Below, piece by piece: positions 1-64,000 of a stretch of DNA of 64,000 bases. The notes below the pieces were generated by a model. That model did no database searches and was not told the origin of the DNA. It was given only the letters and a program-made list of their open reading frames with translations. The stretch's first letter is position 1; each line of letters opens with the position of its first letter. Source of the DNA: Phlegmacium glaucopus (Eukaryota; Basidiomycota; Agaricomycetes; Agaricales; Cortinariaceae); contig MU130027.1 of assembly GCA_015039465.1 (NCBI GenBank), forward strand, positions 200,140-264,139. The letters are read 5' to 3'. Made by a program: the position numbers and the translations under genes.

Positions 1-211
1 AAACTAATCCTTCAACCGTTAACCTTAAGAACCTTTGTGAACCTTGTAAACCTTAAGGAACCTTTGTAAACCTTAAGGAACCTTTATCAACCTTACTTTA
101 ACCTTTATTAGAACCTTTGTTAACCTTAAGGAACCTTTAGGTTCCTAAGGTTCCTAAGGTTTACAAAGGTTCCTTAAGGTTAACCTTTCCCACCCCCTGG
201 CATTTCATAAC
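1..211. mobile_element. Left arm and TIR of the fold-back element continuing at 2401-4365 (written backwards)
   Basis: Read in reverse, this stretch holds the CCAATTGG/GGAATTCC-rich subterminal array and the terminal motif CAATACTTTACGGTCCCCCA. It is followed by the tRNA-like arm that starts at 2401. The 9 bases beyond the terminus (written 212-220, read ccaaacctt) match 4366-4374 beyond the other end, giving a 9-bp target duplication. The arm is a near copy of 18870-19130. Confidence 0.9.
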
Positions 212-372
212 TTCCAAACCAATTCCAAACCCAATTCCAAACCAATCCCAAAATAATTCCAATCCCTCCATATATTAAAGGTAAGACGAGTCTAGACTGG
301 TAGACTCGTCTAGACGAGTCTTACGGACGGTTTAGACGAGTCTAGTCTAGTCTAGACCACCTAGTGTCGTTT
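212..372. mobile_element. Half of a 340-bp-class MITE, written backwards
   Basis: Complementing the written bases in place gives the same sequence as 17700-17874: a ggtttggttaagg array, then TGATCAGATCTGATCA-type palindromes, then the degenerate TIR. The other half lies at 4375-4536. The fold-back element therefore inserted into this MITE within its ggttaagg array. Confidence 0.85.
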
Positions 373-731
373 CTGAAGCAGGACTCACACGTTATTTTAT
401 TTTATTGACGACTAATTATAAGTATTATGTAACATCTCTCTGAAACTAGTGGTTTTTTACAAAGTCTTTACTTATTAACTTCACAATATAACGAGTCTTC
501 AAAGTCACGTGGTCTATCTCTCGTGTCGGTGGGGTTTTGTCAACTTGGACTTGAGTAGGTACGTATATGGAGTACCGAACCATAGAGAGAGGAAATGGTG
601 GTGAGGGAGACTCGATTTGTTCGAACTTCGATATAAGACTGATTGGGTTGTCATCGAATGGAGGTTTCGTTCACAAATAGTGTCAAATTTGTACAAGAAA
701 ATATTGAATACTCTAAAACTGTCCACTGTAG

Positions 732-2400
732 TACGGAGGATTCTTCTGATGACAGAGGTCCTTTCGATTACGAGTCTTCCCACGTTTTGGACTTTCTGAG
801 TGTCCAATGGGGAGTCAACCTTTTTCTACAGAGACTAGACGTAAGACTCGAACTTAGACGGTTGTATCAACAGAACGTAAACTCCTGAAGAGAAGGTCTG
901 TTCTAAAGAGATACACTTAGTGAGAGTTGAGTCTAACACAATACTTGCTGACTATGCGCGTATCGGGGATAGGGAAAAAGGGGAAGAAGAAATGACATGT
1001 TGTATGGAAGGGGATAACAGAGGGAGAATGTGGTAAAGGGGAAACGGGACTTGGAAGGTACATGATATGAATCGATAGCGAAGGCAAGGGAGATAGAGAC
1101 TGAACATGGCTGAGTATGAGGGTCGTGCCTGGTAAGGGAATAGAGACTGAGCTGGGGAATCATATATTCTCGGTATGGGTATCGGTACTAGGGATCAAAT
1201 CTGGAAACATAAGGATGCCAGAATTAGATGTGTCGAACGAGTCTTGGACGGCAGGAGTCAAGAATGAACAACTTATACTAACGTTGACATATTTGTCAGG
1301 GATCAATAAACCAGATAGCCGGGTCGTGGCTTGCGCTCACGTTCGAATATCAGCGGCATTGTCTAACTCCGAACAGTCTTTTTAAGAGAAACCGAGAGAG
1401 TACTAGACCTATCTGAGTCTCTCTTTATGGTTTTCAATATGGTACTTCACGCTTGTCTTGTCGTCCCAGCTCGTGTTCCGAACGACGTTTTGAGACAGAA
1501 CTTTCTTTTTAAATAACACGACTTTCGACAATTATCTCTATATAGGGAACTCCAATCCCTCGTAAGAGTATAAAGACGTCTCCGATCGTTCCGAGAACAC
1601 TTTAACGTTCTAGTTGTACGAAAGTATTGTTTCTTTTAGTACCCCAGATACTCTTTGGAACTCTCAGTATACGTTCTTTTTCAACCCCAACATTTCGTTT
1701 TTAATTTCCTCAGTAGATCCCAGTAACGTTGAGAATCTTTTCGAGTTTTCAGACGGAGTAGATCTGTCCTTACCCGTCATGCACAACGTAACTTGTTCTG
1801 ATAGTTCCTCTTTTCAGAAGTATTTGACGAAGTGTTTCCGCAGATATGTCTACTTTGAACAACGGATCATGCTGTCGAATGTTTACGACCTACAAGTGTC
1901 AGGTTTCACCCAATGTAGTAGTGACGACAAAAGGTTAGTCGTCCCCAACTTTGACACCCTTTTCAGTCAACGTCCAGACAGTTGGCGTACTAGTTTCTTC
2001 CGATAGAACGACGTGTCGACGTTGAACCAGTACTTTACCGTTTACGTCTTTCGTACTGAAAATCACGACTACCTTGATCAGTGGCACCGTATTTGATATT
2101 GAGAGCGGTACAGTTAGAGTTTCGACTCCTGATACCCAGACTCTCACCTCTTTGTACGTCTTGTTGAGCAAAGAACCCTCATGTTAGAAGTCGTCTACCC
2201 TGATCACTTCTCTCGTAGTTTCTATACTTTTGTTAGGACCCCTTATAACAATTAGACATGTTAACCTCAGGGGAACCCTTCGCTCGACCTTTAGAAACAA
2301 CTCACAACCTCTAAGACTATTTCCAATGACCACACGTATCACTGGTGACACGTTTTCTCTTTTTTCTACGTCGTGAAGACCTTTCACTCTTTTCTCTACG
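732..2400. pseudogene. Coiled-coil protein gene of an unnamed fungal family, hidden in the reversed block and cut by the window edge
   Basis: The coding strand is the in-place complement of the written bases; in corrected orientation the gene lies on the minus strand from about 1669 down to 1. It starts with ATG at written 732-734 (MPPKKTTVSRKANAQKG). A Lys/Glu/Leu-rich coiled coil follows (for example DLHSELESAN and DLDRLREKYQKLYHEV), then a globular part with motifs SADGTSHRGINYNSRHVNL and TRFLGVQSSADGTSEESI. It still reads on at the window edge. It is broken by a one-base slip near 805-815, a solo LTR at 938-1362, a slip near 1700, and an in-frame TGA near 2300. I recall similar unnamed proteins from repeat-rich Agaricomycetes but know no function. 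The upstream stretch, written 373-731, shows no further gene. Confidence 0.8.
938..1362. mobile_element. Solo LTR (425 bp) inside the reversed coiled-coil gene
   Basis: In the in-place complement the element runs TGTTATG...CGTAACA and is flanked by gattg on both sides (written ctaac at 933-937 and 1363-1367). Removing it and one duplication restores an open coding frame across the site, reading ...LSTQIEACQKNSLW.... The termini and 5-bp duplication fit a gypsy-type LTR. Confidence 0.9.
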
Positions 2401-2452
2401 TAATTAATCACCTGACTTGTAGCATATGACAAATAAAAGAATACCAGTAAGG

Positions 2453-2529
2453 AGGATTGAACCAAAGACCTTGAGAAAGGTCATGTGACATAATTCCCAC
2501 ACTGCATCAGTGATCTACCAACTGCACCA
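2453..2529 (-). repeat. tRNA-derived (SINE-like) Pol III box sequence
   Basis: On the minus strand, tggtgcagttggtaga resembles an A box and ggttcaatcc resembles a B box. They are about 52 bases apart. No clean acceptor or anticodon stem can be folded by eye, so I do not call a tRNA. It sits in the arm of the fold-back element. Confidence 0.5.
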
Positions 2530-2931
2530 TCACCACTTGTAATATATACAAAAACTAATGGTTATATATACCCCTCCCACCTGACATAAATAATATATTC
2601 TGGCACTTGCTGAAGGGCTACTACCATGTATTATATACCAAAATGTTCATAAAAATGAGGGGAATCCATTGGTAATAATATTGTGATGTGATACGCACTT
2701 TTATATGCAATTATATGCAAAATACTGCAGAATATACAGTAAAATAATGTGCTCTATGCTTATAAATGAGCTGAACATGACGCACCTTATACCGATAGAA
2801 TGCTACACTGCTAGGGAATATAACCATACTATTAGCATGGGAATATAAGCCCTTTTTCAATATTAAAACATATAAAATGTGTCAAAACATGCACCAGACA
2901 TGGTGCATGCACGTGATTTATATATATTCTG

Positions 2932-3688
2932 AGGACTGTACACTCCCCCACATACTCTGCTGGAATCCAGTGGACTTCACTGGACTCCACCAGACTCCAC
3001 CAGACTCCAGTCCAGGATTTTTCAGTGTGACATGGGCCAAATTTGTGAGTCCAGTCTGCTGAAGTCCAGTGGAATCCAGTAAAATCCACCGGAGTCTGCG
3101 GATTCTGGTGGAGTCTTACCAGACTTATTCCGCCAGACTTGTCTGGTGGACTCTGGCAGACTCCACCACCATTTCAACATATGGCCTCAAATGCAAACAA
3201 ATATAAAAATATAGTCTTGGCAGGCACACAGTATTTATATTTAGCTATCATCCCAGAAAGGCAACTCTAAGTCTCTAAATGATACAACTCAAATTTGGAC
3301 TTAAATTTGTTTAATATAGCCCTTTCTCAATAAGGAAAGAAGCTATTAATAGATTTTAAATAAATTTAGGGTCCTAAGAAGATCCTCTATCATTCTATTT
3401 AATATTTCCTCTTTGGAAAAATTTTCCCATAGGCCAAATCCCATTTAATGCTGTGTTTAAAAATGTATTTTGCATTTTTCTCAATAAGAAAAGAAGCTAT
3501 TAATAGAATTTCAACAGATTCAGGGTCCTAAAAGGATGGTCTATCATTGAGTCTGGTGGAGTCCAGGATGTGACATGATGTGACATATCAGAGTCCAAGT
3601 GGAGTCCAGTGGAGTCTGGTGGAATCTGGTGGAGTCTGGTGGAGTCCACCGGATTCCAGTGGAGTATGTGGGGGACTGTAAAGTACAG
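2932..3688. mobile_element. TIR element with CCAGTGGAGTCC-type subterminal repeats, nested in the fold-back element
   Basis: It is flanked by tatattctg on both sides (2923-2931 and 3689-3697). The inverted ends share ...CCCCCACATACTC followed by arrays of CCAGTGGA and GGAGTCC at 2965-3165 and 3545-3665. The AT-rich core (3170-3545) has a partial internal duplication (caataaggaaagaagctatt at 3329; same motif at 3483). There is no coding capacity. Confidence 0.85.
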
Positions 3689-3924
3689 TATATTCTGGAA
3701 GCTGTTATTAGCACAATTCTATTGGTATATGGTGTGTCATGTTCAGCTCATTTATAAGCATAGAGCACATTATTTTACTGTATATTCTGCAGTATTTCAC
3801 ATATAATTGCATATAAAAGTGTGTATCACATCACAATATTATTACCAATGGATTCCCCTCATTTTTATGTGTCAGGTGGGAGGGGTATATATAACCATTA
3901 GTTTTTATGTATATACAAGCAATG

Positions 3925-4001
3925 ATGGTGCAGTTGGTAGATCATTGATGCAGTGTGGGAATTATGTCACATGACCTTTCTCAAGGTCTTTGGTTCAATC
4001 C
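3925..4001 (+). repeat. tRNA-derived (SINE-like) Pol III box sequence, inverted partner of 2453-2529
   Basis: An A-box-like stretch at 3925-3940 and a B-box-like ggttcaatcc at 3992-4001 lie in opposite orientation to the copy at 2453-2529. They are part of the palindromic arms. Confidence 0.5.
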
Positions 4002-4374
4002 TCCTTACTGGTATTCTTTTATTTGTTATATGCTACAAGTCAGGTGATTAATTACTTGAGTAGGAAGTTGGCAATTGGAATTCTTGGAAAGTCCAATCTT
4101 TCCAATTGGAATACTTGGGATCCTGGGAATTCCAATTGGAAACTGGATTTCTACTGGAAAGCTTGGAATTTGTTGGAATGGGATTGGAAAGAAATTCCAA
4201 GAATACATGACTTTACAGTGAGACACAGTACTAAATTCTTCCAATTGGAATTCCAAGGAATTCTGAGGAATCCAAGAAATTCCAAGGGATTCCAAAGGAT
4301 TCCAAGGGATTCCAAAGGATTCCAAGGAATTCCAATTGGAAAGGGTGGGGGACCGTAAAGACCTCCCAAACCTT

Positions 4375-4536
4375 AACCAAACCTTAACCAAACCTTAACA
4401 GAAGTAGGTAGTAGGTCTCTATTCCCTCAGATCCACTTGGATCCACTCAGAATCTGAGCAGATCTGAGCAGATCTAGTTGGATATAACAATTCTGATCAG
4501 ATCTGATCAGATCTGGTGGGGGACAGAAAAGTACTG
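4375..4536. mobile_element. Second half of the split MITE
   Basis: This is the reverse complement of about 17535-17720: aaccttaacc array, GATCTGATCAGATC palindromes, then the TIR GGTGGGGGACAGAAAAGTAC. It pairs with written 212-372 across the inserted fold-back element. Confidence 0.8.
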
Positions 4537-4627
4537 CACCTTTGTATAAACTTGGTTACTGGTGACCTCATCCTCTCTAAGTTAACAAGTAGCTTTTAGT
4601 TATAGTTAACATCCCCTAGCACCTGTC

Positions 4628-6338
4628 ATGTCTAACAGATCCAATACCTTTTCTAAGTTTTTCCCACCACTGAAGCATTTACAAACTGAGACAACTTTGT
4701 TTTGGTCACGAAGTGCTGAAAATGACTACCTCTTGGTTGGTGAAGAGCAAATAACTGGGCCTCAAGGTTTGTATGTTTGTTCTTTTTGGTAATGTGTCAT
4801 AAATTTATACTCTACAGCCCCCAAGGCAGAAGATCCTAAAAGCTTTAAGCATCTCAGCTCTGCCTTGAATAAAATCATCAAGAAAGTCATTATTGAATGG
4901 CCACATCACAATTCTGTTACCTCAGACATGGATTCTAATGGCAATGTACACCATTGTACTACGCTATGGGCTTTATGCCTCTTTTCTCAAACAATCTGTC
5001 AAGGCTCCTCAACATCATGTATTCAAAAAAAGATGACAAGATGATTTAGTGCTTAAAAGTCTAGTTAGGTCCAGTCATTTGGTGCCCAGGGGCTCTAACT
5101 GAGACCAAGACCAGTTAGCCTTCATCCCAGAACCAAAAATAATCTAACTGGACTGCAACTAACCAGTTATAGTCAGCTATTTGCAGTTACTAACCAGTTA
5201 GGACCCAAAAACTGAAATTCAGCAAAACACAGGCCAATCCGTCTGTATATGTCTCAGTAAATATTATTTTCACTTATTTTAGCTTTAAAGTGAGCCCAAG
5301 AACACTTAATTCAGTGAAGAATTGACATATCTATGAAAATAATCTTAAAAATCTACCATTTTGACTAATATTTAGAGATTTGACAATAACTCAGTCAAAT
5401 TTTGAGCATTTTTGATGTTCTTAGGCACATTTCAAGGGGTAAAATAGAGGCAGTTATAACCAGTTATAATCAATTATTTAACAGTCAGTTAACTGCAAAA
5501 TAACTGGTTATTTTATTTTTAAAATTGACTAACCTTAACTGCAGTTAGGTTAGCTCTGCAGTCCAGTTAGGTCTCAGTTATTTTCCAGTTAACTAACCTA
5601 ACTTTCAAGCACTAAGATGATTACAGAATTGACAAACCTCAAAGCCACATTGGAAGGCAGTGTCTGTTAATTTTTTGTAAAAAATAGTTTTTTTTTAATT
5701 AACTTTTCACAGAAAGATCAGTTTTCCCAACATGTCTTCCTCCAGTTCCAAGAGCTTGGGCAGGATTACAAAGATAACTCCTACCTAATGATGTGTTTGA
5801 AGGATGGGAAGGAAAAGCAAAAAGAGTTGAGGCTTGCTCATGATACAGGGAAGGCATGTAGAAGGCAGGCAGTATGGGTTGAATTACAGCAGCATGTTAT
5901 TATTTGTATCTTTGCCATCTCACTTGATTAGCATTTTCTCTTATTCTAATGAGCAGTGTTCCAGATGCAGAACTTTTGGGTCTGGATAAGAAGTACATGA
6001 TAGAATCCCTTGCACTAGTTCAAGAAGGGCTTAAATTTGGGATTTTCAGAGAAGATGAGCCCAACTATATGATGATTGGAAATTCTATCCACAGGATCTG
6101 TGCATCACCTTTTAATAACCAGCAGATGTACTCATTGATATTCTGGACAAAAACAGATGCTGAGGATAACCATCCCACTGTGGACAAGATTGACATATTT
6201 TCAATCCTTCTAATAATTTTCAATAATTTTCAGTTTAGTGGAGTTATTTACAACATAGAGAAGCTCAACAAATCTTTCTCTTTACAAAATCCTCATACCC
6301 AAATTGAGAGCAATGTCTCAAAAACCTTAACACTGTAA
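4628..6338 (+). pseudogene. Unrecognised multi-exon host gene, interrupted by a hAT-type MITE
   Basis: Exon 1 is 4628-4766 (MSNRSNTFSKFFPPLKHLQ...). It is followed by a 51-nt intron (GTTTGT...CTACAG, 4767-4817) and exon 2 from 4818. Exon 2 slips one base at an A7 run near 5026-5032; after that the frame reads KDDKMITELTNLKATLEGS once the MITE (5047-5614) is removed. A further coding block (about 5711-5890, DQFSQHVFLQFQELGQDYKD) and a last one at 5955-6338 (VPDAELLGLDKKYMIESLA...) follow, but I could not place the splice between them. The product is predominantly soluble with a charged middle. I do not recognise the family. Frame damage and the insertion make function unlikely. Confidence 0.55.
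5047..5614. mobile_element. hAT-type MITE, 568 bp
   Basis: The ends are TAGTGCTT...AAGCACTA with a perfect 8-bp duplication agatgatt (5039-5046 and 5615-5622), the hAT signature. The longer imperfect inverted repeat contains AGTTAGGTCCAGT-like motifs, and tandem ccagttata/taactggtta motifs occur throughout. There is no open frame. Confidence 0.9.
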
Positions 6339-6776
6339 CCATTTATTCAGTGTGACTGGCTATCAATCAAAAAAACCCTATCAAGCTCTCCAGACCTTTT
6401 TCTATAAATAAAATATAAACATATACCACATATTTATATAATTTAAAATACCTAGAGCATCTTGCAGTGCAACAGTGGGTACAGTGTTGGCCTAGACAGC
6501 AGGAAATGCAACATTCTCATTGACACCTACTCAAGGCAGGTTTGTTACATCTGCATATTCTTTGAGAAGCTGCATATAATCTTTGGGGGCCTTGATTTTG
6601 GGAGCGGTCATAGCTATGTGAGCATTTATCTATGAATCACATTGCAAAAATTATTGAAATTGAAGTTGGTGGCAGACCTTTGTGATTTTTCCTCTGATCT
6701 TTAAGTTGAGTGAATAATCATCTGTATTATCCAATTCCCTATAGAATTTGCCTGCTCCTGCTGGCCTCACAAGTGC

Positions 6777-7130
6777 TTACACACATTGATGTATTATGGT
6801 GAGTGAATAACATTGACTAAAGTCTTTAACAAGCTGTTGACCACACCATTCAAATGCAGTCCCTCCCTTTAAACAGCCCAAATTATTCAGATCAATAACA
6901 GGCACAGAGGATGATATCTCTTCTGCTGGCCCCAGGAATAAATCACAAACAACATCAAGTTTGTTCAAGTTATCAGCAGTAAGAAAGTCATGTCTGAAAA
7001 GAATTACTATATGCTAAAAGTGGAATTGGTGAGCCAACTTACCCATTCAAACACCAACCCTCCACAATGTTGTCTTCCTCCTTATATACATCATATTCCC
7101 AAAGGAGCCAAGTAAACATGATTGTACCAG
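6777..7130 (-). pseudogene. Remnant of an unrecognised gene
   Basis: Minus-strand coding is visible as one block around 7130-7050 (TIMFTWLLWEYDVYKEEDN) that ends at a GTAAG donor. A second block follows after a CAG acceptor, from about 6987 to 6777 (HDFLTADNLNKLDVVCDLFL...). The splice phase is compatible. I recognise no domain. The surrounding 6339-6776 and 7131-7573 hold nothing else I can support. Confidence 0.35.
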
Positions 7131-7573
7131 GCCTAAGTCCAAAGAAACATGAAATATTAAGCATGAATCAGTAGGGAATGTAATATAAAATGAAAATAAA
7201 CTCAATTAACCATATGTTCTATTGGATGGATGGTATTGGACTTGGAAAAACTATTCAGATTGTTGCTTTCATTGCCTGCCTTGCATATTATTACAACTAT
7301 TATAAAAACATAAAAAATTTCCAGGCCTGTTTAGTGAGTATTCTGCACAATGTTGGCTTCTGATTAAATTTAACTATTCCCTTTTAGCAAACAATGAAAA
7401 ATGGGATTCAAACATTTCTAATTTTCCGATTGTATTCATAATTCCAGTTCCTCTTATAAATTAATTCATTTCTGAACTACACCAATATCTTCAACCTGGT
7501 GCATTTTATTTACTTCCACATCTTGGCAATGGGGGTACTTGGAAGATCTTGGTGGGATGAAATTTGGGCAAGG

Positions 7574-8147
7574 TGTTAAGTTCGAGAACTCTATTCTGGA
7601 GTATTGGACGGAGTTTGACTGGAACGGAACCACGGAACGGGAAAGGACTATAGCCTCAGCATATGTGCTGTGCTACCCTAAACCTTCATGTCCTAATTTT
7701 GGAGTAAGAACGGAATGGAGTGGAACCGGAAGTTGCAGTAACTTAGAGGGAGACTAGGAGGAGGAAACTATGTTGATATTTGAACTGAGGGAAAACATAC
7801 AAGTTCGAGTACTTAAATAATAAAAGGAATTGCAACCAAAATATAAAGTATAAATATAAAGTGCTGCGTTCTGCTCCCGAAAGGTCCTGCATTCTTAAGG
7901 TGAATAATCCATGGCTGGTGTGCTGACTGATAGTGGGAACGTGATGACAAAGAAATAGTGGTAGTGGCAAAGAAGTGGTAATGGGTGTGGAGTATAGATG
8001 GAGGGACCGGAATGACACGGAGAAGTCGTCGGGGTTGAATGTAGGAGGAGTAGTTCGGGATGTGAGGGAAAGCACTGTACGGAGTACGGACTACCAGAGA
8101 CAACTCCAACGGAGCTGGACCGGAGTAATGTATGATGGAATGTAACA
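7574..8147 (-). repeat. 3' LTR of the gypsy element (574 bp)
   Basis: It begins TGTTAAG and ends GTAACA on the plus strand. It matches the two separated parts of the 5' LTR at 14442-14495 and 15475-15973 with few differences, so the insertion is fairly young. Confidence 0.93.
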
Positions 8148-8280
8148 GTACCTCCCTGTCAAGGCCGAGACCCTCGAGGCCACGTGATGGTCCATGCGTG
8201 GTTGGCATGGTATAAAGACCGTCGGAGACTGGTTGGTGACTCTACACTTAACTTCACAAAAAACCCCCATCCTCAATATA

Positions 8281-9311
8281 ATGAACTCAAACAACAGAGC
8301 TGGCCCCTCCCTCCCTCCGGCGTCTCAACGAGCAAAGCTCGAAGAGGCACGGGAGTGTAGGCGGAAAGAGTGGGAGGAGGAGGAGAGGCGGGAAGAAGCT
8401 GAGATCGAGGAGGCTTGGAGGCTCAAGGAGGAGGAGGAGCAGTTGAGGGTGGAAGCGGAGGCGAGACGGGTGGAGGTGGAGAGGCAATGGGTAGAGGTGG
8501 AGAGGCAATGGGTAGAGGTGGAGAGAAGGGATGAGCAGTGGAAGCTGCAGGAGATGCAACAGAGGCAGCAGGAGGAGCAGAAAAAAAGAAAAGTGGATGT
8601 AATAGAGATAGATGAGGAAGAGGACAAAGAGGAAGAGGAAGAGCATGGAATGGAGCCGGGGCCCAGTGCTCCGAAGAAAAGAAAAACAAATGACAAAGTA
8701 AGTGGTTCAAAGAATAGGAATTGGAACGGGACTAACAGAACAAACAGGAGGTCTATCAGACCAAGACGAAGAAGAACCCGGCATGTAGCTGGTGTATCAA
8801 CGCACAGGAAGTGTGCTACGAAAAGAGCAGCAGGCCAGGGTGCTGGCGCTGCTCTCAAAGGAAGATTGCATGCAGCTTGGTCGGAGGGAAATGGAAGATG
8901 AAGGAACGGACGGAGGAACAGAGCGGACGGGTGGATAAGGGGAAAGGCAAGGAGGTGGCACCAGTGTACAATGCAACGGAGGTGATGATAGAGGGGTTTG
9001 ACATGATTGTGAGGATATTGAGGAAGATGGTGGAGACACAGGAGGGAATCAGGATGGTGATGGAGGTGCAGATGAGGAGGGAGGTCAAAAAGGAGACACG
9101 GGAGGAGGTTAGGAGAGAAGTGGAGGAAAAATGGAAGGAGGTGACGAAAGTGGAAAAGGGTGTGGGAGCAGAGATGCAAGAGGAGACGGATGACAGGGAA
9201 ACGGATGATGGGGACGAGTCGGAGGTGGAAGGAGGATTGGGAGCAGAGACGGAGAGGACGGAAGGAGCGGAGGAAGAGAGGATGGAAGGAATAGAAAAGA
9301 CAAAAGAGTAG
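8281..9311 (+). CDS. Antisense spliced gene in the gypsy element: coiled coil, nuclear signals and Zn2Cys6-like cluster
   Basis: ATG at 8281 begins exon 1 (8281-8697, 139 codons). A 50-nt intron (8698-8747) has GTAAGT, a CTAAC branch site and ACAG. Exon 2 (8748-9311) gives about 326 residues in total without a stop. The N-terminal part (about residues 20-105) is a Glu/Arg coiled coil with a tandem VEVERQW duplication. Basic clusters KKRKVD and KKRK flank an acidic stretch. Exon 2 begins near a cysteine module spaced C-x2-C-x6-C-x8-C-x2-C-x6-C with CSQRKIAC at its end, which is the spacing of fungal Zn(II)2Cys6 DNA-binding clusters. A second acidic coiled coil follows. It is convergent to pol and starts 134 bp from the 3' LTR. 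DNA-binding function is inference. Confidence 0.75.
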
Positions 9312-9460
9312 ATAGAAAATATTTTGTATATAATTTTTGTTATTTCTTTTTGTTTTGTTTTTGTTAAAATAATTGTTTTCTTGACTTTGTTTTGTGAAAT
9401 GGAAAAGTAAGAATGGAAAGGAAAGGAACGGAAAAGACATGGAAAGGAAAAGAAAAGGAA

Positions 9461-12400
9461 TCAAGAGAGCGGAAGAGGTCCGGGTTTAGCCGGATAGCTC
9501 AAGTGGAAATGAGCAACAAGTTTGGATGTGTGTCCTAATTCATTAGCTGGTAACCAAGAAGTTTCTTCATTGGTACCTTCATAGCCAGACCACTTGACTA
9601 GGTACAGAAGTTTGCATACGCGCCATCTGTTGTCCAATTTAGAGTCCAAGATTTTGGAGACCTCAAATTCCTGTTCTCTGTCAATGACGACCGGAGGAGG
9701 CAGAGGTTGAGTGTGTTCTGGAATAGTGTTTGGAACGGAGGGCTCTAGCATGGAAACATGGAAGACGGGATGGACGGCACGCAAGTTATCGGGAAGATGG
9801 AGGGTCCAGGACAAAGGACCTGCCTGAGCTATAATCTCATATGGACCCAGATACTTCTCAGAGAGTTTCTTTGAAGGTCTGGTTGTATGGAAGAATTGTG
9901 CTCTGACAAAGGCTCGATCTCCAACCTTGAAGTCTGGGGGAGGAATCCGATGCTTATCCGTGGAACGTTGGTATTGTTCCTGGGAAGTGAGGATAGCTTT
10001 TCGGAGTTCTTCATGGAGTTTGTTAAGGTCCATAATGTACTTGTGAGCATGGGAGGAGACAAGGTTGTACTCTGGATGGATAGTGATAGCCAGATCGTAG
10101 CCTTTGTTGGCAAAGAACGGAGATACACCGGTAGTGGCACTTGGAGTATTGTTGTAGGAGAATTCCGCTAATGGGAGAAGTGAACTCCAGTTGTCTTGCT
10201 GATAATTGCAGTAGATGTGGATGTATTGTTCCAAGGTCTGGTTGACGTGTTCCGTTTGTCCATCACCTTCCGGGTGGTATCCGGAGGTGAAGTGCAACTT
10301 CATGTTGAGGGCTTTCCCGAGGGATCTGAAGAAGTGAGATACAAACTCAGAACCACGATCGGAAGTTACATGGGATGGAACACCGTGCTTGGAAAACACG
10401 TGGATGACAAATAGTTCAGCAAGTTGAGCGGAAGTGATGGTGTCGTATGTGGGGATGAAAATGGATTGTTTCATGAAACGGTCTACTATGACCAAGACCG
10501 CAGTGAAACCTTCAGAGTCCGGAAGGTGTTCAATGAAATCCATGGAGATGGAGTCCCAGGGATGGGACGGAACAGGGAGTTGTCGGAGTAAGCTGTATGG
10601 TTTATGATGTTTGGCTTTGGACTGAGAACAGGTTGTGCAAGTCCTACAATAATCAGTGACAAAAACACGGATACTGGGCCAAGTGTACTCTCGGCGGATA
10701 ACCGCAAGAGTCCTATTGACACCAAAATGTCCGGAGACAGGATGGTCATGATAATAACGAAGGACACGGAGACGAAGATCTCCGGAATCTGGAACATAGA
10801 TCCGTTGATCAACCTGGACGAATCCGGAAGAGTCCTTAGACCATCTAGCATACTTTGGATTGTCTAGATCCGATAAGTAGGACTGTGCAAGGGGATCCGT
10901 GGAAAGAGCAGAAAGGATCCCCTTGTTGAGCTCTTCGACATCCATGGTAAAGATACCACGGAGTACAGTGGGAAGTAATAAAGTAGCTTGGAGTGAAGTG
11001 GAAAGTTGTTTGGAAGAAAAGATAGGTTTAAAATTGTGTGGATTGACTTCACCGTAATCTTTCCCTCCCTCCTTTAGATAGAGGTCAGGACGACAAGTCA
11101 GCGCATCTGGCTTTGTTCCGAGACAGCCTGGGCAAAATCTGATAACCATGTTGAATGCGGAAAGGTACTTGGACCACTGGGCTTGACGCCGGGATAAGAT
11201 TTTGGTGGTCACAAAGTACTCAAGATTTTTATGGTCAGTAACCACATCAATTGGGAAACTAGCACCTTCAAGGTAGTGATGCCAAGCTTTGAAAGCTTTG
11301 AAAATGGCAAGGAGTTCTTTATCGTGAACATTGTAATTCAATTCCACACCGGAGAAGGTATGAGAATGATACGTGATGGGATGGATTTCTCCATCGGAAT
11401 CATGGATGGAAAGGATAGCTGCTAAAGCGTAATCGGATGCATCAGTTTCGACAATGATAGGACAGTTTGGCTTCCAATGTGTTAACACCGGAGCGGAAAC
11501 AAAAGCTTCCTTGAGAGTCTTAAAAGCAAGGTGGCAACTGTCATCAAAAACCCATGGAATATTTTTCTGGGTGAGACAAGTCAACGGAACCACAATGTTG
11601 GAGTAGTTGTGGATGAAATGCCTGTAGAAGTTAGCAAAACTGAGGGAAGGACTGAACATCTTTGACTTTCCAAGGTTCCGGCCAGTCTTGAATGACTTGG
11701 ACTTTCGCCGGATCCATAGAAAGGCCATCAGGACCGATCATGTGACCCAGGTACTCGACGGAATCGGAGTGGAAAACACATTTCTTACCATTGGCGAAGA
11801 GATTATTATCTCGAAGCCGTCGGAGGACTTCAGAGACATGTTTGATGTGATCTTTTTCGTTGATGGAGAAAATGAGGATGTCGTCCAGATAGATGATTAC
11901 AAACACATCTAAAAGGTCAGCAAAAATGGTGTTAAGGAAGCGTTGAAAACTGCCAGAGGCATTGGTAAGTCCGAACAACATGACAAGCCATTTGAGAAAG
12001 CCATAGTGGGTACGAAAAGCAGTCTTCCATTCGTCTCTGGCAGCGATCCGGACGAGATGGTAGGCATGCTTTAAGTTGATTTTAGTGAATATTCCGGATT
12101 TGCAGGGAGCATCAAGTAAGTCGGAAACAAGAGGTAAGGGATACTTGTCTTTCCGAAGTTTTCAGAAGTCGACGCAAAGCCGGAGTGACCCGTCCTTCTT
12201 CTTGATAAACAGGACAGGTGCTCCAAAAGGAGACTTAGAGGGGTGGATGAAACCCATGTTTAGGTGCTTGTCGATGAATTCTCGGAGTGTTCCTAACTCA
12301 GATTTGGAAAGGGGATAGATCAGACCCAAGGGGGGCTTAGTGGACTCATCGATTTCGATTTTTAAGTCATACTCTCGATGGTCTGCTAAAGTGTTAGCCT

Positions 12401-13216
12401 TGCCTTTGGAAAAGATGTCCGAAAATTTGTGGTATATTTCTGGAACACTGTCCAGGTCGGAATTGGAAGGTGTAGCAGAGGCTGAGGCGGAACAGCCAGC
12501 AGCCTCGACTGGATCATGAACGGAAATGGAATAGCATTGGGCTCCTTCAGAATGGATGGACCTCATGAAAGCTGCAGCAGACACTAAGGAAATTTTAGGA
12601 GCGGTCAATGGTTTGGGAACAAAAGGGATATCAGGAAGTGGTTCCAGAATAGTCTTGGAAGGTTTTTCAACCTTTGAACTCGCGGAAACCGTATTGGACA
12701 TTGTAATGTCAGATACCGGAATGGGTGCCTTGGCGGAAACGGAAGCGGGAACTGGAAGGATAACTATACGGTCTCGGAAAGTTACACTGCTATCGACCCA
12801 GTCAATCAACGGATTATGTTGGGTGAGCCAGTCAAGCCTGAGTACAGCAGGAAAATCGGAATCCAGTTTGGTTAGTAAGAATTGGATTTTGTGGACGGTA
12901 CCACATGAGAACTGAACGGAAACAATGGTAGCATGGGTGATCATGCCCGGAGAAGAACCATCAATAAGACGGAGAATCATAGGAGTAATAGGAAAAATAG
13001 GAAAATCATTGGACTTCGCGTAATGCTCATCCATGAAACAGTGAGTGGAACCACTGTCAATGAAAGCGGAAAAATCGACATTCGGAAATTGAACGCAAAG
13101 AGAAACAAAGACTGCTCGGGTTTTTGGAGAAATTATTGCATTTAGAACTGCAACAAGCTCAGCACAGGGCTTCTCGCAATTCACCATCTGTGCTGAGTCC
13201 AGTGAATTGCTTAGTC
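9461..13216 (-). pseudogene. pol: gypsy pol: protease, RT, RNase H, integrase, chromodomain
   Basis: The protease carries FIDSGSTH near 13060. The reverse transcriptase has LRLCVDF near 12170 and YLDD near 11890. RNase H carries VETDAS, with ELLAIFKAF and VVTDHKN downstream. Integrase has its zinc-binding region with CRTCTTC, then the D-D-E residues in MDFIEHLP, TSDRGSEF and GDGQTEH. The C-terminal domain (KLLYLVKWSGY, EETSWLPANEL) is a chromodomain, which places the element among chromoviruses that target heterochromatin. An in-frame TGA at 12164-12162 replaces the Arg normally found after CVDF. One extra C near 11650 shifts the frame in the connection domain. From there to 9461 the frame is open. 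Confidence 0.92.
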
Positions 13217-14410
13217 TTTTTTTTTCTCCGAACCGGAGTCCTTTGGCTTCGCTGGAACGGACTTGGAAATGGAATCAGAAACGGTAGAGGCTCAGCCTTT
13301 AGCAGAGCTTGCCTTGGCAAGCCTACAGTCAGGAACAATATGACCGGGCTTGCCACAGAAAAGACAGAGCTTGTTATCTATCCAGCGTTGCCTTTCTTGC
13401 TGGGTAAGTCTACCCCACAAGTCCAGCTTGCCTTCTAGATTAGGTTTTGGAGGAGTAGAAGGAGTCTTACCAGAGTCTGCGGGCTTAACAGATTTTTGAT
13501 CCGAAGGCCAAGACTGTTTCCCGGAACTGGAAGAAGGGTTGGAAGAGGGTATGGAGGAGGATGAAGAAGGGGTAGGACCCTTAGGAGGAGGGTTTTGGCA
13601 TTGCTGTGGAGCTGGTTCCCGAGAACGTTCTTGCATTTGTTCCCAGTGTCAAGCATTGGCATTTTGAGCTTTTTGATGCATCACAGTTAAGGTCTGAGGC
13701 TTGCCGTCTCCTTTGGTAATTTCATCCTTGAGTCAGGAAGGTAAACCTTCATAAAACCTATACCTAAGAGTGGGCTTGCCCCAAGTACAGCGGACTGCCA
13801 AGGAGTTGAACCGGACTAAGTAATCAGAGATACATTGGCCGTCCTTCATTTGGAGATTGGTGAGTTTGTGTTCTACGTCGGCGGATTTGTCGTAAGGGCT
13901 GAAGTTGGATTGGAGCTTGTCCATGAAGAGATCCCAATCTTCCAGCCAAGATGGAGGTTCGTCAGTGAGTCCAGAAATTCCAGGTTCGAACCATTCCTGA
14001 GCAACGTCCTGGAGATAGGACAGAGCAAATGTTACTCGCTTGGAGTCGTCTCAGAAGGTGTCGGAAGAGCTCCGGAAATAGAGCCTACACTGGAAAAGAA
14101 AAGCTTTCAGTTTCTTAGGATCCTTACCCGTGAAGGGTTTGGGCTCTCTAAGTCTGCCAGCCGAATCAGACTTGGCTGAAGATTTCCCGAGGGAATTCAA
14201 AGTGGAAACAAGTTGATTGAAAGCGGAAACAAGTTGATTGAAAGGAATAGAAGGAGACTCAACATCGTCCGTAGTACTCCGAGGTTCATCAATATGACTA
14301 GCCTCCTCGACTACATCGGGCAAAGGGGTCTGCCTGGTGGGGGTGTGTTCTTGGGACATAATTTCTTGTATCGGTAATTGTTTTTTGGAAGTTTTAGAAC
14401 AAGTTAGCAT
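13211..14410 (-). pseudogene. gag: gypsy gag with CCHC zinc knuckle
   Basis: Starting at MLTCSKTSKKQ, the frame covers a capsid-like region (EPKPFTGKDPKKLKAFLFQCRLYF and, after a stop, FMDKLQSNFSPYD). A Pro/Ser linker and one knuckle, CLFCGKPGHIVPDC (CX2CX4HX4C), follow near 13340. Four in-frame TGA codons occur at 14053-14051, 13735-13733, 13651-13649 and 13294-13292. Each sits where Arg (CGA) would be expected. The natural gag end is TAA at 13213-13211, right after an A9 run. Confidence 0.88.
13217..13225 (-). promoter_or_regulatory. Probable -1 ribosomal frameshift site between gag and pol
   Basis: On the minus strand, an A9 run lies one codon before the gag stop and contains A-AAA-AAA in the gag frame. 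Pol is in the -1 frame and is open across the run (KKKRLSNSL...). This is the expected geometry for a -1 slippery site. I did not evaluate downstream structure. Confidence 0.65.
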
Positions 14411-14441
14411 AGAATGAGTGGGTTGAGAAGTTTGAATATAC

Positions 14442-15973
14442 TGTTAAGTTTGAGAACTCTATTCCGGAGTATTGGACGGAGTTTGACCGGAACGGTGATA
14501 TGGTATAAATATGTATATGCACGGATATACTTATTTTTCTGGAAATATCCCTGATTTAATTATTAAAAACTAAACTATGAGTGCAATCTGATACAGTAAA
14601 GAATCATTGGTATTGACTATACCAGTTGATTAAAACAGACATTGCAATGAATAATTCATAACATAAGGCTGGAGATATTTATGGTGTGAATTCACCTAAT
14701 TATCATACTGTCTAAAAACCTTTGGAATTTCCTGACTAAAACCATGAATATCCGTGACAGTCAACAAGGAATATATTGCAATTAATGTAATTACTAAGTC
14801 TACAATAAGTGAGGAAATTATCCATGCATTAAAAACTCTATGTCTAAAGGTAGAAGACGAAGGACTTGTATTACACGAACCAAAAGTCTGTCACAGAGTG
14901 TTACAAGAAGTCACGAATGTGCTAAACATGCGTCAAAAGTCATGTTGAAAGGTTACATAATCAATGAGAAAGCCGGACACCCAGTTCTTCATTAATTAAA
15001 GTCCGAAAATGGATATTTACGGCGTGGTTACTAATAAGTAACCGGATAACAATAAACAAAGGCCCAAAACCCGAACTATAAATAAAATACAATTGCTTAG
15101 CAGTTTTATTGTTTAAAATATGTATATGTAGCATACAAAAACTTGTAAGAATATCATTGGATTGTAGCTTTCTTACCCCCACCAATATCAGTGGTGTTTA
15201 AGAAATAAAGTAACAACCCTTTCAAATCAACAACAAGAGAAAGAAATTATTATTAAGTGTATTGGTTACACTATTGGTTTTGCATTGGTTGCAATTATTT
15301 TAAGTGTATTAGTTACACTATTGGTTATCGAAGTTAGTCTTCGAAATTTGGATAAATATACAAAGTTATTCACAACTTAAAAGTGAAATCATTATTGTGA
15401 GAATCAATAAATAAATCAGAATGGCTATACTTCCTAGGAAGCCCGATCGCAATTCAAGACTTATATTAGTGTATTATAGCCTCAGCATATGTGCTGTGCT
15501 ACCCTAAACCTTTGTGTCCTAATTTTGGAGTAAGAACGGAACGGAGTGGAACCGGAAGTTGCAGTAACTTAGAGGGAGACTAGGAGGAGGAAATTATGTT
15601 GATATTTGAACTGAGGGAAAACATACAAGTTTGAGTACTTAAATAATAAAAGGAATTGCAACCAAAATATAAAGTATAAATATAAAGTGCTGTGTTCTGC
15701 TCCTGAAAGGTCCTGCATTCTTGAGGTGAATAATCCATGGCTGGTGTGCTGACTGATAGTGGGAACATGATGACAAAGAAATAGTGGTAGTGGCAAAGAA
15801 GTGGTAATGGGTGCGGAGTATAGACGGAGGGACCGGAATGACACGGAGAAGTCGTCGGGGTTGAATGTAGGAGGAGTAGTTCGGGATGTGAGGGAAAGCA
15901 CTGTATGGAGTACGGACTACCAGAGACAACTCCAACGGAGCTGGACCGGAGTAACGTATGACGGAATGTAACA
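14442..15973 (-). repeat. 5' LTR of the gypsy element, split by an inserted fragment
   Basis: 14442-14495 and 15475-15973 together match the 3' LTR. About 21 bases (aaccacggaacgggaaaggac in the other copy) are missing at the join and are replaced by 979 bp of foreign sequence. Confidence 0.92.
14496..15474 (+). mobile_element. Truncated copia-like LTR plus leader
   Basis: It starts TGATATGG and is AT-rich. It ends in a leader with a PBS-like TTGGTTATCGAAG at about 15323, followed by ATGGCTATACTTCCTAGGAA at 15421, which opens a frame that is cut after about 18 codons. No target duplication is visible and target bases are lost. I read this as an abortive or deleted insertion of a copia-type element. 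The class is tentative. Confidence 0.4.
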
Positions 15974-15978
15974 CAAGG

Positions 15979-16944
15979 TCAAAACAGCCTGAATTTTGCA
16001 GGATTATTGCTGCTACTCCAACAGTTTGTGGTTTTCCCCTTTAGTTTTGTGTTTTGAAGACCTTTAAGAAGTTTATACATAAATTTATAATTTGTTGTAT
16101 CTATTTATTGTATTATTATTTTGATTTATTTCATTCTGGACAAAGCTAATAGGATCTGATATAATTGCTGTTAAAAATTGTTAATGATTTTTTTTTTCTA
16201 GGAAGGTTTAATTTTTAGCTTTATGAAAAAATGTTCCAAAAAAGGAAACTTTTATTAAAGTAAGTCAAAACTTTGAATTAAATTCTCTTGCTTTATAAGG
16301 TAATGTAATGAAATATAAATTTTCTCAGACTTTAAACAAGTACTTTACCCTCTCCCACCTATTCTCAGAACTTTACACTCCCCCACCAAGTCCTGACAGA
16401 CTCCACTAGGATTCCTAGTATAGTCCTGCTATTCCTGGTATAGTCTTAGGAGTCCTGGCATTGTCCTGGTCATTCCAACCACTGTCCTGGCCATTCCTAC
16501 ACCATTCCTAGTTTGGTCCTACCTCATTCCTATTCAGGGAATACAGTGATGTTATATATTGTTCTGATGGTTTTTTGGGCTGAGTTTGAAAATAATGTTT
16601 ATGACCTTAAAATAGTGATGTTATATATCATTCTGATGGGCTTTTTGAAAATGTTGTGTAATCTAGTGATAAAAATACCTTGGTGAGGTTGCTATCATTT
16701 TCATTGTTTGTCATATGTCATTTGTCCATTGTGTATTGTTTATTGTTATTTGTGTATTGTTTATTGTTTATTGTTATTTATTGTTTGTTTGTCAACTATT
16801 GTTTATTGTTGTTTGTCTAACATCCATTGTCCATCATTGTTATTTGATATTATTGCTGTTTACTGAAAGTTCGACTCATGGTTCAGAAAATTCCTCAAAG
16901 AACTGGACCGAACTAGACTTTGGCATCACTAATTCAGAGCCAAT
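15979..16944. other. No gene; truncated TIR end and low-complexity tract
   Basis: At 16371-16540 a CTTTACACTCCCCCACC terminus with repeated tcctggcatt/tcctggtca motifs looks like one end of a TIR element whose other end is missing. At 16695-16860 the sequence is a degenerate (ttattgtttattg) low-complexity tract. The rest is AT-rich and featureless. Confidence 0.5.
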
Positions 16945-17997
16945 TTGACTGGGTTAATATTTCAATCCTTATCCTTATCCTTGATCTCACCTTCAGAAAT
17001 CATGCAAAATGATGTAAGTCTGTTCTTAATTCATATTTTATGTGATCTAATGCAAAGGTGTGGGACAATTTCAATGCCCTTGGTGTTAGGGGTTGGAAAG
17101 GCAGTTTCCATGCCCCCAGAAATGCACTTAGGGGTCTGCACCATCACAGTCCATATTACATGTTCCCTCCAAGATGGGTGGGGTCATTTTCCACCAAAAA
17201 TTCTCAAAAATATGAGATCATATTCAACACACCTGGACAATGGATAGCCGCATTCTTCAACTTTGCAGGTGTTATTGGAAGACATGCCACAGTCACTTTC
17301 CATCTGGTAACAACCACTCAACTTCAGGGAGGGAGATTCAGAGAGAATTCCAATTTTTTGTTTTATTTTTTAGTACCCTATTCAGTAATCTTTTTTATTG
17401 TCAATCACCAATTCAATGCTGTATTGCAGCCTGTCTTTGACGCTTACTGGTTGCCATGGTCTCAAAACTATAGTATCATTATAGGTGGTGTGGTTTGGGA
17501 AACCTTGATATATCAGGAACAGTTGTCTCATTCTCAGTACTTTTCTGTCCCCTACCAGATCTGATCAGATCTGATCAGAATTGTTATATCTGACCAGTTC
17601 TGCTCAGTTCTGCTCAGATTCTGCTTGGATTCTGAGTGGATCCAAGTGGATCTGAGAAAATAGAGACCTACCAGCTACTTCTGTTAAGGTTTGGTTAAGG
17701 TTTGGTTAAGGTTTGGTTAAAGTTTGGGTTAAGGTTTGGTTAGAGTTTTATTAAGGTAAGGGAGGTATATAGTTTCCATTCTGCTCAGATCTGACCATCT
17801 GAGCAGATCTGCTCAGAATGCCTGCCAAATCTGCTCAGATCTGATCAGATTAGGTGGCTTACAGCAAAGACCTCCTCATTCTACTGTCTTGCAACCCATC
17901 ATGCAGCACAACCTTCTGAATGATGATCAAGATGATGATTATGATAATGATAATGATCTGGGAGATGGTGGAGAGGATTTTAATGACCTTGATTAGA
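16945..17997 (+). pseudogene. 3' part of an unrecognised host gene, interrupted by a MITE
   Basis: An open frame from about 17058 (WDNFNALGVRGWKGSFHAP...) runs to the MITE at 17535. Removing the MITE and one duplication joins ...YQEQLSHS to TVLQPIMQHNLLND and continues in frame to an acidic tail (DDQDDDYDNDNDLGDG) and a TAG at 17995-17997. A small intron may lie near 17341-17410. I do not recognise the family, but the seamless restoration argues that this was a real gene. Confidence 0.5.
17535..17874. mobile_element. MITE, 340 bp, GTCCCC-type TIR
   Basis: It is flanked by ctcattct on both sides (17527-17534 and 17875-17882). The ends are CAGTACTTTTCTGTCCCCTA and the complement of TTACAGCAAAGACCTC. 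Inside are TGATCAGATCTGATCA-type palindromes at both ends and a central ggtttggttaagg array. This is the same family as written 212-372 plus 4375-4536. Confidence 0.9.
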
Positions 17998-18861
17998 TAG
18001 CAGGACATTTTTCATCATGAGTGTTATGACTTTCAACAATACAAATATCAAAAATATGCTAGTTGTATACAGTTGTTACTGGTTTGCTTGAGGCCTTATA
18101 TCAAGCATTTTAGAAAATGCTAAAGAAGTCCTCCTAAGAGGTTTTGTCTTTAGGTCAAGCTTAAGTTAAACAAGAAAGCAGATAAGGTTCTTAATAACTG
18201 GCTAGAGTACATGGCTATTGAGCTAGGAAATTTATAGTATTATATGTTATGATGCTGCCAAAGCTTGGTGTGGCTCAGCTCTGGCTCGGCTCCCCAATTA
18301 GAGCAGCTAAAAATTGCTTAGCTCAGCTCCAGAGCTGCTAAGCCACCCCAGACAAGGGGAGGTGCTATAGAAACACATAAAACTGATGGCAATTGTAATA
18401 TTATATACATAAATTGATATTACACTATTTTTTACTACTGAAACAATGGTGTAGCTATGTGAGGAGCAATTTCTTTGCAGGATCTACAAATTTGTTCCTG
18501 TTGATGTGACATGGATGTGTTGATGTCACAATGATGTGACACCCACATTAAATTTTGATCTTGAAAACCATGTAAGATATGGGCTTTTATGTGATTTATA
18601 AATAATGATAATGGCAGATCTACACCTAAGGAATATATCAGACCATGTTTATATACCTTTAGAGCATGTTTGGTAAGGGAGCTGTTATAATTTTTATGTG
18701 GTTGTGAGATTGCCAAAATGTCTGCTATTGGAGCTTGAAGTGTACCATGCCTGATAACACTCACAATCTTTGGCTAGTGTTACAACTTCAAAAGATTTAA
18801 GATGTGAATCTTATCTTATCAGTTGATACAAGAGATCAAGAATGTCTGAGAGTCACTCAGA
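17998..18861. other. No gene seen
   Basis: The stretch contains only short frames. A local imperfect palindrome (agctctggctcggctcc / agctcagctccagagctg, 18268-18340) is the only notable structure. Confidence 0.4.
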
Positions 18862-19176
18862 TATTGTCTGAGGTCTTTACGGTCTCCCACCCTTTCCAAT
18901 TGGAATCCCTTGGAATTCCAATTGGAAGAATTTAGTACTGTGTCTCACTGTAAAGTCATGTATTCTTTGAATTTCTTTCCAATCCCATTCCAATCCTATT
19001 CCAACAAATTCCAAGCTTTCCAGGAGAAATCCAGTTTCCAATTGAAATCCTTGGAATTCCTATGAATCTTTCCAAGGATTCCAAGTGTTTCTAAGAATTT
19101 TAATTGCCAACTTCCTAATCAAGTAATTAATCACCTGACTTGTAGCATATGACAAATAAAAGAATACCAGTAAGGA

Positions 19177-19252
19177 GGATTGAACCAAAGACCTTGAGAA
19201 AGGTCATGTGACATAATTCCCACACTGCATCAGTGATCTACCAACTGCACCA
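19177..19252 (-). repeat. tRNA-derived Pol III box sequence
   Basis: The B-box-like ggttcaatcc and A-box-like tggtgcagttggtaga are read on the minus strand. The sequence is nearly identical to 2453-2529. Confidence 0.5.
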
Positions 19253-19982
19253 TCATTGCTTGTACATATATAAAAACTAATGGTTATATATACCCCTCCC
19301 ACCTGACATAAATAATATATTCTGGCACTTGCTGAAGGGCTACTACCATGTACTATATACCAAAATGTTCAGAAAACTGAGGGGAATCCATTGGTAATAA
19401 AATCGCGATGTGATACGCACTTTTATATGCAATTATATGTGAAATACTGCAGAATATACAGTAAAATAATGCGCTCTATGCTTATAAATGAGCCGAACAT
19501 GACGCACCATATACCGATAGAATCGTGCTAATAACAGTGTTCAGAATATATATAAATACACGTGCTAGGGAATAGAACCATACTATTAGTCTGGTGAATA
19601 TAAGCCCTTTTACACATATTAAAACATATAAAATGTGTAAAAACATGCACCAGACATGGTCCATGCACGCTCATAGTATGGATAGATTCCCTGAACACTG
19701 TTAGTAGCACAATTCTATCGGTATAAGGTGCGTCATGTTCAGCTCATTTATAAGCATAGAGCACATTATTTTACTGTATATTCTGCAGTATTTCACATAT
19801 AACTGCATATAAAAGTGCGTATCACATCACAATATTATTACCAATGGATTCCCCTCAGTTTTCTGAACATTTTGGTATATAGTACATAGTAGTAGCCCTT
19901 CAGCAAGTGCCAGAATATATGATTTGTGTCAGGTGGGAGGGGTATATATAACCATTAGTTTTTATATATATACAAGCAATGA

Positions 19983-20058
19983 TGGTGCAGTTGGTAGATC
20001 ACTGATGCAGTGTGGGAATTATGTCACATGACCTTTCTCAAGGTCTTTGGTTCAATCC
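19983..20058 (+). repeat. tRNA-derived Pol III box sequence
   Basis: This is the inverted partner of 19177-19252 in the opposite arm of the same element. Confidence 0.5.
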
Positions 20059-20376
20059 TCCTTACTGGTATTCTTTTATTTGTCATATGCTACAAGTCAG
20101 GTGATTACTTGATTAGGAAGTTGGCAATTGAAATCTTGGAAACACTTGGAACCACTTGGAATATTTGGAATTCCTTGGAAATAGTTGGAATGAAATTGGA
20201 AATAATCTTGGAAACAATTGGAATTACTTGGAAACATTTGGAATTCCTTGGAAACATCTTGGACACAATTGGAATTATTTGGAATTCCAAGGACTTCCAA
20301 GGACTCCAAGGATTCCAAATGTTTCCAAGGAATTCCAATTGGAAAGGGTGGGGGACTGTAAAGTATTGTATTGTCT

Positions 20377-20658
20377 TAATAGTTGAGTGAGTTTGAAGAG
20401 ATAGATTCTCAAGAACTAGCTAATGTACATTGTTGTAAAGAGAAGGTTTAAATAGTAAAAAAGAAAGGTAGAAAACATATGTAAATGACAAGGCAGTCCA
20501 CATGTAAAACATAAAGGATAAAGCAAGAGATCATAAGGATGAAATGGTGTGCATTTCATGTAAATGGAAATGAAAAAGAAAAGGCGAACATGTGTTAAGG
20601 AGGAGTCTGTTGATGTGAAACCAAGTAAGACAAGAAAAAAATGAGTTTGTAACAGCTA
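20377..20658 (+). repeat. Decayed LTR relic related to 22482-22912
   Basis: It shares agattctcaagaactagcta, a run of catatgtaaatgacaag-like sequence and a gtttgtaaca end with the LTR at 22482-22912. Its 5' end was lost where the fold-back element inserted. Confidence 0.5.
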
Positions 20659-20730
20659 GTGCGACAGTGTCTAATTTGTCTGGCTGCTGCTGCAATAACT
20701 GTATTCTATCTGTGTTGCCTTGCTATTATT

Positions 20731-21411
20731 ATGGCTGAGCCTCCTATTACTGGCAATACATCTCAACAGTGGACTGATCCTGAGATTGAGTCCATACTGC
20801 AACACCTCATCACCAAGAGGTCAGAGATTGGTGATGCCAGAAATTTCAAGAAAAAAACATACACCAGTGCCACAGAAGCTATCCCAGGACAGACCAGGAC
20901 CTGGGAGCAGGTGAAGACAAAGTAGCAAGGGGTGAGTTTTACTCTCATTGCTGCATTTTGAACTTATTATTGACATCTCTCAGTTAAAAACAATGTATTG
21001 AGTGATCCAAACTTATCAGGACACATCTGGTGTCCATTGGGATACCCCTGACAATGCAGAAATCAGGAGAGGGGCTAATGTCACAACAGATGCAGAAGCC
21101 CAGGTATGGCAAACAATGATCAATTCAAAGGTAACCACAAGTTTGTTTGTGATTCAAAAATTTTATTGTTTTCCCCTTTTATCCAAAAAACCCACCCCAT
21201 GAAGCCTTTCAAAAACAAGGGCTGGCAATGGCTACCATATATGAAGAAGATAATACCTGTAGCTGGTGAAACTGGCATCCACTTGTATGTGCCAACCAAT
21301 GATGAACATTACTATTCTCTATCCACGGAATCACACTTTATGGTCATTGCATTCACTCCCAGTCGCCACCAATATTGTCTAGTGCTATTTTTTGCATATG
21401 GCTATATTTAG
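20731..21411 (+). pseudogene. Myb/SANT-like DNA-binding domain protein, broken
   Basis: MAEPPITGNTSQQWTDPEIE opens a Myb/SANT-like (Myb_DNA-bind_3 type) domain with the Trp in QQWTDPEIESILQHL and in TRTWEQVKTK. The next Trp codon is TAG (KTK*QG) just before a GTGAGT intron (about 20933). A second stop (Y*VIQTYQ) lies in the next exon at about 21000. The downstream exon HWDTPDNAEIRRGANVTTDA and the final MKPFKNKGWQWLPYMKKIIP match the usual tail of this family in basidiomycetes as I recall it. These proteins are often associated with transposon-derived DNA binding. The role here is unknown. Confidence 0.65.
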
Positions 21412-21609
21412 AGCACATCACTGTGCTTACTCATCAAACATCAATACAAACATTCCCAACCCTCTTGCAACCCTATCCATATCATTTACAACCTCTATCC
21501 TTACCAATATTCCTGAAAGTTGCACAGGCTGCACGTTGCTTTGCTCCTTTTGGTTTCCCACCATTCCTACACTTATACATCCCATCACCATGCCCAAATC
21601 ATGTGCACA

Positions 21610-22422
21610 TGTTACATTCCGTCACACGTTACTCCGGTCCGACTCCGTTGGAGTCGTTTCTGGTAGTCCGTACTCCGTTCCAGTACTTTCCCTTGTCTCC
21701 GACTCTACTCCTCCTACATCCAACTCCAAGACTTCTCCATATCATTCCGACTCTTCCGACGATATCCCAAACCCCTTACCACATGTTCATCATAACAACT
21801 ATTCCTTTGTCATCACTTTCCCACTATCAGTCAGCACACCAGCCATGGATTATTCACCTAAGAATGCAGGATCTTTTCCGGGAGCAGAACGCAGCACTTA
21901 AATTTATATTCTATATTTCGGTTGCAATTCCTTTTATATTTAAAGTACTCGAACTTGTATGTTTTCCCTTAGTTCGAATATCAACCTAGTTTCCTCCTCT
22001 GTAAGCCTGGCTGCCAGTCTTACTCGTCTGTCGAGGTTTTCTTATCTTATCTTTTATTCATGTCACGCGATCGGACAGTATACAGGGAGATTCTGATTTC
22101 CTACTTCTACATTCTTACCGTTACGCTTGTACTCGTATCTGTCTCGTTCTCGACAATACAATGTGGTCCTATCAAGCTGTGTGACCGCTCAGTGAGGCTT
22201 CTCTGACAGGCAGCCTTTCATCCTCCTAGTCATCCTCTAAGTTCCCGCAACTTCCGGTTCCACTCCATTCCGTTCTTACTCCGAAATTAGGACACGAAGG
22301 TTTAGGGTAGCACAGCACACACGCTGAGGCTATAGTCCTTTCCCGTTCCGATCAGACTCCGTCCAATCCAGTTTTACTCCAACGTTTTACTCCGACGTTT
22401 CTCCTTTGTTCTAAACTTAACA
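21610..22422 (+). mobile_element. Solo LTR of the gypsy family (813 bp variant)
   Basis: TGTTACATTCC...CTTAACA is flanked by gcaca (21605-21609 and 22423-22427). It is opposite in orientation to the full element at 7574-15973. Compared with the 574-bp LTR it has about 230 extra bases (about 22000-22240), marking a longer subfamily. Confidence 0.92.
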
Positions 22423-22481
22423 GCACATCATTTTACTGTTACTTAGATACCAGTTCTTCTCCATGCTTCTTTTATCTTAGG

Positions 22482-22912
22482 TGTTACACCTTCAAACAGT
22501 TCAGAGAGTTCTGACCATAGACAGTTGTATAAAGATTGGTTCGTCAGTATAATGAACTCTAAAGAGTGCCAAGGAGTTGTTCCAAGGTATTGTCTTTAAG
22601 AGTTTGAGAGAGGTCAAGAAGAAAAGCAGATACAATTCTCAAGAACTAGCTAAGGAATACATCTGTGGTAAATACAGTTTATATAGGTAAAGGATGAGTC
22701 ACATATGTGAATGAGTTGTCCGCATGTAAGGTGTGAGTCATAGGTAAAATAAGAGTGACTCATGCAATGAGTCAAGTGCATGTCAATGAAACAAATGAAA
22801 AGAACAAGGTAAGCATATGTAAACAGGAATGAAAAGAGCATGCATAATGTGTGTAAGTGAAATGCCATTGTGTTCGGTGGAGTTAAAGAAAAAGAAAAGA
22901 AAGTTCGTAACA
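22482..22912 (+). repeat. Probable LTR of a second family
   Basis: It runs TGTTACACC...CGTAACA, followed at 22913 by ttaccccca, which could be a primer-binding region. No 5-bp duplication is visible (ttagg versus ttacc), so it may be the 5' LTR of a truncated element rather than a solo LTR. Confidence 0.5.
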
Positions 22913-23588
22913 TTACCCCCATTTTATGTGGATTGCCCAGAAATCAACTCAGTGCTAGGACTTCTGCTTCCTCCAAGTGGACAGTGTTGCCAACCATGAC
23001 CTTCTTCATGACAGTTATTGCATCATCAATATGGATTTGGTAGTCGTTCATTTGTTAAAATAATTGGTTGAGCGGTGACAGATAAAAAGCAGTGTCGAGA
23101 GGAATGACCGTTTTTGTCACAGACTGAACAATATCTGTCGATTACGATGTTGTTGTTGTTATTAATAATAATGGGATTTTGTCTCATGCCAGAAGTGGTC
23201 ATGTCAAGAACAGGAATAGGAGACTGCCGTGGAGAAAGTGGATATGGAGAATGTCCTCGTGCAGTGATAGGGTTTTGTCATCGATGTTGGATAAGAGGGG
23301 CAATTTGCTCTGCAAATCCATGACTCATCATGTTGTCGAAGGAGAAGATTGGCCATTTCTTGTTGATATGCAGTTTCTCATTTGAGTTGTTTTATTGTTC
23401 AGTTGACATAATAAAAATAAAGGAATTTAATATATAAAAGTGGAGTGTTTTGAAGAAATGGGGTGAGGTTGTTGATGTCGGTTTGAGTAGCAATGAAAGA
23501 AGAGAATTCTTCTTGTGTAAAATTGAAAATATTGGTTTGAGAGTGAGTAAGGCGAGAATAATGAGAAGAGGAGGATCAAGAAGGTGAT
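22913..23588. other. No gene resolved; possible internal remnant of the preceding LTR element
   Basis: Short frames occur on both strands. The sequence up to the Ngaro-like element end is unique in the window. I see no domain. Confidence 0.3.
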
Positions 23589-23738
23589 CTCGTACACTCG
23601 TTCATGCTGTGAGAGAAAAAGGAAGTATACAGATATAAACTCCTGAAGGTAGTTGAGATAGGTGAAGGGTTAACAAAAAAATTTGTAGTCATCAAAAACT
23701 CTAGGGCAAAGGACCAATGGGGTGCCAGCAGCTAACCC
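23589..23738 (-). repeat. Split direct repeat B2
   Basis: This 150-bp repeat from ctcgtacactcg to gctaaccc matches 23923-24072. Confidence 0.85.
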
Positions 23739-23780
23739 CAACAATCCTACTCTACTATCAGGTGAGGGTGGGAGGGAAAC

Positions 23781-23922
23781 GAAAGAGAGTGAGCTAAAGC
23801 GTATGGATAGTAGTAGAAGATTTGAAAGGGAGTAGTGGTAGTAAAAGAAGATATATAAACAAGGCTCTTGTGCGCTGTTGGTTCACAAGAAGGTTCACAC
23901 AACATGTGTCATGTGATGCCAT
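23781..23922 (-). repeat. Split direct repeat A2
   Basis: This 142-bp repeat from gaaagagagtgagc to gatgccat matches 36671-36812. It abuts B1 directly. Confidence 0.85.
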
Positions 23923-24072
23923 CTCATACACTTGTTCGTGCTGCAAGAGAAAAAGGAAGTATACAGATATAAAGTCCTGAAGGTAGTTGAGATGGGTGAA
24001 GGGTTAACGAACACATTTGTAGTTGTCAAAAACTCTAGGGCAAAGGACCAATGGGGTGCCAGCGGCTAACCC
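23923..24072 (-). repeat. Split direct repeat B1
   Basis: It is a copy of B2, adjacent to A2. The A2/B1 junction would mark the site of a circular intermediate in the known DIRS model. Confidence 0.85.
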
Positions 24073-24132
24073 TCAAAATGCCCAGACGACGGTGCACCAT
24101 TGTCTAACCCCCAAAAGGGCAGTTCAAGATAG

Positions 24133-25902
24133 TCATTTCTGTTTCTGTGAGTTAGTAGAGAGATTTTGGACGTGTTGTGGGACTATTTCATTGAGTGATC
24201 TCCAATATCGATGGAAAGAGTCTGATGACCAACATCTCATTGCTTTGACAATGTCAGGTGCGGTTCCTGCAATGAGTAGCTCTGTGGTACCTCCAATGTG
24301 AAAGCAATGGCCAGTCATGTGTGGGTATCCAAGCGACTGCCAGACAGTGTTACAGCATTGTAGAAAAGTTCTTTTGGTGAACGATTGGTGTCCTTTGTGC
24401 ATAGCATAAGCAAACAAGGGTAATGTATGTAGAGTGTGGCTCATGTGTAAGTGGTTTTTTAGTAATGTGATGGGATTGATGGGGTTTCCTTGTTCAACAA
24501 TTACAATATCTTGTCCTCAGTGGTGTGTTTTCATGTGTGGTAGATGAAGCATGTAGGCTGAAGCATTCCAAGTGTTAAGTTTAGACAAAGGGAAAACATT
24601 GGAGTAACTCTGGACCAGACAGAACAGAACCGGAACAAGTAATGGAAAGGACTTTGGCCTCAGTGTATGTGCTGTGCTGCCCAGCTCCTACAATGTCCTG
24701 ATTTCAGAACCGGAAGAGAACGGAAAGATGGAAGACCTCAGTGACTTAGATGATGAATAAGAGGAGGAAACTAAGATGATATTTGAACTGAGGAAAACAT
24801 ACAAGTTTTGAGTACTTAAATAATAAAAGGAATAGCAACTGAAATATAAAAGATAAATATAAAGTGCTGCGCTCTGCTCCCGGAAAGTCCTGCATTCTTG
24901 GGTGAATAATCCATAGTAGGGGTGCTGACTGATAATGGAAAAGTGATGACAAAGAAATAGTTGTTATGGCAAAGGTGTAGTAATGGGTTTGGAGTATTGT
25001 TGGAAGAGCCGGAATGATACGGAGAAGTCTCGGAGTTGGACGTAGGCAGAGTAGAACCGGAAACAAGGGAGAGTACTGGAATAGAGTACGGACTACCAGA
25101 ACCAACTCCAACAGAGCTGGACTGGAGTAATGTATAATGGAATGTAACACCAAGGCGACCTTTTAAGGTCAGTACAAGATGGCAACAAAAGGGTGGAAGC
25201 ATCAGAAATATGAGAAGGTAATAGTTTGCTGAGGTGACACTGTCCCCAGAAGGCAGTGACTGCGCAAGCAGTGAAAGTGTCATCTAAAGGATCTGTCAAG
25301 TCTAAAACATTAATAAGTTGAATAAGCATGATGGTGTTTATAGGCATGCAAAGAGGTCTTTTGGAATGAGCTGGAGCGAGGTGGTCCACACCATTTAAAA
25401 TGAATTGCAGTTGAGCACTGCCTTTCCAAGCGATGTTATGAATGGTGTGCCATGTCTTTATAGCAGATATTCATCCTCGTGCCATCTTTCCTGCATGTTT
25501 CCCTGCACTTGAAGCTGCGAAAGCGCATAGAACAAACTTGTTGGCTGGTAGTCGTAAGTGATTTGGAATGTCTTCTAAGTCACAGAATCAAATGAAGTCT
25601 TTGACAGTACTAGAGTAATGGCTAATAGTAGCACTAGCCCATCCTTTTTGTAATACTTCATAAATGTGTGATTGGGTTTTAAGGGAGAGATGATGGTTTT
25701 GAGAATGGAGCTGGTGATGTGGTGAATTTGGGGTCTGAAAAAGGATGGGATGAGGAAGAGAATGTCCTGATATGTTCAATGGTATAATGTATTTTGTCAA
25801 ATGATTGTCAGGTGGATGATTAGGGTGGGTATGGGCTAAAGGTATGATAGGAATAGGAACATTAGAGTACATGATAGTGGAGGATGTGGTCAATGAACAC
25901 AT
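24133..25902 (-). pseudogene. Tyrosine recombinase (integrase) of the Ngaro-like element
   Basis: The N-terminal part is at 25902-25588 (VLQKGWASATISHYSSTVKD, the SAM-like core-binding start). The middle is at 25389-25153 (MPINTIMLIQLINVLDL, FTACAVTAFWG), and the catalytic C-terminus is at 24444-24133. The expected H-x-x-R box reads GHCFHIGG, so the Arg of HxxR is His (a CpG-to-CpA type change). The nucleophile Tyr is kept in FHRYWRSL. Frames are disconnected and a solo LTR splits the middle from the C-terminus. Inactive as shown. Confidence 0.8.
24573..25149 (-). mobile_element. Solo LTR of the gypsy family in the recombinase gene
   Basis: TGTTAAG...TGTAACA (577 bp) is flanked by ccaag (24568-24572 and 25150-25154). 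The orientation is the same as the full element at 7574-15973. Confidence 0.93.
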
Positions 25903-26044
25903 AATATGTGAATTGTTAAAGAAACAATGAAATTGTATTAGTAAGCAAGAATCAAGGTAAAGTAGCTAAGGTCAAAAAGGATGTCAAAACTGATGGTAAA
26001 GTGAAGGTATCTAAACTATGCAGTAAATTAGTGGCAGGTAAGCC

Positions 26045-27227
26045 TCAAGAGGGTCTATCTGTGATTTTTGAGGAAGATGGTACATATAAAGAAGAAATCC
26101 ATATGCTATGGGTACTCAAAAGCGAGGTTATCTGTTGTAAGACTGAGTGTTGTTCTGGACTATGTGATTTTCCTCCTTCAATAGTGTGAATGACTCCTTG
26201 GTTGTCTGACTTTATAATGAAATGGATATTGGAGAAGCTGCGGAAAATTGTGAGCATTAAACTGATTTTGATGGCAATAAATTTGGCCCAACCTATGTTC
26301 TGGCTGTTTTTGTTCCAGCCATCTTTTAGCATCCAGGAGTCCCATTCTCCATTGAAAACTACCCCGATGCCCCAAGAGGATGATGCATCAACCCAAAATT
26401 CTATACTGGAGGCTGCAGGAGGTGATGCAATGCTAGGATTGAGCTGCAGAAACTAAGTGATAGTTTTTCTCGCCACCATTGTACATCTGACAGTACACTG
26501 GGGTTAGGTGTCTTGCATGAGAAAACCGAATGTGAATGTGAAAAGGAGGAGGCAAAATGCAAAATTGCTGGTAAATGCAATCATCCGTCGGGAAGTGCTA
26601 GGGAACAGTGTACAAGTGCTCCTAAAAGTGATTCAGCATCTTTAATAGCAAATTTCTTTTCTGATGTCCAAACCTCAAGCTTTTTAAGGTATCAAGTTTT
26701 CTTCTCTTGAGGAATTTTGATGGTTTTTGATGGTATATCCCAAATAAAACCTAAGTACTTGAAGCTAGACACGAACAGCCTAGTCTTAGACTCCTTCCAT
26801 GGCCATCCAAGCTGGTCTGCTAGATTGTATAGATCTTGTAATGAGTATGAATATGTATATGGAGAGTCAGAGATTGAGTTGAGTGGATAGCAGAAGAAGG
26901 CAAAGTCGTCCACCCAGTTTTTGACTGGTTCAAAACTTTTGGAAGATGAGACTGCCGTCATAGCATTGGCCATTTTACCAAAGATGCCTCCTGAGCTAGT
27001 GGCTCCGAACAGGGCATTGTGATCTATGTAGAAGAGATTGTTCCAATGTATGACAAAATTACGCTGTTGGGATGGGATGATTGGGCAGCAGTGATATGCT
27101 GCATCAACATCGAGTGTTGCCGCCTCAGTTCCGGCAGGTGCATTAACTATGATTTTTCTGATGTCATCGAAAGTACCCCAGTCGCATCTGAAGTTCTCCA
27201 TATCAATTTCCACATTGACCAAGGAGC
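26045..27227 (-). pseudogene. RT core and RNase H of the Ngaro-like element
   Basis: The RT core reads ATLDVDAAYHCCPI, the FGATSSGG box and the catalytic KNWVDDFAFF (xDD) between 27227 and 26692. RNase H follows with IKSDNQGVIHTIEGG and SPEQHSVL at 26332-26045. Between them (26333-26691) the frame is degraded. The RT N-terminus lies on the far side of the LINE at 34486-34943. Confidence 0.85.
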
Positions 27228-27497
27228 AAAGTGGATCATTTTTTTTGATTACCATGACCTGCCACTTTTTTCCCACACCTTCAGTGGGGACTCAAGAACG
27301 CAGAGATAGTAATATACATTGAGAGTAGCATACAATTTCCAGTCCTAAAACAAGAAAAGAAATCTTCTCCACATTATGCCCACAACACGGGACAAATCCC
27401 AACCATCCATCAGAACAGCCAGAGACGTATCCGGGGAAGCAGAATCAACTACCAGCAGAGTACCAAACACAAGAGTTCTGTCGGAAATGAAATTAGC

Positions 27498-29508
27498 ATG
27501 CCAAATACCAGGTCAAAGAAAACAGAAGGGGTGCTCAAAGATTCCAGGAAAAGTATCAATAACGCAACAACAGCAAAGAAGTGGCTCAGCAAGGAAGAAC
27601 TAATTATAGAAGGAGAATCCCTGTCACTGGCGTCGCTGTCCCAAGCGCTTATGTGGCTCGCAGCAGGGGACAAGAACACTATCGAGCAGCTAGTAGACGG
27701 AATACGGGCGGTAGCTTTCTGCTTGGAAATGGTCAATGCGACAGCAGTGGTAGAAAAGACGGTCAAAGAGTTTGGGGAAGCAACAAAGAAATGGATAGAG
27801 GAGGCCACGGCAGAGATTAAGAGAGTGGTAGAGGAAGTAGCAGAGGGAGCGAAGGGACATAGGGAGGAAGTAACGGGGGTAGAAGGAAACCGGAGTTGGG
27901 CAGAGGAGGTGGAAGAAGAAGAGAGGACAGGGGCATTACCGCAAAAAACCATCAACAAAATAGCCAAGGCAATTCCGAGCTATGCACAAGCTTTGGCGAG
28001 AGAGTGGAACAAAGAAAAAGACAGAGAATCAGAAATGGTCCATCAGGATTACAGAGCCAAAGAGGCGATTAAAAGGAGAAAGATCTTAATAGATGGTCTA
28101 GAAGGGGTGATAGGAGCAGCAGATGGTCTGGCGCCAAAGGAAATAGTAGTCAAAGCCAACCTAGCAGTGGAGGAAGCAAAGGAAGAAATGGAGGGATATG
28201 GGTGGTACGAAGAAGGGGAACCGAAAGTGATAGCAGCCAAGGTGTTAGAAAACGGGGGGGTGGTTTTGGAGATGGACTCAGAGGAGTCAGCAACGTGGTT
28301 GCGACAGGAGCAGGTGCAGAAAGCCTTCGAGAAACATTTTGGAGGTTCAGCAAAGATCAAGAAACCGGTTTACCAGGTAGTGGTGGACTTCCTACCAGTA
28401 ACACTAAGAGACACACTAGGAGACCTTACCGACAAAATGGAGGAGAACAACAGCCTGTCACCCGGGACGATCGCAAAGGCCAAATGGATAAGAGCACCAA
28501 AAAAATTGGAAAGAAGGGCAGAGGTTTGCGCACACTATTCTCACTGTGACAGGGAGGAAGGAAGCGAGTATATTGATACAGAAAGGAATAATCGTGGAGG
28601 GGCAGAGGATGAGGGTCAGGAAGATGGAGGAGGAACTGAGAAGATGCTTTAAGTGCCAACAATATGGCCATACGGCAGCCAAATGCAAGAACACGCAGGA
28701 CGTCTGTCCCAACTGTGCCAGAGCACACCAGAGTAATCTCTGCGATAAGGCAGCAGACGGTTTCCGATGCGTCAATTGCAAGAAGAGAGGACTAGCAGCC
28801 AATCATGCAACATGGGACTGTGCGTGCCCCAGATACACAGAGGAGAGGGCGAAAGTAAAGGCAAGAGACCCAGGGAATCAGTATGTGTACTTCCCAACAG
28901 AAGAAGAATGGACATGGCAACGGAAAGAAGAAGGGGGGAACCAGGAAGGAAATGTAGGAGGGAGAAGGAGAAGCGAGGAGGAGGAGATAAGAAAGGGTAG
29001 AAGAGGCTGGGGGGCAGATGAGCAAGACCGACAAGCAGACAGAGGCTGGGCAGGTATGAAGGAGTTGAGAACACTGGAAATGGAGGATGTGATGGGAAAT
29101 CTCGACGAGTGGTTGTATATAGAAGAAGGAGGAAAGAACAAGGGCCGGAAGAATAGAGGAGGAGTGGAAGGGGCAGGGGTAGCGAGAACACAAGAAGGAA
29201 GCAGGATAGCGGCTCCAGGTCGACCAGGCCAAGTACAACGAGAAACAGGCCAGTTGTGGGAGAACAAATACCAGGTCAATCGCAATTACGGGACTTCTGG
29301 GCGACAGGAACCAGCAGCAGAGAGGAGGGAGAACACGAAGAAAACATCAACAATGAATTCAATATCCAAGTATGATGAACACAACAAATCCCAAAATATT
29401 GAAGATTTGGCAGCAAAACACCAGGAAATCTTTGAATGTACAACTAGCCACGCTACACAGTGTAGAGAACAAATACAATATGATATGCATTCAAGAACCA
29501 CACATTGA
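27498..29508 (+). pseudogene. LINE ORF1: gag-like nucleic-acid-binding protein
   Basis: MPNTRSKKTEGVLKD opens a charged, helical N-terminal half (about 340 residues). A one-base slip near 28528 switches to the frame with three zinc-knuckle-like modules: CFKCQQYGHTAAKC, CPNCARAHQSNLC and CVNCKKRGLAANH...C (about 28645-28830). A Gly/Glu/Arg-rich tail ends at 29508, overlapping the ORF2 start by 137 bp. It is typical of Tad/I-clade ORF1 proteins that coat LINE RNA. Confidence 0.85.
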
Positions 29509-32500
29509 TTTCCAGGCTTTCTCGAGGGCGACAGGAGTCTGGACGGCAGTATACCCAACAGGCTTCAAGCACGATGCAAACTCAGAAGACAGACCCAGGG
29601 CGCTCACCCTAGTACACACGAGGCTATCAACAAATGTGTGGACACAAGTACCAGTCGATTCACTGGATATAGTTGCCATACGCATCAAAGGAGAGCAAGG
29701 GACGTTAAATGTATACAATATATACAATGATTGCACGCATTCCGAGACAGTTAGGGTATTGGAGAGGCATTTAGAAAGGAGGGAAGGGGAAGCACAGTAC
29801 AGAGAAGATGGGGGGGACAGAATAGAAGGGGATATATGGTTATAGGATTTCAACAGGCATAATCCATGGTGGGAGGATGCAAGAAACAAAAGGCTTTTCA
29901 CAAGGTGGAATCTAGAGGAAGCCCAAATCCTTATTGATGTCCTAGTGGAACGCAATATGGACCTGGCATTGCCACCATATACGCCAACGATTGTCAACTC
30001 AAGAGGGGGAAGAACTAGACCAGACAATGTCTTCATATCAGAAGAACTAAACAGTTGGATTGTCATATGTAAAGTAAAACAAGAAGACACACCGCCTCTA
30101 GCAGACCACTTCCCAATCGTCACACATATCAAACTGGACATCGAGAGGAGTATAAAGACAAGCATATGGAACTTCAAAGCCACGGATTGGAAAGAATTCA
30201 GAAAAGAGTTGAATAAAGAGATGGAAGGTCTACCAGAACCCAAGGAGCTGGAGAGGAAGGAGGATGTGGACGAGATGATAGAGGGTCTGGATGAGATGAT
30301 CATAGGGGTAATGGGAAAAGTGGTGCCAAAAAGCAAGCCGTCACCATATGCTAAAAGATGGTGGAACAAGGGCTTAGACGAGCTGAGGAAGAGAGCAAGG
30401 AAGTTGGCCTCCAAAGCTGAACACTTCCTGGAATTTCCGCTACATTCCAGTCATGAGAAGGCTAGGAAAGCAAGGAATAAGTACAGCGAAGGTATAAAGA
30501 AAGCTAAACAGGACCATTGGGAGAATTGGCTCGAAGAAATATCGGGCAAAACACTTTGGGACAGTCACAAATTCATGGCTATGCCAGCAGCAGACGGCAG
30601 CAAAACTAGAGTCCCCACCCTTATAACCAGCAACCAGGAGGGCAACAAGACAGAAACGCAGGACAACGAAGGGAAAAGCAAATTATTACACGAAGTCTTC
30701 TTCTACCCACAGGTGGAAGAACACGGAGTAGACCCCAATCACTTATATCCAGCACCAGCGTTCAAGTTCGAAACCATCACAGACAGGCAAATCGAAAGAG
30801 TGGCTAAAAGTCTGAGCCCGTACAAGGCACCAGGACTAAGCGGCATCCCAAATGCGGTACTCACCCACTGCGCAGACATGTTAGCACCGCGACTAGGGCC
30901 CATCTTTAGGGCAACCTTCGAGTTGGAACACTATCCGGGCAAATGGAAGAAATATTGGACAGTAGCTCTTAGAAAACCAGGAAAGTCGGACTACACTCTG
31001 CCAAACGCGTACAGACCCATTGCGCTACTGGACATTTTCGCTAAACTATTGTCAGCCTGTGTCAAAGAGAATCTGGAATACCACATGGAGAGGCTAAATC
31101 TGTTGCCAAAGAATCAGTACAGAGGGAGGAAGGGCAGAACAGCAACGGATTCAGTACACGCACTGATAGATTTCACCAAACAAGCTTGGCGAAAGAAGGA
31201 GGTGGTAATCGTCTTCTTAGACATCAAAGGCGCTTTTCCGAACGTGTCAATCCCAGTACTAATGCACGATATGAGGAATGCGGGCATACCTCAGAAGTAC
31301 ACCAGATGGATTGACAACAAAACCACAGGAAGAGAGACAGTCATCACATTCAACAACTACACATCTCCACCTTTCGAGGTGAAAAACGGTTTGGACCAAG
31401 GTTGTAATCTATCACCGTTCAGCTATAACTGCTACAGCGCTAGTCAAATGAAAGCGGTGATAGGATCCATATAGCCTCTAGGTCTGTAAACAGGTTATTT
31501 TCGCGGTTTAACAACTTTGCAGACACTCGCGGATACCTCGCAGTTACCATTACCACTCGCACTCTCGGCCGCGGTTACCAGTAATTCTCGCACATCCTTC
31601 GCATCTCGCACAACATACTATAATCCTCGCATAACCTTCACACATCACTTCTACGACCTTCGTGACTATCCAACGCACCCTCATTTCTCTTAGCGTTTCA
31701 TACTTCGACATATCTTCAACTCTCTCTATCAATACTGGACTTAGCCATTTCTTTCCTTCGCAACCACACCTTCGCACAGCTTCTCTTTAATCTCACGGTC
31801 TTTCACGGCTCGCATACACATCCCTTTCACTGGTTTGATCATGGTCCGTGTTGTTTTCAACTTACTTTCTTTTAAAATTTCTATATATATTATTATTTTA
31901 TCATCTCCTTCGAAACAGGAGGTCATTCAACTGACCTCCTTACTCATCACTTCTATTGTTATTCTATCTCCTATTTCTTTGTTACCAAACTACTGGGCCC
32001 ATGTGACTTCGCATTAGCTCAATTTTTACATTACTGTTTCGCATATCCGCACCTGGCTAGCTTGTTACTCTTGTATTAAGTACCTGTAGCAAGTAGGAGG
32101 CAAGGCGGACAAGAGACAGCCAGAGTTTTGATCCCACAAACTTTGCAGCAACGTTCTAAGTCAATAAGTCTCATTCTTTAAGCTACTTCGCGTACTGCGT
32201 TATCATTCGCGAACTTCGCTATCTTCACGGTCTACTCTTCTTGCGTATCTCAATACCGCGAACTTCTCTTTAAAACTCTATCGAGGAAATCTACATTAAC
32301 CCCTCCAAACTACGTTACTACTTGCGGTCTGATCCCACCGCAGGTACATCAGCGGTAGGAACAAGTGAACAAGAACTAGCCAGCACGTACGCAGACGATG
32401 GAGTATGTGTGGTATGGGCAGACACGCTGGAGGAGGCAGGGGAGAAGATGATGGAGATGTTCAACAGGATAGGGGGGCCAAGGGAATGGGGAGAGACGCA

Positions 32501-34237
32501 CCATTCATTATACGAATATCACAAGATCGCAGGAGTGGCAGCTAGTCGCAAAAGAATACCAGATCCAACAAACCCTAGCAAAAGGATCAAGCAAGGACTA
32601 ATCACCATAAAACTAGACGACCAACATTCTATCACCACAATTCCGTCCTACAAGTTCTTAGGAGTGATCATAGACAGCGAACTACGGTTCAAGGAGCAGG
32701 CAGTATCAGCCATAGGAAAGGGTACCAAATGGACAAACAAGTGCGACAACTCACCAAAAACGTGAGGGGGATGAAAGGAGAGTTAGCGAGGAGAATGTAC
32801 TACGGAGCAGCAGTACCAAAGATGCTATACGCAGCAGATGTATGGTGCGCACCGGTGCCGGGGAGTAATCGAGGAAAAGGAAGAGGGAACACAGGAGTAA
32901 TCAGGAAGCTAGAAAGTATTCAGAGGAAAGTAGCAATCCAAGCAGTGGAGGCACTACGAACCATGCCTACGGACCTACTCTTCGCTCATGCAGACATGAT
33001 GCCTATGCGACAGCTCATCCAAACACATTGTCAAGCAGCAGCGCTGAGACTTGCGACAATAGGAGAGGACCACCCATTATACAAATGAGTCCAGAAGGCG
33101 GCGAGAAGACATCCCAAATCGCATCCGTCTCCGCTACATGGTATCCTTCAAAACAGTAGAGTCAAGCCGTACACAATGGAAAACATAGATCCAAAACCGA
33201 AACATCCAAACTGGGCCTCAAATATTCAAACAAGGATAGCGGAGGACAAGGAAGAGGCATGCAGAGAGGAGGAAACAGAGGAAGCAGATATAAGGATATA
33301 CACCGATGGGTCAGGAAAGAATGGGAAGATAGGGGCAGCGGCTGTACTGCGGTTTGGCTTCCGTCCCAGGAAAACGGCGAGGTACCATTTGGGAAGTAGT
33401 GACAAACACACGGTCTTCAAGGGAGAGTGTGTGGGAGAACTCCTCGGACTGCGTCTGTTACACTTGCTAGGGCTACAGGTCAACTTAAACAGATGGAAGG
33501 CAGTAATAGGAGTGGATAGTCAAGCAGCCATTTGGAGGCTGGATCGGAGAGAGGGAGGGCCAGCATTGTACATAGTAAAGGAAATCCACAAAGGGGCGAA
33601 CAACCTTATGCGAAAATTCCCGAGACTTCAGATAAAGGTCAGGTGGACTCAAGGGCACGTGGGATTGAAAGGAAACAAGGAGGTGGACAAAGAAGCGAAG
33701 ATGGCAACAGAGGGGGAGGAAAGGAACCAAAACAGTGATTTCGGCATACTAAAAAGCACCCTGCCCACGAGTAAATCTGCACATAGGCAGTGGCTCAGAG
33801 CCAAGGAAAAGAAAAGATGGATCAAAAGTTTCCAAGAAGGCCCGAGACGCAACAGAGTAGCAGCCATCGACACATCCATGCCATCCAACAAGTATAGGAA
33901 GATGACAGCAAGATACCCCAAAAAACACACGAGTATCCTGACACAATTACGAACACAACATATACCGTTACGAGCCTATCTCCACAGGTTCAAACTAGAA
34001 GAATCACCCACATGCCAGCAATGTGGGGAGGAACCGGAGACTACTACACACTTTCTTTTCTTCTGCACAAAGTTTGAAGGACAGAGGAATAAACTCAAGC
34101 AGGAGCTCAAAAGGGGAAGGGAACTCGATGCCAGCATCCTGGGGGAGAAGAAGTCTATACCAGCAGTGTTCAGATACATCGAAGCAACAAAATGTTTTGA
34201 AGACTCGCATGGATCATTCAGCCCGCACGGCAATTAA
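29372..34237 (+). pseudogene. LINE ORF2: endonuclease, reverse transcriptase, RNase H
   Basis: The AP-type endonuclease has KIWQQNTRKS, CIQEPHI, then DFNRHNPWW and a C-terminal ADHFPI. A TAG at 29843-29845 sits just before DFNRH. RT motifs are SPYKAPGLSGIPNAVL, NAYRPIALL, FLDIKGAFPNVS, LDQGCNLSPF and, after the inserted LTR, STYADD. RNase H has IYTDGSGKNG, GELLGL, VIGVDSQAAI and WTQGHVGLKGN. A CQQCGEEPETTTHFLFFC finger-like tail ends the protein. The other defects are a slip near 32740 and a TGA at 33086-33088. Confidence 0.9.
31458..32350 (+). mobile_element. Solo LTR (893 bp) in LINE RT
   Basis: TGATAGGATCC...GGTACATCA is flanked by agcgg (31453-31457 and 32351-32355). Removal joins QMKAV to GTSEQELASTYADDG in frame. 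A second, partial copy lies at 62817-63605. Confidence 0.93.
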
Positions 34238-34485
34238 GACTAGGATAACCAGACGAAAGACACAACACAAATGCTGGCACTACTCATACACTACACTTCA
34301 CTCATAATCACCATCGCGCATCTTCTCAGAAGGCCACCAACGTTCACATAGTCAGAACCTCATGGACCCGTACCACTACCAATAGAGCAACAGTAGAGAA
34401 GCAGTCCGACATAGGGCTTCGCCCCACAGGACTATAATTGGAAATATAATAATAATAATAATAATAATAATAAAGTGGATCATTT

Positions 34486-36300
34486 AAAGGAAATGAGAAG
34501 TCTTGCACAACTCTGAATTTGTCAGTGGTGTGTGGCTTTAAGACAATTCCTAGCAGTGATGTTTGGAAAGGGTTTATTATAAGTTCTAATCTGGAGCAAG
34601 AGAAAGGACTGGTGTATTGTTTTAAAGAGAGTTCTTTGTTTATGTGTGCTGTTATGATCTCAGGCCATGACATGGCTGAGCTATGATTAGGTGGAGTGAA
34701 AGTAACTGAAGGAGAATTATAGATGCCTATATCAAAGCCATTTCTTAAACTTTTTGGAATTTCTTGGTGGAGATTATATACATTAGTGTTATGAAGCGCC
34801 TTTTCCCACTCATCTGGGTGAAATGGCATCACTATTGGGGAAAAAATTATGAAGGGGCTCCACAATGTTGAGCATTGTGGACTTTGGCTCCACAGAGGAA
34901 ACACCAGTGCTCTCCTCGTTGACAAGGAAGGACTTGCTCGCAACCTGAGTAACCATTCCAGGCAAAACAGTATGATTTTCCTGATTTGTCTTGTCTAGTG
35001 CCGGCTGGGCCAAGCTTAAGCAAGTGGCATGCTGCGCCATTGATGAGTGTGACAGCATTACAATTTTGTGAGATGTGAGGTTTAGTGGTGTCTCCGCAAA
35101 ATATGCATCTTCCCATTTTGTGGTTTGACTGTGCGAATCATTGGGATAAACTTTGAAAAGGCTGGTTTTGAAAGGATCCATGTGCAGCAAATGGTGAGTG
35201 GTCATGGCTGTGTTGGCCTTGTGTGTGAAATTGAGACTGAGATAGCGAGTTTAACATATAGGATGAGCTGGCCTGGGTGGAGTGATTTTTTAAATCACTC
35301 TGGACTTGTGTATATACTTTCTTAGCCATGTAACAAGTCTCTAAATCATTCCAAATTCCAATAGAGAACTGTGACGGATTGATGGGAAATTGAGTGGCTC
35401 ATTTACAGATTTTGACATCATAAGCAAGATAGAGGCCACATTTTGGCTTGGTTGTCATTATTAAGTATGAATAGATGATGAGTGTGCCACATTGCAGCTT
35501 TGTCAGGCAAGAAAGTTTTGATAAGATCCTGTAGGCATCTCCAAGCCTGGTGCCATTCATTGAAAGTGAGTTCAAGTTCCCTGTCGTCAGATAAAGGCTT
35601 AGCAGTAGAAATAATGCACCCATTTGATTTGTTGATAGTGATTACATCATGTGAAGCATTTGGTAGTGCCTTGCTTTTAAACATACATCCATTATCCATT
35701 AAATAGGTAAGTGGGATGTGGGTATTCCATCCGTCCACAAATTTCTTCCATATGTGATCAGGCACTAGGAAGGCAGTGTTATTTGCTGTAAAACCAGGAA
35801 TATGTGCTGGTCATTTTTGAAGCGGCGTAGCACTCGTCTGATGTGGAGTGTCTGGAGCAACAGTTTGAAAGTCAGAACAGTGGTAGGCATGACAACTGGT
35901 TCCTCTGGTATCATTTGGAATACATTTGCTGGAACTGTGTATATATTGATGACAGTTAATAAAGGGTTTTTTTTTTTTTATAATATAGTTTATGACATTA
36001 GATAACTGGTATGATCCTTTTATAACTTTTTTAAATTTTTTTTTTTAAGTATAAGGGATGTTCATATCCTCACAGCAAAAATTAATTGCATTGATATGTG
36101 AAAATGTGCAAGAATATCTTCTTTTTTTTTTTTTTTTGTAATGAACAATTGAATAAAACTCACACTCAGGAGCGACCTCTGGCTGTGGGGTCAGAGACAG
36201 TCTGTTGTCAGAAAGTATTGAATGTGTGGGGAATGATAGCGAGGAGGTGTGGCTGGTGGTAAATGCTGTTGAGGTTCTGCAATGCCTCCCCATGAGGTGG
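34486..36300 (-). pseudogene. gag and RT N-terminus of the Ngaro-like element
   Basis: Gag pieces are LTYLMDNGCMFKSKALPNAS and LTFNEWHQAWRCL (35765-35418), then MAKKVYTQVQSDL (35329-35138), then cysteine modules CIFCGDTTKPHISQNC and CFLCGAKVHNAQHC (35116-34847). The RT start follows in another frame (34943-34486): IPKSLRNGFDIGI, GIVLKPHTTDKFRVVQDFSF, ending at the LINE target site. The order and motifs match basidiomycete DIRS-class elements as I remember them. Frames are broken. The 36301-36670 leader has no clear domain. Confidence 0.75.
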
Positions 36301-36670
36301 CAGAATTGTTTGACGGAACTGGTGAAATAGACATTCCTTACTGAGGGGGTTCCATCAATAAGTTGAGGGGAAGCTGAGGGCAGACGGCGTCCTTGTCGCT
36401 GGTGTCTCAGATAAAGTGCTTTGTAGATTGGGTTTTGAAATAAGACCTCTCAGTGCTTGTTTAAATGATTCTTGAGCCTCAAACGTAGTTCAACAACAGA
36501 ACCTTCATCAGGTATTGTCAAGTTGCGTGTGAGTCGCACAAGCTCTGTCTTGCATAAGGCACTGAGGACCTTTGTGTATTGGACTCTAGCTCATTGGTGA
36601 GGTTGATGAGGCATGGTTGTGGGTTTTATATGGGGATGAATAGATTATGTGAAGAAATTAAAATTAAAAT

Positions 36671-36812
36671 GAAAGAGAGTGAGCTAAAGCATATGGATAG
36701 TAGTAGAAGATTTGAAAGGGAATAGTGGTAGTAAAAGAAGATATATAAACAAGGCTCTCATGTGCTATTGATTCACGAGAAGGTTCACACGACATGCGTC
36801 ATGTGATGCCAT
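36671..36812 (-). repeat. Split direct repeat A1 (5' end of the Ngaro-like element)
   Basis: It matches A2 at 23781-23922 over 142 bp. Confidence 0.85.
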
Positions 36813-37439
36813 TTATGGAAATTGTTCTTTTACCAAATGGTGTTTTTTCAGGGGCCATCATGGTGCCTTAGCTGGTAAACACCAACTTCTTGCATTTGGG
36901 GTCTTGGCACTGATGGTCTTCCATCTTCACCTCAATATCCACTCCCAGACTGCTATGAAGCCAATATCTATGCTCAGAAATTATTTGTCATCATGAGCCA
37001 TATCTAGGAACATGCCATTATCAGATGTGGACAGCAAATGCTAAAAAAAAAAAAAGAACTCATACATACTGGGTGCATCTGCCATGACGGCCTTCACAGA
37101 CAAGTATTTGATATAACAAGGATCCTAATCAATTTTCTGCATCAAATTCAACTGTTCTGGCAAGGCATGACAGGTACTTAATGCAGGGAGTACAACAAGT
37201 CAACAATGACTAAAGATTGCATTATTATTTTGTATGAGTCAATGGATCAAATTAAGGCTTATGGAGTTAGTGGTAAATGGACTTAAAGTGTGTCTTGCAC
37301 TGGTACAATGCTACATTCCACTTGTGGTGTGTGACAACTCATGTTTGAAATTCCCACCCTATTCAAAGTGTTTGATGTCACTGTTACTAACTCAAAGTCC
37401 ATTCCATCTCCTCTATACCCCATTTCATAGCCTTTAACT
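36813..37439. other. Degenerate sequence related to the Tc1 passenger gene
   Basis: 36811-36915 resembles 44396-44485 in the same orientation. Both read in the minus direction as a similar peptide ending KRTI(S/P)ING. No intact frame is present. Nothing else is recognisable before the EXO1-like start codon. Confidence 0.35.
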
Positions 37440-37983
37440 ATGGGAATATCTGGTCTTTTACCTGCTATAAAATCTATACAACTCACCAAGCACTATGCAG
37501 GACAGTCTGTAACCATCGCTGCATACTATGTTTGGTTACATAGGGGTATCTATACTTGCGCCACAGAGCTGGCCACTGGAAAGAAGACGCACAAGTGAGT
37601 AGCGATCCACATTATCTTGGCTGGGATTTGAAGAAGGGAGGGGACTTGGTTCAATTATTTTCAATCTGTCATCATCAAGACTTTTGTCAGGTATGTAGAC
37701 TACGCAATGCATCATGTATGTCTTCTGTGACACTATGGTATCAAGCCATATATTGCATTTGATGGTGCCCTCCCAGCCAAGAAAGGAACTGAACACAAAC
37801 GCAAGCAGAAGCACAACAAGAACCCAGCTTGGGGTAATACCCTTATAGCTCAAGGCAAACATTCTCAAGCCTGGGAATTTTATCTCAAATGTGTTGACGT
37901 CACACCTCAGATGGTGTTCCAATTTATCAAGGTACCATCCTAGTGGTGGTGGGCAATGCCTATTACAGATTTGGCAGTGTTAT

Positions 37984-38549
37984 TAGTGTTTGGAAGTCCA
38001 GTTGCAGGACTGGAAAAAGACTGCAAAAAGACCGGACCAGACTGCAAAAGACCGGACCAGCAGTCCAGTTTTTTGGTTTTTGAGAATCAAAGACTGGTAA
38101 AAGACCAGTCTCGAAAGACCGGTCTTCGGTTCTAGGACCGGTCTGAACCAATAGTTTTGTAGCCCTTATTTTTTTCTTGCGAACGACATAAAGACCGTAT
38201 TTATTGGTCAAATATTCACTGAGAAAAAAATAAAACAGTAAAAATGTACACAAAATAGTAGGAAACAAATAATATCATCATAGAATTGTCAATTCCCAAC
38301 GGAATTTAATGTTCTTGGGCTTATTCTAAAGGTATAAATTACATCTACATATTTGTCTGATGTTATATATGAAAATATGACCAGTATTTGTCAAAAGTCC
38401 GGTCCAGGACTGCAAAAAACCGATGTGGACCGGTCCCAATCAGTCCAGTCCAGTCTTTTGACCTTCTAGAAGCTTAGTGGACCGGTTGCAGTCCCGGTCC
38501 TGTCCAAAAATACCAAGAAAACTGGACTGGACCGGACTTCCAAACACTA
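37984..38549. mobile_element. hAT-type MITE, 566 bp
   Basis: The ends are TAGTGTTTGGAAGTCC...CCAAACACTA with an 8-bp duplication agtgttat (37976-37983 and 38550-38557). Inside are many ggaccggtc/gactggacc motifs in both orientations. Its length and terminal TAGTG match the MITE at 5047-5614, so the two are probably sister families. Confidence 0.92.
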
Positions 38550-38557
38550 AGTGTTAT

Positions 38558-40480
38558 GTCATGTCACATTGCCAAATGCATGACAAAGTGTGAAACACTT
38601 GAAACATAGCTTGCTCTCTCAGTTCTGCATCATTTTAGATGATTTTTTTGGTGTGATAAATGTATTATAGCATCATAGCAATATATAGTGATTGAACTTT
38701 TATGATAAAAATGGTAATTATGTGGTTTTTTGAGGTGGCTGTGCTTTCTTTATCTGGTGGACTGAAAGTTCCAGGCAATATAACATTTCAATTATTCATT
38801 TCTGCAACATGTTTTGGTGATGTGAAATTCTCTACCATGTATTTTAAATATTTCTCACCAGTTGTTTTATTTTATTTCACACTCAGGACCTAATAAATGA
38901 GCAATTCCCACCCAAATACCTGCCAAAATGTGTTAAGTTCAGGAACTCTATTCTGGAGTATCAGATGGAGTTTGATTGGAACGGAACCACAGAATGGAGA
39001 AGGACTCTAGCCTCAGCTTATGTGCTGTGCTACCCTAAACCTTCATGTCCTAATTTCGGAGTAAGAACAGAATGGAGTGGAACTGGAAGTTGCGGGAACT
39101 TAGAGGAAGAATAGGAAGAGGAAACTAGGTTGATATTCGAACTGAGGAAAACATACAAGTTTCGAGTACTTAAATAATAAAAGGAATAGCAACTGAATAA
39201 AGGATAAATATAAAGTGCTGCGTTCTGCTCCCAGAAGGTCCTGCATTCTTGGGTGAATAATCCATAGCATGCTGACTGATAGTGGGAAAGTGATGACAAA
39301 GAAATAGTTGTTATGGCAAAGGATGTGGTAATGGGTTTAGAGTATCGTCAGAGGAGCCAGAATGATACAGAGAAGTCTTGGAGTTGGATGTAGGAGGAGT
39401 AGATCCAGGAACAAGGGAAGGTACTGGAACGGAGTATGGAGTACCGGAGACAACTCCAACAGAGCTGGACCGGAGTCACATAACAGAATGTAACAAAATG
39501 CCATTTTCGTGACTTCCAGCCAATGGGGGTTTATATAACTTGTCTTAGTGATGTTAAATGTTCTAATATGTATTTTAAATATTTATTAGCAATTATTTTA
39601 TTTTATTTCACACCCAGACCCTTAAAGATGATCAGTTTCCACCCAAATTCCTGCTAAAATGCAGTGTTGGCAACTTCTAGCCTATAGAACACATCTAAAA
39701 CTGGTTTCTGTAGCTCATACTACTGACACAAAATAGTATAACATGTATTATGAACATCTCTCAGGAGTTAGAATTTCTTATTTCACACTCAAGCCCTTAA
39801 AAATAAGTGAGCTACTGCCAATTCCAATCCAAATTTGAAACTTCCAGCCTCTAGAACTGTTCATAAACTGAGCTTTTTAGCTTTTCCTGTGACCAAATAT
39901 TGTCTATGGTGTGCCAAAAATATTCCTCAGGAATTTCATTATTTTATTTCACACTTATAATCCTATAAATTAGCAAACCCAACCCAAATGCCTGCTAAAT
40001 TGCAATTTTTGAGACATCCAGCCTATAAACTCTTCAGAAACTGAGTTCTGCAACCTATCATAGTGACAAAAAATGCTCTACCATATATTTTCAGCATTTA
40101 TCAGGAGTTATATTTTTTAATTTTGCTTTCAACCCTTCACAACTGAGTGATCTTCAGCCAATTTCATCCAAAGTGTGATGTTTGAGACTTCCAACCTATA
40201 GAACACTTCATGAACTAGTTACTGTAACTAATGTTGGTGATATGACATCCTCTACAATGTATCCCAAACATTTCTCAGGAGTTTAATCTTCTGATTTTAA
40301 ATGTTGAGCTTGATAAAACAAGCCAATGCCAGCCAAATTGATGGCTGAAGCTTCTAAGGAATAGAACTCTTCAACAACTCATTTATGAGATTTGTTTTGG
40401 TATAATATGTTATATTTTAAATTCTGAACATTTCTCAGGAATTAGAATTTTTAATTTCATGCTCCAAGTATGAGATATGG
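38558..40480. repeat. Degenerate tandem repeat, unit about 170-180 bp
   Basis: At least six units share the order cttccagcctatagaac, then ...tttctcaggagttagaa, then atttcacactcaa.ccctta, then ccaa.tgcctgctaaa. Units are visible around 39500, 39670, 39840, 40015, 40185 and 40350. A solo LTR splits an early unit. Confidence 0.7.
38931..39495 (-). mobile_element. Solo LTR of the gypsy family (565 bp)
   Basis: TGTTAAGTTC...TGTAACA is flanked by aaatg (38926-38930 and 39496-39500). Confidence 0.93.
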
Positions 40481-40645
40481 GCTCTTACCACCCAATATCT
40501 CATACTTGGAGCATGAAATTAAAAATTCTAATTCCTGAGAAATGTTCAGAATTTAAAATATAACATATTATCTCACCAAAATAAATCTCATAAATGAGTT
40601 GTTGAAGAGTTCTATTCCTTAGAAGCTTCAGCCATCAATTTGGCT
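40335..40645. repeat. Long inverted repeat (about 145-bp arms, short loop)
   Basis: 40335-40478 and 40497-40645 are near-perfect reverse complements. They are separated by about 20 bases (gggctcttaccacccaat region). It is formed from the last tandem unit and its inverted copy. Confidence 0.85.
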
Positions 40646-41182
40646 GGGGAAACATGCATCCAGGAACAACTACACGCATTCATAAAAATTTATTTATTGT
40701 ATCTGATTCACATCCTATTTCTATGGATATACATCACTCAAAATCCCCTCTGGGAGTGTTGTACAGAGGAGGAGCTCAGTGTCTCACTTTCTGCAATGTG
40801 ACATGTGTGTCACACATGCCGAGCCAGATGTCACAAGTGACAGGCATTGCCCACCACCAGTCCTAGTCATATTTGCTGCAGTCATTCATTACAGCAACTT
40901 GCGGAACATAAGGCGGGAACACATTTTTTTTTCCAAAAATGGTTGATTTTGATGGCAGGTGCTGGCTCAGGCTCCGCTGGCATAGTAATTTGTAGATAAC
41001 TCAGTCATTACTGCTCCATTTGAGAAAAAATTATGTGCGTTACAACCGCACGAATGAGACGAACAGAATGGTGTAAAATATTGGGCAGAAATACATCCTA
41101 TTTGCAACTAAGGCAGCATAGTTGTACTTTGACCCCAGTGACTTGAAATAACTATGCAGCTTGGTCCTTCGCTACCACCATC

Positions 41183-42398
41183 ATGCCACACAAGAAGCCA
41201 TTGGTCTCTAAACGCAGACACTACTCTCGTGACTTGAAGCGGCGGGTCATTTATCAAGCTAACGTGCTTCATCAGACATCGACCAAAATTTCCATCAATC
41301 TTGACATCCCACTTCGAGTTGTTCAGCACGTCAAACAGACTTGGAACGAGATTGGGGAGGTGTGCAAGGACCGCACTAAAGTGGGAAGAGCTCCACTTAT
41401 GCGTCCTGAACACTGTGAGGTGAGCACCTCTGAACTTATGACTGGTAATTCTCAATCTCAATTATCACTCCACCTCTGATCAGTTTCTGCTCGCTCTATT
41501 GGAGCATTCTCCAGATATCTATCTGGATGAGCTGCAGGAACAACTTGAGGAGCAACACAACATAAAGGTTTCCATTTCTACAATTTCTAATACCTTGAAA
41601 CGACTTGGAATTACATCCAAGAAGGTGAGTTATGTATCCCCTCTCCTGGCCGAAAATCTCTCACTAACACCTAAATGTAGCTATCACGGATTGCCTCAGA
41701 GAGATGTGAGGTTGCCTGATGGGAGTTTGGCCTTGAAATCGGGCAATATCCTGTTGAATACCTGGTGTGTGGAGATGAGGCTGCCGTGAATCTCCTGACA
41801 ACATATCGTACGAGTGGATGGAATTCCCAGAAGTTGAGGGCTCGCAAACACTGCTGCTTTGTCCGTGGAGCATGGTTGATCTTTATTTTGATGCATATCC
41901 CTCTATACTGAAAATTTCCTAGATATTCAATGCTGCCTGCAATCACCATAGACGGCATTATTTACAGCCATATCAAAGAAGGCTTGTATAATAGTGATCA
42001 ATTTCTGGAATGGCTGGATGGTCTTTTACATGTCATGAATCCTTACCCTGCACCTCATAGTGTTTTGATTCTTGACAACTGCCGCATTCATCATGTTGAA
42101 GGTGTAGAAGAGCGATGTGAAGAACGGTAAGACTATTCTATTCAACAATAATTTGAGCTTGATGATTTCTTCTAGTGGGATTAGGCTGGTCTACCTCCCA
42201 CCATATTCTCCAGACCTCAATCCTATTGAGGAGTGTTTTTCCTTTGTCAAGGCATATATTCGTCGAAGTGGAAGTGTATTTCATGATATTGTTGAAGGAG
42301 GTGATGCAACGGAGCCATTTCTATACCTTTATAATGCCCTAGAACTAGTTCCTCCTTCTCATTGTCAAGGATGGTTTCACAATTCAGGATATGTATAA
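41183..42398 (+). pseudogene. Tc1-like DDE transposase, five exons
   Basis: Exons are 41183-41419, 41484-41624, 41681 to about 41868, about 41924-42126 and about 42175-42398, with GT/AG introns of 48-64 nt. The N-terminus (HYSRDLKRRVIYQ, ISINLDIPLRVVQHV) is a helix-turn-helix. The catalytic Asp residues lie in LVCGDEAAV and VLILDNCRIHH. The Glu lies in LPPYSPDLNPIEE. A TGA at 41717-41719 and a TGA created across the exon 3/4 junction replace expected Arg codons. Otherwise the frame is open to the stop. The element was recently active by its preservation, but is now disabled. Confidence 0.88.
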
Positions 42399-42569
42399 TA
42401 AAGTGTTGCTAAATTTTCAAACTAGAGTCTGAAGTTTACAAAAGTTATAAAGAAAGTAATAGCCCTGTAAGAGAGCATAAGAAATATGATGTGTGAAGAT
42501 ACTGTATTTTAGTAGTCAAAGGAGCGTGCAATAAGTATCAGGTATAATGGGTATAGTGTGAAAAGGGAT

Positions 42570-45267
42570 TTAGTATTGATGTGACTTCCCTTTTCTCATA
42601 GCACGATCAATGTGCTTCATCTCCTTGTGAACAGCATCCAGAAAGAATTGAGCATTTCCAGCTGTAAAGCTGAACTCCTCCAATGATAATCTTTCAGCAG
42701 TAATGTTGGTGACTTCATTGATGTTGTAGAAGTCCTTTTCCTCGAAAATATTGAAGTGACGGGAAAGACCACATTGAGCATGTTTCTGATTGAGTTGTTG
42801 AAGAAAGCTGGTGATAGAAGGGTATGGGTTTTCAAGACTCTCATCAGGAGGGTCACTAGATGGTATTTCATCTTGCAGATAATGTGATCGATGGTGTGAA
42901 GGACTTTTCAGAGGGGGATAGAATGGATTGTTAGGGACCTGGCCTGGGTATCCAAATGGTGGCATCATCCAAGGGCTCATCATGAAGTTGAATGGGGTGA
43001 TCATTCCTGGAGCTGGTGCTGCTGGAGGTGGAGCTGGTGTTGCAGTTGAAGTCGCAGGTCCAGAGAGGGATGCAAAGAACATGTGGAATATATCTGCCTT
43101 AGGCGGCGTCAATGTGGTAACACCATACTGTTTGTTTGCCTAGAAAATTAGTTAGAATATAAACTTTAAAATCTGGGCAGGGTTACGGGTACATACCAGT
43201 GCAATAGACCATGCACGACGCTGATTCCATGTGAGGTTTGCATGCTCACCGGTTTTGGAGATTTTGCAAAACTTTCCAGGGCCACAAAGCTGACATTTTG
43301 TCAATGCTCACTCAAGCTTTTCGAGGGCCTGCTTTTCTCTCTCCATGGTGCCGTCACCATGGTTATCATCGTCTGAATCACCATTGAGATCCATGAGTAC
43401 TGTCTTCCTGCTCCTGATTGAATGACCACCCAATTGACTTCTTCCCAATTTCTTGGGACCCATCGCCTCGAGAGATTTCAGGTACTGATAAGAATAATAA
43501 GTATAAGATATGTAATATATGTAATATGTACATGATCAGGGACAAGGATGTTGACAGGGATGCTTCGTTTTTTTGTCTTTTGTTGGCTGATTACTTCCTT
43601 CTGAAAGCCTTTCCAGTCCCTTTCGGAATTCAGCAAAATGGATATGGCCTTGGCAGTAGCAGTCGACAACTTGTATGACAACTCGGGCTTTTTGATTACA
43701 TCCAAGCAACCAATGTTGTCATAGATGACCTCTAAAGCCTCTCGGTAGGGAGCAACAGATTTCAACTCTACATGTTTTGCACTTCCAGCTGCATTAGGTA
43801 CAAAGAGAACAAAAGCTATGCAATATGAGTACTATCTTTGTATCAAAAGGACAGATATTTACATACTGTTCTTGTAGGAATGCTCCTCATCGTCATCTGA
43901 GTCTCCAACCATGCTCCTTCTTGCTCAACTTTTTGCCCTGTCGTCTCTTGGTGACTACACTATCCGACTCCTCATCTATTTCTCCAACCCCAATCAGCTC
44001 TTTTTGTGTCGTTCAAGCCTTCTTGGATACGGCAAGTTGGATACTCAGGTCCAAGTCACTGTCGTCACTGTCAGTATTGACAGATGGAGTACATTCCAGG
44101 CTATCGGTTGATGCCTTCCTTTTCCCACCTGGCACAGCCGGGGCCTTGACATTCTGTGGGTGTGAAGGTGCCCCATTGGGTAAGAGTATTGAGCCTGGGT
44201 CTTCTTTTCGGTTGGCTGTGTTGGTGTCGTGATCCTCCCAGAATTGGTCAATTAGAATTTAGCTGCTGCCTTGGACTAGGGACATAGGGAATCTCTGGCA
44301 TGTATATGTCTGAGTCTTCATCCGTGCGCAGAGGACCAGCTTCTGGAGCAAGTTCTGGTGTCCTGGGGCTGACAGCAGTGGTTGGTTACGAGTCCCATTT
44401 ATGGGAATCGTTCTTTTAACCCGTGGAAATATGGGGGCCTGTGATGGTGCCATAGCCGGCAAATGCCAAATCTGGTATTCAGGGTCCTGCCCATTCTTCT
44501 TTTCTGTTCGATCATTTTTCATTCCTTCATTTTGTGTGATGATGAGGTTCAGTACTCAGTATCGATTGGTTTGCTTATTTTTTGTTTCTTAGTTGCTTCT
44601 GACTGCGGTAATTTCAGTAAGCGACTTTTTTTCATTGTTCGCAAGTGGTTCTCAACGTCAATTACTCAGACAAATGGAAGTCCTCGTGTCGCTGAAATCA
44701 ACAATTAGTCATGAATCTCCATCTGTGCTGGGGTGAATAGAGAGATCATATCATTCCAACAAGGAACATCGCCATTGTTACGGGTGAGGCTGCTTGTTTG
44801 AGTATAGACCCTGTATCTAATATTTCCCATTCGCACAAAGCACTCCTGTTCATATACATATGTCGACTTTCTCTGCTGGCCCCTCTCCTGGAGCCGTATC
44901 TGGGTCTCCGTCTCCACAAATAGGTGCCACTGCGCCTGTTGCGTCGGTGATGCATATGCCTTTTGCCATCCCTGGATGAATGGGCACCGCCGCTCGTTTC
45001 ACCTGCTCTGATCCGATTCATACATTCTTGGGAAGGTTTTATCAATTTCTCTGTTCTTCGCGTGGCGGACTGGGTCAGTTTCTTACCCAACCGACCATCC
45101 TCTACTTGGACTCGAGCAGCAATTAGGTCCACATGTTGCAACTCAATCATATCTATATTATTTTTGTGGACTTGAATATCTGGCGAACATTGAAAAAGTA
45201 TGGGTTCACGGGAGTGGTACAAGCAAGAAGAAAATGCGAGCACCAAAAATAGATGTATAACTGTCAA
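42570..45267 (-). pseudogene. Passenger gene of the Tc1-like element, with SAM-like C-terminus
   Basis: The last exon (43143-42570) has a Pro/Ala/Met-rich linker, then NPYPSITSFLQQLNQKHAQ and NINEVTNITAERLSLEEF...GNAQFFLDAVHKEM, which looks like a SAM-like helical bundle. Upstream exons carry CQLCGPGKFCKI with TWNQRRAWSIAL (near 43330-43200), KSVAPYREALEVIYDNIG (43765-43478), and an acidic, Ser/Asp-rich region with KRRQGKKLSKKEHG (44200-43880). Stops at about 43313 (LE*AL) and about 44020 (KKA*TTQ) are TGA where Arg fits. Introns such as 43194-43143 are canonical. The N-terminal exons (44259-45267) are uncertain. I recall similar SAM-like proteins being frequent in Agaricomycete genomes. Function is unknown. 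Confidence 0.65.
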
Positions 45268-47499
45268 CTTCGCAGCCTTGTTAAGTGTTATGCAGGTGAC
45301 CCTGAGGATATGCCATTGAGTTTTATAAACCTAGAATCAGGTGTTACCGAAGGCATTAATCTCATTCTCAAACGCAGTGATGTCGCTAAATAAAAGAGAG
45401 ACTCGTACACGCCACGCTCTGCGATGGCCCTCTCAAGCAGGTACTGCCTGTTGAGCCATTGCACTGGAGAGACGAGGTACCCGGAGCATTAGCTTCGAGT
45501 TGGGTGGTTTTTGAGAGGCAGGAGGGCTATTAGGTGCTGTATGCTTAGATTTTCCCTTCTTCTGCTTTCGAGGTCCAGGCATGATGTAGAAGGAGGGAAA
45601 TGTCCAATTTCACAAACCCGGGTGATGTTTTTGCGATGTCGGGCTCAGTTACCATATATTTCTGCCCAATATTTTACACCATTCTGTTCGTCTCATTTGT
45701 GCGGTTGTAACGCGCATAATTTTTTCTCAAACGGAGCAGTAATGATTGAGTTATTTACAAATTACTACGCCAGCGGAGCCTGAGCCAGCACCTGCCATCA
45801 AAATCAACCGTTTTTGGAAAAAAAATGCGTTCCTGCCTTACGTTCCGCAAGTTGCTGTAAAAAACATTGGTACTTTGCTAGGCTCTACGTGCACAATCAG
45901 TGGATTACGTAGTGGCTCCCTATGAAGCAGATGCCCAACTCGCATACCTGGAACGTGCAGGATTAGTCGATGCCATAATAACCCAAGACTCCGACCTCTT
46001 CATCTTTGGTTGCCAGAACACACTATTTAAACTTGACGTAGTGGCCAACACCGTCGTCTCCATATCTTGAAATGATTTCCGTTCTCTCACGACTTCTTCA
46101 TCGAATACAAATGGCATATCTCTTTTAGGCTGGCCTGACGTCCAGTTCCGGGCAATGGCAATTCCGAGTGGATGCGATTACCTCCCAAGTATCCCTGGTA
46201 TAGGCTTGAAGACGGCTTGCACGCTGTTGAAGAGATAGAAGAGAAGAAGTCCGTTCCGCCTGGCTATTGGAAACAATTTCAACTGGCTGAAAAATGTTTC
46301 TTGCATCAACGTGTATATTGTCCGACAGAGGGAAAACTTGTCTATCTCACGGAGGTCACTGGCGACTGGAACGATGACTATGAAGCTTACTTTGGAAGGT
46401 AGGTCATTTTTGTCATATGTTGATATTGATAAACGATATAAATTTCAGTGACATGGATACTATACTGGCGAAGAAGATTGCCCTTGGCGACGTCGATCCA
46501 ATGACTGGCTTGCCCATGGACGATATCAACCCAGGTTTCATTCCCCGTGTTCTCAAGCCTCTTCTCCTCGTCGCAAACAGTCCTGGCAAAAAACAAGGGC
46601 AAAAAACGAGAAAGCTTGCCAACTGGAGGTATTCTAAGCTTCTTTGGTTAGCTTTCCCCCTTTCCTCCTTCAGTGTCTCGTACCCTCTAATGACTCCCAT
46701 TCCTATGCAGGTCCAAATCCCATCGTACCTCCACATACAAAGCAGAACACACCACCCGTAGTCATCAAACAGGGGTTAAGTGGTAAAGCCAGCGGAAAAG
46801 AAGCTTTGCAAAGGTTTATGGATCACGATATGGCCCAAAAGCAAAAAACATCATAAGAATTTGTCTCCTCCCAGATCGGCTCAATCTAACTTCTTCCGCA
46901 CTCCCCTGGGTCCAAGACACGTGGTGTACAACGGAGGCACAGTGATGGTGTGATATCGGTTGCTAGTTCTTCCAAAATGCAAGACCAGGAGAAACCTGTA
47001 TATCGTCGTGGATGACGAGGAGGCAGCCGAAACCTCTGAACTTGTACTTGATCGTTCCGATTTATCCCTCAAAGCTCAATATGATATCGACATTGACTTG
47101 CACGAAGATGAATTCCCAGATATAGTTGAGCAAGAGGAGGGGTACATCTCGCCTACGCCTTCTTGGTCCAAAGATCCACAAGATCTACCATTACCACTTC
47201 GACCTGGACAGACGCTTACCCGTCAAAAGTGGAAAAAACAGCCAACATCATCGGGTGGACGATTCAACGATGGTACATAGCGGTGAAGAAGCCTACTTCA
47301 GAGTTGAAGCTGTGTTTAGTCCAGTTTCAACTGTTAAACGACGTGCGTCGCCTTTCGTTGGGTAGAGGTTTCATTCAAGAGATCCCAACGAAGCGGAATG
47401 CCAACAACGACGATAATGACCGCACCCTCGTGCATGCTACGCCTTGGCCAACCGAAGTTTAATATTCCGTTGACGAAATCTCTTTACTCATCTTTTATT

Positions 47500-47780
47500 A
47501 AGGTCCGGATTTGCGATGCGCTCTCGCTCTCGCAGTTGATGATGCCACCGACTTGGGTTATATGAAGGCAAACCGGCAAGAGCTACGCAGGAAATTTTAT
47601 GAGAGGCCTGAGTACGTTGATTTGATTATTGTTATTCTAGATATTATACTTAAACTTAATTGTTTCGCTAGTTGAAATCTGTCCATTATCTTGGCTTCAT
47701 GGCGGCAAGTCGATGAGCTTCGTGATACAACACTGTTGGCCATTCCTATTGGAGTATCATAAAATTCCGGTATAACACGG
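47500..47780 (+). pseudogene. Remnant of an unrecognised gene
   Basis: Two blocks, DLGYMKANRQELRRKFYERPE (47503-47620) and, after a GT...GCTAG intron, LSIILASWRQVDELRDTTLL (47673-47750), read like adjacent exons. TGA precedes the second block. I recognise no domain. 47281-47499 and 47781-48412 show nothing I can support. Confidence 0.35.
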
Positions 47781-48412
47781 GGACTCGCAGACACTAGGTA
47801 GGGTTAGACTTTCAATCTACTTCCGATGAGGGGAGAGCAATACGCGAGTCTGTCCCACCAACCAACTGTCAAGTCAGTACGTATTCATTACATACAGCAA
47901 TTGGATCAAAGGTTGGGTTACACCCGATATCACCCACAAGATGTAAATGACAAAAAGGAGATAAGTAGAGGTCCATGCGACGAAGCCGTAAAATTCTGGT
48001 GTTCGACCATGATGTTCCTCAGACTCTGGTGGCCAGCGATGTGGGGCTGTGGGTGATCTTGGTGAGATTTCTAGGTATATTTCAGAAGAATATTGAGCCA
48101 TAAAGGCATATTTACTCGTTAGGTGACGGTGATTGTTAGAGACAAAGTCATTCTCTAGTATACGAAGTCAAAATCGGAACAGAATTGGTTGCGGGACCGG
48201 TAATTCTTACTATGAGATGACTAGATCTATGGTTCACAGATTAGAAAACAAATGAAATACTTATCATCATATCCTGCGTAAAATTCAGAGGTTCCAAGAA
48301 CTTGAGTGTCACCAAAATTAACGCTACATGCGCATAGATCTCGCTGACAAGGGATGTATTTCATTTCCTTCCTACAACCAAATAGAACCGCACGGTCGCT
48401 GAGGGGGTGGGA

Positions 48413-48896
48413 TTAGCCACTGTCGGACCGGGTAGGGCGCGGGACTAAAAGGGAGTGTGAGTATGCCTTGATTAAAATTATTCCTTTTTTTTCGAAGGTA
48501 TTTGGGATGCTAGAAGAGGTAGAAATGGGTATGTAAGTGGATGTTCTCGATTGCGTTGTTGGAGGCAAAAAAGATAGGGACGGCACTGACGAAATCATAC
48601 CAGCAGAGGTCAAGTAGAAAGAAAATAAGATAATCACCTGTGATGGATGGATGGTAGGGATGTGATCCTGCCTCAAGGTACCAGTTCTGCTCTTCGGTAC
48701 GAGTTCCCCGGACATCGTACTCCCAAGAAATAGTCCCAGTTCTGGCGTATATGCCACCATCTCCAACACCTATCATCTCGATTTCGCGTTGCCCATATGC
48801 CGACATAGATTGTGGCGACAAGGAACTGTTTGACCTAGCGAACGACGTCGAAGAAATGGTGAAATAGACGTAAATGAGGACGGAGATGACCGGCAT
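48413..48896 (-). CDS. Small hypothetical protein with possible signal peptide
   Basis: The minus-strand start at 48896 gives MPVISVLIYVYFTISSTSFA, a hydrophobic leader with small residues before RS, then a soluble stretch (EMIGVGDGGIYARTGTISWE, NWYLEAGSHPYHPS). A GTGATT at about 48641 could be an intron donor; without splicing the frame ends at 48510. I recognise no family. It may be a fragment of a secreted protein or a chance frame. Confidence 0.3.
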
Positions 48897-48901
48897 CTTC
48901 C

Positions 48902-49967
48902 CTGTGTGAGTAAGGAGGTGAACACAAACACCTTACAGGGCGCGACACTGTTAATTGAATACCCGAGCCTGGCGCTGTTGGACGATGAGGGCATTACGGG
49001 ACGATGCGGGATGCCTAGTCTCGGAATGTTTTCGCGAATCATCACTGGCCCTAACTCGGTCTTCTATATCGTCTTGCCCCGTGTCCATATTATATGCGCC
49101 TACGCCATCCGTCTAACACTGCCGATACCGATTCCGCCAACAAAACCATCCTCCCCATCGCCTTCTTCTACACCTTCCTCTATCCCCTACACCTGCTGCC
49201 TATCCGTGACCTCTCTCAAACTCTTAGCGTTTGTACGTGTTGTCAAACTCGGTGGTATCCAGCCCAGTTCTAACAACGGTACAGGCCCCGCTGCAGATCA
49301 CTCTGGCCCTGGCCGTGGGTACGGATGGTAACGTTGTCTCCAGGCAACTTAATTCCTGAAAGAAAATCCTCCCCGCCTTGTCCTGAATGGAATTGGGATT
49401 GTTGATGGGATGACGATTGCGGTGCTAGAATCATGGAGTGGGCAAAGCCGACGACGTAGTCTGTTGAGATTGGCTGCTGGTGTTGGGACGACACCGTGTG
49501 TGCGGGGGGTGACGCTTTGCATTGGATCGGACACCAAAGGTACGCGTGCAACCTGGAAATCCACATGGATAATCTATGGAAGAAGATTAAAAATCCAGTC
49601 AATATTTTCGGTATTGCGAAAGGAAGGAATTGGAGTTCAACTTACATCTTTCATTGTTATGCATGTTCATATAGGTTCTCAATTTACTAGGCCTATAAGA
49701 GAAATGAGTTTCAGTATTCTCCAGTCCATCTTACACATCTACTTTGTTTTTGAAGACGCTTACGAATAACAACGCACCTGTGGAACTTCTTTCCGCAGAC
49801 CTCACGGCGGTGCATCTTGAATTTCTTCTTCTTCTTCATCATAGGAGCCAAGAAGCTTCCTTCTCCTGCTCCTACAACTTTCTTCTTTCCTGCCGAGCTC
49901 TTCTCGGACATTTGGACAACTATCTGCCTCTTGATCACTCTTGGTCATCTGGGTAGACCGCCTCTCT
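48902..49967. other. No confident gene
   Basis: Overlapping frames occur on both strands without recognisable domains. A lysine-rich minus-strand start (MSEKSSAGKKKVVGAGEG, about 49913) could be the N-terminus of an unidentified gene. Confidence 0.25.
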
Positions 49968-49968
49968 G

Positions 49969-50376
49969 CCAAAGCGTCGAATGGTAGACTCGTCAGAAAA
50001 CCGTGGTAAATGGACTGTTTGTATGTGTCGACTGTGACGAAGAGAGGTTTGTGCACTTGTGAAAGCGCGTAGACGGGAGTTGTCTTGTGTGAAAGAGGTC
50101 TCGAGTGATGATATACTATCGGAATCGGAGTGGCGAAGAATAGGCCTTAGGGATGAGGATGCAGAGGCAGGGGCTGGCTTTGATGATACAGCTAGTACTT
50201 GGCCGTGCACCGAAGTCGCACCCACTGTTGAGCCCGGAATGTCAAAAAGGATGCAGAGGCAGGGGCTGGCTTTGATGATACAGCTAGTACTTGGCCGTGC
50301 ACCGAAGTCGCACCCACTGTTGAGCCCGGAATGTCAAAACCCGAAGGATGGCCTGCCCATCTTGAACTATGACTAG
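49969..50376 (-). CDS. Hypothetical Ser-rich fragment with an internal 92-bp tandem duplication
   Basis: On the minus strand, ILRHSDSDSISSLETSFTQD and TIRRFGREAVYPDDQE form a Ser/Arg-rich, non-repetitive frame. The 92-bp duplication at 50157-50340 shifts frame because 92 is not a multiple of three. I recognise no family and the strand is uncertain. Confidence 0.25.
50157..50340. repeat. Perfect tandem duplication, 92-bp unit x 2
   Basis: ggatgcagaggcaggggctg... at 50157-50248 repeats at 50249-50340 with no differences I can see, indicating a recent duplication or an assembly duplication. Confidence 0.9.
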
Positions 50377-51563
50377 GTCCCACGCTAAAGGATGAAGAAG
50401 TGCGGGGACCGGGCGCCGACGTATTCACGATCCAGAACTATGGTGATGCTCGCAAAACTGCCGCCATAGTTCAGAGTTGAGAATGCCCATGCATGACGTA
50501 GGGAACGTCGCAGGGACAGGTGCTGTGTGTGAGGTTCTCTCGAATCATTATCATACTCCAATGAGCTAATTGACTTGAAGCAACTTGGGGCAACTGAGGA
50601 GGCTACAGCGAAGGTTAGTTCAATGCTGAACGTGCCGGTCGGCCCGCGAAAATCAAATTCTTTACCACCCTCCCTCCATGGAAATCTTCCACTGAATTCC
50701 TATCTCTACCCTTGTCCCTTACCGTCACTAGCTGGAAGATCATACCATGGCTACCCATCGTGTGTACTCAAAATATACCAGTGACAACGTAGGAGCTATG
50801 CGCCGCACTATAGAAAATGTTCTAGTAGGTTCTGTTGAGCCTCTTTGTCAACTGGCAATAATGCTGCTACTAGTACATCTCAATCATTCTTTTAAGTCAG
50901 TATCATAACCAAAGTCGATGTTAATTGTCAAGTTCAAATTGTACCGTTATCTCATCCTGGACACAATACAACTCATCCCCAATGAGCGGGTTCACGTTCA
51001 ACCTTTGAGGGAGCTATGATAGCCAACAACGTTTCTATCCTCTATCAAATTATCGTCGACGCCACCTCAACATCACCCTCTGTCAAATGCCGTCGTTCTG
51101 AAGCACCCTCGGCTGGACTGGTACAACAATGACTCCGCCTCCGACAAATTGGGTAGGAGTAATACCCCTCTAGGGCCCTGGCCGACAACACTTGCATCTG
51201 TCAAGTTTCCCTTAAGTCATTATTTTATTACCAACGTACATATTAGCTGGCAACTCTGCCTTATTTCTACTGCCAACTGACCAACAAGATTCTAGCAGCC
51301 GATGAACGTTATTATTATGATTGCTAACTACCAGCGTCGGTATACTTGTCTCTCAACCTGGTATCAGTACGGTGACGATGCCTACTAATAGGTGCTATCT
51401 ATGTGGCAATCAAAGCGAGAGACCAGCGAAGATCATTGTTACATATGACACCGTCCGTTGGGATCGGGCTAAATAGTAGCGGTTTTACTTATTGTTGTTA
51501 CTCCCCTTCCGTTGTAACTCCACCGTGGGAAGAACACAGCACTCTCTCTTGACCTTCATCATC
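50377..51563. other. No gene seen (upstream region of the NLR)
   Basis: Only short frames are present. The stretch presumably holds the NLR promoter. A CT-rich stretch near 51485-51560 precedes the start codon. I cannot point to a TATA box. Confidence 0.35.
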
Positions 51564-54500
51564 ATGTCGAGCGAAAGACCATCTAAGAAGAATCCCATAA
51601 CCAAAGCTATTCGATATGTCAAAGGGAAGTTATCTTCCCCTCTTCCTTTGTCAAATCCGCCCACACCATTGTCGATCAACGTGGATCCAAGCTCTGATAA
51701 CCGTATAGCAACAACAGACGCTGGAACAAGGTGAGCAGCAGAATTCCCTATCTGCTGGATTATTGACTTAGCCTCCTCATTCTTTTAAGCCACCTGCCGC
51801 TCAATATGGTCCCTGTGGTCAGCGTCGATCATGCTACTACCGCGGTCATGACCACGGAAGCAGACACAGTGTCTCTCCCAAATTCCGTACCAGTCTCAGC
51901 AGCGATACCTATTGTGGACAGGCAACTTGGTTCTGCTAGTAACCGGGGACAAGAAACTCCATCCACGGTCAGCATCCGTGTTGCGTTCACGACTGTCGTT
52001 ATTAATGGTTCCTCATTTAGGACATGGCTCCGATGTCTGCCTTCCAGGGTGCTCACGATGTACGCCTGCTTCACTCAACAATTAACATGGCCAATAGTGT
52101 AAGCATCATTCCATCTGTACAAAGATTAATCCGTGTACTGAGATTCTGTCATCGTGTCAGATAACTCAGATCCACATGCATGCGCCATCCAACGCTGATG
52201 GAGATGAACAGTCGAACTCTCGAATCATAGTAAGCAATATAATCTTTGGAGTCGGATGATCTGCGCTGAATGCTAGTTCGTAGGATGCGCTACTACATGA
52301 GAAGCTCTTCCCACGTGCTCAGTTTGCGGAATACGATGCAGCAATTCCACGCAACGCATGTACGGAGAACACTCGCAAGGACATCCTCGATTCACTGCGA
52401 GTGTGGGCCAATAATGACAAGACAACAAAGGTATACTGGCTCAATGGGATGGCTGGAACTGGCAAAACGACAATTGCTTACTCTTTCAGTGATATCCTCC
52501 GTGAAATGGGTTCCCTTGGTGGTACCTTCTTCTGTTCTCATCTCCAGTCTGATACCAGTGATGTTCATTGCATCATTCCCACCATCTCCCTTCAGTTGGC
52601 CAAGTATTTCCCTTCTCTGCCCCAACTTATCTTGGATGTAGTAAAAGCTGATCCAAGTACTGACTGCACATCTTGGAGGATTGGCAAACAATTCCTGAAT
52701 TTCATGGTGAGACCACTTGCTGCATACAAGGATAGTATCAGAGGAGGAGCAATCCCAGTTATTGTTCTTGATGCCCTGGATGAGTGCTCTGACCAGTCCC
52801 TTGTGGCTGAGTTGCTTTCTGTGATTGCAAAGTATAGTAAATCTCTTCCTGTCAAGTTCTTCATCACTAGTCGTCCAGAGATAGTGCTCAAGGAAACTTT
52901 TGATCATTCTTGGGATCATTCCAACTTCATCCTTCATGAGGTTGGAAAAGAGATTGTCAAGGCTGATATTGAGCTTTATATTAAAGCTTGCTTGCTTAGC
53001 AAAGTGAAGCACAATAGGCATAATTGGCCTCCTCAGGCTGAACTTGAAAGGCTTGTCAGTATGTCTGGCACCTTGTTCATTTATGCAGCAACTGTCTGCA
53101 AATATATTGCTCAGAAGGGTAGTTACAACATGCCTCAGCGTCTATCAGATGTGGTCAAATTGGAAGCAACATCTGATGTAACCCATTCACTGGATATTCT
53201 TTATGATAAAATTTTGGATGCTGCCTATGCCTTTACAACTGAAAAGGAGAAGATAAATATAGGCATGGTTCTCACAGCTGTTGTATATGTCTATAATCCT
53301 CTTTCTATGACTGCTATCAGTGCTTTGCTGGAGATGCCCATAGAATACACTGTGGCTGCCCTGTCTTCTCTTCATTCCTTGATATACATTCCATCTGAAG
53401 ACTTTGATAAGCCCATCTCAATATTTCATGCTTCCTTCTATGATTTCATCAGTAATCCCATTCGTTCCCCAAAACACTATCTTGACCCATGTATTTCACA
53501 TAAGCATTTGGCACTTCAGTGTTTGTCCTTGATGGAGAAAGAATGGTCAGAGGAAGAAAGGGTGTCTTACTTGGCAGAGAGGAGATATGGAGACATTCCT
53601 CAATCTCTTGCATATGCTTGTGGTAGCTGGGTTTCACATTTCACATATGCAGACAACAATGAAATTGATGAATTGAAGCATTTTTTCCAAAGACATCTTC
53701 TGAGATGGATGGATTGTTTGAGTATTTTAGGAAAGTTGGGAATAGCAATGCATGCATTGCATGAGCTAGAAAAATGGGCAAATGTAAGTGATCATATTTG
53801 TGCACATGAATTTCACTTATAACAGAAAACAGTCCAAGAAGCTGTTGAAGATGACAGTGATTGATGCTGCAAAATTCCTGAAGGAAAATTATGACTTTAT
53901 TAAAAGTAAGAGTCTTGAAGGATGCCCTTCAGCATTGGTTTGGCTGCCAGAGACATCAGATATTTGGAAAGCATATGGAAATAAGATGGATTGTCCATGG
54001 AAACTGAGTGTTGGAAGAAGAAAGGCATGGAGCCTGTCTGATGCAGTCCTAAGACATTCACATGAATCACATGATGTCAAATCTGCTGTCTTCTCTCCTG
54101 ATGGTATGCATATTGTGTCTGCATCTGATGATAATACTGCACGGGTCTGGAATACAGCCACAGGAGAATGTGAGGCAGAGCTGAAAGGACATTCAGAAGT
54201 TGTCAACTCTGCTCTCTTCTCTCCTGATGGCATGCATATTGTGTCTGCATCTGATGATAACACTGCATGGATATGGAATACAGCCACAGGAGAGTGTGAG
54301 GCAGAGCTGAAAGGGCATTCAGGAGACGTCAAATCTGCTGTCTTCTCTCCTGATGGTATGCATATTGTGTCTGCATCTGTTGATAACACTGCACGGATAT
54401 GGAATACAGGCACAGGAGAATGTGAGGCAGAGCTGAAAGGACATTCAAACTCTGTCAACTCTGCTGTCTTCTCTCCTAATGGTATGCATATTGTGTCTGC

Positions 54501-56049
54501 ATCTGATGATAATACTGCACGGATCTGGAGTACAGCCACAGGAGAGTGTGTAGCAGAGTTGAAAGGACATTTGGGATGTGTCAAATCTGCTGTCTTCTCT
54601 CCAGATGGTATGCAGATTGTGTCTGCATCTCATGATGGCACTGCATGTATCTGGAATACAGCCACAGGACAGTGTGTAGCAGACCTGAAAGGCCACTTGG
54701 GACATGTCAAATCTGCTGTCTTCTCTCCTGATGGTATGCATATTGTCTCTGCATCTAAGGATGGCACTGCATGTATCTGGAATACAGGCACAGGAGAGTG
54801 TGAGGCAGAGCTGGAAGGACATTCACACTGGGTTGAATCTGCTGTCTTCTCTCCTGATGGTATGCATATTGTGTCTGCATCTAATGATTACACTGCACGG
54901 ATCTGGAATACATCCACAGGGGAGTGTGAGGCAGTGCTGAAAGGACATTCACACTGGGTCAACTCTGCTATCTTCTCTCCTGATGGCATGCATATTGTGT
55001 CTGCATCTTATGATGGCACTGCACAGATCTGGAATACAGCCACAGAACCATATGAAGCAGAGTTGAAAGGACATTCAGAATATGTCTCCTCTGTTGTCTT
55101 CTCTTCTGATGGTCTGCATATTTTGTCTGCATCTCATGATCACACTGCACGGATCTGGAATACATCCACAGGAGAGTGTGAGTCAGAGCTGAAAGGACAT
55201 TCAGGACGTGTCAACTCTGCTGTCTTCTCTCCTGATGGTATGCATATTGTGTCTGCATCTGATGATAACACTGCACGGATCTGGAATACATCCACAGGAG
55301 AGTGTGAGTCAGAGCTGAAAGGACATTCAGGACGTCTCCTGTTTGCTGCCTTCTCTCCAGATGGTATGCATATTGTGTCTGCATCTTATGATGGCACTGT
55401 ACAGATCTGGAATACAGCCACAGAAGAGTGTGAGGCAGAGCTGGAGGGACATTCAGGATGTGTCTACTCTGCTGTCTTCTCTCCAGATGGTATGCATATT
55501 GTGTCTTCATCTTCTGATAGCACTGCACGGATCTGGAATACAGCCACAGGAGAGTGTGAGGCAGAGCTGAAAGGACATTCACACTTTGTCAACTCTGCTG
55601 TCTTCTCTCCAGATGGTATGCATATTGTGTCTTCATCTTCTGATAACACTGCACGGATCTGGAATACAGCCACAGGAGAGTGTGAGGCAGAGCTGAATGG
55701 AGACATGTTTCTTCTATCTATGTCTGATACCAGTCAATTATCTGGTTTATCATCAATTCCTAATGGTATTTATATCCACCATGATGCTTATGGTAGACTT
55801 TATCCCTCATTACAGTTATCATTTCTTGATATATATCAAGACATGATATTCCACACCATGGAACATAAAATTTGCATTCCATCACCTTTTCGTAAGCCAA
55901 GATCTGTCTGCTATCACTTGTCCAAAATATGCCTTGGATATGGATCAGGAGAAGTTTTGGTTCTAGAAGTATGTATGGCCCCTTATATTACATTCCATGT
56001 TTGTATTTCATTGCTCAATGTTTTCTCTCAACTCTAGTGTCAATCTTAG
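51564..56049 (+). CDS. NACHT-WD40 NLR-like protein, intact seven-exon gene
   Basis: Exons are 51564-51730, 51790-51979, 52021-52098, 52161-52229, 52284-53783, 53833-55968 and 56038-56049. All introns are GT...AG and the phases agree, giving 1383 residues. The N-terminal 168 residues are Ser/Pro/Thr-rich and include MSAFQGAHDVRLLHSTINMA on its own exon. NACHT follows, with Walker A GMAGTGKTT (about 223-231), Walker B VIVLDALDEC (about 327-336) and FFITSRPE. After a helical region, 13 WD40 repeats of 42 residues (about 749-1290) form a presumed beta-propeller sensor. A unique tail of about 90 residues ends the protein. Fungal NACHT-WD40 proteins act in heterokaryon incompatibility or non-self recognition, where ligand binding releases the NTPase-controlled N-terminus. 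The N-terminal effector here is not a type I recognise. It is the only clearly intact host gene in the window. Confidence 0.92.
54073..55698 (+). repeat. 13 tandem 126-bp repeats encoding WD40 units
   Basis: Each unit encodes SAVFSPDGMHIVSAS-x-D-x-TA-x-IWNTATGECEAELKGHS with few changes. The nucleotide identity between units is high enough for unequal exchange. Differences concentrate at the residues after GHS, around the D-x-TA-x turn and in the inter-strand loop. Confidence 0.95.
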
Positions 56050-58286
56050 CTTCTTCAACTGATGGCAGACTGCAGAGCATGGTTATAGTTCCTTTTTACA
56101 ACAAAATTTTCTGCAAAGGACTGAAAAGGGATGAATTTGTAACATACAGCATTTAACAGATATGTATCTGTGTAGTTGTCACAAAAATAAAGTATGATGG
56201 TGTTGTGAAGTTGTACATCAGCAAACTCTGATCTTTAGTCATAACATGCCATAACAAATAGGCTAAGCCTATAGCATTGCATAGTGTGGGAGTGTTGTGT
56301 ATTATTATATAAACAGCTGATGTTGCTCTGTAGTGATAACAGGGGACTATGTAAGACTACATAATACTTTGTAGCCATAGACTTATATACATAGTATTCT
56401 AAATTGTATCCAATTTAAGTTTCTTTTTTTTTCCACATGATCCAATTTTTCTTTTAAGTTCAACAGACCAGCCCTAAACCTTTCAACATTCAACAACATC
56501 ACCATGTCACCACATCACATCAGCAAAACTCCAACCGTCTGGCATGTCTGGCGCCAGATGCGCCAGACACTACCAGACTTCCATATTTGGTATGGCAACA
56601 TAATGATGCTCCCGACACCAGAAATATTTTGCTTCCCAGAAGTCATTTCTGACACCATAACTTGGTCTGGCAATGTAAACAGATTCTGACTCAGGTTGCC
56701 ACAACTCTTTCAGTCCGTCATAAGGAACATAGTTTTGCTCAGATACATGGTCAAAATGAATGCATTGGAAGAGGCAGCATAGTAAAGGTAGGCTACATGT
56801 GTATAACAACAAATATAATATTGGACATTCCAAATCACCATTGCTAGCCATCGCGTTGATGTCAACAGATCCAATAGCCGGTGAAGAAGCCTTGTGGATT
56901 CTTTTCTACCCATTCTGAGAGCTTGGCAACAACTGTATAGTGTAGTGAGTCATGGTCCAAGCAGCCTAAGGTTTACTTATGAAACTGTGCATTTCCTGGT
57001 TTGCCACAACTTGAGCATGTTGGAGAGTGCACACTTGTGCTAGAGTATAAAATGTAATACTCAGAAATTGGAGAATAAAATAAAAAATTTGAGACGTACC
57101 ACTACAGCACATAGCAACCATGCACCTATGACATAGCCATAAAGCCGCTCATTGTTTAATTCTGCTGTGCTGGTCCTGGTCTAAACGCTGCCATCATGGC
57201 GGTGGTGATAGGGGTAGTCATCGTCGTGGGCATGGTACACTGAGTGTTGGGGTGGTGGGTGTTAATACAAGGTTAAGAAATAAAGGGTTGAGAGACATGG
57301 TCACATACCTGGTCCTATTTCACCTTTCTAACCAGTTGTTGGCTCTTGTGGTTGATGCCACTTCGTCATGTATTGTAGTAGTAAGATGTGGTGACGGGGC
57401 AGTTGGTAGGTGATGGTGGCAAGAGATACCAAGTTACGGAGAAATGTTTGAAATTTTAATGTTGAAGATCAATCAACAAAGTCACGTGTGTCGGAGTTTG
57501 AACGAACTTGCACAAACCAAAAAATTTTGTGTTTTCTGAGGGAAGGAATTTATGACACTGAATTGACTTTCTGACAGAATGCAAATTCTGAACATTTCTG
57601 ATATAATTGTGGCTATATAATAATTTTGAGAAAAAATGGGAGAACTGAGATTTCTGGCAGCTAAACCTGCCAGACATGCCAGACCTACCAGACATGCCAG
57701 ACGGATGGACTTTTCCTGATGCACACATCGCCACCACTTCCACCTGCCACGTCACCTGGGACAACAACAATGATGGAATGCAAGTGCAACAAGGTTATTT
57801 TTTTTCTTCTAGGCCATGGCACTGACGCCTCAATAGAATTTTTTTTTTATCTTAATAGGCATCACTCTGACAATGGGAACAGCAACAACAAATGAAGGCC
57901 AACTACCATGATGTGTGTTTTTTTCTCTTTTTTCTTTTTTTTATATCAACTACAAAGTACAACAACAGCATATGAAATTACAACAATGGCATACAAAATT
58001 ACTATGATGGCATAGAAAAGTACAACAACGGCATATGAAAGTATGACAACATACAAAGTATGCATACACAACAACAACATGCAATGAACAACATGCAACA
58101 ACAACATGCAACAACAACATGCAACAACAACATGCAACAACAACATGCAACAACAACATGCAACAAACAACATGTAATGAACATGCAATGAACAACACAC
58201 AATGACAACACACAATGACAACATGTGATGCCAACATGAACAACATACAGAATGAGGAATAATGAATGACATACAATGAATGATGT
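56050..58286. other. No gene; repeats and low complexity
   Basis: tctggcatgtctggc-type motifs at about 56539-56580 recur as complements at about 57655-57700 and could be ends of a decayed element. 57800-57960 has T-rich tracts. The remainder is featureless. Confidence 0.35.
58063..58200. repeat. Microsatellite-like (caacaacatg)n array
   Basis: Repeats of about 12 bases (acaacaacatgc) run from 58063, with acaac-rich flanks continuing to about 58290 and resuming after the solo LTR at 58705. Confidence 0.85.
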
Positions 58287-58291
58287 ACAAC

Positions 58292-58704
58292 TGTTAGGGC
58301 AACTGCGACGCTGACTTAGTCAAGCTAGCAGGGGATCCAAAGTTAATAATATTTCAGAAAAGATATCTACAAGTGACTTACCTAGCAGGGGATCCAAAGA
58401 GGAAAGGATGGGGATCCCTGCTAGGCTGGGGGTGTTTAAGTACTAATATGGACATAACGGAGATATAAAATAAATAAAGGAATGATACGATAATAATTAA
58501 TTAATTAAATAAGAAGTGGTGCGATATGAAAAATAGAAATAAAAGACGGAGTGAATCGGAGGACCGGAGTCGGAGCGGAACTACGGGATTCCGGAGTCAA
58601 CCGGTGACAGAAGCGGAGTTGGACGGAAGGTCGGAGGTCGTCGGAAAGGGGGGGTGTATGATTCTAGAGTTGAGGTTTGGGTTAAAGTCGGGTGTCCCCT
58701 AACA
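58292..58704 (+). mobile_element. Solo LTR (413 bp) of another family
   Basis: TGTTAGGGCAAC...TCCCCTAACA is flanked by acaac (58287-58291 and 58705-58709), within the acaac-rich tract. The internal caagctagcaggggatccaaa / cctagcaggggatccaaag repeat and its complement near 58410 are notable. Confidence 0.85.
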
Positions 58705-59111
58705 ACAACAGACAACATACAACAAATAATGAACAACATATGATGAATGACATATGGGTAATATGGGTAATTAGACAATGTGCTTTGTAGGTAGTTGGTG
58801 TTAAGTTTGAGAACTCTGCAATACTTTACTCTCCCCCCTTATTCCATATGGATTCCATGTGGAATGGAAATATTCCATGGATTCCACTCCATTCCATGTG
58901 GAGTCCATATGGAATATGTTTGGCCTCATCATGGAATCCACATGGAATCCATGTGGAATCCATATGGAATGGATATATTCCATGGAATCTATGTGGAATC
59001 CACATGGAATGGATATATTCCATGGAATCCATGTGGAATCCACATGGAATATATTTCAACCCATAAATAATGAACTTAAGAACTCAGAATCTAATCAATT
59101 ATTCCAGTCTG

Positions 59112-60640
59112 CAGTACTTTACTGTCCCCCACAAGATCTGATCAGAACTGATCAGAACTGGTCAGATTCTGATCAGTTCTGGTAAGATTCTGATCAGTTC
59201 TGATCAGAAATAGGTCATAACTTGGATAGTTTATTATATTTAATTCTGATTAAATTTTTCTTGGATACAGATTAAGTTCAAAATTATTTATTTCAACTAA
59301 CATTATTTATTTCATTAACATTAATAGCCTACTAAAATACTAAAATCAAGTAAATACCCTCCCCAGTGAGGGAGGGTTACTGGTGTTATTGTCATAACCT
59401 ATTAAAATAAATCAAACACAAAAGGGATGGGGGATCAGTTCATATCTTCATCATTGTAGCCGTGTACTCACCATGGCAGGCATATGTGTCGCCATACACC
59501 TGTACTCGTCATCCTATGCCTGTACTCGCCGTTGTGCACATCTACGTGTTGTTGTGCATATCTACGTGTCGTTGTACGTGTCTACTTGTCGTTGTACGCG
59601 TCTACTTGTCGTCCTATGTGTCTACTTGTCGTCCTACACGTGGGCTTTGTCGTTGTACGCGTGTATGCGTTGTTGTACACGTGTATGGGTCGTTGTACAC
59701 GTGTATGGGCTGTGGTACGCGTGTAGGGGTCGTGGTACGCGTATAGGGGTCGTGGTACGTGTGTAGGGGTCGTCGTAGGTGCGTACGTGTCGTGGTACGC
59801 GTGTATGTATTGTCGTACAGGTGGATGGGTTCCTGGTCCGGGTGTACTGGTTGTGGTACCGGTCGTGTACCGGTCGTGGTACCGGTCATGTACAGGTCGT
59901 GGTATGGGTCGTGTACGGGTTGTGGTATATGTGTATGGGTTGTTGTACGTATGTACGGGTTGTGGTACGTATGTACGGGTCGTAGTATGTATGTATGGGT
60001 CGTGGTGTAGGTGTACCGGTTGTGTGTGGTGGTTGTACGCGTGTATGTGTCATTTGTCGTCGTCGTACGTCGTGCATGGCCTGTTGTAGGATATTAGCAG
60101 TGAATTACAACAAAAAGAAATAAAAAATCCCCCCCAGTGAGGGGGGGTTACCATTCCCTCATTACGTGGCAGTCGTTGTTGTTGTTCATTGTATGGATTG
60201 TTTGTTGTTTGTTGTCGTCGTCGTCAACAACAACAACAACATACATCCTATTACAATCTGTTATTAGTGCAGTAGAATAGAATATAAAAAATACCCCCCG
60301 GGGGGTTACCTTTGCTAGTTGTGGTCTTTGTTATGTTACGGCGGCTGTCGAAACGGGCGTTGAGTGGTGTGGTGGTGCTGGTGTGAGAAACAAAAAAGAA
60401 CTCAACAAACGGTGATGACCACATCACATGTGGTCACGTGATCGCACCCCGCAGACTGAACAAAATACATGATCCTGATAGCAACACCATATTGTAATCC
60501 AATGCTTGTATATTATAAAATTTATTTTCCTAAAATTTCAATTCTGATCAGAACTCATCGGATTTCACTTGGAAAAATGAGTGGTCAGAATTCTGAGCAT
60601 CTGATCAGATCTTATGGGGGACAGTAAAGATCTTGAAATA
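59112..60640. mobile_element. Inner TIR element with GATCTGATCAGA arrays, nested in the outer one
   Basis: The left end ACTTTACTGTCCCCCACAAG and the right end TTATGGGGGACAGTAAAG are complements. Adjacent GATCTGATCAGAACTGATCA motifs link it to the 17535-17874 MITE family. It is much larger, carrying a 20-bp minisatellite and G/C hairpins. There is no open frame of known type. Confidence 0.75.
59480..60075. repeat. Minisatellite, about 20-bp unit, 25 or more copies
   Basis: Units follow the pattern gcgtgtatgggtcgtggtac with drift, for example gcgtgtaggggtcgtggtac and gtatgtacgggttgtggtac. Period slips (23 bp) occur near 59850-59930. Confidence 0.9.
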
Positions 60641-60927
60641 GTGGAATCCATATGGAATATACATGGAATCTGTGGATTTATTCCACCTGGAATCCATGTG
60701 GAATCCATGTGGACATTCCATCATTCCATATGGAATTTGGCTGTTCCCTTGTCATTCCACATGGAATCCATACAGATTCCATATGGAATGAAGAGCCTAA
60801 AATGGGTGGGATCTGAGCCAAAACATATTCCATATGGAATGATAGAATCCATGTGGAATCCATGTGGAATTGGGTGGATTCCAGGTGGATTCCATGTGGA
60901 ATAAGGGGGGAGAGTAAAGACCTCCAA

Positions 60928-62816
60928 CCAGCGGTAAGTAGGATCCTACAAATTCTGACAATTCAAGATCTTAACGTTGATAGAAGAAAGCTGTAACAGT
61001 GTATAGGGCATTGGAGTCGCCTGCATTTGTCCTTGGTGGGCACAATTTGAATATCTGAATGAAGTGAAATAAAAGGAGTTGAAAACAAATGGATTGGAAC
61101 GGAGAGGGTGAAACTTGAAATCCACTGATCGCCATCGCTATGGAGCGCCCATAAAATAAGCCAGTGCAAGCCAGCTGTGAAGAGGCTTGAGTATATTGGG
61201 ACGAGTAGGAAGGCAACATACAGAATCTTGGTCTATTGCACATGAGCAGTAGTAAACTGGCGTGCTATATATGGGTTAAATTTTGAATCCAGTCAGGACA
61301 AGGGAAGAACAAGCATGATGAACTGAAGCATAATTCCCCAAGAACAGTGCATGTCATCAAGCCTAATAGTAGAGCAGGCCAATGATGACCGTACTCTTAG
61401 TCTTTTACACCACCTCTCACCCATCATGCCCTGCCTTTTCTTCAGGATGGACACACGTGGCGTTATAAATTGTTGTTTGAGTTGTTATATAACACCAACC
61501 AGAGAGCAGTGGACCAGTCTTTAGGTCAAGAGACTCCCTGTTGTTCATTTAGGGAAGGTGTAACCTTGACTTATAACACACTTGAAGGGTAGAGGGAAAG
61601 AATAGGGATGAGAAGGATGAGGATGAAGGTCTGGGAAGGTGTCTGAGGGTAGAGGACGAGGATGAGGATGGATAAGAGAGAGTCTTCAGCAAGACTATAG
61701 CAATTGACAGTAGAGGACAGTAACAGATAAAAGGTTGAAAAAGTGAACTTAAGGGAGGAATTCACTGGAATTCCACTCAGAAGATGACTGTTGGGGAGTA
61801 AGAATGAATTGGGAGAAACTACCTATCCTGGTACAAAAGAGCAGTATCTATACCCTAAGGATGAGGCTATGTAGAACAATCAAAAGAAAGAAGTATGCAC
61901 TGTCAAAGGAAGAAAGATAAAGAGAGGACATCTGCGAGAAGAAAAGAACAATGGAAAAGAAGAAGGAACAATAAAAAAATCTGTAAAGTGTCAAAGTGTG
62001 AGAGAAAAGAAGAGAAGGCAGTGTACATAGTCCAATAGCAAAAATATATCAACTCCATAGGCGTGTGGTCATGTCAAAAATCTGAAAGGTCCTGAGTCAA
62101 CACTTGAAAGGCGCAGCCTTGTTCCCGAGAAAACACTACTTGCCCATGATCCCATGTTGTGCAGCCTTGATAACACTTAACACACTGTGAGAATAATCCT
62201 CTGCTGCTGATTCATCTGCAATTCCTGCTTAGTCATGATCCTCCTGGACTTCCTAAATTGTCATAAAGAGGGTGGGAAGGCTTCATGTACCGTGTGAATG
62301 ATGGTTTTGGCAGTGAATGATAAGATAAGAGGTAGATAATTGAGGATAGGGGACTGAGTGAGATCCAGGAGCAAGGGATGGCAAGATAGATGGCTGAGGG
62401 GAAGACTTGTGGGTCCATAGCCACAACAACAATGACAAAGCCTTGTACATAATGGGAGATGTAGTTGATGCGTCCATAAAGGGGCCATTCTTGAAATGAT
62501 GGACCAAAGATATGATCAAACATGAGCCAATGACCAATGTGAATAGTAGATTGATCGCTTTGTTGGATCACTAACCAAGGAACAAATGGATGGTAGATGC
62601 TTAGGAGCATGTCGATAGTGAAAACGATGGAGAGCATAGTGTGAGACATTGAGAATGTGATGAGCGATGAGGGTGATAACATTGAACAAATGATTTTGTC
62701 GACCAGGAACACGATTCAGGGCTGCTTCCAAAATAGGTAAGTGAATTCAAAGTCCGCTTATTTTCATGATGGCAACTTTTAAGCTTTCTTCTCACGCTAC
62801 CAATCAGTATTGGCGC
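60928..62816. other. No confident gene
   Basis: Overlapping frames of 60-160 codons on the minus strand (notably 62233-62731) are open in two registers and have no recognisable domain. A purine-rich ggatgaggatgagg tract lies at about 61605-61675. The stretch may be a decayed element carrying the LTR at 62817. Confidence 0.3.
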
Positions 62817-63605
62817 TGATAGGATCCATATAGCCTCTAGGTTCGTAAACTGGTTATTTTTGCGATTTAACAACTTCGCAGTATATGCCGATGCCTCGCG
62901 GGTACCAACTTTATTCGCACCTTCGTTCGCGGTTCTCGCACATCCTTTGCACCTCGCACAACATACTATAATCCTCGCATAACCTTCGCACATCACTCCT
63001 ATGACCTTTGTAACTATCCAACACACCCTCGTTCCTCTTCGCACTTCATACTTCGACGTATCTTCAACTTTCTCTATCAATACCAGACTTGACCATTTCT
63101 TTCCTTCACAACCACATCTTCACACAGCTTCTCTTTAATCTTGCGGTCTTTCACAGCTCGCATACGCATCCCTTTCACTGGTTTGATCATGGTCCGTGTT
63201 GTTCTCAACTTAATTTCTTTTAACTTTCCATATATATTATTATTTTATCATCTCCTTCGAAACAGGAGGCCATTCAACTGACCTCCTTACTCATCACTTC
63301 TATTTTTATTCTATCCCCTATTCCTTCGTTACCAAACTACTGGGCTCATGTGACTTCGCATTAGCTCAATTTTTACATTACTGTTTCGCATACCCACACC
63401 TGGCTTAGCTTGTTACTCTTGTATTAAGTACCTGTAGCAAGTAGGAGGGAAGGTGAACAAGAGACGGCCAGAGTTTTGATCCCATAAACTTTGCAGCAAT
63501 GTTCTAAAGTCAATAGTCTCATCCTTTAAGTTACTTCACATACTGCATTATCGTTCGCGGACTTCGCTATCTTCGTGGTCTACTTGTCCAGCATATTTCA
63601 TTGCG
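62817..63605 (+). repeat. Partial LTR, second copy of the 31458-32350 family
   Basis: It starts TGATAGGATCCATATAGCCT like 31458 and stays alignable to about 63600, after which it diverges before the expected 3' end. No duplication is visible, so it is a truncated solo LTR or part of an element extending beyond. Confidence 0.85.
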
Positions 63606-63756
63606 GTGGGCTCCAAAATGATACACTGTCAGTACGCTAGGTGCTGTACTAACTGAGGTGTGATGCGGCTCGGGGCTTCGGTGGCCTAAACACTGAGTCA
63701 AGTATATGCAGAAAGGTTCCAACTAAGGTAGGGCGACGAGATATGAGACGGGCGAA

Positions 63757-63895
63757 ACGAGTGGCGACGCAGTGACGAAGGGGAGATGCAGTGACGAAGG
63801 GGAGACGCAGTGACGAAGGGGAGACGCAGTGACGAAGGGGAGATGCAGTGACGAAGGGGAGATGCAGTGACGAAGGGGCGATGCAGTGACGAAGT
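63757..63895. repeat. Minisatellite, 19-bp unit x about 7
   Basis: Units of gatgcagtgacgaagggga, alternating atg/acg at one position, are almost perfect. There are no unique spacers, so this is not a CRISPR. Confidence 0.93.
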
Positions 63896-64000
63896 ATAGT
63901 CGCTGTATGGGCGACTCGCAGTAAAACACAATGAAACGAAGGCGAACGAGGAGAGAGACGATGACAAGACTTAATTCAATACTCTGGGGAGAGAGGCAAA

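Follow-up and report, generated by a model that had tools for sequence, protein, structure and literature searches.

Backward-written blocks in a draft, probably fungal genome: a 2,400-base stretch reversed without complementing and its probable origin in gap patching

The locus described here raises a simple question: how can a stretch of genomic sequence come to be written backward, letter by letter and without being complemented, in a genome assembly? The window, that is, the whole stretch of 64,000 nucleotides analysed, corresponds to C22:200140-264139 (C22 and similar labels denote contigs) in an assembly of 60.5 Mb and 259 contigs. A first-pass annotation of this DNA claimed that the first 2,400 bases are string-reversed without complementing, and took this for either an artefact or a deliberate edit. 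The features to which the following text refers are given below in window coordinates; sequences in the reversed part are given in their true order.

1..2400 (C22:200140-202539), no strand: string-reversed, uncomplemented block, based on reversed-string homology and the restored join
1..211, no strand: reversed end of an inverted-repeat element that continues normally at 2401-4365
212..220, no strand: 9-bp duplication CCAAACCTT at the reversed end of the element
933..937, no strand: target-site duplication CAATC, one side of the solo LTR
938..1362, no strand: solo LTR, 425 bp, TGTTA...TAACA, its insertion site being the end of the open frame
1363..1367, no strand: target-site duplication CAATC, other side of the solo LTR
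1361..2299, minus strand of the reversed string: 313-codon open frame of a repeated coding family
2400..2401, no strand: inner junction, with normal orientation from 2401; reversal in place makes the sequence continuous with that of the copy at 18,875-19,300
2401..4365, plus strand: rest of the inverted-repeat element in normal orientation, based on the restored join
4366..4374, plus strand: 9-bp duplication CCAAACCTT at the normal end of the element

The claim of reversal holds, since it is the reversed string and not the written one that matches the rest of the window. Reversed, the block aligns to positions 17708-17877 at 93.5%, to 20109-20162 at 93%, to 20165-20368 at 82% and to 38728-38889 at 84%; the annotation had proposed a realignment of the reversed block. 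At an E-value of 1e-3, the block as written has no match elsewhere in the 64-kb window and shows only weak mirror matches to itself. Against positions 2401-64000, the best bit score is 258 for the reversed string and 29.2 for the written string, while the top score of 200 dinucleotide shuffles is 37.4. In the test for a string-reversal artefact, the reversed string matched normal genome DNA, and the written string did so on neither strand.

The dinucleotide composition of the block is mirrored as well. The observed/expected ratios are 0.99 for CpG and 0.27 for GpC (CpG as expected and GpC depleted), the mirror image of the adjoining positions 2401-5000, where they are 0.12 and 0.76, respectively. 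In region 400-930, in which CG had been described as frequent and GC as nearly absent, there are indeed 20 CG and 0 GC, and the lowest GC count among 6,107 overlapping 531-bp windows of 2401-64000 is 3. A mirrored bias of this kind is what is expected for ordinary DNA written backward.

One could suppose that the elements read the same forward and backward, by chance or by mirror symmetry, so that the reversal is merely apparent. In the excerpted text of PMC11099658, reversed sequences are described as matching their originals above expectation by way of approximate palindromes, and the weak mirror self-matches of the block point in the same direction. In our judgement, the approximate-palindrome effect, as presented in that excerpt, cannot produce matches this long between different loci. 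The bit scores given above argue against symmetry, and so does a comparison of 1,272 tiles from 322 kb of sequence, in which reversed-string matches were collected at an E-value of 1e-12. In every one of the 442 reversed-string matches (442/442), one partner is a called block and the other is normal DNA, and none joins two normal stretches or two blocks. The 4,564 matches of the tiles as written comprise 4,267 between normal stretches, 296 between blocks and one mixed case, and none joins a block with normal DNA. Note that the block limits were preset from the earlier homology, so that this is a test of consistency rather than an independent one. Moreover, none of the normally oriented repeat copies on C22 is among the matches of the two reversed queries, for one of which 40 of 58 candidates were scored. 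Mirror symmetry is rejected on the shuffle scores and the pairing of tile matches, and we consider it exceedingly improbable.

The inner border of the block is sharp. When positions 1-2400 are reversed in place, the block and the sequence from 2401 onward form an unbroken alignment to 18,875-19,300 with a score of 422; for the written string, the alignment does not begin until base 2400, and its score is 327. The annotation's statement that reversal joins base 2401 as in the copy near 19107-19145 is thereby borne out. The outer border is an N run: the region upstream of base 1, which had been singled out for checking, consists of 10,215 bases, all of them N (C22:189925-200139), directly adjoining the window. 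The left edge of this N run is in normal orientation. N runs in this assembly may stand for sequence that was left out rather than for gaps.

An edit to this window alone, made by hand or as a test, would account for a letter order that is impossible in nature and for a boundary that is exact. Over the 6,000 bases compared, window positions 1-6000, the letters of the assembly are identical to those of the window, and other contigs carry backward copies with boundaries of their own. The identical letters and the recurrence exclude such an edit, which we regard as very improbable. Of the two options offered by the annotation, the artefact stands, and the deliberate edit, as one confined to the window, falls.

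Reading the block backward uncovers features of ordinary kinds, as the annotation had claimed. The inverted-repeat element that spans the junction is flanked by the 9-bp duplication at its reversed end and, as had been predicted, again from position 4366. This duplication sits in a repeat of similar letters and is weaker evidence than that from the LTR. At the termini of the element, an inner inverted repeat of 18 bp is exact, and the outermost 5 bp are not inverted. A transposon with a 9-bp target duplication would presumably be a candidate for the Mutator-like type. In its normally oriented part (2401-4365), the element contains a long internal inverted repeat, the arms of which carry look-alikes of tRNA-type A and B boxes, as judged by eye; in several other copies in the genome, this head-to-head pairing recurs with a spacing of about 150 bp.

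The solo LTR has TG..CA ends and no internal region. Its target-site duplication, which had been given as gattg, is found on both sides as CAATC, the reverse complement of GATTG. Compared with the solo LTRs of retrotransposons in general, it is alike in its length of 425 bp, its ends, its 5-bp target duplication and its relatives in the genome, and no difference is left once the block is read backward. Normally oriented relatives are found at C22:58966-59401 and C22:66645-67080, the identical LTR pair of one element (C22:58966-67082). This element is an LTR retrotransposon, and since its two 436-bp LTRs are 100% identical, its insertion is probably recent.

The coding region expected within the block proved to be the open frame of 313 codons. 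Searched as a protein in a six-frame search, it yields 64 genomic matches, of which the best, at C25:94303-95241, is 90% identical over the full 313 amino acids; on these grounds the features inside the block are real. No Pfam family reaches the cut-off for this frame. Neither C22 nor C75 appears among the matches listed by this search, though both contigs carry backward copies of the frame. The features are thus hidden from ordinary searches, as had been stated.

The defect recurs throughout the assembly. The block as written, when compared with the whole assembly, has matches on nine other contigs, and at the eight of these where the sequence was inspected (all except C222) it was called backward in every case. 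On C22 itself, a second string-reversed block lies outside the window at about 9.86-13.41 kb (C22:9860-13415). Reversed, a 500-bp part of this block has matches at 22 places; as written, it matches itself and a single place on C9. The 301 bp of C22:13110-13410 are C22:1723-2023 reversed, at 100%. The block stops about 460 bp before the next N run.

Five further blocks, ranging from 130 to 2,477 bp, were tested by reversing them in place and aligning them to the normal element at C22:58966-67082, and continuity was restored in all five. Three of them are located at N runs and two are free of N, as listed below. Note that these blocks were found through the reversed LTR and were chosen for having normal LTR sequence adjoining, so that they are not a random sample of gaps.

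C10 block, 1,406 bp, at an N run: boundary alignment extended from 266 to 1,714 columns
C141 block, 1,144 bp, at an N run: from 91 to 1,257 columns
C228 block, 2,477 bp, at an N run: from 96 to 2,615 columns
C78 block, 130 bp, N absent from the 4 kb inspected: from 1,694 to 1,829 columns
C237 block, 1,680 bp, N absent from the 3.3 kb inspected: from 136 to 477 columns

At the C228 block, the alignment of the normal left side stops at element position 4995, and that of the restored block picks up again at 5514; the 518 element positions that are missing compare with 554 N and 16 unaligned bases. On C75, reversed stretches flank a single N run on both sides, and on C227 about 22 bp separate the end of the reversed LTR sequence from an N run. 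At C237:858696-862022 (L014), two backward stretches, 143-1822 and about 1868-2321, adjoin each other with no N; perhaps a gap was filled here from either side until it closed, and each of the two patches was written backward. In total, reversed sequence is found at or within about 25 bp of seven N-run edges, namely those on C22, C75 (twice), C228, C227, C10 and C141. These edges were called by homology, apart from C75:113037, where the 6-mer score described below was used at the edge itself. On C22, one of the six N-run edges touches a reversed block.

The polarity of a strand cannot change, and the block is consequently a matter of text handling. For a biological copying or joining of DNA in parallel polarity, only the letters of the assembly speak, and to our knowledge no polymerase or ligase works in this way; in addition, N runs adjoin three of the five blocks tested, and the letters and the dinucleotide bias are mirrored together. 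We regard such a process as practically impossible, and the backward blocks are almost certainly an error of computer assembly rather than biology.

As the source of this error, we propose, with a probability of roughly 85%, that a gap-patching step spliced in patches that were reversed and not complemented. Positions 1-2400 would then be real genomic sequence, consisting of repeats and a frame of a repeat family, that was brought into the wrong letter order by software. A step that extends contigs into scaffold gaps, or closes the gaps, would splice in patch sequence, and in part of the patches the letters would be reversed without complementing, which is the same as complementing an opposite-strand patch without reversing it. 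By another route, an extension growing outward might be appended in the order of its growth. A patch shorter than its gap would leave N on the outer side, as at 1-2400, and a patch spanning its gap would appear as a backward stretch between two normal stretches, with no N. We infer both that the pieces are gap patches and that a coding slip lies behind their letter order. The occurrence of the blocks at N runs or at N-free sites, their lengths of between 130 and about 3,500 bp and their presence on both sides of a gap appear to fit gap patches better than whole contigs. The N run directly before base 1, the restored joins and the gap length at C228 speak for patches as well. Against them stand the N-run edges that no reversed block touches (on C22, one of six is touched), the second C22 block, which stops short of its N run, the N-free blocks, for which a former gap is conjectural, and the chance that N marks sequence that was left out.

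Whole contigs are the basis of a competing explanation, in which the blocks would be components of the scaffolds: when these were built, small contigs with a minus-strand placement would have been written complemented and unreversed. The resulting letter order would be identical, and the second block on C22 and those on C78 and C237, which have no N at their borders, count in favour of this explanation. The C78 block, at 130 bp, is short for an independent contig and adjoins normal sequence with no N, and on C75 both sides of a single N run are reversed; these two points against it are no more than suggestive. On balance, we consider scaffold components unlikely as the source.

For the gap-patching explanation, the pattern would fit a long-read gap filler of the PBJelly type. 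In the excerpted text of PMC3504050, PBJelly is described as extending flanks into gaps, splicing in consensus sequence and leaving N where a gap is only reduced, and in that of PMC7550596, on mycorrhizal fungi, ALLPATHS-LG with PBJelly is mentioned for hybrid fungal assemblies at JGI. The "overfilled" gaps in the former excerpt resemble our blocks in that sequence is spliced into a gap, either at one edge, where some N stays behind, or over its whole length. The errors reported there concern gap size and scaffolding, whereas in our case the sequence is right and its letters are reversed and uncomplemented. Among the matches listed in a literature search, judged by titles and the openings of abstracts, we recognised no report of such a reversal fault in PBJelly or other gap fillers, and the part of PMC6733440 that was consulted yielded nothing on this point. 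PBJelly itself is thus named only tentatively, as a possible rather than a probable source.

The blocks should be distinguished from ordinary inversion errors in scaffolds, which are reverse complements. The two are alike in that a block in the wrong direction lies between normal neighbours. Inverted scaffold segments can still be matched by BLAST or six-frame translation, whereas the blocks described here do not match their normal copies.

A rough idea of the frequency of the defect can be obtained from three repeat families. The first-look candidates, backward versus normal, number 9 versus 156 for the element repeat (queries of 300 and 400 bases, the latter being the first 400 bases of 2401-4365; 5.5% of the sum), 58 versus 1,124 for a further repeat (390 and 300 bases; 4.9%) and 9 versus 228 for the LTR (425 and 436 bases; 3.8%). 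The backward share is thus about 4-5.5% of first-look candidates, a rough figure for which the query lengths differ. Scoring covered 40 candidates per normal set, 40 among the 58 backward ones, and both sets of nine in full. Backward copies were matched 44 times on 33 contigs for one repeat (40 of 58 candidates scored, with the place on C237 inspected) and nine times for another, and those of the LTR were found on eight contigs besides C22.

BLAST and six-frame searches miss backward blocks, and by inference the blocks should also escape gene finding and read mapping. Near gaps, repeats and genes would then be lost, false unique sequence would arise, and the mutation bias would seem inverted. 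If strands are mishandled in a gap-patching step that is in wide use, this fault might have left uncomplemented backward blocks at the edges of gaps and in closed gaps of many public draft genomes, above all in repeats and unseen by ordinary alignment, as with the approximately 4-5.5% of copies of three repeat families here; we give this generalisation somewhat less than an even chance. The defect can be detected by searching with the reversed string, and if one common tool is responsible, other assemblies patched with the same tool need to be screened.

In addition to homology, a 6-mer orientation score was used. This score detects the block in the window and that on C22 at about 9.9-13.1 kb. 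For the 300-600 bp closest to the edges on C228, C10, C227 and C141, its values are close to zero or positive, although homology shows reversed sequence there. The score is weak in gene-like DNA, and the orientation calls rest on homology instead. Some regions flagged by it were rejected. C22:58947-59501 and C22:65983-67448 contain normal LTRs, and C22:5122-5819 and window positions 59559-60070 belong to a CG-rich degenerate repeat that has the same orientation at both places. Window positions 59460-60260 are a CG-rich degenerate minisatellite, scored as reversed by 6-mers, with relatives in the same orientation at C22:5.1-5.9 kb, and was taken as normal.

Some other features of the window were observed. 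Positions 52401-56037 contain a frame of the NPHP3_N/NACHT type and, after it, one in which 13 WD40 stretches appear near-identical; together these form a fungal NLR-like gene. Positions 27498-34237 contain frames similar to those of non-LTR retrotransposons, with reverse transcriptase and RNase H. A chromodomain retrotransposon is also present, and its occurrence with NACHT/WD40 genes and CpG depletion would fit a fungus, probably a basidiomycete.
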